Below are positions 1-45,369 of a stretch of DNA of 45,369 nt, in pieces; the first letter of the stretch is position 1; each line of letters starts with the position of its first letter. Position numbers and translations under genes: made by a program. The notes beneath the pieces were generated by a model that was not told the origin of the DNA, did no database searches, and saw only the letters and a program-made list of their open reading frames with translations. Source of the DNA: Bacillota bacterium (GTDB lineage Bacteria > Sysuimicrobiota > Sysuimicrobiia > Sysuimicrobiales > Segetimicrobiaceae). The stretch is taken from positions 1-45,369 of the forward strand of contig JAJPIA010000070.1 of NCBI GenBank assembly GCA_021324975.1. Reading direction: 5' to 3'.

Positions 1-174
1 CAGTCCCAGCCGGTCAACCAGCCCGCCTGGCGCGGCCCGAGCCAGCAATCCGCGCCCACCAATCGCCAGCCCGATCCGCGGACGTTTCAGTCCCAGCCGG
101 TCAACCAGCCCGCCTGGCGCGGCCCGAGCCAGCAATCCGCGCCCACGTACCGTCAGCCCGACCCGCGGACGTTC
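1..174 (+). repeat. 87-bp in-frame tandem repeat, two copies
   Basis: Copy 1 spans 1-87 and copy 2 spans 88-174. They are nearly identical over 87 bases (29 codons), with differences concentrated near the end of each unit (aat/tac, gat/gac, ttt/ttc). The unit length is a multiple of three, so expansion or contraction keeps the frame. Further copies may lie upstream of the window. Confidence 0.85.
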
Positions 175-303
175 CAGGCGCCGGCGAATTACCGCCCGAC
201 GCAGCAGCCGCGCTACAACGACGGCGGCCGCTCAGCGCCGCAGAACTACCGTGGGCGCGGGGGGAATTGCGGCCAGCAATCCCAGGGACAGTCTTGCCAC
301 TAG
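1..303 (+). CDS. Gln/Pro-rich repeat protein, C-terminal fragment (5' end outside window)
   Basis: Frame 1 is open from the first base to a TAG at 301-303, giving the last 100 residues of a longer protein. The sequence is rich in Gln, Pro, Arg, Asn and Ser. It contains a 29-residue unit (SQPVNQPAWRGPSQQ...) present once at residues 1-29 and again, with two substitutions, at 30-58, followed by Tyr/Arg/Gln-rich sequence and a short tail with two Cys (NCGQQSQGQSCH). Such tails occur in exported, disordered proteins, but no domain is visible and the N-terminus is missing, so no function is assigned. The next gene is convergent, with a 72-base gap. The in-frame repeat, stop placement and codon-like third-position GC support a real coding sequence. 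Confidence 0.7.
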   Translation, partial: QSQPVNQPAWRGPSQQSAPTNRQPDPRTFQSQPVNQPAWRGPSQQSAPTYRQPDPRTFQAPANYRPTQQPRYNDGGRSAPQNYRGRGGNCGQQSQGQSCH

Positions 304-375
304 CGCAATCCTCTCTTCAACAACGCGAAGGAGAGCACACGCATCGGGCAACTCGCAACGCAACCCGGCCGCTGG

Positions 376-1632
376 TTACCGCGCGGCAACGCTGACAGGG
401 CTCAGCCGGTTCTTGTAGAATTTGCCCGCTCTCATGATCGCGTCCATGTGGGCGCCCTGGCCGAGCAGCACCCCGAGGTCGGTCAGCGGATCCCCGTCGA
501 CGACGAGCAGGTCCGCGATGGCGCCGGGCGCGACGACTCCAAGCCGCCCGTCCATACGCAGCACCTCGGCTGCGACCGTCGTCGCGCTCTGCACGACCTC
601 GAACGCCGACAGCACGCGGGCCCGGATCGTGAACTCCGACGACTGATGCCGCTGCATCTCTCCGAGGAGGTCGGTCCCAAAGGCCATCTTGACGCCGGCC
701 CGGCGGAAGATCTCAAGGGACCGTAGCCCGGACTCGCGCACGTCTGCCACCTTGGCCACGCTGTCCGGCGGCAATCCGAGCGCCGCACCCTCGCTCGCCA
801 GGTATTCGTAAGTCACGAGCGTGGGCACCGCGTACGCACCGGCCCGCGCCATCAGCGCGGCGGTAGGCTCGTCCACGAGATTGCCGTGCTCGATGGTCCG
901 GACGCCGCACTCCACCGCGCGGCGCATGGCCTTTGCGGTATACGCGTGGGCCATGACGTACGTCTGGGCCGCCTCCGCTTCCTCGACGGCGGCGCGAAGC
1001 TCGTCGCGCGAGTACTGCGTGTTGGCGATCGGATCGGTTGGAGACGCCACACCGCCCGAGGCCATGAGCTTGACCTGATGTGCTCCCGCGCGCAGCTCCT
1101 CCCGAACGGCGAGCCGCACCGCTTCCACCCCGTCGGCGATCCTGGTCAGCCCGCCCGGGCGGCCCCGCGGATGCACCGGCGCGTCGTCGAACCTGGCGCG
1201 GCCGTCCCCATGGCCGCCCGTCTGGCTGAGCGCCTTACCGGACACAAACAACCGCGGCCCCACGGCAAGGTCCTGCTCCACGGCCTGGGCGAGCCCGTAG
1301 TCCGCGCCTCCCGCGTCGCGCACGGTGGTGAAGCCGCGCTCGAGCATCCCGCGCAGGATGGGTAGCGCCCGCAACGTCACAAGCGACTCCGGTAGCACAA
1401 TGCCGAGGTTGACCAGCGACGCGAGCACGTGCGCGTGGCAGTCGATCAAGCCCGGCATTAGGGTACGCCCTCGCACATCGAACACATCGGCCGACGCGGT
1501 TGTGATCGCGCGGTCGGACACCTCCCGGATCGTTCCGCCTTCGACCAGCACGTGAAACCCTTCCCGCCGATCCCCGGCGCGGCCGTCGACGATCGCGGCA
1601 TTGCTGAACAGGACTAACCGCGGAGCATCCAC
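376..1632 (-). CDS. amidohydrolase-superfamily metal-dependent hydrolase (imidazolonepropionase/prolidase-like)
   Basis: Predicted 418-residue TIM-barrel amidohydrolase. The metal motif HAH is at residues 66-68 (LIDCHAHVL), followed by barrel segments AHAYTAKAMRRAVECG and TIEHGNLVDEP carrying the later metal His residues, and FGTDLLG with the catalytic Asp. The C-terminal GAIADLLVVDGDPLTD is the usual composite beta domain of this family. Best match from memory is the group annotated as amidohydrolase family protein or Xaa-Pro dipeptidase-like hydrolase, which hydrolyses cyclic amides or dipeptides; the substrate cannot be told. The GTG start is chosen because GGAGGTGG lies just upstream. There is no signal peptide. 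The gene is divergent from the SDR gene at 1871. Confidence 0.85.
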   Translation of the reverse strand: MDAPRLVLFSNAAIVDGRAGDRREGFHVLVEGGTIREVSDRAITTASADVFDVRGRTLMPGLIDCHAHVLASLVNLGIVLPESLVTLRALPILRGMLERGFTTVRDAGGADYGLAQAVEQDLAVGPRLFVSGKALSQTGGHGDGRARFDDAPVHPRGRPGGLTRIADGVEAVRLAVREELRAGAHQVKLMASGGVASPTDPIANTQYSRDELRAAVEEAEAAQTYVMAHAYTAKAMRRAVECGVRTIEHGNLVDEPTAALMARAGAYAVPTLVTYEYLASEGAALGLPPDSVAKVADVRESGLRSLEIFRRAGVKMAFGTDLLGEMQRHQSSEFTIRARVLSAFEVVQSATTVAAEVLRMDGRLGVVAPGAIADLLVVDGDPLTDLGVLLGQGAHMDAIMRAGKFYKNRLSPVSVAAR

Positions 1633-1829
1633 ACTCCCACCTCCGTCTCCATGTGCCGGGTCCGTGCGCGACGCGGCGGCCCCGACCGCCAGAGCGCGTC
1701 CGAGCGGGGCTGACCGGCGTCGCGCAATCGAGGCGCCGGCGTCTTCGACGCGGCTGCACGCCGCTCATCCTCCCCGGCGGTCCACGCCGCGCCGCCGGTC
1801 CGGAGGGAACCGGCAAGCCGCTCCGAATT

Positions 1830-1851
1830 GGATGAGGGCCCACCCTCGTCC
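1830..1851. other. possible hairpin upstream of the SDR gene
   Basis: GGATGAGGG and CCCTCGTCC form a 9-pair stem with one G-U pair around a 4-base loop, ending 19 bases before the start codon at 1871. It could be a leader structure or an operator; there is no further support. Confidence 0.25.
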
Positions 1852-1870
1852 ACGCACGGAGTGTTGAACT

Positions 1871-2728
1871 ATGGCGAAACGGCGAGTCGTCGTCACCGGT
1901 GCAAGCGGATACGTCGCGCAGCGCATGTTTCCGGAACTGGCCGCGCGGTGGGATCTCGTCCCGATCGACGTGCGGGGCACGACCTCCGATGGGCAGGCCG
2001 TGCCCGGAATCATCGTAGCCGACCTGAGCAACCCGAACCGCGACGGCTACCGGCAGCACTTCCGCGGCGCGGACGCGGTGATTCACTGCGCGTTCGGGCG
2101 TCCGCCGGGCCCGACCGGCTGGTACGACAACACCGACGCGAAGTTCTTGGCCGAGCACCAAAACCTTGCCCTGGCATACAACGTCTATCAGACGGCGCTG
2201 GAGGAGCACGTCCGACGCGTGGTGGTCGCGAGCTCCAACCACGCGTCGGACTACTACGAGCGCCTCGTCTGGACCGGCGAGCTCGACATGGTCACGCCCG
2301 AGATGCCGCCGCGCTCGGACAACTGGTACGGGTGGGCCAAGGCGTCATATGAGCTGCTCGGGTTCGTGTTTGCGACCGGGCGCGTCGGCGGCCGGAAGTT
2401 GGAGGTGGTGCAGTGGCGCATCGGCGCGCCGCGCGACGACGACGTGCTCCAGGTGAAGCCGGGCGACCTCGCGGGCATGCACCGGGCCCTCGGCGCGTTT
2501 CTCTCCCGTCGCGACCAGGTACAGCAGGTCATCCGCATGGTGGAAACGGAGCATATCAGCGACGCGCGCGGCATCCCGTTTCTGATCGTCTACGGCATCA
2601 GCGGAAACACGCACCGCTTCTGGAGCCTGGCGAACGCGCGGGAGATGCTGGCGTATCGGCCGGAGGACGACAGCCAAACCTGCTTCATCGACGCGATCGC
2701 CCGCATCGTCGGCGGCTCGGGCAAGTGA
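1871..2728 (+). CDS. NAD(P)-dependent SDR, uronate-dehydrogenase-like
   Basis: Predicted 285-residue extended short-chain dehydrogenase. The N-terminus holds the nucleotide-binding motif TGASGYVAQ. The segment VVVASSNHASDYY matches the conserved SSNH stretch of uronate dehydrogenases, and YGWAK supplies the YxxxK catalytic pair. The C-terminal part (VYGISGNTHRFWSL) also resembles uronate dehydrogenases and related sugar-lactone-forming enzymes. Known members oxidise galacturonate or glucuronate to the lactone with NAD. An NAD-dependent epimerase is the alternative. The ATG start has GGAG about 10 bases upstream. The gene stands alone on the plus strand and converges on pyrD with a 32-base gap. 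Confidence 0.8.
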   Translation: MAKRRVVVTGASGYVAQRMFPELAARWDLVPIDVRGTTSDGQAVPGIIVADLSNPNRDGYRQHFRGADAVIHCAFGRPPGPTGWYDNTDAKFLAEHQNLALAYNVYQTALEEHVRRVVVASSNHASDYYERLVWTGELDMVTPEMPPRSDNWYGWAKASYELLGFVFATGRVGGRKLEVVQWRIGAPRDDDVLQVKPGDLAGMHRALGAFLSRRDQVQQVIRMVETEHISDARGIPFLIVYGISGNTHRFWSLANAREMLAYRPEDDSQTCFIDAIARIVGGSGK

Positions 2729-2760
2729 GCGCCGGTCCACGTAGCGCCACGCGCCCACGG

Positions 2761-3834
2761 TTAGCGACTCTCGACGCCGACCGCGTCCCGCAGCGTCGGC
2801 AGGCCGTCGCGCTCTAACAACCGGGCGAGCCCGGCCGCGATGCGGCGCGGCAGTCCGGGACCGGCGTAGACGAAGCCGGTGTACACCTCGATGAGCGTTG
2901 CGCCCGCCTTGATCTTCTCGTAGGCGTCCTCGGCCGACATGATGCCGCCGACGCCGATGATCGGCACGCGGCCGCCCGTGGCCCGCGCCAGGACGCGAAT
3001 CGCCTCGGTGGCGAGGCGCCGCATGGGCGCCCCGCTCAGCCCTCCGGCCTCGTTGCCCCATCGGCTGCGCACTCCCGGCCGCGTCACCGTCGTGTTCGTG
3101 GCGACGAGCCCGTGGGCACGCCCGCGCACCGCGTCGACAACGCCCTCGAGCTCGTCACGCGTCATGTCCGGCGCCACCTTGACGAACAGCGGCCGTTCCC
3201 CCAGGGCGCGGTTTCGCGCCGCGACGGCGTCGAGGAGCGATGCCGCGGCCCGGCGCTCCTGGAGCGCCCGGAGACCCGGCGTGTTGGGCGAAGAGACATT
3301 GACGACGAAGAAGTCGGCATGCCCGTGGAGCTGCTCGAGCGCGCGCGTGTAGTCGTCCGCGGCCAGCTCCAGGGGCGTCGCCGCGTTTTTGCCGATGTTG
3401 ACGCCGATCGGCACTGGGTAGCGGCCGGCGCGCCGCGCGGCTGCGAGGCGATCCGCCACCGCACGGGCGCCCGGAGAGTTGAAGCCGAGGCGGTTGATCA
3501 GCGCGCGATCCTCGGGGAGGCGGAAGACACGAGGCCGGGGGTTGCCCGGCTGCGGACGCGGGGTCACCGTGCCCACCTCGACAAACCCGAATCCCAAGCG
3601 GGGCCACGTCCAGAGCGCGCGGCCGCCCTTGTCGCATCCCGCGGCGAGACCGACGGGACCGGGGAACCGGAGGCCGCAGACGTCGACGGCGAGGCGCGGA
3701 TCGCCGGCCCGCGGTGCCGTGCCGGTCCACGCGCAGGCGCGGCCAACCGCGGCGAGCATGCTCAGCACGAGCTCGTGGCTTTGTTCCGGGTCCAGCCGGA
3801 ACAACACGGGCCGCAGGAACCGCTCATATGTCAC
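2761..3834 (-). CDS. pyrD: dihydroorotate dehydrogenase (quinone), class 2
   Basis: Predicted 357-residue FMN enzyme that oxidises dihydroorotate to orotate in pyrimidine synthesis, passing electrons to quinone at the membrane. The N-terminal helices FLRPVLFRLDPEQSHE are the membrane-associated signature of class 2 enzymes. Other family motifs are GLAAGCDKGG, NRLGFNSPG, IGVNIGKN, the active-site NVSSPNTPGLR (about 179-189, Ser base), TNTT and GVGGIMSAEDA with the phosphate-binding loop. The frame stays open upstream, but the GTG at 3834 puts the start just before the conserved YERFLRP; GTG 3849 is the alternative. It lies about 60 bases downstream of the CoxG-like gene. No other pyr gene is present except the dihydroorotase-like gene at 4402. 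Confidence 0.93.
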   Translation of the reverse strand: MTYERFLRPVLFRLDPEQSHELVLSMLAAVGRACAWTGTAPRAGDPRLAVDVCGLRFPGPVGLAAGCDKGGRALWTWPRLGFGFVEVGTVTPRPQPGNPRPRVFRLPEDRALINRLGFNSPGARAVADRLAAARRAGRYPVPIGVNIGKNAATPLELAADDYTRALEQLHGHADFFVVNVSSPNTPGLRALQERRAAASLLDAVAARNRALGERPLFVKVAPDMTRDELEGVVDAVRGRAHGLVATNTTVTRPGVRSRWGNEAGGLSGAPMRRLATEAIRVLARATGGRVPIIGVGGIMSAEDAYEKIKAGATLIEVYTGFVYAGPGLPRRIAAGLARLLERDGLPTLRDAVGVESR

Positions 3835-3893
3835 GGTGCGGGTCGCCACCCCCGGTCTCGCGGACGGCGGCGCCACGCCGAAGCGCCCCGGGG

Positions 3894-4346
3894 TCAGCCG
3901 GCGTCCTCTAGTTCGCGCCGCACGGTCTCCGCAAACTTCGTCATCATGTCGCCGGCCTTTTGCCGGATGAGGCCGTGCCCAAACATCACCAGGCGGCCCG
4001 AGATCTCTGCGTCGGTGACGATCACCAGACGCGAGCCGGAGCCCGCCTGCTCGAGACGCAGGTCCAGCACGATCCGGAGCGAGGTCCCGGTGCGCGGATC
4101 CCGGCCGGAGGCCTCGGCCTTGAGCCTCCGCTGTTTGTCGGCGTCCAGGACGCGAATATCGAGCGGCACCTCGACGCGAAACGGGCCCACCCGCTCGGCG
4201 ATCAGCGCTTCGTACCGCTCGTGCGGGGTGATCGTGCGCACCTCGCGGCATCCCGGAAGGCAGCGCGCCACGCGCTCCACGTTCCACAAGAACGCCCACA
4301 CGTTGGCCGGGTCGGTCGCCACCGCAATTTCCGTCTCCAGTCTCAC
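3894..4346 (-). CDS. CoxG/SRPBCC-family protein (CO dehydrogenase subunit G-like)
   Basis: Predicted 150-residue protein with a single SRPBCC (START-like) fold. The start RLETEIAVATDPANVWAFL and VERVARCLPGCREV are typical of the CoxG group, followed by the alternating strands and a long C-terminal helix (KAGDMMTKFAETVRREL). CoxG proteins help recruit molybdenum-hydroxylase-type dehydrogenases to the membrane, and relatives bind hydrophobic ligands. No CO or xanthine dehydrogenase subunit is present in the window, so the partner is unknown; it may serve the neighbouring catabolic cluster. It usually has a membrane-binding C-terminal extension, which is absent here. The start is GTG with only a weak ribosome site. 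Confidence 0.8.
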   Translation of the reverse strand: MRLETEIAVATDPANVWAFLWNVERVARCLPGCREVRTITPHERYEALIAERVGPFRVEVPLDIRVLDADKQRRLKAEASGRDPRTGTSLRIVLDLRLEQAGSGSRLVIVTDAEISGRLVMFGHGLIRQKAGDMMTKFAETVRRELEDAG

Positions 4347-4401
4347 GGCATCCGCGCGCGGTCCGCCCCGCCGAGGGTGCGGCGAGGCCGTCCATGATGG
4401 A

Positions 4402-5763
4402 TTACCCGGCGGGACGCTGCAACTCGCCGACCGCGGGCCCGCGCACCTGTCCCTCTTCCATGACGACGTGCCCGCGCACGATCGTGTACACCGGCAGACC
4501 GGTGACGCGAAAGCCGTGGAACGGGGTCACCTTGCTCTTGCTGTGCAGGCGCGCCTCGTCGATCACGCTTTCGCGGTGCAAGTCCACGATCGTGACGTCC
4601 GCGTCCGCGCCACGCCCGAGGTGCCCTTTCTTGGGCCAGAGGTTCCACGCCCGCGCCGGACCCTCCGCCTGCACCTTGACGTAGTGGTTCAGGCTGATGC
4701 GGCCGGCGTTGACCTGGGTCAGCATGAGGGGCACGCTTGTCTCCACCCCGGGCCACCCGGCCATCGCCGTCCAGATATCTCCCATCGGGTCCGCGGCGAG
4801 CTTCTCCTCACGGGTATGAGGAGAGTGATCCGTGCCCACGACCTCGATGGTCCCGTCCAGCAGGCCCCGCCAGAGCGCCTCCGCGTGCTCGCGAGACCGG
4901 ACCGGCGGGCTGATCTTCATCAGCGCACCGAGGCGGCGGCGCAGCATGTCGTCGGCCTCCAAGAGGAGATAGTGCGGCGTCGTCTCGGCCATCACGTCCA
5001 GACCGCGGGCCTTGGCCGCGCGGACGAGTTCGGCGCCGTCGGCGGAACTCATGTGGTAGATCATCAGCTTGCTGCGCGCTTCGCGCGCGAACAGGATCGC
5101 GCGGCCGATCGCCTCCGCCTCGGCCACCGCGGGGCGGGAGTCCACGTGCGCGAGCGGGTCGGTCCGCCCTTCGGCCTTGAGCTTCCGCTGCAGGTAGCCG
5201 ATGATGCCATTGTCCTCGGCGTGGACGCCGCAGCGGAGGCCGGTCTCCGCCATGATCCGCCACGCGTCCAGGATCTCGCCGTCCTCGGGCGCCGGAATGC
5301 GCCCCACCGTCTCCCCCAGAAAAATCTTGTACCCTACGGCGCCGGCCTCCGCCAGGGGCAGAATCTGGTCGCTGTTGCCGGAGACCAGCACGGCGTAGAA
5401 TCCATAATCCACGTACGAGCGGCCGCGGACGCAGGCGGTTTTGGCCTGGAACGCCTCGACGGTCGCCGTGGGCGGCACCACGTTCGGCATGTCGAGCACG
5501 GTCGTGATCCCGCCCGCCGCGGCGGCCCGCGAACCGGTGTCGAAGTCCTCCTTGTACTCGAGGCCGGGAACCCGAAAGTGCACGTGCGGGTCGATCAGCC
5601 CGGGGAGGACGTGGAGGCCCGTCGCGTCGATGACACGGCGGGCGGGCGGCAGGTCGTCACGCGTGCGGATCTCGAGGATCCGGCCGCCGTCGATCAGCAC
5701 GTGCGCGCGGTGGCTGGCGGCCGGGCTGACGATCGTTCCGTCGCGGATGATCAGGTCGACCAT
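4402..5763 (-). CDS. dihydroorotase/allantoinase-like cyclic amidohydrolase
   Basis: Predicted 453-residue amidohydrolase with a complete binuclear zinc set: HVH at 60-62 (GLIDPHVHFR), the carboxylated Lys at 146 (GYKIFLG), His 181 (GVHAEDN), His 237 (YHMSS) and Asp 312 (GTDHSPH). The motif DMPNVVPPT and the overall length fit allantoinase and class I dihydroorotases better than hydantoinases. The reaction is opening of a cyclic amide ring. Proximity to pyrD suggests dihydroorotase, but the transporter and hydrolase neighbours make a catabolic allantoinase or another cyclic-imide hydrolase equally likely. The gene starts 8 bases downstream of the MFS gene stop, so the two are probably co-transcribed. 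Confidence 0.88.
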   Translation of the reverse strand: MVDLIIRDGTIVSPAASHRAHVLIDGGRILEIRTRDDLPPARRVIDATGLHVLPGLIDPHVHFRVPGLEYKEDFDTGSRAAAAGGITTVLDMPNVVPPTATVEAFQAKTACVRGRSYVDYGFYAVLVSGNSDQILPLAEAGAVGYKIFLGETVGRIPAPEDGEILDAWRIMAETGLRCGVHAEDNGIIGYLQRKLKAEGRTDPLAHVDSRPAVAEAEAIGRAILFAREARSKLMIYHMSSADGAELVRAAKARGLDVMAETTPHYLLLEADDMLRRRLGALMKISPPVRSREHAEALWRGLLDGTIEVVGTDHSPHTREEKLAADPMGDIWTAMAGWPGVETSVPLMLTQVNAGRISLNHYVKVQAEGPARAWNLWPKKGHLGRGADADVTIVDLHRESVIDEARLHSKSKVTPFHGFRVTGLPVYTIVRGHVVMEEGQVRGPAVGELQRPAG

Positions 5764-5770
5764 CGATCGC

Positions 5771-7123
5771 TCATGCGCCGTCGGGTTCCACGGAGGCCGG
5801 GACGACTCCTGCGGTCATCGGTTCCGCGGGGGCGGCGCCGCGCGGAACGACCTCCAGACGATCGACCCTGCGCAGCGCCGGGAACCACCACGCCCACAGC
5901 GCGGCGACGATCACGGTCCCGATCCCGCCCAGCACGACCGACGGGATCGCCCCGAGCCACGCTGCGGTCACGCCGGACTCGAACTCGCCGATCTGGTTGG
6001 AGGAGAGCGCGAAGATGCTCGTGATGCCCGAGACGCGCCCGCGCATCGCGTCCGGCGTCGAGAGCTGCACCAGCATCAATCGCACCACAACGCTGACGGT
6101 GTCCGCAGCGCCGGCGACGGCAAGCGCGGCGAGCGACAGCGCAAAATTTCGGGACAGCCCGAACACGATCGTGGCGGCGCCGAATGCCACGACCGCGATG
6201 AACATCGTACGGCCGACACCCCGGCGAAGCGGCCGGTACGCGAGGACCACCCCGGTCACGAGCGCCCCGACCGAGGGTGCGCTGCGCAGGAACCCGAGGC
6301 CGGCGGGTCCCACCTTGAGGACGTCCCTGGCGTACGCCGGGAGCAAGGCGGTCGATCCGCCGAGGAGGACGGCAAACAGATCGAGCGACAGCGCGCCGAG
6401 CACCTCGGGGCGTCTCCGGATGAACGTGAGGCCGGCGAGCAGGCTCTCCCACGACATCGTCGCCCGGTCACCGTTCCGCGCGCCCGCCGGGATCGCGAGG
6501 GCCAGCGCGGCCGCCGCCGCGAACGCCGCGGCGCCGAAGCCGAACACGGCGCGGGGTCCGACCACGAACAGCAGGCCGCCGAGCGTCGGCCCCACGATCG
6601 TCGCGGTTTGCAGCGCCGACGTGTTGAGGGCGAGCGCGTTGGCATAGATGGCAATGGCACGGGGAACCAGGCGCGGCAGGAGCGCATTGGTCGCCGGGTT
6701 TTCAAAGGCCCGTGCCGCGCCTAACGCGACCAGGATGGCCAGCATGGGTGCCGCCGCCGCGGCGCCGGCCGCCACGAGCGCCAGCAGGGCGCACGCACAG
6801 AGCGACTCGGCGGCGTAGCACACGACCAGGATGCGCCGGCGGTCCCAACGGTCGGCCGCGTGGCCGGTGAACAGCGCGAGGCCGATGGTCGGCAGGAATT
6901 GGGCGAGGCCCACCAGGCCGAGATTGAGGACGGACCCGGTCAGCGCGTAGATCAGCCATCCCACCCCGATGGCCTGCACCTGCACGCCGAGCACCGAGAG
7001 CATCCGCGCGGCCCACAGCAGCGTAAACCCGCGGTGGCGGAACGGCCGGTCGGCGCCCGTCGGGACGGCCTGCGTTGCGCGGGGATGGCGTGCCTCCCCG
7101 CGCCGGCCGTCGCCGGTGATCAC
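5771..7123 (-). CDS. MFS transporter (EntS-like exporter group)
   Basis: Predicted 450-residue membrane protein with about 12 hydrophobic segments. FTLLWAARMLSVLGVQVQ in the first helix, the loop GHAADRWDRRRILV (the MFS motif A between helices 2 and 3) and ARAFENPATNALLPRLV are characteristic of the MFS_3/EntS group of exporters. A hydrophilic N-terminal tail of about 28 residues precedes the first helix. The GTG start overlaps the stop of the upstream hydrolase gene by 4 bases (GTGA), indicating translational coupling. The family exports siderophores, drugs or metabolites; here it may move a product of the surrounding catabolic genes. The cargo is unknown. Confidence 0.88.
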   Translation of the reverse strand: MITGDGRRGEARHPRATQAVPTGADRPFRHRGFTLLWAARMLSVLGVQVQAIGVGWLIYALTGSVLNLGLVGLAQFLPTIGLALFTGHAADRWDRRRILVVCYAAESLCACALLALVAAGAAAAAPMLAILVALGAARAFENPATNALLPRLVPRAIAIYANALALNTSALQTATIVGPTLGGLLFVVGPRAVFGFGAAAFAAAAALALAIPAGARNGDRATMSWESLLAGLTFIRRRPEVLGALSLDLFAVLLGGSTALLPAYARDVLKVGPAGLGFLRSAPSVGALVTGVVLAYRPLRRGVGRTMFIAVVAFGAATIVFGLSRNFALSLAALAVAGAADTVSVVVRLMLVQLSTPDAMRGRVSGITSIFALSSNQIGEFESGVTAAWLGAIPSVVLGGIGTVIVAALWAWWFPALRRVDRLEVVPRGAAPAEPMTAGVVPASVEPDGA

Positions 7124-8052
7124 GCTTCGGCGGTCGCGAGATCGCCGATCATGTACCCGAAGTCGCCCGGGTTCACCCGGCAGATCGCCGGCCGGATCAG
7201 GACGGTCAGGCTGCGCTCGAACGGTGCGCGCAGGATGTCGAGCTCCTCGAACGAGTACGGGCTGAGCACTCGCCCGAGCACCGCGTCCCGGGGCACGGTC
7301 AGGTGGAGCCCGGTCGTCTCGGGCACGAGCATCCCGCCCGCGCGCGGCCGGAGCGTGACAAGCGTGCGCAGCACGGTCTGCGGCGGCAGCGGCGCGCGAT
7401 CGCCGGTCAGCATTCCCGCCGCGCGCAGGACATTGACGATCCCATCAACGCCTCGCCGCACGTAGGCGCTCTGGTCGACGGCGCCCCCGCCCAGTTCCAC
7501 CGTCACGCAGGGGACCCGCTTGACCGTCATGTAGTGCGCCGTGGAGCCTCCGTAGCCGTACCCCTGCGGTGGCCGGAACAGCACCCGGGAGCCGAAGGCG
7601 CGGGACAGCGCCTCGGCGTTTGTGATGTAGACGTAATCCACGGTCGCGTACGCGCCGCCCGCGTGGAGGTCCACGTAGTAGTCGAGCTTGTCGAGGAAGT
7701 GCGCCACCAGCACCTCGGCCAGCCGGTGCGAAAAGAATCCTTCGCCGCCGCCGGGAAACACACGGTTCAGGTTATGCATGTCGAGCGGCGTGTTGCGGGT
7801 GACGGCTTCGTACGCGTGACCGTTGGCCACGGGCACGATCAGCAGCCGTCCCTTGAGCGCGCCGGCGTCGAACTCCTCGAGAAAGCGATACAGGATCTCG
7901 GTCGAGACCTGTTCGTCGCCGTGCAGGCACGCGGAGATGCCGAACGTCGGCCCATCCCTGCCCCGCACCTCATGGATCGGGACGCAGAGCTCGGCTCCGC
8001 TTGCGAGCGTCGTCACCGGGACCCGGGTGTAGGTGGTGCGTATCATCGCCAA
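7120..8052 (-). CDS. succinylglutamate desuccinylase/aspartoacylase-family zinc hydrolase
   Basis: Predicted 310-residue M14-like zinc hydrolase. Zinc ligands are visible as HGDE (His 44, Glu 47) and His 130 in YVDLHAGG, and the catalytic Glu 186 lies in TVELGGG. An all-beta C-terminal half (about 230-310) is typical of this family, which removes acyl groups from N-acyl amino acids or related amides. The first codon is TTG at 8052 with GGAGGTGA 6 bases upstream; ATG at 8046 is the alternative. It lies directly downstream of the ABC transporter genes and is translationally coupled to the MFS gene, suggesting that it acts on an imported N-acyl compound. That role is inferred. Confidence 0.87.
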   Translation of the reverse strand: MAMIRTTYTRVPVTTLASGAELCVPIHEVRGRDGPTFGISACLHGDEQVSTEILYRFLEEFDAGALKGRLLIVPVANGHAYEAVTRNTPLDMHNLNRVFPGGGEGFFSHRLAEVLVAHFLDKLDYYVDLHAGGAYATVDYVYITNAEALSRAFGSRVLFRPPQGYGYGGSTAHYMTVKRVPCVTVELGGGAVDQSAYVRRGVDGIVNVLRAAGMLTGDRAPLPPQTVLRTLVTLRPRAGGMLVPETTGLHLTVPRDAVLGRVLSPYSFEELDILRAPFERSLTVLIRPAICRVNPGDFGYMIGDLATAEA

Positions 8053-8155
8053 CCATCACCTCCGGATAGTGTCGGCCGCGACCACGTGCTCCGGGTCTCG
8101 ACCGGCGGCGACGCCCGACCGGCATCGCGTCACGATCATCATCCAAAGGACGGCG

Positions 8156-8989
8156 TCAGCGGGACCTGGCGCGAGCGTCCGTGAGATCGCGCAGTCCGTC
8201 CCCCAACAGGTTAAAGGCAAGTACCGTCAGCATGATGGCGACGCCGGGCACCACGGCCAGGTGCGGCGCCTGTCGCATGTAGCGCATGCCGAGCGCGAGC
8301 GTCCATCCCCAGGACGGTGCGGGCGGCTGCACGCCCAGGCCGAGAAAGCTCAGCGTCGACTCGATGACGATCGCCGCGCCCATCCCGAGCGTCGCGAGCA
8401 CGATGACGGGCGCCAGCACGTTCGGGAGGAGGTGCCGGACCAAGATCCGGGCGTCGTGGACGCCCACGGCGCGCGCCGCCGCGACGTACTCTTCATGACG
8501 GGCGGCCATCACGGAGACGCGCACCACCCGCGCGTAGGTGGTCCAGTACACCAAGCCGATGGCAATCATGGCGTTCGCGGGGCTGGGTCCGAGGGCGGCG
8601 ATCAGCGCGAGCGCGAGCAGGATCACCGGGAACGCGAGAAACACGTCCACGATCCGGCTGATGACCGCGTCCACCCATCCCCCGTAATAGCCGGCCAGCA
8701 GGCCCACGGTCACCCCGATCGCGGAGGCGATCGACACGCCCAAACAGGCCACGGCGAGCGAATACCGCGCGCCGAGCGCTACCCGCGCCCACAGGTCTCG
8801 TCCAAACATGTCCGTGCCGAACGGATGCGACCATCCCGGCGGCTGGAGTCGCTCGGCCATCGCCATCCGGAATGGGTCATACGGCGTGAGCCACGGTGCG
8901 AGCGCGGCGACCAGCACGATCAGGCCTGCGAGCGCACCCCCAAGGACAAGGGCTCGGCTCTTCCGTACGCGCGCGAGGACCACCCACAT
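8156..8989 (-). CDS. ABC transporter permease, DppC/OppC type
   Basis: Predicted 277-residue inner-membrane permease with about six hydrophobic helices. The N-terminus has the short first helix followed by PFGTDMFGRDLWARV, the signature of the C-type permease of peptide/nickel transporters. The EAA loop that contacts the ATPase reads EYVAAARAVGVHDARILVRHLLPN. ESTLSFLGLGVQPPAPSWG is also diagnostic. The start is 6 bases downstream of the stop of the B-type permease, so the pair forms one unit. The substrate is set by the binding protein at 10227; a short peptide or other small organic compound is likely. Confidence 0.92.
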   Translation of the reverse strand: MWVVLARVRKSRALVLGGALAGLIVLVAALAPWLTPYDPFRMAMAERLQPPGWSHPFGTDMFGRDLWARVALGARYSLAVACLGVSIASAIGVTVGLLAGYYGGWVDAVISRIVDVFLAFPVILLALALIAALGPSPANAMIAIGLVYWTTYARVVRVSVMAARHEEYVAAARAVGVHDARILVRHLLPNVLAPVIVLATLGMGAAIVIESTLSFLGLGVQPPAPSWGWTLALGMRYMRQAPHLAVVPGVAIMLTVLAFNLLGDGLRDLTDARARSR

Positions 8990-8995
8990 CTCGGG

Positions 8996-9979
8996 TTATC
9001 CGTATCTGATACGAGGATCGAGCCACGCATACGCGATGTCGACCGCCAGGTTGATCCCCGAGAACACGAGCGCCGTCAGGAGCGCGGTCCCTTGAACAAT
9101 GGGGAAGTCCCGCTGTCCGATCGCATTGATGAGAAGCTGCCCCACGCCGGGCCATCCGAAGATCGTCTCCGTGACCACGGCGCCCCCGAGGAGGGCCCCC
9201 GCCTGGAGCCCGACGATGGTGAGCACGGGCAGGACGGCGTTGCGCAGCGCGTGCCGGTACGTCACGGCCCGTGCGGAGAGCCCCTTGGAGCGTGCCGTCC
9301 GCACGTAGTCCTGCCCCAGGACCTCGAGCATCGCCGACCGTACCATGCGGGTGATCAACACGATGGCCGAGAGCGCGAGCGTCATCGCCGGCATCGCCAG
9401 ATGCCGCACGCTGTCGAGCAACGGCGCGCCGTGCCCTGCAAGCAACGCGGCGAACGCCGCGGACAGCGGCACCCCCCGGCCGAACGTCGGAAGCCAGCGT
9501 AGCTGGAGCGAGAACAGCAAGATGAGGAGCATGCCCAACCAGAACACGGGCATGGAGACGCCCACCTGCGTCACGGCCATGCCCACGATGTCGATCAGGG
9601 AGTACTGCCGCACCGCCGAGACAACGCCGACGGGGACGCCGATGGCCACCGCGAGGGCCATGGCGGTGAGCGCCAACTCGGCCGTCGCGGGCAGGCGGGT
9701 CGCGATCAACACCGTCACCGGCTGGCCGCCGAGAAAGATCGACATGCCGAGGTCGCCGCGTGCCGCTCGGGTCACGTACCGGACGAACTGATACCACAGC
9801 GGCCGATCGAAGCCCATGACGTGACGCAGCCTGGCGATGTCCTCGGCGGTCGCCTGCTGGCCGAGGAGGATGGCGGCCGGATCGCCGGGGACGAGATGCA
9901 GCAGGGCGAACACCAAGACCGAGATGCCGAGCAGCACGACGATCATCTGGACCAGCCGACGAACCACGTAGCCGAGCAC
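8996..9979 (-). CDS. ABC transporter permease, DppB/OppB type
   Basis: Predicted 327-residue permease with six helices. YVVRRLVQMIVVLLGIS and LHLVPGDPAAILLG at the N-terminus, and the EAA loop DYVRTARSKGLSARAVTYRHALRNA, are classic for the B subunit of peptide-type importers. It ends with LVDIAYAWLDPRIRYG, which is also typical. GTG start with GAGGT 7 bases upstream. About 250 bases separate it from the substrate-binding gene upstream, including a hairpin just after that gene. No DppD/DppF ATPase gene is present anywhere in the window, so the ATPases must be encoded elsewhere or shared. Confidence 0.92.
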   Translation of the reverse strand: MLGYVVRRLVQMIVVLLGISVLVFALLHLVPGDPAAILLGQQATAEDIARLRHVMGFDRPLWYQFVRYVTRAARGDLGMSIFLGGQPVTVLIATRLPATAELALTAMALAVAIGVPVGVVSAVRQYSLIDIVGMAVTQVGVSMPVFWLGMLLILLFSLQLRWLPTFGRGVPLSAAFAALLAGHGAPLLDSVRHLAMPAMTLALSAIVLITRMVRSAMLEVLGQDYVRTARSKGLSARAVTYRHALRNAVLPVLTIVGLQAGALLGGAVVTETIFGWPGVGQLLINAIGQRDFPIVQGTALLTALVFSGINLAVDIAYAWLDPRIRYG

Positions 9980-10200
9980 GCCGGGACCTCGAAACGGCCG
10001 ATGAATTCGCCGCGGCGCTCACGCCGCCGGCCGGGCGCGGAGCGTAGGGCAGCCGGCCGCGCGGTCACCGGCTCGGCGCAGCACCCGGTCCGTTGCCCCG
10101 CGGTTCTGGGCGCAGCGGCGCCCCCGACCGCGGCGGCCGCGAGAGCACCGTCGCGGTATTTCGGCAAGGGTTGGACCCAGGTCCGCTCGGCCCCTTCTAC

Positions 10201-10224
10201 CCTCGTCGCACATTAACGACGAGG
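10201..10224 (-). promoter_or_regulatory. intercistronic hairpin after the binding-protein gene
   Basis: CCTCGTCG and CGACGAGG form a perfect 8-bp stem around an 8-base loop, two bases beyond the stop of the binding-protein gene and upstream of the permease genes. On the minus strand it is not followed by a T run. Structures in this position commonly protect binding-protein mRNA and lower permease expression; that role here is inferred. Confidence 0.5.
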
Positions 10225-10226
10225 TA

Positions 10227-11783
10227 CTAGCGGCCAAGCGTGACCGCGTCCAGGGTTTTGAGGCTGCCGCTCGGATTCGGGGCGAAGCCGTGCAGTTGCG
10301 CGCTGTGCACCACGACGTAGCCCTGGTACAGCAAGACGTCGTAGGGCTGATCATTGGCAAGAATCTGCGCCGCCTCACGGTAGATGCGCGCGCGGGCCGC
10401 CCGGTCGAGCGTGGTGCGTCCGCGCTCCAGGAGCGCGTCGACCGTCGGATTGGAGTACTTCTCCCAGTTCTGACCGCCGTTCGTCGTGAATTGGTTGTAC
10501 AGTAACCGGTCCGGGTCCACAATGTTCAGCCATCCGAGCAGCGCCACCTGATGCTTGGAGGCGTAGACGGCGCTGGAGAAGGTCGGCCATTCGCTGGTCT
10601 GGACCTTGACGCTGAGGCCGTACTTCTGCCAGGCGTTCTGGAGAAACTCCACCGCCTGCACGCGATTCGGGTCTTCGCTGTGGGTCCAGAGCTGAATGGC
10701 AAGGGGTTTCCCGTCCTTCTCGTAGGCGCCGTTCCGCAGCGTGAACCCGTCTTCCTCGAGCAGGGCCCGCGCCCGCGCCGGGTTGTAGGCGGGCTGCCGC
10801 ACGATCGGCGTGTACGCCCACAGCGCCGGTGTGAGGACCGACGTCGCGGCGGTATCCATGCCCTGGTAGATGTCCGCGGCGATGGCCTGGCGGTCCGTGA
10901 GCATCGCCAGCGCCCGGCGCACCTTGACGTCGCTCAACGGCCATACGGAGGTGTTGATGTTGAGGTAGGTGATGCCGAGGCCCGTCATCTTCGTGACGAC
11001 CACCCCGTTCGCCTTACGCAGCCGTGCGACGTCCTGCGGCGAGAGGGGCGAGTGCACCAGGTCCAAATCCCCGGCCTCGACGGCCGCGGCCCTGGCGGAG
11101 TTGTCCGGCACGATGTTGAGGACCACGCCCGCCACCTCAGGGCTTCCGCCCCAGTAGGCCGCGTTGGCGGCGAGCGCAATCTTGGAGCCGCGGTCCCAGG
11201 ACACGAAGCGGAAGGGTCCCGTCCCCACGGGATGAGACGCCAGCGATCCATCGGCCTTCTCGCCGATGTGCCTCGGAACGATGCCGATGTTGAGGTACGA
11301 CAGCAAGGGCGCGTAGGGGGCCGTCGTGGTCATGCGCACCGTGTACGCGTCCACCTTCTCGATCTTCGCGATCGGCGTGTAGAGGCTGCGGTACGGTGCC
11401 TTGGAGGCAGGATCGAGGATCGTTTGAAACGTGTAAACTACATCGTCGGCGGTGAACGGCCGGCCGTCGTGGAACGTCACGCCACGCCGCAGGTGGAACA
11501 CCCAGGTGGTCGGCGTCGGATTGTCCCAACTGACCGCGAGCGCGGGCCGCGGCGCCTCCCGCGCATCGAGGTACACCAGCCCGTCGTACACGAGCTCACC
11601 GATCCGGTAGGCCGTGCTGTCGAGCGCAAACCGTGGGTCCCCGGTCCCGGCATCGACGTCCAACCCAACGCGCACGGTCCCCGCCGGCGCTGCGCCTTCC
11701 GCTGAGCCCGGCCCGGTCGGGCCTCGGACCGCCAGCGCGGTGGCGAGACACGCCACCACCAGGCACGTTGTCACGACTCTCAT
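10227..11783 (-). CDS. family 5 ABC transporter substrate-binding protein (DppA/OppA-like)
   Basis: Predicted 518-residue exported binding protein. The N-terminus (MRVVTTCLVVACLATALAV) is a signal peptide and a further short linker precedes the mature domain. Family motifs include DSTAYRIGELVYDGLVYLD, YTFQTILDP, VGTGPFRFVSWDRGSKI, DVKVRRALAMLTDRQAIA and the late segment LLYNQFTTNGGQNWEKYSNP. These proteins bind di- or oligopeptides, opines, nickel chelates or sugars outside the membrane and deliver them to the DppBC-type permeases encoded next. The ATG start has GAGGTG upstream. The gene sits 113 bases downstream of the SDR gene and may start its own transcript. Confidence 0.92.
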   Translation of the reverse strand: MRVVTTCLVVACLATALAVRGPTGPGSAEGAAPAGTVRVGLDVDAGTGDPRFALDSTAYRIGELVYDGLVYLDAREAPRPALAVSWDNPTPTTWVFHLRRGVTFHDGRPFTADDVVYTFQTILDPASKAPYRSLYTPIAKIEKVDAYTVRMTTTAPYAPLLSYLNIGIVPRHIGEKADGSLASHPVGTGPFRFVSWDRGSKIALAANAAYWGGSPEVAGVVLNIVPDNSARAAAVEAGDLDLVHSPLSPQDVARLRKANGVVVTKMTGLGITYLNINTSVWPLSDVKVRRALAMLTDRQAIAADIYQGMDTAATSVLTPALWAYTPIVRQPAYNPARARALLEEDGFTLRNGAYEKDGKPLAIQLWTHSEDPNRVQAVEFLQNAWQKYGLSVKVQTSEWPTFSSAVYASKHQVALLGWLNIVDPDRLLYNQFTTNGGQNWEKYSNPTVDALLERGRTTLDRAARARIYREAAQILANDQPYDVLLYQGYVVVHSAQLHGFAPNPSGSLKTLDAVTLGR

Positions 11784-11896
11784 GCGCGCACCTCGCCAGG
11801 GGATCCGCGATGTCGTTTCGTGCTCACGGGGACCGCTCCCTCTCCCGATGGCTCACCCCGCGGACGCCGGCGCCGGCCGAGCACGCAATCCCGTGC

Positions 11897-12673
11897 TTAT
11901 GCGGCCGTCAATCCCCCGTCGACGGCGAGCACCTGACCGGTCACGTAGTCCGACGCGCGCGACGCCAGGAACACCACCGCGCCCGTGACGTCGTCCGGCC
12001 GGCCGACCCGCCCGAGCGGCGTCGCCGCGACGATCCGCTCGCCGGACCGCTCGAGGACCCCCTCGCTCATGCGGGTCGGGACGAAACCGGGCGCAACCGC
12101 GTTGACGCAAATCCCGAATCGCCCGTACTTCACGGCAAGGTCGCGGGTCAGGGCGACCAGCGCGCCCTTGCTGGCGCTGTAGCCGGCAGCCTCCACGATC
12201 TCCGGCGGGAATCCCACGAGCCCCATCACCGAGGCGACGTTGACGATCTTGCCGTACCGGCGCGCCTTCATCGCGGGCAGGGCCGCGCGGGTGACGAGCA
12301 TGCTCCCGGTGACGTTGGTGTCGAGCACCCGGCGCCACCGGTCGAGCGGCATCTCCTCCAGGGGGGCGCCCCAACTCGCGCCCGCGTTGTTCACGAGGAT
12401 GTCCAGGCGGCCGAAGTCTGCGAGCGCGTTGTGGATCAGGCGATCGCATTGCTCGGGCACCGTGACGTCGCACGCGTATGCCCGCGCCATGATCCCGGCG
12501 GTTCCGAGCGCCGCGGCGGCCGGTTCGAGCCACTCGCCCCGCCGCGCCGCGATGGCGACCCGAGCCCCCGCCTCGCCGAGCGCCCGGGCCATCGCAAGTC
12601 CGAGGCCGCGCGATCCTCCCGTGACGACGGCGACGCGGTCGCTCAGCGAGAACAGCTCACGGACGTCGGGCAC
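11897..12673 (-). CDS. SDR-family oxidoreductase (FabG/gluconate 5-dehydrogenase-like)
   Basis: Predicted 258-residue classical short-chain dehydrogenase. Motifs in order: TGGSRGLGLAMA for cofactor binding, NNAG, the catalytic Ser in NVASVMG, YSASK with Tyr and Lys, and the C-terminal VTGQVLAVDGGLTAA that closes most SDRs. The N-terminal LFSLSDRVAVVTGG resembles gluconate 5-dehydrogenase and 3-oxoacyl reductase-like enzymes. It oxidises or reduces a hydroxyl/keto group with NAD(P). The GTG start lies 3 bases downstream of the HpaB-type gene stop, so it is co-translated with it and probably acts in the same pathway. Confidence 0.9.
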   Translation of the reverse strand: MPDVRELFSLSDRVAVVTGGSRGLGLAMARALGEAGARVAIAARRGEWLEPAAAALGTAGIMARAYACDVTVPEQCDRLIHNALADFGRLDILVNNAGASWGAPLEEMPLDRWRRVLDTNVTGSMLVTRAALPAMKARRYGKIVNVASVMGLVGFPPEIVEAAGYSASKGALVALTRDLAVKYGRFGICVNAVAPGFVPTRMSEGVLERSGERIVAATPLGRVGRPDDVTGAVVFLASRASDYVTGQVLAVDGGLTAA

Positions 12674-12676
12674 GGT

Positions 12677-14122
12677 CTATGGCGGCCCGGCAACGCCGGC
12701 CGCGCGTGCCGCGGCGCGCATGAGCGGCTCCAGGTTGCAGTCGGCCAGCACGGTCAGCTTCTGCGTCTCCAGAGAGCCTTCAGCGTGAATGGCCAGCACC
12801 TCGAGGTATCCTCCGAGGTCCGAGGCGGCCAGATCGCGGATCAGATTCATCACGCGGAGGCGGTCCTCCGCACTCGTCCTTTCCCGGCCGCCGAGGTATG
12901 GCTCGATCAGCGCGCGGATCTCCGGCGCCTCCCAGTCCTCCGCGGCGGGACCGGTCACGACGAGGCCTCCGGCCAGATCCTGCACGTCGCGCACGGCATC
13001 GTGATACCCGCGGGCGAAATGGTACTTGGCCGCGTTTGTCAGCAGCACGTTCGGCACCGCGATGCCCTCCGCCATCCGGCACTCGGACGCCGCCGCCGTG
13101 GTCAGACCTCGGGTCGTCTGGAGGTACATGATGAGGCGCGCGAGCTTGTCGCGCGCGTGCGCGGCGTTGACTATGCCGTGGTAGTCGGCGATCAGCGCGG
13201 CCGCGCCGAGCAGCAGCTCGATCAGCGGCGTCTTGTACGAGACGGCCGTGAAGCGATGGAACTCGACAAACGTCCGCGCGAGGACCCCCGCGTACTGCCA
13301 CTCGCCGCAGAGAAACACCCGCTCCCACGGCACGAAGACGTCGTCGAAGATCGTCAGCGATTCGGTCAGGCTGTACCGGCTGCTGAGCGGGTTGTCGAAC
13401 TCGCTGGTCGCGCTGAACCCGCGCGGGCTCGCCACGAACGTCAGGCCCGGTGCGTTGGCCGGCACCGCGAAGGCCACGGCGTACTCCGCGTCAGACTGCG
13501 TCATCGCCCGCGTGGGCACGACGAGGATCTCGTTTGCGAACACGGCGTTGGTTGTGTGCGCCTTGGCCCCGCGCACGACGATGCCGTCGGGCGTCTCGCG
13601 CACGCGATGCACGTAGACGTCCGGGTGGGCCTGCTCGGAGGGGTGCCGGCTCCGGTCGCCCTTGGCGTCTGTCTGGGCAACCGCCATCGCCAGATCCTGG
13701 TCGCGGCACCGGGCGAAGCAGGCGCGCACACGCTCGCGATACGCGGTTCCCAGCGTCCGGTCCATGCGGGCAGTGACGATCATGAGCGCAAAGAAGGCGT
13801 CGGTGCCGATCTCCTTGATCAACGGCACAAAGGAGCGCGCCTCGCGGGTCACGTGCTCGATGAGGTCCCGCCGGCGGAGGAGCTCAGGGGCGCCCGTGGG
13901 GATCGTGAAGTACCGGCTCGCCGCACGCCCGTGCTCGTCCCTGTCCACGAGCAGCGGGTTCGCCGGCTGCTCGTGCGCGAGTCGGAAATCCACGGCCACG
14001 TGGCGCGCGCCCCGCCCGAGATGCGGGTGCGCGGTGACATCGGGGACCACCTGCCCACGGTACACTACCCGCCGGCCGTCTCGGAGGCTCGCAAGGAACT
14101 GCTCGGGAGCACGCAGGGACAT
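12677..14122 (-). CDS. 4-hydroxyphenylacetate 3-monooxygenase (HpaB)-family oxygenase
   Basis: Predicted 481-residue flavin-dependent oxygenase-family protein with an acyl-CoA-dehydrogenase-like fold. Recognisable stretches are MSLRAPEQFLASLRDGRRV at the start, DAKGDRS, GIVVRGAKAHTTNAV (about 180-194), FDDVFVPWERVF, the helix with EFHRFT, and LIADYHG. HpaB proteins hydroxylate phenols with FADH2 supplied by a separate HpaC reductase; no HpaC is in the window. The frame continues upstream over the ligand gene, but ATG 14122 matches the family start. The sister group of 4-hydroxybutyryl-CoA dehydratases is less likely because cysteines at the cluster-ligand positions are absent. It sits 8 bases after the acyl-CoA ligase gene. 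Confidence 0.87.
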   Translation of the reverse strand: MSLRAPEQFLASLRDGRRVVYRGQVVPDVTAHPHLGRGARHVAVDFRLAHEQPANPLLVDRDEHGRAASRYFTIPTGAPELLRRRDLIEHVTREARSFVPLIKEIGTDAFFALMIVTARMDRTLGTAYRERVRACFARCRDQDLAMAVAQTDAKGDRSRHPSEQAHPDVYVHRVRETPDGIVVRGAKAHTTNAVFANEILVVPTRAMTQSDAEYAVAFAVPANAPGLTFVASPRGFSATSEFDNPLSSRYSLTESLTIFDDVFVPWERVFLCGEWQYAGVLARTFVEFHRFTAVSYKTPLIELLLGAAALIADYHGIVNAAHARDKLARLIMYLQTTRGLTTAAASECRMAEGIAVPNVLLTNAAKYHFARGYHDAVRDVQDLAGGLVVTGPAAEDWEAPEIRALIEPYLGGRERTSAEDRLRVMNLIRDLAASDLGGYLEVLAIHAEGSLETQKLTVLADCNLEPLMRAAARAAGVAGPP

Positions 14123-14130
14123 GGCGGGCC

Positions 14131-15762
14131 TCACGCCGGCCGCGGCGGCGGATTCTCGCCCGCCGTGCGTGCCGCCGCACGCAGCAGGTACTTTTGGACC
14201 TTGCCCGTCGCCGTCTTCGGGAGCTCGCCCACGAGCTCGACTAGCCGCGGAGCCTTGAAATGCGCCAGCCGGCCCCGTGCGAACGCGAGCAGCGCATCGG
14301 GCGTCGCGCTCGCACCCGGACGCAGCACGACAAACGCCTTCGGAACCTCTCCCCAGAGCGGGTCCGGGGCCGCGACCACCGCGGCTTCCATGACCGCCGG
14401 GTGCTGAAAGAGCACCGCCTCTACCTCGACCGACGAGATGTTCTCTCCGCCGCTCACGATGAGATCTTTCTGCCGGTCGACGATCTGGATGTAGCCGTCC
14501 GAGTGCACCACGGCCAGGTCGCCCGTATGAAACCATCCGCCGGCCCAGGCGGCGCGCGTCGCCTCCGCGTCTCGGTAGTACCCGGGCGTCACGGTCGGTC
14601 CTCGCACCACGATCTCGCCCACCTCCCCCCCGCTCCGCTCCACGTCGGTCAGGTCGGGACGCACGACGCGAACCGCTCCGGTCAGCATCTGTCCGACACC
14701 CTGGCGGGCCTTGAGCGCGGCCCGATCCTCGAGCGGAAGCTCATCCCACTCGGGCCGCCATTCGCACACGGTGAGCCACGGCCCGGTCTCCGTGAGCCCG
14801 TAAACATGCACGATCTCGAATCCCAATTCCTGCTCCATCCGCCGGATCAGCGCCGCCGGCGGCGGCGCACCGCCGACGTACCAGCGGACCGGACCCCGCG
14901 GCCGCCAGCCGGCCGTGCTCGGATCGCTTCCAAGCAAGACGAGCACCGTGGGCGCCGCGCACGCGACCGTCACCCCGTGCGCGTCCACCGACTCGACGAT
15001 ACGCCGCGGTTCCGGCTTGTCGAGGCAGACGTGCGTCGCGCCCGCGGCCGTGATGGCCCAGACCCCGCCCCAGCCATTCACATGGAACATCGGCAGCGTG
15101 TGCAGGTACACGTCGTCGAGCGTGAGCCGGGCATGGATCACGAGGTCGAGCGCGTTGAGGGCGGTGATGCGGTGGGTGAGGATCACGCCCTTCGGACGGG
15201 CGGTGGTCCCGCTCGTGTAGTTGATGGTCGCCGGCGCATCCTCGTCGACCCGATCGACGTCGTCCAGGACCCGGGCCAGATTGCCCCCCGCCGCGCCGCC
15301 GATCAACGACTCCGAGGCCGGCCACGGCACTCCCGCGACGGCGCGGCCGTCCAGGACGACCACCCGGTCCGTGACCACGTGCGCCAGCTCACGCGCGACG
15401 TCCACGAAGGCCGGGTCCACCAGCAGAAGCCTTGCCCCGGCGTGATCGAGGATGTAGCGATAGTCATCCACGGTCAACCGGGTGTTGAGCGGGACGAGAA
15501 TGCCCCCGGCCAGGGGCACGGCATAATAGCACTCCAGCGCCCGATGGGTGTTCCATGACAGGAGCGCCGCGCGGTCTCCCGGCCGAAGCCCGCCGGCGCG
15601 CAGTCCCGCCGCCAAGCCCGCACAGCGCGCGGCGAATCGGCCGTATGTCAGCCGGAGATCGCCATCGATAACGGCGACGCGGTCCCCATACACGGCCGCT
15701 GCTCTCCGAAAGTACTGCAGCGGCGACAGCGGGGCCCGGGCCGTCGCAGCCCGCGACTCCAT
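14131..15762 (-). CDS. AMP-dependent acyl-CoA synthetase (fatty-acyl/aryl-CoA ligase-like)
   Basis: Predicted 543-residue adenylate-forming enzyme that activates a carboxylic acid with ATP and loads it on CoA. The P-loop motif YTSGTTARPKG is at 182-192, the A5-type motif VYGLTETGP follows, then GWFHTGDLAVVHSDG and DRQKDLIVSGGENIS, and the C-terminal catalytic Lys lies in LPKTATGKVQK near 527. The overall pattern resembles medium/long-chain fatty-acid or aryl-CoA ligases; the substrate is not predictable. It is the first gene of the minus-strand cluster that continues with an HpaB-family oxygenase and an SDR, consistent with CoA activation of an acid before ring or chain oxidation. Confidence 0.92.
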   Translation of the reverse strand: MESRAATARAPLSPLQYFRRAAAVYGDRVAVIDGDLRLTYGRFAARCAGLAAGLRAGGLRPGDRAALLSWNTHRALECYYAVPLAGGILVPLNTRLTVDDYRYILDHAGARLLLVDPAFVDVARELAHVVTDRVVVLDGRAVAGVPWPASESLIGGAAGGNLARVLDDVDRVDEDAPATINYTSGTTARPKGVILTHRITALNALDLVIHARLTLDDVYLHTLPMFHVNGWGGVWAITAAGATHVCLDKPEPRRIVESVDAHGVTVACAAPTVLVLLGSDPSTAGWRPRGPVRWYVGGAPPPAALIRRMEQELGFEIVHVYGLTETGPWLTVCEWRPEWDELPLEDRAALKARQGVGQMLTGAVRVVRPDLTDVERSGGEVGEIVVRGPTVTPGYYRDAEATRAAWAGGWFHTGDLAVVHSDGYIQIVDRQKDLIVSGGENISSVEVEAVLFQHPAVMEAAVVAAPDPLWGEVPKAFVVLRPGASATPDALLAFARGRLAHFKAPRLVELVGELPKTATGKVQKYLLRAAARTAGENPPPRPA

Positions 15763-16099
15763 GGTGCTCTTTGCTTACGGCGTGGCCCCGATGGGACCCT
15801 CCGTATCGAGCCACGCCACAAGACGAACCACAAGATGCCCGGGTGCCGGGCTGATCCCTGGTGACAAATGGCTTGCGCTATGCGGATCCTTCGTTCGAAG
15901 CAGGAATCGACTATCGAACGATCCAATAAGCACGGTCGAATCATCGACGCCGGCCCGTCGCGATCGCCCGGGTTTTCGACGTATGATGGCATGTGCGACT
16001 TGGCGCCCGCGACGCACCGCACGAGCGCTACGCCGGGTACGGGCACTGCCGGGACACGATCGACCGCACCAGATCGACGCCGCAACGGAGGAAGAAACC
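15763..16099. other. divergent intergenic region, 337 bp
   Basis: Separates the minus-strand ligase gene from the plus-strand LuxR regulator and should hold both promoters. It contains an imperfect inverted repeat: GGATC (15884) and GTTCGA (15893) face TCGAAC (15914) and GATCC (15920). A TATGAT at 15982-15987 resembles a -10 box for the regulator but has no convincing -35. No coding frame looks real here. Confidence 0.4.
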
Positions 16100-16756
16100 A
16101 TGGGCATTCGGGTCGTGCTTGCGAACGCGCAGCCGGTGATGTTGGAGGGTCTCAAAGCGGTGTTCCAGGCGGAACCCGATATCGACGTGGTGGGCGAGGC
16201 GGCCGCCGGCGCAGATGTGCTGGCGCGTGCGACGGCGATCCGGCCGGACGTGTTGGTCATGGACATCAAGTTCGAGCGAGACGACGATGCGGCCCCGCTC
16301 ATCCGAAGCATCAAGGAACAGCTCCCCAACGCGCAGGTGCTCGTGTTCACCGCGCACGCCGACGTTGAACTGCTCCAAAAGGCGGCGCGGGCCGGCGCCG
16401 CCGGGTACGTGAACTACGACATCTCCGCGGTCAACCTCGCGCGCGCGGTGCGCGCCGTGCACGCCGGCGCGACGATGATCAATCCTCGTCTCGCGCGCCG
16501 CCTGCTGGCGGACATGGACGGCGACGCGAACGGCGCCGCGGGATGGGCTGCCCTCCACCGGCTCACAGGACGCGAGCTCGAGGTGCTGGTTGAATTGGGC
16601 CGGGGCCTGGGAGACAAGGAGATCGCGGAGAAGCTGTACGTGTCGCAAACCACGGTCAAAGCGCACCTGCGCGCGGTGTATCGCAAGCTACGGGTTCGCA
16701 ATCGCGTCCAGGCCGTCGCGTTCGTCGCGAACCGCGGCCTGCTCAAGACCTCCTAG
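16100..16756 (+). CDS. LuxR/NarL-family response regulator with degenerate receiver
   Basis: Predicted 218-residue regulator: receiver domain (about 1-125) and LuxR-type helix-turn-helix (about 150-215; LTGRELEVL, KEIAEKLYVSQTTVKAHL). The phosphoacceptor Asp 55 (VMDIKF) and switch Thr 84 (VFTAH) are present, but the acidic pocket that normally reads DD is Asn 9-Ala 10 (VVLANAQPVM), and the conserved Lys of GYLLK is replaced (GYVNYD, Tyr 106). Mg-dependent phosphorylation should therefore be weak or absent. ATG start with GGAGGAAG 7-8 bases upstream. No sensor kinase is adjacent. A 16-bp palindrome lies just after the gene. Confidence 0.92.
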   Translation: MGIRVVLANAQPVMLEGLKAVFQAEPDIDVVGEAAAGADVLARATAIRPDVLVMDIKFERDDDAAPLIRSIKEQLPNAQVLVFTAHADVELLQKAARAGAAGYVNYDISAVNLARAVRAVHAGATMINPRLARRLLADMDGDANGAAGWAALHRLTGRELEVLVELGRGLGDKEIAEKLYVSQTTVKAHLRAVYRKLRVRNRVQAVAFVANRGLLKTS

Positions 16757-16770
16757 CGGACCGCTGATTT

Positions 16771-16786
16771 GAGGTGACGTCACCTC
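16771..16786. promoter_or_regulatory. perfect 16-bp palindrome, possible operator
   Basis: GAGGTGACGTCACCTC is perfectly self-complementary and begins 15 bases after the LuxR-type gene stop. It has no loop, so it is a poor terminator and a better dimeric-protein site. It may belong to the promoter of the degraded exporter that follows. Confidence 0.45.
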
Positions 16787-16850
16787 GCGCCGCGTCCGGG
16801 GCGCCGCGCGCGCCCTGTGGCTACACGCCCGGCCGCTCGGGACCCCGAGG

Positions 16851-16976
16851 TTGACGGTGCTGCTCGGCGCGCTCACCGCGTTCGGCCCGATGTCCATCGA
16901 CATGTATCTCCCGGCGCTGCCGGCGCTCGCCGGGACGCGGCAACAGGGACGCTCAGCCTTCTCGCGCGTCTTTTGA
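16851..16976 (+). pseudogene. Bcr/CflA-type MFS drug exporter, N-terminal remnant
   Basis: The frame starting with TTG at 16851 reads LTVLLGALTAFGPMSIDMY followed by LPALPALAG, which is the first transmembrane segment and periplasmic turn of Bcr/CflA-family multidrug exporters (GPLSIDMYLPALP is the family signature). After about 28 residues the similarity ends, and the frame reaches TGA at 16974-16976. No continuation of the roughly 400-residue family protein is seen in any frame before the next gene at 17237. This is inferred to be a deletion remnant; family identity rests on the SIDMYLPALP motif. Confidence 0.65.
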
Positions 16977-16994
16977 TCGGCGGTCGGCCCGCAA

Positions 16995-17028
16995 CCGGCC
17001 CTGGCGGGTTGGGAGAGGGCCAGGCCGG
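16995..17028. other. GC-rich inverted repeat
   Basis: CCGGCCCTGGC and GCCAGGCCGG pair with one bulged base around a loop of about 13 bases; a T run (CTTTTT) follows 16 bases later at 17045-17050. It might be a decayed terminator of the exporter remnant. The rest of 17051-17236 holds nothing I can identify beyond the leader of the next gene. Confidence 0.3.
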
Positions 17029-17236
17029 CTGGCGCTTCGGGTCGTCTTTTTGAGGGCCACACGATGGTTTGATGATGCTTGATCGGCATCCCGCCGGCGT
17101 CGGGCAGAGTTTCGAGCAGACACCCCCCAGAAAACAACGCAAGACGGGGAAAGAGGTAAAAGAGGTATAGGAGCGGCTCCGATGCCCCAGCGGGCGCGGG
17201 ATTGCTGCTGGAGATCAACGTGGAGGCGACGAGACT

Positions 17237-18952
17237 ATGCTCGCGCCGGTCTTCGGAATCATCCCGCTGCTGATCTACGAGATTCTCGCCGGCATCCTGG
17301 CGGGGGCCGTGGGGCTCTCGCTCGTTTCGAGCTCGGGGTTGAAACCGGTGGCCAAAGAGGCCATCCCGAGCGTCGGCATCGTCCTCGCGGATCGTTCCTC
17401 CGGCCCGTCGTCCGGAACGGTGTTCGTCGTGGACAAGGCCACCGCCGTCACCTCGTACCATACGGTGGCCGGCGCGTCCCAGTTGCACGTGAAGTTTCAA
17501 AAATCCGCGTGGCTGCAGCCGACCGTGCTCGCGGTCGATCCGGGCAGCGATCTGGCCATCCTGGGGGTCGGCGACAGCACGGTGCCGCCGTTGCCGCCCG
17601 GCGATGTGTCGTCGGTGCGGCCGGGCGACCACGTGCTGACGTTCAGCTTCCCCTCGGCGGCGACGAAGCGCTCCCAGAATCCGGACAAGGAAGCGCAGGC
17701 GATGCTGGTTCAAGAGGCCACGGTGAAGGCAATCCACGACGGTGTGCTCTTGTTCCAACCACACAAGCCGCTCGAGACGGATGGCGGACCGGTTCTCAAT
17801 GGAAAAGGTCAGGTGATCGGCGTCGGGCGGGCGGGTCTCCCAGGCAGCACTCCCGGTATCGCGTCCGCCGTGCCCGTGGACGCGATCAAGCCGCTGCTGA
17901 CCGAGGCGCAGCGGCACGAGACGGCGCTCGCCGAGCCGCCGGGGCCGCCGCCAGGACCGCCGTCCCCGCAGCCTCAGCCATCCAGTACGCCTCCGCCGGC
18001 GCAAGCCCCGTCGCAGTCGCAAACACCGCCGCCGGCTCCGCAGTCTCAGCCGCAGGCGCCACCGCAGCCGCAAACACCCGCGCCGGCTCCGCAGCCTCAA
18101 CCGCAGGTGCCGGCGCCGGCGCAGCCGCAGGGGCCTCCGCAGACATCGCAGCCGTCAGCACCGCCACAGACGCCGCCCGCGCCCTTGCAGAGTCCTCCAC
18201 CGCGTCTGCAGGCGCCGTCCGGGCCGCCGCCTTCGTTCCAGGTGATCAACCCGGCATCGCCGCCGCCGGCTCAACCGCAATCTGCCCCGCAACAGCCGCC
18301 GCAGCCACAACCCGCTCCGCCGCAGCCATCGCAGTCGCAATCGGCGCCGCAACAGTCGGCGCAGTCGCAGGGGCCGCCACAGGGATCGCCGTCACCACAG
18401 AGCGCCGCGCCCCAGCAGAAGCCTCCAGCCCAAACGCGACCCCAGGCGCCCGCGCAGGCACCAAAGCCCGCAGCCCCACAACCGCAGCGGCCCGTGCCGG
18501 CCCCGGCGAGACCGGCCGCGGCCGGCGGGTTCCAGGTCGTCGCCGGCAACCGCATCGGCGCGGCGAAGCTCGGCATGCGGGCGGCCGATGTTCAGGCCGC
18601 GCTCGGCCCGCCGGCCGCAACGAACCGGCAGAGCGACGGCACCGTGGAGTTCCATTGGTACAAGCCGCCGAAGAACGACGGCATCGGCGCGCGGGTGACG
18701 AAGGCCGGGACGATCGACCGCATCTGGGCGGTCAACGACCCTCGATTTGTGACCGACAAGAATCTCCATGCCGGAAGCACGGAGGCGGAGGTGCGCGCGG
18801 CGCTCGGACCGCCGTCCAATGTGATCGTCGACAACGCAAACAAGAACAAGATCCTGTACTACAAGTCGCTCGGGCTGTGGTTCTTCATCCAGCTCGATAA
18901 CCGGCTGCTCTACTACAACCAGGTCTACGAGATCGGGGTGCTCGGACCGTAG
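17237..18952 (+). CDS. membrane-anchored trypsin-fold protein with inactive-looking triad, Pro/Gln linker and duplicated BamE-like C-terminal domain
   Basis: Predicted 571 residues. Residues 4-30 form an N-terminal membrane anchor. Residues 44-225 are an HtrA-like trypsin fold: His 75 (SYHTVAG) and Asp 105 (DPGSDLAIL) are present, but the usual GNSGGP reads ETDGGP, so the nucleophile is Asp 182. Residues 234-429 are a low-complexity Pro/Gln/Ala/Ser linker, probably spanning cell wall or periplasm. Residues 430-571 hold two related segments (LGMRAADVQAALGPP and GSTEAEVRAALGPP), resembling SmpA/BamE-type repeats. The start has GGAGG upstream; another open frame across the linker is a compositional shadow. 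A scaffold or peptide-binding role is inferred. Confidence 0.8.
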   Translation: MLAPVFGIIPLLIYEILAGILAGAVGLSLVSSSGLKPVAKEAIPSVGIVLADRSSGPSSGTVFVVDKATAVTSYHTVAGASQLHVKFQKSAWLQPTVLAVDPGSDLAILGVGDSTVPPLPPGDVSSVRPGDHVLTFSFPSAATKRSQNPDKEAQAMLVQEATVKAIHDGVLLFQPHKPLETDGGPVLNGKGQVIGVGRAGLPGSTPGIASAVPVDAIKPLLTEAQRHETALAEPPGPPPGPPSPQPQPSSTPPPAQAPSQSQTPPPAPQSQPQAPPQPQTPAPAPQPQPQVPAPAQPQGPPQTSQPSAPPQTPPAPLQSPPPRLQAPSGPPPSFQVINPASPPPAQPQSAPQQPPQPQPAPPQPSQSQSAPQQSAQSQGPPQGSPSPQSAAPQQKPPAQTRPQAPAQAPKPAAPQPQRPVPAPARPAAAGGFQVVAGNRIGAAKLGMRAADVQAALGPPAATNRQSDGTVEFHWYKPPKNDGIGARVTKAGTIDRIWAVNDPRFVTDKNLHAGSTEAEVRAALGPPSNVIVDNANKNKILYYKSLGLWFFIQLDNRLLYYNQVYEIGVLGP

Positions 18953-18976
18953 CGAGATCGGGTGCTCGGGCCGTGG
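18928..18976 (+). repeat. short imperfect tandem duplication of the gene end
   Basis: The last 25 bases of the preceding gene (18928-18952, CGAGATCGGGGTGCTCGG...) are repeated immediately after the stop at 18953-18976 with a one-base deletion and two substitutions. This is a recent-looking slippage duplication, outside the reading frame. Confidence 0.6.
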
Positions 18977-19207
18977 CGCCGCAGGCCGGTCTAAGCCCGC
19001 CCGCCGGGGTGAACGGCGCGGCGGCGGCGCAGAGACTGGGGCCATCGCCCCAATGATCGTGTGCGCTCGTCAAACGATCCGGATGACCGAGCGCCGGTTC
19101 GCGAGACACCCGATCGATCCGCAGTTTCGTTCTCCCGACAGTGTTGGCTTCTCGCGCGGCGGGAATATGCTGGATAGCGGCTCCAGCGAGGGCGGAGGCG
19201 GTCCGGT

Positions 19208-19429
19208 ATGATGGCACAGAAGTACAGGATTACCGTCGAGTTCGAGGCAGTGTCCCGGGCCGACCGTTGCGACATCACGACCATGGTGTCGGAAGTCATC
19301 AAGGACGCGGTGCGTACGTACGGTCCGGATCTCCTCGACGCGAAAGTGGTGAGCATCATGCTGGACGGTCATCACCCGCTCACCGACGCGCCGGCGTCGT
19401 CCGTCCACGGCATTCCCCAGCATCACTGA
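19208..19429 (+). CDS. small hypothetical protein, 73 aa
   Basis: A 73-residue frame beginning with two consecutive ATG codons (19208, 19211) behind a GGAGG-like site. The sequence KYRITVEFEAVSRADRCDI, then MVSEVIKDAVRTYG and LLDAKVVSIML, suggests a small beta-alpha-beta fold; the C-terminal third is Pro/His-rich (SSVHGIPQHH) and probably flexible. There is no signal peptide or membrane segment. I do not recognise a family. It stands between the trypsin-fold protein and the next protease gene with its own ribosome site, and codon third positions look coding. Confidence 0.6.
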   Translation: MMAQKYRITVEFEAVSRADRCDITTMVSEVIKDAVRTYGPDLLDAKVVSIMLDGHHPLTDAPASSVHGIPQHH

Positions 19430-19621
19430 GTCCGGACAAAGCCCAATTTCGCCGAACAACCGAAGCAGACGCCGGCCCGTCCCGGCTTCGGACCGGCATG
19501 TGCTCGGCCGCCGAGGAAGAGCCTGATCTGCATCAAAATGCTAAGCTGGAGACACCGTGGGCGCGTGCCGCGCGGCGGGCGCGGCCGTCGGGGCACGCGG
19601 GGCCGCGGTAGGGGTGGAGTG

Positions 19622-20725
19622 ATGCGCCGGCCATTGGTCGCGGCCTTGATCTGTCTCGCGGCGGGAACCCCCGCCGCGGCCCAACGCGTGGAGCCGGCGG
19701 ACCTGCTCAAGGCGATGACCGTCCAGATCCGGGTCGACAATGCGGCCCGCCACCAAGAGGCCCTCTGCCAGGGCTTCGTGGCCGGGGTAGGCGGCAACGC
19801 GGCGTTCGTCGTCACGGCGAAGCACTGTATCGACGATCTCGCAACCACGCCCATCGCGCAGGCGGAGTCGCTCGACCAGCTGGGCGTCACGATCGACGTG
19901 ACCTACGCGGGCGGCGGCAGCGGAGACGTGATCCAGCTCGCCGGAGCCGAAAATTCCGATGTCGTGGTCCTGCGGGTCGCGTACACCGAGCGACCCGTCG
20001 CGTTTGCCGACTGCGGCGAATGCCGAGTGTACCGTAGCTTCGGAAGCAACCAGCAGATTCCCGTGCTCTCGATGCTGTCGGCCGGGGGCGGGCCGCCCGT
20101 CGTGTCGTCCGGGCTCCTCTTGTCTGACCGGGCCGGGCAGTACACGGTGGTGCTACCGAGTTCCCCGGGAACGAGCGGCTCCGCCGTGATCGACCTGCAG
20201 GGCAACCTCGTCGGCATGGTTGTGAGCGTCGCGGCGGTGCGCGGGGCGGTCGCGGGCTCGGTGTCCGGCGTGGTGCCCGGCGGCGACATCGAAGACCTGC
20301 TCGCGTATGCTGTATCCCAGCTCGGCGGCGGATCTGGGGCGGTTCCAAATGCGCCGCCGGCCGCGCCGCCGACGCCGCCCGCGCTCGCGCCAACGGCGGC
20401 CCGCACGTGGTCCGGAGAATGGGCGAGCCGGCAGGCGGACACCCGCGGATCGTTCACGGCGTCGCTCTCGCAGCGCGGCCCCACGGTGATCGGGAGCGCA
20501 ACGTTGAGCGGCACCGCGTGCTATCCCAACCTGCAGATCCTCGGCTCGGTCGGCGCCGGCGGCGGGACGACGACGTACTCGCTGACCGGATACAGCGACG
20601 GCGTCGCCCGCATCAGCCTGGCGCTCACGGTGGCGGGCAACCGTCTCACGGGCACATACACGGCGCTCCAGTCCGGCACGTCGTGCGACGGCGACAGCGG
20701 CGTGGTGTCCGGAGCGACGGAATAG
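19622..20725 (+). CDS. secreted trypsin-like serine protease with C-terminal beta domain
   Basis: Predicted 367-residue exported protein. MRRPLVAALICLAAGTPAAA is a signal peptide. The protease fold has all three catalytic residues: His 68 (VVTAKHC), Asp 113 (NSDVVVL) and Ser 185 (SPGTSGSAV). A Pro/Ala linker at about 240-260 leads to a C-terminal domain of about 95 residues rich in Ser, Thr and Gly (SGEWASRQADTRGSFTASL), with two Cys, looking like an all-beta binding module. The frame stays open 84 bases upstream, but that part is Arg/Gly-rich; ATG 19622 is preceded by GGTGGAG and begins the signal peptide. The cleavage target is unknown. Confidence 0.85.
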   Translation: MRRPLVAALICLAAGTPAAAQRVEPADLLKAMTVQIRVDNAARHQEALCQGFVAGVGGNAAFVVTAKHCIDDLATTPIAQAESLDQLGVTIDVTYAGGGSGDVIQLAGAENSDVVVLRVAYTERPVAFADCGECRVYRSFGSNQQIPVLSMLSAGGGPPVVSSGLLLSDRAGQYTVVLPSSPGTSGSAVIDLQGNLVGMVVSVAAVRGAVAGSVSGVVPGGDIEDLLAYAVSQLGGGSGAVPNAPPAAPPTPPALAPTAARTWSGEWASRQADTRGSFTASLSQRGPTVIGSATLSGTACYPNLQILGSVGAGGGTTTYSLTGYSDGVARISLALTVAGNRLTGTYTALQSGTSCDGDSGVVSGATE

Positions 20726-20869
20726 CGCGCCTGCCCGAGACGCGCGATCCGGCCCCGATCGACGACCGGCCCAAGCCGCGACAGGGAAATACTCCATGGA
20801 GGAGTCGCACGCCGTTTCTGAGACATACCGATGCCGCCGACCCCCGATGACGTGCAGGGAGGGTCGCCC

Positions 20870-22432
20870 GTGAGCGCTCGAAGCCGGCGCCACGTGATCC
20901 GCTGCCTCGTGGCGTTCCCGCTCGCGGCGGTCCTGGCGCTCTCCGCGCCGCGCCCCTGGGTCGGGCAGATGGCCTCGGCGGCGAACGCTCCGCAGCCCGC
21001 GGACGCGCCTGCCGCGCCGCATCTGGCCGTCACCACCCACTCCATCACGGTCGGCGGCACCGTCGTACAGTACACCGCGACCGCTGCTCTGGAGCCGTTG
21101 ACGGACCGCGCCGGCAAAGCGGAAGCCGACATGTTCTTCGTCGCCTACGTCAGGCAGGGTGTAGCGGACCTCTCGAAGCGCCCGATCACGTTCGCGTTCA
21201 ACGGCGGACCGGGCGCCGCGTCCGTGCTGCTGCACCTCGGCGCGCTCGGGCCGAAGCGGGTTCCGTTGCTGGACCACGGCGCGCCGCCCCCGCCTTCGGC
21301 CCACTGGAGCGACAACCCATACACCTGGCTGCCGTTTACGGACTTGGTGTTCGTCGACGCGGTGGGGACCGGGTATAGCCGGGCGGCGGCGGGTGTGCCG
21401 GACACCACGTTCTTCCAGCCGGACGGCGATGCCCGGTCGTTCGCGCAATTCGTTCAACGGTATCTTGCGGCCACGCACCGGCAAGCGTCGCCCATCTTCC
21501 TCGCGGGCGAGAGTTACGGCGGGACACGCGCGATCATCCTCGCGCGGCTCCTGCGCGATGAATTCGGCATCAACGTCAGCGGGCTGATCCTGATCTCTCC
21601 CGTCGTGGACTTCGAAACGCTGAACACCCAGTACCGCCACCCGGGCCGGAGCATGGATCTGGCGTACGCCCTCGACGTCCCGACGTATGCCGCGACGGCC
21701 TGGTACCACAAGAAGCTCGGGCCGGAGTTTCCGGACCTCGCCACGGCGGTGCGCGCGGCGGAGCGATGGGCGGTCGCCGAGTATCTGCCCGCCCTGGTCC
21801 GGGGCGACGCGCTCCCGGCGCCGGCTCAGGAGCGGATTGCCCAGGCGCTGTCGCAGTACACCGGCATTGGCGAGGCGATAATCCGCGCGCAGCATCTTCG
21901 TCTGCTCCCGAACGCGTTCCGGCGGGAATTGCTGTCCGATCAGCACCTCCAAATCAGCGCGTTGGACGGACGGGTTGCCGTCGATCCCCATGCCGCACCT
22001 GCCGCCAGCACGACCGGGCTGATGGCGCCGCTCGCGGCCATCTTCGAGCGGTACGCGAGCGTGGAATTGGGTTACGCGCGCGCAGATCGGTACGAGGCCC
22101 TGTCCGATCGGGTCGAGCGTGATTGGACGTGGGGCGCCCGCGGGCCGTCTGATGTCCTGGACGTCACCGGAGACCTGCGCGACGCGATGCAGAGGAACCC
22201 GGCGATGAAGGTGCTCGTCGCGCGCGGCTACTTCGATCTCACGGTCCCGTACTACGGCACGGAATACGCCCTGAATCGGCTCGAGGTCGGGCCGGCGCTG
22301 GAGGGCAACGTGATCCGCCGGTACTACGAGGGCGGGCACATGCTGTACACTTCGCAGGCGTCGCTGGAGAAGTTTACGGACGACGCGGCGGCCCTGATCG
22401 CGAGCGCGAGCGCTCCGGTGCACCACCCGTAG
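20870..22432 (+). CDS. exported serine carboxypeptidase-like (peptidase S10 family)
   Basis: Predicted 520-residue alpha/beta-hydrolase of the S10 family, which removes C-terminal residues from peptides. The oxyanion motif FNGGPGAAS, the nucleophile Ser 215 in LAGESYGG, Asp 456 in ARGYFDLTVPY and His 490 in YEGGHMLY complete the triad. GTG at 20870 is chosen because GGGAGGG lies 6 bases upstream and it begins a signal peptide (RHVIRCLVAFPLAAVLALS); ATG 20831 lacks a ribosome site. It is followed by a hairpin shared with a convergent gene. Together with the protease upstream it suggests extracellular peptide degradation. Confidence 0.9.
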   Translation: MSARSRRHVIRCLVAFPLAAVLALSAPRPWVGQMASAANAPQPADAPAAPHLAVTTHSITVGGTVVQYTATAALEPLTDRAGKAEADMFFVAYVRQGVADLSKRPITFAFNGGPGAASVLLHLGALGPKRVPLLDHGAPPPPSAHWSDNPYTWLPFTDLVFVDAVGTGYSRAAAGVPDTTFFQPDGDARSFAQFVQRYLAATHRQASPIFLAGESYGGTRAIILARLLRDEFGINVSGLILISPVVDFETLNTQYRHPGRSMDLAYALDVPTYAATAWYHKKLGPEFPDLATAVRAAERWAVAEYLPALVRGDALPAPAQERIAQALSQYTGIGEAIIRAQHLRLLPNAFRRELLSDQHLQISALDGRVAVDPHAAPAASTTGLMAPLAAIFERYASVELGYARADRYEALSDRVERDWTWGARGPSDVLDVTGDLRDAMQRNPAMKVLVARGYFDLTVPYYGTEYALNRLEVGPALEGNVIRRYYEGGHMLYTSQASLEKFTDDAAALIASASAPVHHP

Positions 22433-22457
22433 GACGCTTGGGCTCGTGTCCAATAAC

Positions 22458-22484
22458 TGGAGGCGGGCTCTTCACCCGCCTCCA
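22458..22484. terminator. hairpin between convergent genes
   Basis: TGGAGGCGGG and CCCGCCTCCA form a perfect 10-bp stem around a 7-base loop, centred between the stop of the S10 peptidase gene and the stop of the convergent gene at 22512. No long T run follows on either side, so it is a probable rather than certain bidirectional terminator. Confidence 0.65.
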
Positions 22485-22511
22485 CTGCGACCAGCCGCGA
22501 GCCGGACGGCG

Positions 22512-23024
22512 TTAGAACTTGAAGGTCGGCGGGAGGGACGGCAGCCCTGGGGTCGGTCCGCCCGGTCCGTTTTGCCCCGGGAACCCGGGAATCTGCGGCC
22601 CCTGATACGGCTGCATGTAAAAGAACTCGGGATTGCCGCCGTTCGGCGGCATCGGCCCAGGACTCAATTGATAGAGACGTCCCTGGTAGAAGAACAGCAC
22701 CTTGCCGTTGCAATCCTGACCGCCCCCGCCCGGTGACGGCTGCTGCGCTCCAGGATTGTTGCCGCCGAGGCCCGGCGACGGCTGCCCAGGGCCGATGCTG
22801 TTGCCGTTGTTCGGAACGAGGATGGGCACGAAGTCTTTGGGGAGCGTGCCCGGCCGCGTCTGGTCCTGAACCGGCCGGACCGCGAGGATCAAGGGACGCG
22901 CGCCCCGGTCGGCCGTCGCGCCGGTTGCGCGGACGGCCTGGACGGCGCCGATGGCAACCGCGGCCGATACGGCAATCCCCGTGGCGAAGCCGAGGCTCAG
23001 AAGCTTGAGTGAGCGACCATCCAT
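22512..23024 (-). CDS. hypothetical exported Gly/Pro-rich protein
   Basis: Predicted 170 residues. The ATG at 23024 has AAGGAGG 9 bases upstream; an in-frame TTG further out would touch the ribosome site and is rejected. Residues 8-32 (LLSLGFATGIAVSAAVAIGA) are a signal peptide or membrane anchor. The mature part is rich in Pro, Gly, Gln and Asn (PNNGNSIGPGQPSPGLGG), followed by a short ordered-looking segment NGKVLFFYQGRLYQL and a PGFPGQNGPGG tail. No family is recognised. It lies in a block of exported proteins; it may be a cell-wall or spore-coat-like low-complexity protein. Confidence 0.7.
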   Translation of the reverse strand: MDGRSLKLLSLGFATGIAVSAAVAIGAVQAVRATGATADRGARPLILAVRPVQDQTRPGTLPKDFVPILVPNNGNSIGPGQPSPGLGGNNPGAQQPSPGGGGQDCNGKVLFFYQGRLYQLSPGPMPPNGGNPEFFYMQPYQGPQIPGFPGQNGPGGPTPGLPSLPPTFKF

Positions 23025-23173
23025 CGTGCCCAACCTCCTTGGCCAACAGCGGTGAACGATCGGCTTCGTCCCCCCATCCTCTTGACGATACCCTCCGGCG
23101 CCACGTCGCCCCTTAATATGTTACCATGCTCGCCGCCCGGTAACCGGAATCATGGGGCGATGAACGCGCGCCG

Positions 23174-23776
23174 TCAATGAACCTGGTACGAGACCAGCTC
23201 CTGCCTGAACCCCCGCACCGCCGGCACCCAATACGACGTGTTGCCGACGAGCAGCTTGACCACGTATTGGACCTGCGGTGCGTACCACATCGTGAAGTCT
23301 CCGCACCCGCCGTCCGTCATGTTGCAGTGGCGCCCGTCGATGCGCACCGCTTGAAACGTCCCGGCCGGCACCGTCACCGACTCCACGGCTGCCGCGTGTG
23401 CGGTGCCCTGCCACGTGACCCTGCGGTTGTTGAGCGTTCCGGTGACGACATACGTCCACGTTCGCCCCGGCGTCAATGGCCATTGAAAGCGGAACCAATC
23501 CGCGTTCTGGAGCGACAGGTCCGGGCCCACGTGAATGGTTGTGTCCCGCCCGCGCGAGTGCACCTGCACCGCGTAGGCGCCGCCCTGAACGCCGACGACC
23601 CGGAACGAGACATCGGGGCCGTCCGAGTTGTGCCATGTCCATTCATCCCCGACCGCCCACTTGGGCGGATCGACGAGCCCGCTCTGCCGGGCAAAATAGA
23701 TCCGCGCATACGCGACCAGCCCGAGCAGAATGAGCACCCCGAGCACGATGAACAGCGAACCGCGTGTCTGCCGCAC
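23174..23776 (-). CDS. hypothetical membrane-anchored extracellular protein
   Basis: Predicted 200 residues. The N-terminus has one transmembrane segment (LFIVLGVLILLGLVAYARIYF, about 8-28), leaving an external domain of about 170 residues. This domain is beta-rich (WAVGDEWTWHNSDGP, TWTYVVTGTLNN, VTVPAGTFQAVRID) with two Cys near CNMTDGGCGDF and a YVVKLL strand near the end. The pattern GDxWTW...VPAGTF is seen in uncharacterised exported proteins of several bacteria. GTG start with GGGAGGTG upstream at slightly long spacing. Function unknown; the context is a block of exported proteins. Confidence 0.75.
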   Translation of the reverse strand: MRQTRGSLFIVLGVLILLGLVAYARIYFARQSGLVDPPKWAVGDEWTWHNSDGPDVSFRVVGVQGGAYAVQVHSRGRDTTIHVGPDLSLQNADWFRFQWPLTPGRTWTYVVTGTLNNRRVTWQGTAHAAAVESVTVPAGTFQAVRIDGRHCNMTDGGCGDFTMWYAPQVQYVVKLLVGNTSYWVPAVRGFRQELVSYQVH

Positions 23777-23965
23777 GATTCGATGTCACCTCCCTTTCTG
23801 CCGTTGCTACGATCCCCCGTTTCCCGACAAAGCTAACCGCCGCGCGCCGCGACGCCGTGAGGCCGCGCGCAGCTCAGGGAAAGCACCTAGTGGGCAGCCG
23901 CGGCGCACGCGCCGCCTGAGGCACTCCGCGGCCGGTAGCTTCGATCCGACGAACAGGAGGACGTC

Positions 23966-24457
23966 ATGGAATCCGAACAGATCCGACGATTGGAGGCTCG
24001 GTTGTCAGCCGTGGAACGGCGATTCAAGCTCGTCCTCATCGGCGGCGCGCTGAGCACCGCGCTGGCGCTCGTCATCGGGACGGCCGTCGTCCGGGGTGAA
24101 TCGCAACCGGCGGCACTCGTGGCACGATCCTTGGACCTTGTCGACAACGCCGGCCAGCCGCGCCTGTCGCTTGCCGTCACGACGGCCGGGACGCCGCAGA
24201 TCGACTTCCATGACGCGCAGCGACGCCTCCGGATGACGCTCGGGGTGGCCGCCGCGGGAACGCCGTACGTGGAGCTGCTGGATCCCGCGGACACGGTACG
24301 GCTGGCCATGAGCGAGAAGAACGCAGACGGCGACCCGATCGTCGCCTTTGGCGATGCGCAAAAGCACGCGCGGCTGACGCTGGAGATGGATTCGGACGGG
24401 AGCGCCCACGTCCGAGCTTTCAACGCCGCCGGTGTCAGGATCCTGTCGGCCCCGTGA
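23966..24457 (+). CDS. membrane-anchored protein with five ~23-residue beta repeats
   Basis: Predicted 163 residues. Residues 1-20 form a charged helix suited to a coiled coil (ESEQIRRLEARLSAVERR), 21-42 a transmembrane segment, and the rest an external domain of five repeats. Each repeat has an acidic/Gly turn followed by a strand ending in RL-hydrophobic: LVDNAGQPRLSL, FHDAQRRLRMTL, LLDPADTVRLAM, FGDAQKHARLTL and FNAAGVRIL, with turn residues at 60, 83, 106, 130 and 153. The spacing suggests a beta-helix or blade-like fold. AGGAGG precedes the ATG by 5 bases. I do not know the function; the next gene is convergent, 27 bases away. Confidence 0.75.
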   Translation: MESEQIRRLEARLSAVERRFKLVLIGGALSTALALVIGTAVVRGESQPAALVARSLDLVDNAGQPRLSLAVTTAGTPQIDFHDAQRRLRMTLGVAAAGTPYVELLDPADTVRLAMSEKNADGDPIVAFGDAQKHARLTLEMDSDGSAHVRAFNAAGVRILSAP

Positions 24458-24469
24458 GACCTGTGGCGA

Positions 24470-24484
24470 CGCCGGCTCCCGGCG
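24470..24484. terminator. short hairpin between convergent genes
   Basis: CGCCGG and CCGGCG flank a 3-base loop in the 27-base gap between two convergent stops. It is small and has no T run, so it is a weak terminator candidate. Confidence 0.3.
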
Positions 24485-25024
24485 CTACTCCGCGAAATCC
24501 TCGGTGATCATGTATCCTGCGGCGCCCGCGGTGGCGATACCGATGCCGATGCGTCGAAACACGGGATCCAAGATGTTGCGTAGGTGCCCCGGACTGCGCA
24601 TGAGTGTCTGGTGCGCTTGTGCCACGGTCGGCGCCAGCGCAACGTTTTCTCCGACGGCGTGCCATCCCCTCACGGCGGCCGACAAACGGGCGACGAACGA
24701 CTGCCCTTCCGCCGAGTCGTGACCGATATACCCGTCCAACGCCATTTCCTGGGAGTGGCGCCGCGCTACCGTGCGCAGCGCCTTGCTCATGACGAGCGGC
24801 GCCAGGTGATGCGCCTCCCGCGCACGATTCACGAGCCGGAGCAGCGTCGTTTCCCCTGTGGGGACCACGACGCTCGCCGGCGCGCGGTAGCCGAGCCGAA
24901 CCACGACCGACCCAGCGGCGCCGATGCTCTGCGACAATGCCGGCGAAACGGCGACGGCGAGCGCGACGACGCTCGAGCACGCCAGCGTCGCGAGCAGGCG
25001 CCGGTTCAGCCTCGGGTATCGCAT
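24485..25024 (-). CDS. secreted CAP-domain (SCP/PR-1-like) protein
   Basis: Predicted 179 residues. MRYPRLNRRLLATLACSSVVAL is the start of a signal peptide ending near residue 32. The CAP domain follows (about 58-179): LLRLVNRAREAHHLAPL, the site residues His 102 (GYIGHDS), Glu 127 (VGENVA) and His 147 (SPGHLRNIL), and the closing GYMITEDFAE. Bacterial CAP proteins (YkwD-like) are extracellular; some bind lipids or act on cell walls, but most are uncharacterised. The frame stays open to 25159, but ATG 25024 has GGAGG 9 bases upstream and begins the signal peptide. The other open frames across 25025-25260 look like shadows. Confidence 0.9.
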   Translation of the reverse strand: MRYPRLNRRLLATLACSSVVALAVAVSPALSQSIGAAGSVVVRLGYRAPASVVVPTGETTLLRLVNRAREAHHLAPLVMSKALRTVARRHSQEMALDGYIGHDSAEGQSFVARLSAAVRGWHAVGENVALAPTVAQAHQTLMRSPGHLRNILDPVFRRIGIGIATAGAAGYMITEDFAE

Positions 25025-25260
25025 GCCCGGAAGCCTCCGCTCTTCCACGCCATCGCCCGGCGGCCGCCCGGCACACCGGTCTCCGGCGGCGCACCAGACC
25101 TGTCGCCTGCGCAGGCCGGTTGCTCCTGCGCCACCTCTGCCTGTCTTCGTCGCTTGCAACCGTGTCGGGCGGGAAGGTCTTCGGCGAGCATATCGCCGCC
25201 GAATTACGGAAACACTACGCCGTGGAGCCGCAGATGCCTGCCGCTCCGCAGCAAATTATG

Positions 25261-25569
25261 CTAGTGGGTCCGACCCCGCTTGCGCGGCCCGGAGGACGCG
25301 GTGTCGAGCCGGCCGCGATCCGCGGAGGCGGGCGGCACGATGGCGGGTTGGCCGCCGGACGGGTTTGCGCCGAGCATCTGGTTTGCCGTCCACACCGCCA
25401 CGCGGCACACGACGTCGTGCGGCAGCTGGCCCGCGATGCGCGCGGCGCGCCCGTAGCACTGGACCGCCCAATCCGGCATGCCGAGCGCCCGGAGGCGCTC
25501 CAGCGATTCCTCGAACTCGGTGCGACGCTGACGGCCGAGGCGTGAGGGGTTGCGACGTTCTCGCAGCAT
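25261..25569 (-). CDS. possible small hypothetical protein, 102 aa
   Basis: The minus-strand frame from ATG 25569 contains a protein-like helical stretch: EFEESLERLRALGMPDWAVQ, then YGRAARIAGQLPHDVVC and VAVWTANQMLGANP. The last 30 residues are Pro/Arg/Ser-rich and probably disordered. No ribosome binding site is evident, and overlapping frames on both strands are also open, so it may be spurious. No family recognised. Confidence 0.4.
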   Translation of the reverse strand: MLRERRNPSRLGRQRRTEFEESLERLRALGMPDWAVQCYGRAARIAGQLPHDVVCRVAVWTANQMLGANPSGGQPAIVPPASADRGRLDTASSGPRKRGRTH

Positions 25570-25756
25570 ACATGATGTTTGCCCAACACGACCCCGCCGT
25601 AGACGAGCGCCGCGGGCCCGCGACGCGGTCTGCCCGCTCGTTCCGCCGAGATGGACGGCCGCGCGCCCCGAGGTAGCCGCGGCGCGCGGCCACATGGTAC
25701 CATTGCCCTGGCGGCACGGCGGCACGCAGGCGATGCCGGCCCCGAGGAGGGAAACG

Positions 25757-26695
25757 ATGACCGCGCGACCCGAACCCATCCGCGGCGTACTCGCGCCGAT
25801 CCTGACGCCGTTCGCGGACGATCTCAGCGTCGCCCACGATCTATTCATCGCGCACGCGCGGCATTTGCTGTCCACGGGGTGCGCCGGCCTTGCGCCGTTC
25901 GGCACCACCGGGGAAGCGCTGTCGGTCGGGATCCACGAACGGATCGCCGCCCTCGACCGGCTGATCGACGCCGGCGTCGACCCGCAGCGGCTGATCCCCG
26001 GTACGGGCCTGACCAACCTCCCGGATACGATCACCCTGACCCGGCACGCCGTTGAACGCGGGTGCGCGGGCGCCCTGGTGCTGCCGCCCTTCTATTTCAA
26101 GAACGTCCCGGACGACGGCCTGTTCGCCTACTTCGCCCGTCTCATCGAGGGCATCCCGTCGGCCAACCTCCGGATCTACCTGTACCACATCCCGCCGGTG
26201 TCGCAGGTCGGATTCCCCATCGACCTCGTCCGCCGGCTCCGCGCGGCGTTTCCGGCGCAGGTTGTCGGTATCAAGGACAGCTCGGGCGATTGGAGCAACA
26301 CGCGCCGTCTGCTGACCGAGGTGCCCGGGCTCGTGGTGTATCCCGGATCGGAGCTGCCGCTGCTGGACGCCCTGTCGCTCGGTGCCGCGGGCTGCATCAC
26401 GGCCACGGCGAACATCAACGCCACAGCCCTGGCGGAGGTCGTCTCGCTGTACCAACAAGGCCGGGAGGCGGAGGCGAAACAGCGGCATGAGGCGGTCAAG
26501 GCCGTCCGGCTCCTCGTGCAAGAACACGGCCCGATCCCGGCGCAGAAACACGTGCTGGCCGCCTGGTCCGGCGATGAGCGGTGGCGCCACGTCCGGCCGC
26601 CGCTGCTGCCGCTCGCCGATGCCGCGGGGCGGCAATTGGTGCGCGCGCTGGAGCGCGAGCATGGATTGGCGCCGTCGCAGCGCACGGCTGTGTGA
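25757..26695 (+). CDS. dihydrodipicolinate synthase (DapA/NAL)-superfamily lyase
   Basis: Predicted 312-residue class I aldolase-type TIM barrel. GTTGE (49-53) binds the keto-acid carboxylate, Tyr 143 lies in YLYHIPP and the Schiff-base Lys 173 in GIKDSSGDW. The superfamily condenses or cleaves pyruvate-type substrates: DapA in lysine synthesis, or N-acetylneuraminate, KDG and hydroxyproline-pathway lyases. There is no lysine-pathway neighbour, and YHIPP in place of the DapA YNxPxR motif argues for a sugar-acid or other keto-acid lyase rather than true DapA. The ATG has GAGGAGGG just upstream. The next small gene overlaps its end. Confidence 0.88.
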   Translation: MTARPEPIRGVLAPILTPFADDLSVAHDLFIAHARHLLSTGCAGLAPFGTTGEALSVGIHERIAALDRLIDAGVDPQRLIPGTGLTNLPDTITLTRHAVERGCAGALVLPPFYFKNVPDDGLFAYFARLIEGIPSANLRIYLYHIPPVSQVGFPIDLVRRLRAAFPAQVVGIKDSSGDWSNTRRLLTEVPGLVVYPGSELPLLDALSLGAAGCITATANINATALAEVVSLYQQGREAEAKQRHEAVKAVRLLVQEHGPIPAQKHVLAAWSGDERWRHVRPPLLPLADAAGRQLVRALEREHGLAPSQRTAV

Positions 26696-26999
26696 GGCCC
26701 AGGCAGCCGCCGGACGTCGACACCCAACGCCGCCACGGCTCGCCGTGGTCGCAGTTGTGCTCGCGCTTGCGGCCTTTACCGCGGATATCACGATCGGGTG
26801 CGCGCCCGCCTATGTATACGGGGTCGTGGCGCAGAAGTACGCATCCACCGGCGACCGCATGACCTGGATCCTGCGGATCGAAGACGAGTTCTACCCGGTG
26901 CCGCAAGATTTCTACAACCGGGCGCAACTCGGCGACACCGTCAAATTCGACGGCCGCGCGTGGTCGATCGTAAAACGGGCGGGTCCGACGCTCCGCTAG
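26661..26999 (+). CDS. small hypothetical exported protein
   Basis: Predicted 112 residues from ATG 26661 (GGAG 7 bases upstream), overlapping the end of the lyase gene by 35 bases. GTG 26745 would give 84 residues that start directly at the hydrophobic segment LAVVAVVLALAAFTADI. That segment ends in IGCAPAY, which resembles but does not match a lipobox. The short mature domain (YGVVAQKYASTGDRMTWILR, then VPQDFYNRAQLGDTVKFDG and WSIVKRAG) looks like a small beta barrel. I do not recognise a family. The upstream start has a basic, low-complexity first 28 residues, so the shorter form remains possible. Confidence 0.6.
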   Translation: MDWRRRSARLCEAQAAAGRRHPTPPRLAVVAVVLALAAFTADITIGCAPAYVYGVVAQKYASTGDRMTWILRIEDEFYPVPQDFYNRAQLGDTVKFDGRAWSIVKRAGPTLR

Positions 27000-27072
27000 A
27001 ATGGTTCGGCCAGGCCGCCGCATGGCCCGCAACCGGGGCGGCGGCCACCGAACCCAGGCGCGGCCCGATCGG

Positions 27073-28617
27073 TCACAGCCGCGACGGCGCGGTCCACGGC
27101 CGCGGCGCGGCCCAGTAGAGCGGCGAATGCTGGAGCGTGAGGCGTAGGGCCTTGAGCGCCGTAACGGTCCAGCGCAGGCCTCCCAGCAGTAGCCCGGCCG
27201 CGTCGCGCATGCCCCAGCGATAGCGGATCACCTGCTCGTCGAGATGCGCGCGAAGGCTGAGCCCGCTGTGCTCGGCCGCCGCCGCCTGGTTCGTCGCGGA
27301 CACCGCGTCCAGAAACTCGCGGTAGGGCACGTCGTCAGTGGTCACGAGCCCGTAATTCGAGTTCTCGCCGTCGGCCCGGCCCTTCGCGGGCTCATCCGCC
27401 CAGCGGAACCAGTGATATCCGATGGCTTCCGGCAGGCTCACCAGGTTCGTCACGTAGTTCACGTAGGCCAAGCCCCGGGTGCGCTGGTCGAAGACCCACG
27501 GCCCCGCACCGACCGTGTTCGGCAACCCCGAATCCAGTGACCGGAACGAGAACTCGGACACCAGCACCGGTCGCTGGGTGGCCGCGTACACGCGTTGGAC
27601 CGCGCGTCGCGGATTGCGGACGTACAAATTGACCGAGACGACGTCCGCCGCCTGCGCCGCCCGGAGTACCGGAAGCGGGGGCACGCCTTGAAACCGCTCC
27701 CCGAGGTACAGATGGTGTGGGTCCACGTCCCGGATCGCCGCCGCAGCCACGGTAAAGTAGCGCGTCGCAACCTGCCCGAGGAAAGCCTCGGCATCGAGGC
27801 GGTAGGCGCGCGTCCGCGCAGACGGCGGCACGCCGGCAAAATCCCGAACCGCTACACGCCATGCCGCGTTGAGACGCGCGATGCTGCCCCCGTAGCGCGC
27901 GCGAAGAAACGCGACCGCGCGGGTCCGCCCGGGCGCGCCGGGCGGGAGCTCCAGGTATGCCGCCAGCAGCGTCGCGGGCCGCCGCCAGTCGGTGCCCCAC
28001 CACAGCTCGTTGTCGCTGAAGTATCCCAGAAGGTTTGGGTCGTTCGCGATCGGCAACTCGAGGGCCGCCGCGGTCCGCCGCGCGGTGGCCTCGAACCCGG
28101 GCGCGTACACGTCGACCGGCTTGCCGCGCGGCGGATCCGCACCTGCGCGCGCCCCGAAATCGAGCATGACGGTATACGGCATCCCGTGGGTCCACAACTG
28201 CGGATCGGACCACGCACCGAGTGTGTTGAAGGCCGAGAGGCGCAGGAGCGACAGCGCGGCGTCGGCCCACGCCGCCCGGTCCGTGTACAGCCGGCGCACC
28301 GCCTCCAAGTAGGGCGACGGTCCCGTGCCGCGGATCGGGTCCCCATCATACGTGACGTTGTCCACGCCGACCGACACCGCCGGGTGCCCCCTGGGGTCGA
28401 CGAACCACCACCGTCCGTCGATCCGGGCCACGCGGAAGAAGCCTGTCGCGGCGACGGGCGACAGCTCCGCGGGCGGCTGGGGCACCACCGGCGACACCGC
28501 CGCCACCGTCCCCAGGCTCAGCGTGAGCAGGCACAATCCGAGCGCCACGGCGCCCCTCGCCCGCCTGCGCCAAGGATCCGTCCGGAGCCGGTTGTCGAGT
28601 TGCGCCGGGATGCGCAT
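27073..28617 (-). CDS. exported clan GH-A glycoside-hydrolase-like protein
   Basis: Predicted 514 residues with an N-terminal signal or anchor (RGAVALGLCLLTLSLGTVAA, about 21-40). The domain starts with GFFRVARIDGRWWFVDPRG, as in proteins annotated agarase or beta-galactosidase-like. Two carboxylates fit clan GH-A: Glu 204 in GYFSDNELWWG (acid/base) and Glu 355 in PVLVSEFSF (nucleophile), with the barrel strand VVSVNLYVRNP between. Such enzymes hydrolyse beta-linked polysaccharides outside the cytoplasm; the polysaccharide is unknown. About 70 C-terminal residues lie beyond the barrel. The next gene upstream on this strand is the RodZ region, so it is probably a separate unit. Confidence 0.82.
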   Translation of the reverse strand: MRIPAQLDNRLRTDPWRRRARGAVALGLCLLTLSLGTVAAVSPVVPQPPAELSPVAATGFFRVARIDGRWWFVDPRGHPAVSVGVDNVTYDGDPIRGTGPSPYLEAVRRLYTDRAAWADAALSLLRLSAFNTLGAWSDPQLWTHGMPYTVMLDFGARAGADPPRGKPVDVYAPGFEATARRTAAALELPIANDPNLLGYFSDNELWWGTDWRRPATLLAAYLELPPGAPGRTRAVAFLRARYGGSIARLNAAWRVAVRDFAGVPPSARTRAYRLDAEAFLGQVATRYFTVAAAAIRDVDPHHLYLGERFQGVPPLPVLRAAQAADVVSVNLYVRNPRRAVQRVYAATQRPVLVSEFSFRSLDSGLPNTVGAGPWVFDQRTRGLAYVNYVTNLVSLPEAIGYHWFRWADEPAKGRADGENSNYGLVTTDDVPYREFLDAVSATNQAAAAEHSGLSLRAHLDEQVIRYRWGMRDAAGLLLGGLRWTVTALKALRLTLQHSPLYWAAPRPWTAPSRL

Positions 28618-28704
28618 CCGTCATCGCGCCGATCCGTGGTACTTCGGATGCCCCTATACGGGTAATGCCCCGGCGGCACCCGGCGAAATCTGGCGCGGCC
28701 GCGC

Positions 28705-29871
28705 CTATCCGCTCTCGCCCGCCTCCGCGGAGAGCGGCCGGCCGCCGATCACGGTCAGCACCGGTACGAGGCGGCGGCGCGCGTGCATTGTCCGACCGGT
28801 GACGTCCATGAATGAAAACGAGCCGTCACGGTCGTCCATCACCGTCACGTCCGCGGGCGCGCCCACACGGAGCGTGCCGAGGTCCGCCCGTCCGATCGCC
28901 CGGGCCGGGCCCACGGTCGCGGCCGCGATGACGCGGTCGAGCGGCATACCGAGCGCGAGCAGCTTCGACATCATCGTCGGCAGGTCGTACGCCGGGCCGT
29001 CGATGCACAATGCGTGGACGTCGCTGCTGATCACGTCGGGCAGGAAGCCGGCGGCGAGACACGCCTCGGCGCTCTCGAATGAAAAGCTGCCCATCCCGTG
29101 GCCGATGTCGATGACGACGCCCCGCGAACGCGCATCCCACAGTTCCGGCAGCACCCGGCCGGTGACGCCTGGGTCCACCGTCGGCCCGTTGGGGAACGGC
29201 CGGAACGCGTGGGTCAAGATGTCGCCGGGGCGCAGGAGCGGAAGCACCTCGCGCCGGGTCGGCGGCGGCATGTCGGTGTGGACCATCATGCGCGCGCCGA
29301 GCGCCTCTGCCGCCGCGAGCGCGAGGTGCAGCGGCGCGATGCCCTGGCCCTCGCCGGCAATCAGGCCGAGGCGCACCTTGATCCCCAGCACGAGGTCACC
29401 GTGCTCGCGCGCCGCGCGGACGGCCTCGCCCACATGCAGCAGGCGCAGGTCGACCGATTCTCCCACCATGAGCTGGCGCGAAAACGCGAAGATGCCGGCG
29501 TAGCTGATATTGAGGAAGGGCAGAACGCGAACCCGTGCGCGCTCGATCAGATGCCGGCGCAATCCCCGAATGTTGCCCGCGCCCGCACTCCCGGCATCGA
29601 TAAAGGTCGTCACGCCGGCGCGCACGCTCAGCTCATCGGGATCGACGCCGAGCGAGGTGCCGCCCCAGTACACGTGCGCGTGGAGGTCGATCAGCCCGGG
29701 GGTAACGAGCTTTCCCGGCACGTCGATGACGCGCACAGCCCCCTCTCGGGCCAATCCGGGTCCCACCGCCGCGATGCGTCCGCCCGCGATGGCGACGTCT
29801 GCGACCGCGTGCAGACGTTGAGACGGATCCAGCACCGTGCCGTTCGTGATCACGAGATCGTATTGGGGCAC
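28705..29871 (-). CDS. amidohydrolase/deacetylase-family metallohydrolase
   Basis: Predicted 388-residue amidohydrolase. HAH at 64-66 (GLIDLHAHVYWG) binds metal; MMVHTDMPPPTRRE and LTHAFRPFPNG hold later metal His residues, and SSDVHAL the catalytic Asp. The strand VLGIKVRLG has a Lys in the position of a carboxylated metal bridge. This pattern matches the group annotated amidohydrolase/deacetylase or dihydroorotase-related, several members of which act on acylated amino acids or esters. The GTG at 29871 is chosen because GGAGGTGA lies 7 bases upstream; a longer open frame to 29922 lacks a ribosome site. It lies downstream of rodZ (105-base gap). Confidence 0.85.
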   Translation of the reverse strand: MPQYDLVITNGTVLDPSQRLHAVADVAIAGGRIAAVGPGLAREGAVRVIDVPGKLVTPGLIDLHAHVYWGGTSLGVDPDELSVRAGVTTFIDAGSAGAGNIRGLRRHLIERARVRVLPFLNISYAGIFAFSRQLMVGESVDLRLLHVGEAVRAAREHGDLVLGIKVRLGLIAGEGQGIAPLHLALAAAEALGARMMVHTDMPPPTRREVLPLLRPGDILTHAFRPFPNGPTVDPGVTGRVLPELWDARSRGVVIDIGHGMGSFSFESAEACLAAGFLPDVISSDVHALCIDGPAYDLPTMMSKLLALGMPLDRVIAAATVGPARAIGRADLGTLRVGAPADVTVMDDRDGSFSFMDVTGRTMHARRRLVPVLTVIGGRPLSAEAGESG

Positions 29872-29976
29872 CGCGTCACCTCCAGTGGGCCGCCCGCTCG
29901 GGCGGGTACCGACGCAGTCCACGCACCGCGGGCACCCCAGCGGGCGGGCGGCGGCCGGCGCGATCGCGCTGTGCGT

Positions 29977-31038
29977 TTACGGAGACGGCGCGGAGCCCGG
30001 CGCGAAAGAACGCTCGACGATCTGATCGGGGTTGCCGAGCCGGCCCAGCGGTCGCCCATCCACGGCGACCGCCACGGCGCCGGCGTTGGTCGTGCTGAGG
30101 GTGATTTGTCGCCGGCCGGCCCACGCGCGCCGCTCGCCCGGCGTCAGCACTCCGTCGTAGACCGCGCGCCCGTCGACGATGGCACGAACCCACGCCTGCG
30201 CGCTGGCCGCGATCTCCACACGCACGGACGGAGCGGCCTCGGGGTGCACGCTCGGCGGTGCGACGGCAGCCGCGGCCCCGGACGACACGGGCGGCGCCGG
30301 AGAGGCAGGCGACCCCGATGTCGAGCCGGGCATGGGAGCCGCTCCGGGCGTCCCGCTCGCAGGGGGCGAAGCCAAGGTGACAGGCGGGCGCGCAGAAGGC
30401 GCCGGGATCGCGGGCTGTGCGCTTTGACTCGCCGGGGACCCCTGATTTGAGGCAGGCGGTTGCCCGGCTGTTCCGGCTGGCCGCGCGGCCTGGGCGGCCG
30501 GGGTGGACATACCCCGGGTCACCGCCCCGGGCGGCATCGTCGTCGCGGGAGCCGCCTGGTGTAGGGACGGCAACGACGCGGTCCCCGCGGGGACGGTCGA
30601 ACCCACATCGGTGGACACCGCGGGCGCGGGCCCGGCAGCTCCGTGCGGGCGTTCGATGCCGTGGTACACCAGATAGCCGGCGGCAAGAGCTGCCGCGAGC
30701 CCGACCGGGACCGCGAGCCGGCTTCCCTGCGGGCGTGCGGGCGGTGCTGTGACGCGCGTCTCGGGGTAGGCCGGCGCGGGCGGCTCGCCCTCTCCGCCGA
30801 AGGCCCGGGCCGCTACGAGCTCCCGAATGAGCTCGTCCGGGGAAAGTCCGAGGTAGGTGGCGTAATTCCGAAGGAAGCCTTTAGCGTACACCGGCCCGGG
30901 AAGGTCGCCAAACCGGTCGCTCTCCAGGGCTTCGAGGTGGCGCTCCGGTATCCGCGTATTCGCGGCGACCGCTTGCAGAGACCATCCGAGCGCCTGCCGC
31001 GCTCGGCGCAATCGTTCACCGACGCCGATGGCTTCCAT
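29977..31038 (-). CDS. rodZ: RodZ-like membrane-anchored helix-turn-helix protein
   Basis: Predicted 353 residues. A cytoplasmic helix-turn-helix (about 4-75: GERLRRARQALGWSLQAVA, then IPERHLEALESDRF) is followed by a transmembrane helix near 107-127 (LAVPVGLAAALAAGYLVYHG), a long Pro/Ala/Ser/Thr linker (about 130-265) and a periplasmic DUF4115 domain (SVRVEIAASAQAWVRAIVDG through QIVERSFAPG). RodZ links MreB to the elongation machinery and helps set rod shape. The linker is longer and more repetitive than in typical members. ATG 31038 is preferred; GTG 31047 has no better ribosome site. The gene is divergent from the PPOX gene, with a strong hairpin between them. Confidence 0.85.
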   Translation of the reverse strand: MEAIGVGERLRRARQALGWSLQAVAANTRIPERHLEALESDRFGDLPGPVYAKGFLRNYATYLGLSPDELIRELVAARAFGGEGEPPAPAYPETRVTAPPARPQGSRLAVPVGLAAALAAGYLVYHGIERPHGAAGPAPAVSTDVGSTVPAGTASLPSLHQAAPATTMPPGAVTRGMSTPAAQAARPAGTAGQPPASNQGSPASQSAQPAIPAPSARPPVTLASPPASGTPGAAPMPGSTSGSPASPAPPVSSGAAAAVAPPSVHPEAAPSVRVEIAASAQAWVRAIVDGRAVYDGVLTPGERRAWAGRRQITLSTTNAGAVAVAVDGRPLGRLGNPDQIVERSFAPGSAPSP

Positions 31039-31089
31039 GATGACCACCGTCGATTGGAGCGGCCACTGTGTACCGCTATCCTAAGCGAC

Positions 31090-31119
31090 GGCGCCCGGCC
31101 GAGCAAGAGGCCGGGCGCC
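31090..31119. promoter_or_regulatory. perfect 11-bp stem inverted repeat in divergent intergenic region
   Basis: GGCGCCCGGCC and GGCCGGGCGCC flank an 8-base loop, about 50 bases upstream of the RodZ start and about 115 upstream of the PPOX start. There is no T run on either strand. It could be an operator, an mRNA leader structure for rodZ, or a terminator fragment left by rearrangement. Confidence 0.5.
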
Positions 31120-31235
31120 AGGCCGGGGCGCGGGACCCCGGTCAGGCCCGCTACCAGCCAGAACGGCGAGCCCGGCGGCGGGCCGTCGTCGCCGCGCCTC
31201 CCCCGCATCGCGCAGGGGTGCCTCCGCGCGCGGGG

Positions 31236-31664
31236 ATGCTGCTCCGCCGAGCGCGCGTTGCCCGGCTGGCCACGGCCGATCCGCGCGGGCAGCCATACGC
31301 GGTTCCGATATGCTTTGCGTTCGATGGCACGTATATCGTGAGCGTCATCGACGCGAAGCCGAAGCGCCTCCCCGCTCGCCGTCTCCGCCGGATCCGCAAC
31401 ATCACATTGAATCCCCGGGTCGCGCTGCTCGTTGACACCTACCACGAAATGTGGTCGAAGCTGTGGTACGTGCTCGTGCTCGGACGCGCCGAGCTGATCG
31501 AGCCGGGCACGCCGCGGCATGCCCCGGCGATCCGACTCCTACGTCGCAAGTACCGCCAGTACCGAACGATGCCGCTGGACGAGGGTCTCGTGCTCGCAAT
31601 CGTCCCGCGGCGCGTGGCGGCGTGGTCTGCCCGCAGACCCGCCGCGCGCGTCCGACCACCATAG
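31236..31664 (+). CDS. PPOX-class (F420/flavin-binding split-barrel) protein, TIGR03668-like
   Basis: Predicted 142-residue split beta-barrel related to pyridoxamine phosphate oxidases. VARLATADPRGQPYAVPICFA begins the barrel (counting from ATG 31236 at residue 8), then YIVSVIDAKPKR, RRIRNITLNPRVALLVD and LWYVLVLGRAELIE. The arrangement resembles the TIGR03668 group, described as F420-dependent PPOX enzymes in actinobacteria and related lineages. It would bind a reduced deazaflavin or flavin; the substrate is unknown. The frame is open back to 31068, but the extra N-terminal part is Arg/Pro-rich; GTG 31218 is an alternative. Ribosome sites are weak for all candidates. Confidence 0.78.
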   Translation: MLLRRARVARLATADPRGQPYAVPICFAFDGTYIVSVIDAKPKRLPARRLRRIRNITLNPRVALLVDTYHEMWSKLWYVLVLGRAELIEPGTPRHAPAIRLLRRKYRQYRTMPLDEGLVLAIVPRRVAAWSARRPAARVRPP

Positions 31665-31700
31665 TCGCGGCGGCACGCGTCAACGTGGGTAACATGGATA

Positions 31701-31901
31701 ATGAGCGAACCGAGTACGGGTGGTGCTATGCGGATCGGCAGGTACAAGCGCACGGTCGTCGTCGAGCCCGTGGAGTCGCCGGTGCCCACGCGGCGCAATC
31801 CGGCACCGTCTGAGCCGTCGCGGATTCCGCGAGAGCCGTCTTCACCGACCGAGGCTCCGGCCCCGAATCAGGCACCGGCGGGTAGGCCGCGCGGCGCTTG
31901 A
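31701..31901 (+). CDS. small Pro-rich hypothetical protein
   Basis: A 66-residue frame from ATG 31701, or 57 residues from ATG 31728, which follows a GGTGG site. It begins MRIGRYKRTVVVEPVESPVP, a short strand with basic residues, and the remaining two thirds is Pro/Ser/Glu/Ala-rich and disordered. No membrane segment. It lies 36 bases after the PPOX gene and upstream of a membrane protein, so co-transcription is possible. I do not recognise a family; short proteins of this composition are common in high-GC genomes, and it could be spurious. Confidence 0.45.
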   Translation: MSEPSTGGAMRIGRYKRTVVVEPVESPVPTRRNPAPSEPSRIPREPSSPTEAPAPNQAPAGRPRGA

Positions 31902-31964
31902 CGCGCGTCCTGCGGGCACCCCGTCCGGCACGCGGGCGTCGGCGACGTGCGGAGTGACGGCCGC

Positions 31965-32873
31965 ATGACCTGGGCTTTTTTGGCACTTGTGGAATTCGCC
32001 GCGGGGGCGCTGCTCCTCGCACACCTCCTCGCCCGCTACCAGCGACGGCCGCAGGCCAACCCGTTCCGCCCGGCCATCCGCTGGATCACGGCGCGGCTTC
32101 AGGCCTCCCGGGTTCCCGCCGCGGTCATGACCGTGCTGTGGCTCGTCGCCGCAGTGGCGCTCGCCGGGGCGCTCGGCAGCGCCGCAAACGCCGTCATCCC
32201 GCGCGTGCCTGCGGGCGTGGACGAGACCATCGCCATCGTCCTCGCTCTCGGCACGTTCGGGTTCCTCGTCCTCGGCACCCAGGCCATCGCGTGGGGTGCC
32301 AACGCATCCGGCGCTGCGCGCCAGCGACCGGACGGCGACACCACCGCGGCTGTACCGGACCGCATCACCGCAATTCGCGGCTTCCGGATCTGGCGCGTCG
32401 TCGGCGACGCCTTGTTTTCGTTGTCCGACGTGGGTGACCCGAGGCTCGCGTACTGGCAGCCGTTGCGGGCTCATCGGGCCGCCTGCGGCATCTACGATGA
32501 TCATCAGGCGCCGCATCCGGCCTGCACATGCGGCATCTACGCGGTGCGGACCCCCGATTGGATCGCCGCGGAGCTGCTGGGCTACCTGCAGACCCACGCC
32601 GGCGACCCGGACGGAGCGCTGGCCGTCGGCCCCGTCAAGTTATGGGGGCGCGTCTGCGAACATGAGCACGGATGGCGCGCGGCGTTTGCGTATCCGGGGG
32701 AACCGCTTCTTTTGATCGGCGGTGCACCCGACCTGGTCCCGGAGGACCTCGGCGGGCGGTACGGCGTACGCTGCGTCCGCGGTCCGCGGCTCCGCGGCGA
32801 CGCGCTCCGCGAGTACGTGACCCGGCTCGACGACTGGCACGAACCACGCGGGGACGTTCGCCGCCCGGACTAG
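31965..32873 (+). CDS. hypothetical two-helix membrane protein with cytosolic Cys/His-containing domain
   Basis: Predicted 302 residues from ATG 31965 (GGAG 10 bases upstream). Two long hydrophobic segments, MTWAFLALVEFAAGALLLAH and a double stretch at about 56-75 and 92-112, precede a soluble C-terminal domain. That domain contains RIWRVVGDALFSLSD, W-P...AACGIYDDHQ and PHPACTCGIYAVR, then ALAVGPVKLWGRVCEHEHGW. The Cys/His positions suggest a metal or structural cluster. Similar domains occur in uncharacterised actinobacterial-type proteins where CGIYA recurs, from memory. Function unknown. Its stop TAG overlaps the stop of the convergent small gene in a shared CTAG. Confidence 0.75.
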   Translation: MTWAFLALVEFAAGALLLAHLLARYQRRPQANPFRPAIRWITARLQASRVPAAVMTVLWLVAAVALAGALGSAANAVIPRVPAGVDETIAIVLALGTFGFLVLGTQAIAWGANASGAARQRPDGDTTAAVPDRITAIRGFRIWRVVGDALFSLSDVGDPRLAYWQPLRAHRAACGIYDDHQAPHPACTCGIYAVRTPDWIAAELLGYLQTHAGDPDGALAVGPVKLWGRVCEHEHGWRAAFAYPGEPLLLIGGAPDLVPEDLGGRYGVRCVRGPRLRGDALREYVTRLDDWHEPRGDVRRPD

Positions 32874-33151
32874 GCGCCATCGCCGCTCCCGCCCTGCGCG
32901 GCGCGGGCGGTTGGCGCCGGACGGACGACGTCCTGGATCGATCCGGCACCGGACATCTCCGGCACCAAACACCCGCATGATGTACCGGAGCAGGGAACGG
33001 ACCCGCCGGTCTCCGGCGCCAGCGCGCCGGGTGTCCCAGGCAGCGGAACGGGCGACGGGCCGAACTCGCACGACCCCGCCGTCGGAGCCGGCGGCAACGC
33101 CAGCGCGGCGCCGATCGTCAAGATGGTGAGCGCGATCATCGTGTGGTGCAT
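32870..33151 (-). CDS. small exported Cys-containing protein, 93 aa
   Basis: Predicted 93 residues. MHHTMIALTILTIGAALALP is the start of a signal peptide; the mature part has four Cys (SCEFG, VPCSGTSCGCLVP) in a Gly/Pro/Ser-rich context and ends in an Ala/Gly-rich tail. The Cys spacing could give disulphides or metal binding. ATG 33151 follows an AAGGGG site. It is the last of three small exported proteins on this strand but lies beyond a strong terminator, so it probably has its own promoter. No family recognised. Its stop overlaps the stop of the convergent membrane-protein gene. Confidence 0.65.
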   Translation of the reverse strand: MHHTMIALTILTIGAALALPPAPTAGSCEFGPSPVPLPGTPGALAPETGGSVPCSGTSCGCLVPEMSGAGSIQDVVRPAPTARAAQGGSGDGA

Positions 33152-33185
33152 GGTCCCCTTTCTCCACCCGAAGGCGCGTCGCCCC

Positions 33186-33226
33186 AAAAACCGAGCAGCC
33201 GGACCGGGGGATCCCGGTCCGGCTGC
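33186..33226 (-). terminator. rho-independent terminator
   Basis: GCAGCCGGACCGGG and CCCGGTCCGGCTGC form a perfect 14-bp stem (33195-33208 with 33213-33226) around GGAT. On the minus strand it is followed after four bases by TTTTT (33190-33186). It ends the transcript of the small exported-peptide genes. Confidence 0.85.
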
Positions 33227-33244
33227 AGCGCGGCGACGAATCGG

Positions 33245-33457
33245 CTACTGGTTCTGCTGCAGGTAGACTGGGGCGTTGTCGCCCGTATTCAGCTGCGGCA
33301 CTTGGTCGGTGTTGCTCGTGGTGATTACGGTCGTCGCCACGTCCGGCGTCGACACCGCGCCGGCCGCGTATCCTTGTCCGTTCTCGTCCGCGAGGGCCGC
33401 GGCCGGGGCCAGGGCCATCGCCGTACCAAGGGTGAGCAATGCCAGAACTCGACGCAT
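33245..33457 (-). CDS. small exported peptide with C-terminal PVYLQQNQ (paralogue 1)
   Basis: Predicted 70 residues. MRRVLALLTLGTAMALAPAA is a signal peptide cut near ALADE. The mature peptide of about 45 residues is acidic to neutral and Thr/Asn/Gln-rich (STPDVATTVITTSNTDQVP) and ends PVYLQQNQ. The same start (MRRVLA) and end (PVYLQ-NQ) occur in the neighbour at 33561, and 18 bases around the start codon are identical, so the two arose by duplication. AGGAGG precedes the ATG by 8 bases. No Cys, no membrane segment after the signal. Function unknown; the pairing with an HxlR regulator and a strong promoter suggests induced secretion. Confidence 0.75.
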   Translation of the reverse strand: MRRVLALLTLGTAMALAPAAALADENGQGYAAGAVSTPDVATTVITTSNTDQVPQLNTGDNAPVYLQQNQ

Positions 33458-33517
33458 GATCGTTGCCTCCTCTAGGCTCGGTTGCTGGATTTCGTTGCCA
33501 GTGTGGCCCCGCGTGGC

Positions 33518-33547
33518 GTCGCGAGGCCGGCACGCCGGTCTCGCGAC
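33518..33547 (-). promoter_or_regulatory. intercistronic hairpin between the two paralogues
   Basis: GTCGCGAG and CTCGCGAC, with inner CCGGC/GCCGG, form a stem of about 13 pairs with a minimal loop. It lies 13 bases after the upstream paralogue stop and 60 bases before the next start. No T run follows, so it is more likely an mRNA processing, stability or attenuation element than a full terminator. Confidence 0.6.
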
Positions 33548-33560
33548 ACCGCACGACCCG

Positions 33561-33785
33561 TTACTGGTTGTTCTGCAGATACACCGGCGTCTGCTGATCC
33601 GCCGGCACCCCGTCGAGCGGTCCGAGCTGCTGCGCGCCCGCGCCGCTGCCCGACCCGATCTCGACGGTCGCGCTCGACGTCGCGCCCGCAAGCGGAACCG
33701 AGTGCGAGTCCTCGTCCGCCATCGCCGCGGCCGGCGCCAGCGCCACCGCTGCCCCGAGCACGACCATTGCCAGAACTCGACGCAT
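33561..33785 (-). CDS. small exported peptide with C-terminal PVYLQNNQ (paralogue 2)
   Basis: Predicted 74 residues. Signal peptide MRRVLAMVVLGAAVALAPAA with cleavage near AMADE; mature part about 50 residues, Ser/Gly/Ala-rich (SSATVEIGSGSGAGAQQLG), ending PVYLQNNQ. It shares the signal peptide start and the C-terminal motif with the peptide at 33245, while the middle differs, so selection seems to act on the ends. AGGAGGGG lies upstream of the ATG. A consensus promoter (TTGACA, 17 bases, TATCGT) about 80 bases upstream points at this gene and away from the HxlR gene. Function unknown. Confidence 0.75.
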   Translation of the reverse strand: MRRVLAMVVLGAAVALAPAAAMADEDSHSVPLAGATSSATVEIGSGSGAGAQQLGPLDGVPADQQTPVYLQNNQ

Positions 33786-33867
33786 CGAAGGTCCCCTCCT
33801 TTCTCAGTCCTACCAGGCCGTCCATCTAGCTCTTTTCAATCACAAGCCGCTTACTACTCACAAGCGA

Positions 33868-33896
33868 ACGATAACACGATAGCTTCTTATTGTCAA
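33868..33896 (-). promoter_or_regulatory. sigma-70-type promoter for the exported-peptide genes
   Basis: On the minus strand, TTGACA (33896-33891), a 17-base spacer and TATCGT (33873-33868). The -35 box is a perfect consensus. It lies in an AT-rich island that contrasts with the surrounding GC-rich DNA, and its -35 overlaps the -35 of the opposite promoter. Confidence 0.75.
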
Positions 33897-33918
33897 GCCA
33901 CTTCTTTTCTGTTAGTAT
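33890..33918 (+). promoter_or_regulatory. sigma-70-type promoter for the HxlR gene, with overlapping inverted repeat
   Basis: TTGTCA (33890-33895), 17 bases, TAGTAT (33913-33918), 41 bases before the start codon. GTTA-GTATG-TAAC (33911-33923) is an inverted repeat over the -10, a plausible HxlR site. A 10-base direct repeat, CAAGCCGCTT (33843) and CAAGCCACTT (33894), also occurs. Confidence 0.75.
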
Positions 33919-33959
33919 GTAACAGGCAGGCAAAGAAAAATATTCCGGGGAGAACTGCG

Positions 33960-34298
33960 ATGGACGACGGGACGCACATCTGCCCAAAGTTTCACCGCGC
34001 CATCGAGTTGATCGGCAAGCGCTGGACGGGCGCCATCATTTGGGCGCTGCTGGACGGGCCGCAACGATTCTCGGGGCTCCTGGATGCCATCCCCGGCCTC
34101 CACGACCGGGTGCTGTCGGAGCGCCTGAAAGAGATGGAAGCGGAAGGCATCGTACGGCGTCAGGTCTATCCCGAGACGCCGGTCAGGATCGAATATGTGC
34201 TGACGGAACGGGGCCGGGATCTGAATCGGGTCGTGACGGAGATGAAGCGGTGGGCGGACCGCTGGCTCCGCTCACCCGTTCGGGCTGCGAAAAACTAG
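33960..34298 (+). CDS. HxlR-family transcriptional regulator
   Basis: Predicted 112-residue winged-helix dimer. HICPKFHRAIELIGKRWTG places the conserved redox-type Cys at residue 8 before the first helices; GPQRFSGLLDAIPGLHDRVL and SERLKEMEAEGIVRR are the recognition part, and YVLTERGRDL the wing. HxlR proteins often sense aldehydes, quinones or oxidants through that Cys and repress a divergent gene. Here the divergent transcript encodes the small exported peptides, and an inverted repeat overlaps the regulator's own -10, so autoregulation and control of the peptides are likely but inferred. GGGGAG precedes the ATG. Confidence 0.93.
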   Translation: MDDGTHICPKFHRAIELIGKRWTGAIIWALLDGPQRFSGLLDAIPGLHDRVLSERLKEMEAEGIVRRQVYPETPVRIEYVLTERGRDLNRVVTEMKRWADRWLRSPVRAAKN

Positions 34299-34325
34299 CG
34301 GGGCGCCCGCAGGCGCGCCGGTGCC

Positions 34326-34778
34326 CTAGGCGAGGGGGCGCGCGTAGTTGCCGGTCTCGGTCTCCGCGGCCTGGCCGAGCACGCGCGCCTGCGGGGCGGC
34401 TGCGTTGCACGTGCGCCGCGCGGTCATCAATCGCACGGCGTCGTCGACATTAGGGAAGATATCGAATACCTCGTGCAGCGACAGTGCGGAGAAGACCTCA
34501 CGCATCGCCTGGGACGTAAAGACCAACGCCAGATCGACATCCATGATGCGGCACCGGTCCCGGATCCCCATGAGCACGTTCAGCGCGGTGCTGTCCAGGT
34601 ACGTCACGCGCGATAGGTCGATCACGAGCGGCAGGCGATCGCGGAGCGCCTGGGTGAGAACGTCCTGCGGGATGTAGATATTGCTCACGTCGATTTCGCC
34701 CTGCACGCGCACGAGGTTGACATGCTCCAGCCGGACCATCTGGCACCACAGCGACTCCGTACCGCGATCCATCACCAT
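34326..34778 (-). CDS. STAS-domain anti-sigma-factor antagonist
   Basis: Predicted 150 residues with one STAS domain (about 15-115): VNLVRVQGEIDVSN, VIDLSRVTYLDSTALNVLM with the phosphorylatable Ser 63, and LALVFTSQAMREVFSAL. SpoIIAA/RsbV-type proteins release a sigma factor by binding its anti-sigma kinase; phosphorylation at that Ser blocks this. No kinase or sigma gene is adjacent. The C-terminal 30 residues (TCNAAAPQARVLGQAAE) extend beyond the domain. ATG 34778 has GGAGG 7 bases upstream. It converges on the HxlR gene with a 27-base gap. Confidence 0.88.
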   Translation of the reverse strand: MVMDRGTESLWCQMVRLEHVNLVRVQGEIDVSNIYIPQDVLTQALRDRLPLVIDLSRVTYLDSTALNVLMGIRDRCRIMDVDLALVFTSQAMREVFSALSLHEVFDIFPNVDDAVRLMTARRTCNAAAPQARVLGQAAETETGNYARPLA

Positions 34779-34853
34779 GGCGCCCCTCCCGGGTAAGGCG
34801 AAATCTTCCCCTAATGATGCGCCGCGGTTGCGGTAAAATCAACCCCGCGGCTC

Positions 34854-34944
34854 CCCACTCCCCCACGCGGGCGCGGCTTATCCTTCCGCCACGCGGAGCC
34901 CATGACGTAGACCTGCCCACTCCCCACGCGGGCGCGGCTTATCC
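34854..34944. repeat. direct repeat of about 29 bp, two copies
   Basis: CCCACTCCCC(C)ACGCGGGC followed by GCGGCTTATCC occurs at 34854-34883 and 34916-34944, differing by one C. The second copy overlaps the stop codon of the glycosyltransferase gene (34939-34941). The copies are about 62 bases apart in an otherwise gene-free 160-base gap. Confidence 0.7.
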
Positions 34945-35682
34945 CGCGGCGGCGGGCCGGCGCCGCGGACGGCCGAACGCCACGCGCGCAAACGTCGCCG
35001 TGATGCGCACGGTCGCCGCGAGCGTGCCGCGCAGTGTGCCCGACACCTTGGAGGTCCCACCCGCGCGGCGGCGGTGGTCCACCGGCACCTCCAGGATGCG
35101 CAGCTCCAACTCCGCCGCGCGCATCTGCATCTCGAGATTCCAGCCGTACGTCGGCTCCCGCATCCCGAGCCGCTCGAACGCGTCGCGGCGAATGGCGCGA
35201 AACGGACACATGTCGCTGTAGCGCACGCCGTACCGCAGGCGCATGAGGGTGCCCGCGACGTGCGCCGCAAGCACCTGCGACGCGCCCATGCTACCGGCTT
35301 CCCGGCGGCCGCGTACCCGCGAGCCGATGACGAAATCTTGGTCCCCCGCGAGAATCGGTGCGACCAGCCGGTCCATGAGGTCCGGACGGTCGCTGCCGTC
35401 GCCGTCGAGAAACACGAGGACGGCGCACCGCGAGTCGACGGCGCGCGCGCCCGCAGCGCAGGCCCGGCCGTAGCCGCGCTGCGGCTCGCGCACCACCCGC
35501 GCCCCCACCGCCCGCGCCTGCTCGGCGGTGGCATCGTCGCTCCCGTTGTCCACCACGATCACCTCATCGGCGATCGCCCGCGGCACCGCACCGACAACCC
35601 GCGCGATGGTGTCGGCCTCATTGAGCGCCGGAATAACCACGGAGACCCACGCGTCGCGACGCGCCGTGCGCGGATCCGTCAT
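34939..35682 (-). CDS. family 2 glycosyltransferase (dolichyl-phosphate-mannose-synthase-like)
   Basis: Predicted 247-residue GT-A enzyme. VSVVIPALNEADTIARVV and EVIVVDNGSDDATAE start the nucleotide-binding fold, VLVFLDGDGSDRP holds the metal-binding acidic motif, and YGVRYSDMCPFRAIRRDAF and GWNLEMQMRA follow as in DPM1-like enzymes. It lacks a C-terminal membrane anchor. Such proteins transfer a sugar from a nucleotide donor to polyprenyl phosphate or another acceptor. The ATG overlaps the stop of the epimerase gene by 4 bases, and it is the last gene of the nine-gene operon. The stop lies in a repeated sequence. Confidence 0.9.
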   Translation of the reverse strand: MTDPRTARRDAWVSVVIPALNEADTIARVVGAVPRAIADEVIVVDNGSDDATAEQARAVGARVVREPQRGYGRACAAGARAVDSRCAVLVFLDGDGSDRPDLMDRLVAPILAGDQDFVIGSRVRGRREAGSMGASQVLAAHVAGTLMRLRYGVRYSDMCPFRAIRRDAFERLGMREPTYGWNLEMQMRAAELELRILEVPVDHRRRAGGTSKVSGTLRGTLAATVRITATFARVAFGRPRRRPAAAG

Positions 35683-36854
35683 GGGTCGTGCGTCGAGACC
35701 GGATCCGCACGACCGGCCTCCGGCCGCGCCACGCGGCGTACAATCCCCTTGGTGCCGAGGATCGCTTCGGCCGCGGCGAAGTAGTCGCGCACGTCGGCCT
35801 GCCGCCGGACCCACGCCAGATACCGCTCGAGGCCTGCGGGAAGCCCGGTGCGCGGGGTAAAGCCCGCGGTGCGGGCCCGCGAGATATCCGCGGTGAGGTG
35901 CCGGATCTCGCCCGGGCGAAACTCGCCGCGCAGGACCGGCGGGAGCCGGCAACCGAGCGCGCCGGCGAGCATTTCGTACAGATCGCGGATGGACGTGGCC
36001 GTCCCGCTGCCGACGTTGACCGGCATCCCGTCCCACGCCGACGTCGTGGCGGCGAGCAGGTTGGCCTCGGCGATATCCTCCACGAAGCAGAAGTCGCGCG
36101 TCTGCGCACCGTCCTCGTAGATCACCGCGGGGCGGCCGTTGAGCAGGCGGGTGCAGAAGATCGCGATGACGCCGGTGTACGGGTTGAACAGGGACTGTCG
36201 GGGCCCGTAGGTGCACGAATACCGCAGGGCGACGGCCGGGATGCCGGTCTGCTCGGCCCAGGACAAGACCAGGCGTTCCTGCGCCACCTTGCTGATCGCA
36301 TACGGGGTCGCACCGCAGAACGGCGCGTCCTCCCCCGTCGGCACCGAAGCCGTCGGCCCGTCGCAACGCGGACAGTGGACCGTGAAGTCGCCCGCCCGCA
36401 GTTGCGCCACCGGCCGCACCGCGGGATAAGCGGTTCCGTGCGCCGGGCAGGCGACCGCGCCCTCGGCGTACACCACCTGGGAGGACGCCACGATCACCTT
36501 GCGGACCGGCAGCCGTTCGTCGCGGATCAGCTCCAAGATCTGCGCGGTGCCGACGATGTTGACGTCGGCGTACTTCGCGATCTCCGGCATGAACCCGCCG
36601 TACGCCGCTTCGTGGAACACCGCGTCGATGTCGCGGAGCGCCGCGAGCACGAGCGCACGGTCCCGGATGTCTCCCTCGACGAACTCGGCGGCATCCGGCA
36701 CCCACGCGGGCCGGCCGCATCGGTGCGTCTGCGGCTCGAGATTGTCGAGGACGCGGACGCGCCACCCATCACGCAGCAGCCGGTCGACGATATGCGACCC
36801 GATCAACCCGGCGCCGCCCGTGACGAGCGCGCGCCGCCCGATCCGTTCCCGCAT
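35679..36854 (-). CDS. NAD-dependent sugar epimerase/dehydratase with four-ligand Cys/His insertion
   Basis: Predicted 391-residue extended SDR. LVTGGAGLIGSHIVD binds NAD, YxxxK is Tyr 185/Lys 189 (PYAISK), and VALRYSCTYGPRQS and FVEDIAEAN are typical of sugar-nucleotide epimerases. Between about 134 and 166 it has an insertion with Cys 136, His 139, Cys 161 and Cys 164 (ACPAHG, HCPRCDG), which I recall from the dTDP-L-rhamnose 4-epimerase subgroup and which may bind zinc. It would supply an unusual nucleotide sugar to the glycosyltransferases in the operon. Its start follows the previous stop with no gap (TGAATG). Confidence 0.88.
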   Translation of the reverse strand: MRERIGRRALVTGGAGLIGSHIVDRLLRDGWRVRVLDNLEPQTHRCGRPAWVPDAAEFVEGDIRDRALVLAALRDIDAVFHEAAYGGFMPEIAKYADVNIVGTAQILELIRDERLPVRKVIVASSQVVYAEGAVACPAHGTAYPAVRPVAQLRAGDFTVHCPRCDGPTASVPTGEDAPFCGATPYAISKVAQERLVLSWAEQTGIPAVALRYSCTYGPRQSLFNPYTGVIAIFCTRLLNGRPAVIYEDGAQTRDFCFVEDIAEANLLAATTSAWDGMPVNVGSGTATSIRDLYEMLAGALGCRLPPVLRGEFRPGEIRHLTADISRARTAGFTPRTGLPAGLERYLAWVRRQADVRDYFAAAEAILGTKGIVRRVARPEAGRADPVSTHDP

Positions 36855-38201
36855 TCAGGTCTCCCTTCGAAGCACCGGCGATCCCGAGCGCCGGTGGCGT
36901 GCGATCGGCAGCGCGCCGCGCCGCAGGCGCCCGCGGATGTCCGCCCCGACGCGCTCCGCGAGCGCCAAGCCCGCCGTCGGGCCATAGAGCGCGACATCGA
37001 ACGCCAGCATCTCGTCGTTGATACCAAACCACGGCCGGTACCACAACGCGGAGAAGAGGTAGAGGGCCGCGCCGGTCATGTAGAGGAGCGCGATCCGCGG
37101 CGTGAAACAGAGGAGCGCCACGAGCCACCCGAAGTACCAGAGGTAGTGCGTCGACAGGAGCACGAGAAACGCGGCGGCGAACGCGGCGCCGTAGCCCACA
37201 TCGCCGATCGCCGTCCGGTGCTCGGTGCGCCAGACACGATAGGCGAGCAGGAACAGCACGAGCAGCGCCCCGCCGGCATACGCCGCGACGGGCGCGGCCA
37301 CGCCTGCCAGCCGGGCCAGCGTGAGGGCAAAGAACCGGTCGCCGGTGACGATGCCTTCCTCCACGGCGTAGCCCGGCAGAAAGCCGATCACCCCGGTCCC
37401 GGCGCCCAGATACGGCAGATACCCGGCCGCGACGGTCACCGCCAGCGCCACCGGCATCTTCCACGCGCCGCGCCGGTAAAACGCGAACACGAGCAGCGCC
37501 GGATACACCTTCACGAGCGTAGCGCAACCGAGCGCGATGCCGGTGAGACTCTCCCAACGGCGAAAGTGTGCCACTACCGCCACGAGGATGAACGTAATCG
37601 CCGCGGCATCGATGTGGCCGTCCCCGGCGTACTGCCACAGGACCAGGGGATGCCACGCGTACAGCAAGACGCGCTCCCGCGGCAGGCCGGCGAGGCCGAG
37701 GGCCAGGCACAGCAGCCACACGGTCGCGCCTTCGAAGGCGACCACCGCCGCCTTCATCGCCGTCACGGTCTGGCGCACCCGCGTCACCGCGAGGAAGATC
37801 GCCTGAGCTACCGGCGGGTAGATCGTGTGCGCGTAGTCCCGCCGGCTGACGTGCGGGTAGATCGCCGCGTCGCGCAGCCCGACCAGCGCCGGGTCCGCGG
37901 GCACGTACCGGTATGGATTGATGCCGGCTCCCTGCACGCGCCCGTCCCAGATATACCGGTAGACGTCCGCGGAGAACTTCGGCGGGCTCAGGACCAGCGG
38001 GATCCGGCACAGGAGCGCGACGGCGAGGATCACGGTGAGGGCGCCTTTCGTGACGCGCCCGGTGAGGACCATCCACGCCGCGCCCCCGAACAACACCGTC
38101 TGCACGAGCGCGAGGGTCCGCACGGCGAAGATATCCGGGATGTGCGCGCGCTCGCCGTAGACGTAGGACGCCACCGTGAGCGCGCCGAGGCCCGCGAGCA
38201 T
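36855..38201 (-). CDS. polytopic membrane glycosyltransferase (GT87/mannosyltransferase-like)
   Basis: Predicted 448 residues with 10 or more hydrophobic segments. The first external loop contains SADVYRYIWDGRVQGAGINP and YAHTIYPPVAQAIF, the Asp-containing pattern of GT-C enzymes (GT87 and mannosyltransferases) that use lipid-linked sugars. Further segments include LLYAWHPLVLWQYAGDGHID, GCATLVKVYPALLV and THYLWYFGWLVALL. It probably transfers a sugar from a polyprenyl phosphate on the outer face. The frame stays open upstream into the next gene; ATG 38201 is chosen, GTG 38258 is possible. It lies between the TIGR04282-type gene and the epimerase gene. Confidence 0.87.
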   Translation of the reverse strand: MLAGLGALTVASYVYGERAHIPDIFAVRTLALVQTVLFGGAAWMVLTGRVTKGALTVILAVALLCRIPLVLSPPKFSADVYRYIWDGRVQGAGINPYRYVPADPALVGLRDAAIYPHVSRRDYAHTIYPPVAQAIFLAVTRVRQTVTAMKAAVVAFEGATVWLLCLALGLAGLPRERVLLYAWHPLVLWQYAGDGHIDAAAITFILVAVVAHFRRWESLTGIALGCATLVKVYPALLVFAFYRRGAWKMPVALAVTVAAGYLPYLGAGTGVIGFLPGYAVEEGIVTGDRFFALTLARLAGVAAPVAAYAGGALLVLFLLAYRVWRTEHRTAIGDVGYGAAFAAAFLVLLSTHYLWYFGWLVALLCFTPRIALLYMTGAALYLFSALWYRPWFGINDEMLAFDVALYGPTAGLALAERVGADIRGRLRRGALPIARHRRSGSPVLRRET

Positions 38202-38229
38202 GGCGGTCCCGGCGGCAGGTCGGAGCCCG

Positions 38230-39039
38230 TTACCGCGGGACGCCGGCGCGATCTCCACGCTGTTCGGTCGCGGACGGCGCCGCCCAGATGCGTTCCCGTG
38301 CGTGCGCGAGAAGCCGCGCGAGGTACCGGCGGGTGTGGACGGCCGGGTGTCCCTGCCCGCCGTGCCCGTCGAAGCACTCCCGGCACAGGCGGCGCAGGCT
38401 CGACACATCGTCCACGTCATACCACGACGGCAGGATCTCGACCCGCACGCCGGCCTCGGCGGCCCGTGCGAGCGTCTGCGCGACGACCGCCTCCGTCCCC
38501 CACGTGATGTCGGCAAACAGCCTCGGGTCCGGCGCCGTCATGCCGATGAGGTAGTAGCCCCCGTCATCCGCAGGACCGATGACCACGCAGTCGGGATCGC
38601 GCGCCAGCAGCCTCGCCGCCTCCGTGAACATCGCCGGGGGGACGGTCGGGCTGTCGGAGTCGACCAGGCATACGGCGGCGTACCCGGCGTCCCGCAGGTC
38701 CACCGCGGCGGCATACAACCGGTCGCCGAGCGTGCCGCCGCGTTGGAGGACCCGGTGGAACTCCGGAGGCACGAGCGCGTCGAATACCGACTCGCTCCCG
38801 GCCGGTGTGTATGCGACCGCCCCCTCGCATGTTCCGGCGGCGCACGCCGCCGCGATGGCGGCCGCGGTGTCGCGAAGAAAGCATGCGTGGAGCGCGGCGG
38901 CCTCGGCCGCCGACAGCGGTGGCGTCAGGCGGGTCTTGACGCGGCCCGCGAGCGGGGCTTTGGTCATGATCCCGAGCGCGCACCGGCCAGGCCGCGGTGA
39001 GCCGGGATGATCCCCAGGGCGACGATGCACGCCGCTCAT
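38230..39039 (-). CDS. TIGR04282/DUF2064-family transferase (rSAM-associated glycosyltransferase-like)
   Basis: Predicted 269 residues with a CofC/GT-A-like fold. IMTKAPLAGRVKTRLTPPL is the family N-terminal motif, GGTLGDRLYAAAVDL and VCLVDSDSPTVPPAM carry the acidic site, and VVIGPADDGGYYLIGM follows. From memory the family was named as a transferase associated with radical SAM enzymes, including arsenosugar-type loci; a radical SAM gene lies two genes upstream, in agreement. The donor and acceptor are unknown. The ATG at 39039 overlaps the stop of the cupin gene by 4 bases. The C-terminal 50 residues extend beyond the core domain. Confidence 0.88.
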   Translation of the reverse strand: MSGVHRRPGDHPGSPRPGRCALGIMTKAPLAGRVKTRLTPPLSAAEAAALHACFLRDTAAAIAAACAAGTCEGAVAYTPAGSESVFDALVPPEFHRVLQRGGTLGDRLYAAAVDLRDAGYAAVCLVDSDSPTVPPAMFTEAARLLARDPDCVVIGPADDGGYYLIGMTAPDPRLFADITWGTEAVVAQTLARAAEAGVRVEILPSWYDVDDVSSLRRLCRECFDGHGGQGHPAVHTRRYLARLLAHARERIWAAPSATEQRGDRAGVPR

Positions 39040-39458
39040 TTGACCACGGTCGTCTCCTCGGCGCCCTTGGGAATCAACTCCGCCGCCGAGATGCGGGCCG
39101 GGACGGCGCCCCGATTGACAAGCGCGTGCACGTCCCCCGGCACCTCGAGGAAGCTCTCGCCCGTCTTGACGACGCGCTCGCTGCCGCCCCGTTGCAGCAC
39201 GAGCTGGCCGGCCACGACCGTCACCACGACCGGGCCGCCGTGCACGTGCCGCGGCGTCGCGCTTCCGGGCGGGAAGTCCACCACGAAGTCATAGAGATCG
39301 TAGTCGCCGGCCGTCACCGACACGGGGAACGCGGCCACGGTCACCGTCCGAGGCGACGCCCCCGGAGCGGCGGCCCGCACGGCCTCGATCGCCGAGCCGG
39401 TGAGCAGGGCGCCCAGCGCCGCCACTATCACCACCACGTGCCATCGCCGGACCGGCAT
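39036..39458 (-). CDS. exported single-domain cupin
   Basis: Predicted 140 residues. RRWHVVVIVAALGALLTGSA is a signal peptide or anchor. The cupin barrel carries metal-type residues His 71 and His 73 (TPRHVHGG) and His 111 (VPGDVHALVN). Its first motif normally has GxHxHxxxE; here the strand VVVTVVAGQLVLQRGG follows. It probably binds a metal and a small molecule outside the cytoplasm, as an enzyme or a sensor; the substrate is unknown. AGGAGGG precedes the ATG. Its position between the radical SAM enzyme and the transferase, with a 4-base overlap to the latter, makes it part of the operon. Confidence 0.83.
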   Translation of the reverse strand: MPVRRWHVVVIVAALGALLTGSAIEAVRAAAPGASPRTVTVAAFPVSVTAGDYDLYDFVVDFPPGSATPRHVHGGPVVVTVVAGQLVLQRGGSERVVKTGESFLEVPGDVHALVNRGAVPARISAAELIPKGAEETTVVK

Positions 39459-39506
39459 CTCGACCCTCCTCTCCCGCCGTCCCGCTGCGTCAGCGTGGAA
39501 CGGCGC

Positions 39507-40577
39507 CTACCGCGCGCCGCCCTCGCGGGCCATCACGACCGTCGTGCACGAGCTGCTCAGTTTCGGCAGGTCACGCTCGCCGGCGGAACGCACCGCGAGC
39601 CGGATCCGGTCGCCGCGCACGATCGGGCAGTACATGTCCGGGGCATGCAGCGCACCCTGCAGCCGGCGGCGCCCGGCGCACCCGCCGTGGCAGGCCGCGC
39701 GGTAGTCGCACGCTTGGCAGGCGTCGGGGAGCGTGCGCGCCTGCGCGAACGGCTCGGTGTTCACGATGTCGCGCCCCAGGCGCAGGCCCTCGCGGAGCGG
39801 CTCGCCGGGACCCGGCCAGTAGACGCACGGCTGCGTGGTGCCGCGCGGGGTGACCCGCACCGTGCTCACCCCGCATCCGCCCACCGGCGCGGGGAGCCCG
39901 GCCATGGCCCGCACCAATGGCTCGCCGGTCGCGATGACGTCCGTCTCCGCGAACAACGCCCGGAATCCGTCCCAGTACTCCTCGTACGTCAGCGCGTAGG
40001 CGTCGGAGCGCACGGCCTGATACACATTCACCCGCAGCGGCGCATGGAACTTGCGTGCGACGCGCGCCACCTCCGCGAGGCGCAGATAGTTGGACTTCAT
40101 CATCACCGCGATGATGGTCACGGGCACGCCGGCGCGGACACAGCGCGCCGCCTGCTCGTGGATCAGCGCCCAGTTGCCGGCGCCCCGCTGGGCGTCCTGT
40201 TCCCCCTCCGTCGGATAGTCGAGCGAGAACTCGACATCGTGAAACGCTCGCAGTTCGTCGTCCGAGAGGACCGCCACGCTGTAGCCGTTCGAGGTGATCG
40301 TCAGCTTGACGGGTTGCGCGCGCAGGTACGTGAGGATGGCCTTGAAGTCGGGGTGCAACCCGTTCTCGCCCGTGCCCAAGTTGACGGACCGTACGGGGAG
40401 CCGCTCCATGACGGCCTTGACCTGATCCAGCGTGAGCCGATCCACGCGCGCCGGATCCCGGTAGCAGAACGCGCACGCCAAGTTGCACTCGTTCGTCAGG
40501 CCGAGTCCCAGCGCGATCCCGGGCGGCGCGGCCGTGTCCGCCTCCGATACCGGCACCGTGCCGAGGGCGTCGGGCAT
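39507..40577 (-). CDS. radical SAM/SPASM-domain enzyme
   Basis: Predicted 356 residues. The radical SAM cluster motif CxxxCxxC is Cys 31, 35, 38 (NECNLACAFCYRDP). VRSVNLGTGENGLHP and LTITSNGY form the barrel, and VEFSLDYPTEGEQDAQRG replaces the usual DG-xxxH segment. The C-terminal SPASM region has GGCGVSTVRVTPRG, QPCVYW and a cluster of Cys (CQACDYRAACHGGC, MYC), likely holding two more 4Fe-4S clusters. SPASM enzymes modify peptides, proteins or small molecules by radical chemistry. No precursor peptide is evident nearby. ATG 40577 is preferred over GTG 40580 because GGAGG is 6 bases upstream; it overlaps the methyltransferase stop by one base. Confidence 0.92.
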   Translation of the reverse strand: MPDALGTVPVSEADTAAPPGIALGLGLTNECNLACAFCYRDPARVDRLTLDQVKAVMERLPVRSVNLGTGENGLHPDFKAILTYLRAQPVKLTITSNGYSVAVLSDDELRAFHDVEFSLDYPTEGEQDAQRGAGNWALIHEQAARCVRAGVPVTIIAVMMKSNYLRLAEVARVARKFHAPLRVNVYQAVRSDAYALTYEEYWDGFRALFAETDVIATGEPLVRAMAGLPAPVGGCGVSTVRVTPRGTTQPCVYWPGPGEPLREGLRLGRDIVNTEPFAQARTLPDACQACDYRAACHGGCAGRRRLQGALHAPDMYCPIVRGDRIRLAVRSAGERDLPKLSSSCTTVVMAREGGAR

Positions 40578-41440
40578 CACATGCCTCCGTTCCTGCGGGC
40601 CCGGGTGCCGGACCTCGCCAGCAGTTGTGTATAGCGCGCGAGCGCCGCAAACTCGCCGTGTGTGCCCAACGCCTGTTCGAATGCCAGGACGCGGGCGTCC
40701 CCCGCGTCGCGCACCGTGGATGCACCGAGATAGTCGAACAGGATGCGCACGCCCCGCTCGGCCACGGGAAGGAGCGACGCCTCCAGGAGCATCGCCCTGA
40801 GCGCGGCGGGCGTAAACAATCGCACCCGGCCGCCGAACATCGGCTCGTCGGCCTCACCGGTTGCGAGAGCGCGCTCCGCGCCCTCGAGATCACCCGCCTG
40901 GAGCGCCGCGCCAACGACGGCGCCCGCCCAATTTCGCGTCATCACGGAGGCGAGCGACGTGGAAGCCGGCCGCAGTACGTGCGCGGCGGCCCGCAGGATA
41001 TCCGCGGGCGCCTCCGTGTACTCCAGCACATGGTGACAGGTCACCAGGTCAAACACGCCCTGTCCAAACAGAGCCGGCGCCGCGGCGGCGTCGCCGCGCG
41101 TCAGGACGACGCGGTTACTGACTCCCGCCTCGCGAACGGCCCGCTCCGCGACGTCGAGCATCTGCGCCGACCGGTCCAACAGGGTGACGTGGCATCCGTG
41201 GCGCGCCAGGCGGATCGCGAGTTCCCCCGGGCCGCCGCCGACGTCGAGCGCGCGAACCGCTGCTCCACCGGGACCGGTCTGCGGAAGGTACGCCTCCAGG
41301 TTCTTGAAGGCCAACTCACAGCGTAGCCGCCCGGGGGGCGTCTCGAGATAGGCGGCATAGCGGTTCGCGGCGCCCCCGTCGTCCCGGGTGCGCGACGCCG
41401 CGGGCGCCGCGCGCCCTACCGTGCGACGCTCCGCGGTCAC
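40577..41440 (-). CDS. class I SAM-dependent methyltransferase (CmoM/SmtA-like)
   Basis: Predicted 287 residues. RYAAYLETPPGRLRCELAF precedes motif I ALDVGGGPGELAIRLA; VTLLDRSAQMLDVA is the ribose-binding strand, and FDLVTCHHVLEYTEAPADIL is motif IV. The layout resembles CmoM/SmtA-type methyltransferases, which methylate tRNA uridine carboxylate or small molecules; the substrate here is unknown. The GTG at 41440 overlaps the stop of the DoxX-like gene by 4 bases; a longer frame to 41590 would overlap that gene deeply. Arsenite methyltransferase (ArsM) was considered, but the Cys pattern of ArsM is not seen. Confidence 0.87.
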   Translation of the reverse strand: MTAERRTVGRAAPAASRTRDDGGAANRYAAYLETPPGRLRCELAFKNLEAYLPQTGPGGAAVRALDVGGGPGELAIRLARHGCHVTLLDRSAQMLDVAERAVREAGVSNRVVLTRGDAAAAPALFGQGVFDLVTCHHVLEYTEAPADILRAAAHVLRPASTSLASVMTRNWAGAVVGAALQAGDLEGAERALATGEADEPMFGGRVRLFTPAALRAMLLEASLLPVAERGVRILFDYLGASTVRDAGDARVLAFEQALGTHGEFAALARYTQLLARSGTRARRNGGM

Positions 41441-42072
41441 GATAAGAACCTCAGCAGGCGCCCCCACGCCGTGGCCTGCGTCCGGTCCGCACGCCGCAGC
41501 AAGATCGCGTCGATCCCGAGGCTGCGACCCGGCGCGGAGAGAACGAACAGCAGCTGGATGACGATCAGGAACACGTACGTCCACGGCCACTCGTAGGGAT
41601 CTCGATACAGGCCCAGCCAGAGGTTGATCGCCTGCAAGAGCCCGAGCACCGCGCCGAGCCGGCTGAACAGCCCGACGATCAGCAAGACCGCGATCAACAC
41701 CTCTCCGAGGTAGACCTGCGGAGCAAACAGGTAGAAATGCGGTTGGACCACGTCTTTGATGAAATCACGGTGGGCGCCGAATGCCGCATACTGCGCCACC
41801 TGGCCGACCCAAAAGCGGAGCCCGCCGGACCCATCCGGACGGTCGGTGTACGTCGGCGGCAGCTTCCACAGCGTCTGCGTCCACCACATCGTGCCGACGG
41901 CGAAGCGCGCCACCCACGTCCAAAATCGCGTGCCGGAGCGTTGATCGGAGGCGCGGTGCCAATTCACCCACGCCGCGGCGATGCTCACGGCGGCCAGAAT
42001 CCAGAACACGCCCGTGGTCCAGCGCGGCTGCGCCAGGAACCCGACCGCGTCAGCGAACGGTGTCGTTCGCAT
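41437..42072 (-). CDS. DoxX-like membrane protein (thiosulfate:quinone oxidoreductase small subunit-like)
   Basis: Predicted 211 residues with four hydrophobic segments: WTTGVFWILAAVSIAAAWVN, ARFAVGTMWWTQTLWKLPP, LFAPQVYLGEVLIAVLLIVG, and LLQAINLWLGLYRDPYEWPW followed by TYVFLIVIQLLFVLS. The motif YRDPYEWPW is typical of DoxX/DoxD-type proteins. Some members take part in thiosulfate or sulfide oxidation or in redox handling with quinone, but most are uncharacterised. It is the second gene of the operon, 12 bases after the permease gene and overlapping the methyltransferase gene by 4. Whether it supplies a redox function for the cluster is inferred. Confidence 0.85.
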   Translation of the reverse strand: MRTTPFADAVGFLAQPRWTTGVFWILAAVSIAAAWVNWHRASDQRSGTRFWTWVARFAVGTMWWTQTLWKLPPTYTDRPDGSGGLRFWVGQVAQYAAFGAHRDFIKDVVQPHFYLFAPQVYLGEVLIAVLLIVGLFSRLGAVLGLLQAINLWLGLYRDPYEWPWTYVFLIVIQLLFVLSAPGRSLGIDAILLRRADRTQATAWGRLLRFLS

Positions 42073-42084
42073 CGATGCCGGGCC

Positions 42085-43173
42085 TCAGAACCGGAGGAGC
42101 TGGGCGGCGCCTGCCGCGGCCAGCCCGAGACACGCCACCAACGCCGCGGTCAGGGCTAAGACCCGGACCGGCAGCACCCGCCCCATCATCACGAGCGACG
42201 GCAGGCTCACCGGGGCAAGGGTGGTCAACAGGACCGCCGCGCCGCCGGCGCCCAGCCCAAAAGACATCAGCGTCTGAACGATGGGAACCTCGCCGGCCGT
42301 CGGGATGACAAACACCGTGCCCGCGACGGCAAGCAGCGGCAGCACGAGGGCGCTGTGCCCGATCGCGGGGGTCACCGCGGGGAACATCCACGCGCGCATC
42401 GCCCCAAGCGCGAGGACAATGACGGCGTATTCCGGGACAAGCCCCGAGGAGAGCTGCCACAGGGCCCGCCCCCAGCGGCGCACGAGCGAGCGGGCATCGT
42501 AGGCTTGACGCGCCGACGGTGCGACCGGCACCGCTGCCGGCGCCGTTGCCACGGTGGTGACCCGCTCGGTAAGATACGCGGCGGTGAAAACGAGCACAAC
42601 GCCGGCGACGACACGAAGCGCGACCCAATGCCACCCGAGGACGAATCCCAGGAAAATCATGGTGGCGGGATTGAGGGTGGGATTGCCGAGCCAGTACGCG
42701 ACGGTGGCTCCCGTGGAGGCGCGGCTGGTCCGGAGCCCGATCGCGACAGGCGCGGCGCAGCAGGTGCACATCATCGACGGCACGGAGACGCCGCCGGCGA
42801 GGGCCGTGCTCAGCCACCCCGCCTTGCCGAACGCCCGCGCCGGCCACTCGCGCGGCAGCAGGACTTGCACGGCGGAGCCCACCAGCAGGCCGAGCACCAT
42901 GGCCTGCCAGATTGCGCCGAAGTACGCGACCGTGAACGACCACGCCGCGCGCCATCCGACCGCCGGGGGCGCGGCTCCCGTGCCGCTGATGATCGAGGGC
43001 CCGATACTGTGCCGTGCGATGGCCGTGAACGCCTTGTGAAAATATGGGCCCCACTTCACGTAGTACAGGCCCGCGACGGTCATGGCGAAGAACAGGGCGA
43101 TGGCCCACGGCACGAGCCGCATGCCCGCCGCCGGGATGCCCCCCTCCCGCTCAACAGCGACCGACTGGTCCAC
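42085..43173 (-). CDS. permease of the ArsP_1/DUF318 (PF03773) family
   Basis: Predicted 362 residues with about 8-9 helices in two repeated halves. The first half has SVPSMMCTCCAAPVAIGLR (Cys 136, 138, 139) and YWLGNPTLNPATMIFLGF, the family signature; the second half is VFVIPTAGEVPIVQTL. ArsP, the best-studied member, exports trivalent methylated organoarsenicals with conserved Cys; other members are uncharacterised. GTG 43173 has GAGGGG 8 bases upstream; the frame extends upstream without a good start. It is the first gene of the nine-gene operon, which suggests export of its product or of a toxic intermediate. Confidence 0.85.
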   Translation of the reverse strand: MDQSVAVEREGGIPAAGMRLVPWAIALFFAMTVAGLYYVKWGPYFHKAFTAIARHSIGPSIISGTGAAPPAVGWRAAWSFTVAYFGAIWQAMVLGLLVGSAVQVLLPREWPARAFGKAGWLSTALAGGVSVPSMMCTCCAAPVAIGLRTSRASTGATVAYWLGNPTLNPATMIFLGFVLGWHWVALRVVAGVVLVFTAAYLTERVTTVATAPAAVPVAPSARQAYDARSLVRRWGRALWQLSSGLVPEYAVIVLALGAMRAWMFPAVTPAIGHSALVLPLLAVAGTVFVIPTAGEVPIVQTLMSFGLGAGGAAVLLTTLAPVSLPSLVMMGRVLPVRVLALTAALVACLGLAAAGAAQLLRF

Positions 43174-43384
43174 GGTGCGTCCCCTCAGCCTGACGTAGCG
43201 CGCCCTCGCGCCCAGCGACCGCGTGCACATAGCGCCCGCCGCGCCGCCGGCCGGACGCGTCCGCCGGCGCGGCGCACCGCCGTATTCCCCGGGCCACTGT
43301 ACGCGGGCCCTGTAAAGGAATGTTAAAGATCTGACGACGGTCTCGCGATGGTGCCCATGGAGGCGGCCGCCGGGCGCGAGCGTA

Positions 43385-45202
43385 TCAATCGCGTCGTGAG
43401 AGGCGGACATAGTACGGCGTCGCACCGACGCGGCGCCACCCCGCGGGAACGCGGCCCGGCGGGACGTCCTCGGTGACGACGGCTCTGACGCCGGCCGACA
43501 CGAGCGCGCGCAGTGTTCGCCGCTGCGCGCCCGGGGACGCGGTCCAAAATGCCCGCACCGCCTCGTCGGGCACTTCGGCGACCACGCGTACTCCAGCCAG
43601 CCTCGCCCAGTACTCCGGGAACGCGGTGCCGATCACCGCCACCGCGTCGCCCGTCTGCACCCCCATGGCGCGGAGGCCGGCGGCGACCTGCGCCGGCCCT
43701 GCCTGCGCCGGCGCGTCGATACTGCGGAGGGATTCGATGCCGCGACTCAGGAGCATGATCAGCGCGACCGTCACGAACGCGCCTGCGACCGCGCGCACAC
43801 CCGCCGCCGTTCGCCCGCCCGGGGGAAGTCGCACCGTGGAGAGTACGCCCACCCAGAGCAAGACCATGAACAGGGCGACAAACCGGGGCTCGATATAGAC
43901 ACAGATCAGCCCCGCGAGCCCGAGGCACGCTAGGAGCAGGATGCCCCACACGCGGGCCAGGCTTTGGATGAACCTCTGCGCGGATCCGCTGACCACCGTC
44001 CACCAGGACAAGGTGAGCATCACGAGCGTCGCGGCCCCGTTGTTGACCAGCACGATATGCGCGAGCCTCGTGAGGTTGATGGCGATCGCCGTGGCCAGTC
44101 GGCCCGGCACGAAGCACGGTTCGATCCCATCATACCAGTACGCGGGTGCGTACCAGAGCGGGTATGTGGTGCGAAAGGGCGCCGCAAACTCATACACCGC
44201 GGGCGCGCCGGCGATGCGGTGGACAGGGTGCTCCGGCACGCCGCAGCCCGGCGGTCCGCCGCGCCAGTGAACGTAGGGCACGCCGTCGACGTGGTAGGCG
44301 TAATTGAGGACGGCCGTGTCTCCCGCCGTCAGGTGCCCCTCCTGCACGGACAGGGCGACGACGAACGGCGCGGTGACCGCGACGAATACCGCGATGCCGA
44401 GCAAGGCGGCGCGCCTCGTGCCGGGCTCGCGCGAGGCCGCCCACAGGGCCGCGAGGAGCACGACGGCGAGCGGTAGGATGAGCGCCCGGCTCAAGTAGCC
44501 GACGGCCAGCACGACCCCGAGCGCGGGCAGCCGCCATGTGTCGGGCTTCGGACCGTCCGGCCGGACCAACAAGGCCCCCGCACTGTAGACGAGCGCGGCC
44601 GCCAGCAGGTCGGGCGCGACGACGGCGACGCCGGTGGCCACGAGTGATGCGGAGATGAAAACGGGATAGCCAATCGCAAACCAGGCCCACCGCGGCAGGG
44701 GCGCGAGACCGTCGGCCCCGGGGTGCCGCGCCTCGCGCTCGCTCCGCGCCACGAGCCTGCGCAGAAACGCGTCAAAACAGAACAGCGCTGCCGCATAGAT
44801 CGCGAAGTTGACCGCGTGCACCACGGGGAACTCCCAGAAGAGACCCGGCCGCACCACACGCAGGACGCCGCCGAGTAGCACGCCATAGAGCGGGCTCCAC
44901 AAGCCGTTCAGGGCGGCGTGCCAATCGCCGCGCCAGAAGGCGTCGCCCATGTCGAGGTAGGAAATGCCGTCCGGATTCATCGCGTTGCGCGATGCGACGG
45001 CGTCGATGAATCCGAGGACCAATCCGAGCGCAAGAAGCAGCCGGCGAAGCGTCGTGGCGCGGGCCCGGGCAAGCGGGACGACCGGCGCATCGGTGGCGCT
45101 CAGCGGCCGCGGGGCATCGGCCCGGGCGAGAGCGTCCCGGGGCGGCGCCGCGTCTCGTCGCGCCTTCACCGCCCGATCGAGTCGTGACGACGTCGGAAAC
45201 AT
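43385..45202 (-). CDS. large polytopic membrane protein, GT39-like glycosyltransferase
   Basis: Predicted 605 residues with about ten hydrophobic segments and a C-terminal soluble part (about 490-605). The first external loop DAVASRNAMNPDGISYLDMG carries the Asp pattern of GT-C enzymes, and VVAPDLLAAALVYSAGALLV and LSRALILPLAVVLL follow. It resembles dolichyl-phosphate-sugar protein transferases without matching any family closely. ATG 45202 lies in the last copy of a 72-bp tandem repeat; the frame stays open through the upstream copies to the window edge, so the true start may be upstream or at GTG 45169. It is separated from the operon by 211 bases. Confidence 0.75.
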   Translation of the reverse strand: MFPTSSRLDRAVKARRDAAPPRDALARADAPRPLSATDAPVVPLARARATTLRRLLLALGLVLGFIDAVASRNAMNPDGISYLDMGDAFWRGDWHAALNGLWSPLYGVLLGGVLRVVRPGLFWEFPVVHAVNFAIYAAALFCFDAFLRRLVARSEREARHPGADGLAPLPRWAWFAIGYPVFISASLVATGVAVVAPDLLAAALVYSAGALLVRPDGPKPDTWRLPALGVVLAVGYLSRALILPLAVVLLAALWAASREPGTRRAALLGIAVFVAVTAPFVVALSVQEGHLTAGDTAVLNYAYHVDGVPYVHWRGGPPGCGVPEHPVHRIAGAPAVYEFAAPFRTTYPLWYAPAYWYDGIEPCFVPGRLATAIAINLTRLAHIVLVNNGAATLVMLTLSWWTVVSGSAQRFIQSLARVWGILLLACLGLAGLICVYIEPRFVALFMVLLWVGVLSTVRLPPGGRTAAGVRAVAGAFVTVALIMLLSRGIESLRSIDAPAQAGPAQVAAGLRAMGVQTGDAVAVIGTAFPEYWARLAGVRVVAEVPDEAVRAFWTASPGAQRRTLRALVSAGVRAVVTEDVPPGRVPAGWRRVGATPYYVRLSRRD

Positions 45203-45369
45203 CCCTCGCGGACGCGCCGGATCGCCGGGGCGCGGGGTAACGACGCGACCGAGTCGTGACGATGTCGGAAACGTTCCTCGCGGACGCGCCGGATCGCCGG
45301 GGCGCGGGGTAACGACGCGACCGAGTCGTGACGATGTCGGAAACGTCCCTCGCGGACGCGCCGGATCGC
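45178..45369. repeat. 72-bp tandem repeat, about 2.7 copies, running off the window
   Basis: Copies begin near 45178, 45250 and 45322 with a period of exactly 72 bases. They differ at a few positions, e.g. gaaacatcc in the first, gaaacgttc in the second and gaaacgtcc in the third. 72 is a multiple of three, and the minus-strand frame of the adjacent gene is open across all copies (24-residue unit beginning FPTSSRLGRVVTPRPG). Confidence 0.9.

Follow-up and report, generated by a model that had tools for sequence, protein, structure and literature searches.

Does the row of nine genes at 34939-43173 of the window, the whole 45,369-nucleotide stretch of DNA analysed here, encode a single pathway, and what might that pathway make? 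No description of such a cassette was found in the open library searched, where TIGR04282, the family of one of its members, came up only in two unrelated papers.

Gene content and boundaries

All nine reading frames are open on the minus strand and tightly packed (Table 1), and Pfam and NCBIfam profile searches bear out both the row described in the initial annotation, with gaps of 48 bases or less, and its families. The largest gap, 48 bases, separates the radical SAM (rSAM) and cupin genes, and the GT-C and epimerase genes meet with zero gap, as claimed. The finer spacing needed some revision. Where four 4-base overlaps and one 1-base overlap had been counted, three 4-base overlaps are certain (DoxD/methyltransferase, cupin/TIGR04282 and epimerase/GT2), and the methyltransferase/rSAM junction is a 4-base (GTG 40580) or a 1-base (ATG 40577) overlap, depending on the start. 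The TIGR04282/GT-C junction is likewise start-dependent, with a 29-base overlap (GTG 38258) or a 28-base gap (ATG 38201). PF03773, TIGR04282, SPASM and DoxD matches exceed their cut-offs; the GT87 match of the GT-C protein does not. The best NCBIfam model for the GT2 is AglJ (118 bits, below cut-off), and the protein also falls below the TIGR04283 cut-off.

The set also extends beyond nine genes. A tenth co-directional gene belongs to it because it heads a divergent TIGR04282/GT-C/epimerase/GT2 run in the related genome G001; in G002, another relative, its homologue lies upstream of ArsP. Its product, which matched no Pfam or NCBIfam profile, is probably GT-C-like. Scans for sigma-70 promoters and terminators stayed at chance level.

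Table 1. Genes of the cassette, with positions in the window
Feature	Position	Strand	Evidence
ArsP_1-family permease, 362 aa	42085..43173	-	PF03773 E 3.8e-19, 69 bits vs cut-off 32
DoxD-like membrane protein, 211 aa	41437..42072	-	PF04173 DoxD 35 bits, passes Pfam
Class I SAM-dependent methyltransferase, 287 aa	40577..41440	-	Methyltransf_11/25 E about 1e-17
Radical SAM/SPASM enzyme, 356-357 aa	39507..40580	-	PF04055 E 3.8e-13; TIGR04085 SPASM over cut-off
Exported-type cupin, 140 aa	39036..39458	-	Cupin_2 E 5e-14
TIGR04282/DUF2064 transferase, 269 aa	38230..39039	-	TIGR04282 174 bits vs cut-off 134
GT-C type membrane glycosyltransferase, GT87-like	36855..38258	-	GT87 E 6e-4, below Pfam cut-off
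NAD-dependent sugar epimerase/dehydratase, 391 aa	35679..36854	-	Epimerase PF01370 161 bits
GT2, AglJ/DPM-like polyprenyl-phosphate sugar synthase, 247 aa	34939..35682	-	Glycos_transf_2 E 1.5e-25
Tenth cassette gene, large membrane protein, 605 aa	43385..45202	-	Co-directional; position in G001, G002

The radical SAM/SPASM enzyme

Across 56 orthologues, the cysteines of the rSAM cluster motif CxxxCxxC (C31, C35 and C38) and seven SPASM cysteines (C235, C251, C287, C290, C296, C300 and C317) are invariant, as is a C-terminal CTT (C344-T345-T346) that lies beyond them. Selenocysteine in this tail was rejected, as Cys is encoded in every complete orthologue read. The rSAM of locus L083 has lost its tail, probably through a frame change. 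In fold, the AlphaFold model (pLDDT 90.7) has as its neighbours SPASM enzymes acting on peptides and small molecules (CteB, BlsE, SuiB, anSME and PqqE), and the best NCBIfam model is MftC (TIGR03962), aligned over its full length at 76 bits against a cut-off of 265.

MftF and MftM are the GT2 and methyltransferase pairing of mycofactocin, and the GT2 and methyltransferase found here resemble them. Together with the MftC match and the fold neighbours, this would suit a mycofactocin-like locus, in which an MftC/PqqE-type rSAM, a GT2 and a methyltransferase convert a substrate encoded outside the cluster into a glycosylated redox cofactor, and selenium is incidental. We consider this unlikely: the MftC score is far under its cut-off, the neighbour families include nothing that clearly resembles MftA/B/D/E, and the presence of selD in the cassettes of Alphaproteobacteria would be left unexplained. 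An all-against-all comparison of small ORFs, which covers conserved precursors only, also gave no convincing conserved ORF of 20-110 aa within 4.5 kb of the rSAM gene across loci. The small-ORF clusters seen there were rejected as precursor peptides; they resemble antisense shadows of the cassette genes.

A cassette that recurs across phyla

Relatives of the rSAM were found at 77 loci in Acidobacteriota, Alphaproteobacteria, Methylomirabilota/Rokubacteria and others. Where the rSAM gene is flanked on either side by 5 kb or more of sequence (32 loci), DoxD/X lies nearby in 30, GT2 in 27, TIGR04282 in 25, GT-C in 24 and a methyltransferase in 22, so that the single-pathway reading of the initial annotation survives comparison with other phyla. 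Most of the 77 loci adjoin these families, and we therefore take them to represent a real, horizontally spread cassette; no plasmid-borne copies were found. Judged by gene content, a core of rSAM/SPASM, DoxD/X, GT2, TIGR04282, GT-C and usually a methyltransferase recurs across phyla. The cupin (7/76 loci), ArsP (4/76) and the epimerase (restricted to the window lineage and Blastocatellia L057) are lineage-specific extras outside this core.

G002/L027 preserves the gene order, at 85-92% identity, with the exception of the methyltransferase, most of which has been removed in G002 by a large in-frame deletion. Because of this deletion and the lineage-specific distribution of ArsP, neither gene is essential. 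With this order kept and the families co-occurring in other phyla, the cassette is, on comparative grounds, more than a chance grouping.

The locus might instead be made up of two modules that function independently and are adjacent by chance or through shared regulation: one for an envelope glycan (TIGR04282, GT-C, GT2, epimerase and the tenth gene), the other comprising rSAM, methyltransferase, DoxD and ArsP. G001, where the same genes and the tenth form two divergent runs, and most Terriglobia, where the rSAM and sugar modules are convergent, would be compatible with such a split, as would G004, which lacks sugar genes below the cupin, though its contig ends on the DoxD side. However, the modules are adjacent in several phyla, the sugar genes are co-directional with the rSAM gene in 12 loci, including the window, and DoxD/X switches sides among loci yet remains in the set. 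Independence of the two modules is thus rather improbable.

The ArsP_1 permease and its UGA-containing paralogue

The window permease is the Cys form of the motif SVPSMM-C136-TCC-AAP. A paralogue in the same genome (G000), 63.6% identical and directly upstream of a senA-senB-egtD run, has an in-frame TGA at the position of Cys136, and so do the permease paralogues of G002 and G005, which makes this a candidate selenocysteine codon. When the sequence was folded in search of a bSECIS element, a hairpin, GCCCCACC-GGC-GGUGGGGC, came out just downstream of the UGA, with a suggestive z of -1.8 on 46 nt; a longer stretch was not significant. The window permease scores below both NCBIfam equivalog cut-offs, SO_0444 Cu/Zn efflux and SaoE, with SO_0444 as its best match.

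ArsP-family permeases export methylated metalloids. A detoxification locus, in which selenium alkylated by the methyltransferase and rSAM is moved by ArsP or an ABC system, would draw on this activity, and PMC13188914 includes SO_0444 Cu/Zn efflux among the selenoprotein families. We nevertheless find selenium or metalloid detoxification and export quite improbable, as it needs no SelD, no three glycosyl/nucleotidyl-type transferases and no high-affinity ABC importer.

Association with selenium

The known SelD-dependent uses of selenium are selenocysteine, selenouridine, the molybdenum-hydroxylase cofactor and selenoneine/ovoselenol. SelD scored over its cut-off in 48 of the 50 carrier genomes tested, and in 4/4 carriers of the window family. 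In Alphaproteobacteria it was present in 20/22 carriers vs 8/149 background genomes from the order of Methylobacterium (Fisher 1e-17, uncorrected for kinship). There, selD sits inside the cassette; it lies 0-5 genes from the rSAM gene in 20 loci, with the active-site C and K retained. In L057, L083 and L080/L126, senA/senB lie next to the cassette, with SenA and SenB over their cut-offs, and a PBP exceeds the cut-off for TIGR04553, 'putative selenate ABC transporter', a name that we take to be itself a genome-context prediction. Because its relatives so often adjoin selenium-handling genes, the cassette probably makes or handles a selenium-containing molecule. The initial annotation had likened the locus to arsenosugar or thio/selenosugar loci and then judged its chemistry likely different; comparison picks out selenium and leaves arsenic unsupported.

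The association does not weigh equally in all lineages. SelD occurs in 12/12 genomes of the window family, cassette or not, and is common in Terriglobia (115/151), so it is only in Alphaproteobacteria that co-occurrence makes a strong argument. The acidobacterial and window cassettes have no selenium gene inside, SenA/SenB are absent from most carriers, and the window core includes no proven selenium enzyme.

Thirteen SelD-positive alphaproteobacterial carriers lack SelB, and SelU was found in none of 51 genomes; SelU-dependent selenouridine was accordingly rejected as the reason for selD. Eleven of these 13 SelB-negative carriers lack SelU and SenB as well and are candidate 'orphan SelD' genomes; the isolate genomes of Bosea vaviloviae SD260 and Roseomonas sp. 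CECT 9278 fit this class by the markers tested. The Methylobacterium cassette carriers tested have SelB, and the SelB-negative carriers are other Alphaproteobacteria. Methylobacterium species carry the cassette beside selD.

An arsenosugar or organoarsenical locus, with ArsP exporting and TIGR04282/GT2 glycosylating an arsenic compound, is very improbable: TIGR04282 is named for arsenosugar loci, an ArsP_1 permease is present and the PNP-type phosphorylase of some alphaproteobacterial loci might suit a deoxyadenosyl intermediate, but profile searches confirm the reported absence of ArsM and ArsS from the window cassette, the ArsS model (TIGR04167) matches the rSAM only generically (26.6 bits, E 3e-6; cut-off 300), ArsP is present in so few loci, and the neighbours are selenium genes.

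A proposed selenium pathway

We see an even chance that the cassette is a biosynthetic locus linked to selenium and spread by horizontal transfer, its likely product a glycosylated seleno-metabolite distinct from selenoneine. A little short of even, and offered tentatively, is the proposal that such an rSAM/SPASM-built metabolite constitutes a further SelD-dependent trait and accounts for orphan SelD in Alphaproteobacteria such as Bosea and Roseomonas relatives. In such a pathway, SelD would supply selenophosphate, and the rSAM/SPASM enzyme, in most cases together with the methyltransferase, would build or alkylate a small selenium-bearing core, the invariant tail Cys344 perhaps relaying selenium or a radical. 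An activated sugar would come from TIGR04282 and the AglJ-like GT2, with the GT2 loading polyprenyl phosphate; the epimerase may tune the sugar, and the GT-C protein would transfer it on the membrane's outer face. The DoxD-like protein could exchange electrons with the quinone pool, and selenium species would be moved by the ArsP-type permease in the window lineage or by a PhnCDE-like ABC system in Alphaproteobacteria.

Why some genomes encode SelD with no known use for selenophosphate has been asked since 2008 (PMC2276186, PMC2432076), and such genomes were listed again in 2015-2016 (PMC5322559, PMC5029168). The cassette offers a concrete cross-phylum gene set that, in Alphaproteobacteria, physically includes selD. 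If the proposal is true, bacteria that activate selenium to no known purpose could be explained, and roles would follow for the widespread unknowns TIGR04282/DUF2064, TIGR04553 and FAD-SelD fusions.

Comparison with known systems

The mycofactocin cluster (MftA-F, MftM) shares with the cassette a SPASM rSAM, alignable with MftC over its full length, and the joint presence of a GT2 and a methyltransferase, but the cassette has no precursor peptide that we could find, its rSAM is far under the MftC cut-off, and it has links to SelD and DoxD. Arsenosugar loci (ArsM, ArsS, TIGR04282, TIGR04283) have the same architecture of methyltransferase, radical SAM, TIGR04282 and GT2. In contrast, the cassette rSAM is a SPASM enzyme rather than ArsS, the GT2 is AglJ-like and under the TIGR04283 cut-off, and the window methyltransferase exceeds cut-offs only for generic Methyltransf families, not ArsM.

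The selenoneine pathway (SenA, SenB, SenC/SelD) is likewise a SelD-dependent, small-molecule use of selenium with a sugar step; its sen genes adjoin the cassette in the loci named above, and a senA-senB-egtD run is present in the window genome itself. Unlike that pathway, the cassette core lacks SenA and SenB, most carriers are without SenB, and rSAM, GT2, TIGR04282, GT-C and DoxD are added.

The neighbours named for orphan SelD are isochorismatase-like, ABC-ATPase and cysteine-desulfurase-like proteins (PMC5029168), and a radical SAM enzyme is mentioned in neither PMC5029168 nor PMC5322559. Methylobacterium nodulans is among the orphan-SelD genomes listed there, and what these genomes have in common with the candidate genomes described here is SelD without Sec or SeU machinery.

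Gene content and conservation of the cassette

Contig C17, part of a 4.43 Mb draft genome, corresponds to the window in full. The nine minus-strand genes described in the initial annotation were confirmed, with Pfam and NCBIfam assigning them to ArsP_1, DoxD, class I methyltransferase, radical SAM (rSAM) with SPASM, Cupin_2, TIGR04282/DUF2064, a GT87-like GT-C (weak), NAD-dependent epimerase and AglJ-like GT2 families. The block itself is present, but two of the gene overlaps reported within it depend on the start codon chosen. A tenth gene, without a family match, belongs to the block because of its placement in two related genomes: in G002 it lies ahead of ArsP, in the same order as in the window, and in G001 it stands first in a run with TIGR04282, GT-C, epimerase and GT2 that is divergent from ArsP/DoxD/methyltransferase/rSAM/cupin. 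A STAS-domain (anti-sigma antagonist-like) gene that follows the cassette, and is also beside it in G002, is probably not a member. In G002, an in-frame internal deletion has removed most of the methyltransferase between DoxD and rSAM.

Features of the cassette and related loci
Feature	Location	Positions	Remarks
Tenth gene	Window	43385-45202	605 aa membrane protein
STAS-domain gene	Window	34326-34778	Immediately downstream of cassette
Methyltransferase remnant	L021 (G002)	14364-14501	~60 residues left
rSAM orthologue without conserved tail	L083	310-1302	Locus with senA, senB, FAD-SelD
Second SPASM rSAM	L067	1087-2157	CxxTCPRT motif
Exported protein or lipoprotein	L062	14475-15194	~237 aa
ArsP_1-type permease, in-frame TGA at conserved Cys (MM-U-TCCAAP)	L125 (own genome, C63)	5196-6218	Directly upstream of senA
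ArsP_1-type permease, in-frame TGA at conserved Cys	L133	2319-3362	Directly upstream of senA
ArsP_1-type permease, in-frame TGA at conserved Cys	L132	2588-3586	Directly upstream of senA

Among 60 relatives searched, the rSAM was found at 80-91% identity in only three close genomes. A collection-wide scan returned 77 rSAM loci from Acidobacteriota, Alphaproteobacteria, Methylomirabilota/Rokubacteria and Binatota, plus one from Planctomycetota and one from a Bacillota relative of the window. Simple gene calls and clustering were applied to the loci; where 5 kb or more of sequence was available on both sides of the rSAM, we found DoxD/X in 30/32, GT2 in 27/32, TIGR04282 in 25/32, GT-C in 24/32 and a methyltransferase in 22/32. 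Since these families co-occur across rSAM loci, the cassette is a genuine unit, and the earlier single-pathway reading survives comparison with other genomes. In twelve loci, one of them the window, the sugar genes run in the same direction as the rSAM. In the rSAM tree the window lineage is nested within Acidobacteriota (support 96/92), a sign of horizontal transfer.

Most alphaproteobacterial and Methylomirabilota cassettes contain a second SPASM rSAM family, whose nearest model is the tungsten cofactor maturase TIGR04317, below cut-off. The exported protein or lipoprotein, conserved in 34 mostly acidobacterial loci, usually adjoins the GT-C/TIGR04282 genes; the one member examined had no Pfam or NCBIfam match.

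A conserved tail in the rSAM enzyme

The seven SPASM cysteines are invariant in 56/56 rSAM orthologues. Past a variable linker and beyond the SPASM domain, the C-terminus carries [DE]LPKxxSxCTTxV (residues 335-348), in which C344-T345-T346 is present in 56/56 and K339/S342 in 98% of these orthologues, which were selected as complete proteins with CTT within the last 40 residues. Among all 76 called orthologues, CTT is missing only where a contig end truncates the protein or in L083, where the tail was probably lost to a frame change, whether by decay or through an assembly error. The motif may provide an extra cluster ligand, a selenium carrier or a self-substrate. AlphaFold predicts the structure with confidence (pLDDT 90.7; 70-88 in the tail blocks), with CteB, BlsE, SuiB, SkfB, anSME and PqqE as fold neighbours. 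Among NCBIfam models the mycofactocin maturase scores highest, far short of its cut-off, and our search for a precursor-type small ORF gave no convincing candidate.

Association with selenium genes

SelD scored above the curated cut-off in 48 of the 50 carrier genomes tested. Alphaproteobacterial carriers had it in 20/22 cases vs. 8/149 others sampled from the order of Methylobacterium (Fisher 1e-17, uncorrected for kinship, with some carriers from orders other than the background's), and acidobacterial carriers in 21/21 vs. 110/146 (p 0.004, likewise uncorrected). A gene for SelD or for a FAD-SelD fusion, with the catalytic Cys and Lys retained, lies 0-5 genes from the rSAM in 20 loci. Its neighbours are a PNP-family phosphorylase, the second SPASM rSAM and a PhnCDE-like ABC transporter whose binding protein is above the TIGR04553 cut-off ('putative selenate ABC transporter'). 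Counting against a selenium link, SelD occurs in 12/12 genomes of the window's family and is common in Terriglobia, and the acidobacterial and window cassettes have no selenium gene inside.

SelB above cut-off was absent from 13 SelD-positive alphaproteobacterial carriers and SelU from all genomes searched (0/51), mostly drafts that may be incomplete. SenB was also missing from 11 of those 13, which, isolates excepted, are possibly incomplete drafts. By these three markers the 11 would be orphan-SelD genomes, in which selenophosphate has no known use; two of them are isolates, Bosea vaviloviae SD260 (L068) and Roseomonas sp. CECT 9278 (L084). The literature recognises orphan SelD, in Methylobacterium nodulans among other organisms, as an unsolved problem (PMC5322559, PMC5029168).

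SenA and SenB above cut-off adjoin the cassette in a Blastocatellia locus (L057) and an alphaproteobacterial one (L083); in Methylobacterium brachiatum (L080/L126) both are likewise found next to the cassette. On contig C63 of the window's own genome, a paralogue of the window permease (63.6% identical) precedes senA-senB-egtD, with a TGA at the exact site of Cys136 (MMCTCCAAP) in the window protein; in G005 and G002 the same TGA occurs ahead of senA. With MM-U-TCCAAP in all three genomes, this permease is a probable selenoprotein of selenoneine operons. The window's genome encodes SelB, and its selD contains an in-frame TGA. The related SO_0444 efflux family appears among the selenoprotein families, with motif UxC, in a 2026 review (PMC13188914).

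Proposed mechanism and comparison with known systems

Our observations concern gene content, linkage and co-occurrence; judging from family knowledge, SelD would supply selenophosphate, and the rSAM enzyme, usually with the methyltransferase, would form or alkylate a selenium-bearing core. A sugar could be activated by TIGR04282 and GT2 and transferred outward by GT-C, with the DoxD-like protein exchanging electrons and ArsP or the ABC system providing transport. Loss of most of the methyltransferase in G002 counts against this scheme.

The likeness to arsenosugar loci raised in the initial annotation holds for the architecture (methyltransferase, rSAM, TIGR04282, GT2), but no gene within the cassette qualified as ArsS or ArsM. 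Mycofactocin loci share the rSAM, GT2 and methyltransferase, but no MftC or precursor was recognized. The cassette is linked to selenoneine genes, yet is distinct from the selenoneine pathway. On this comparison, the cassette is best described as an rSAM-centred small-molecule locus, one that is probably selenium-dependent.
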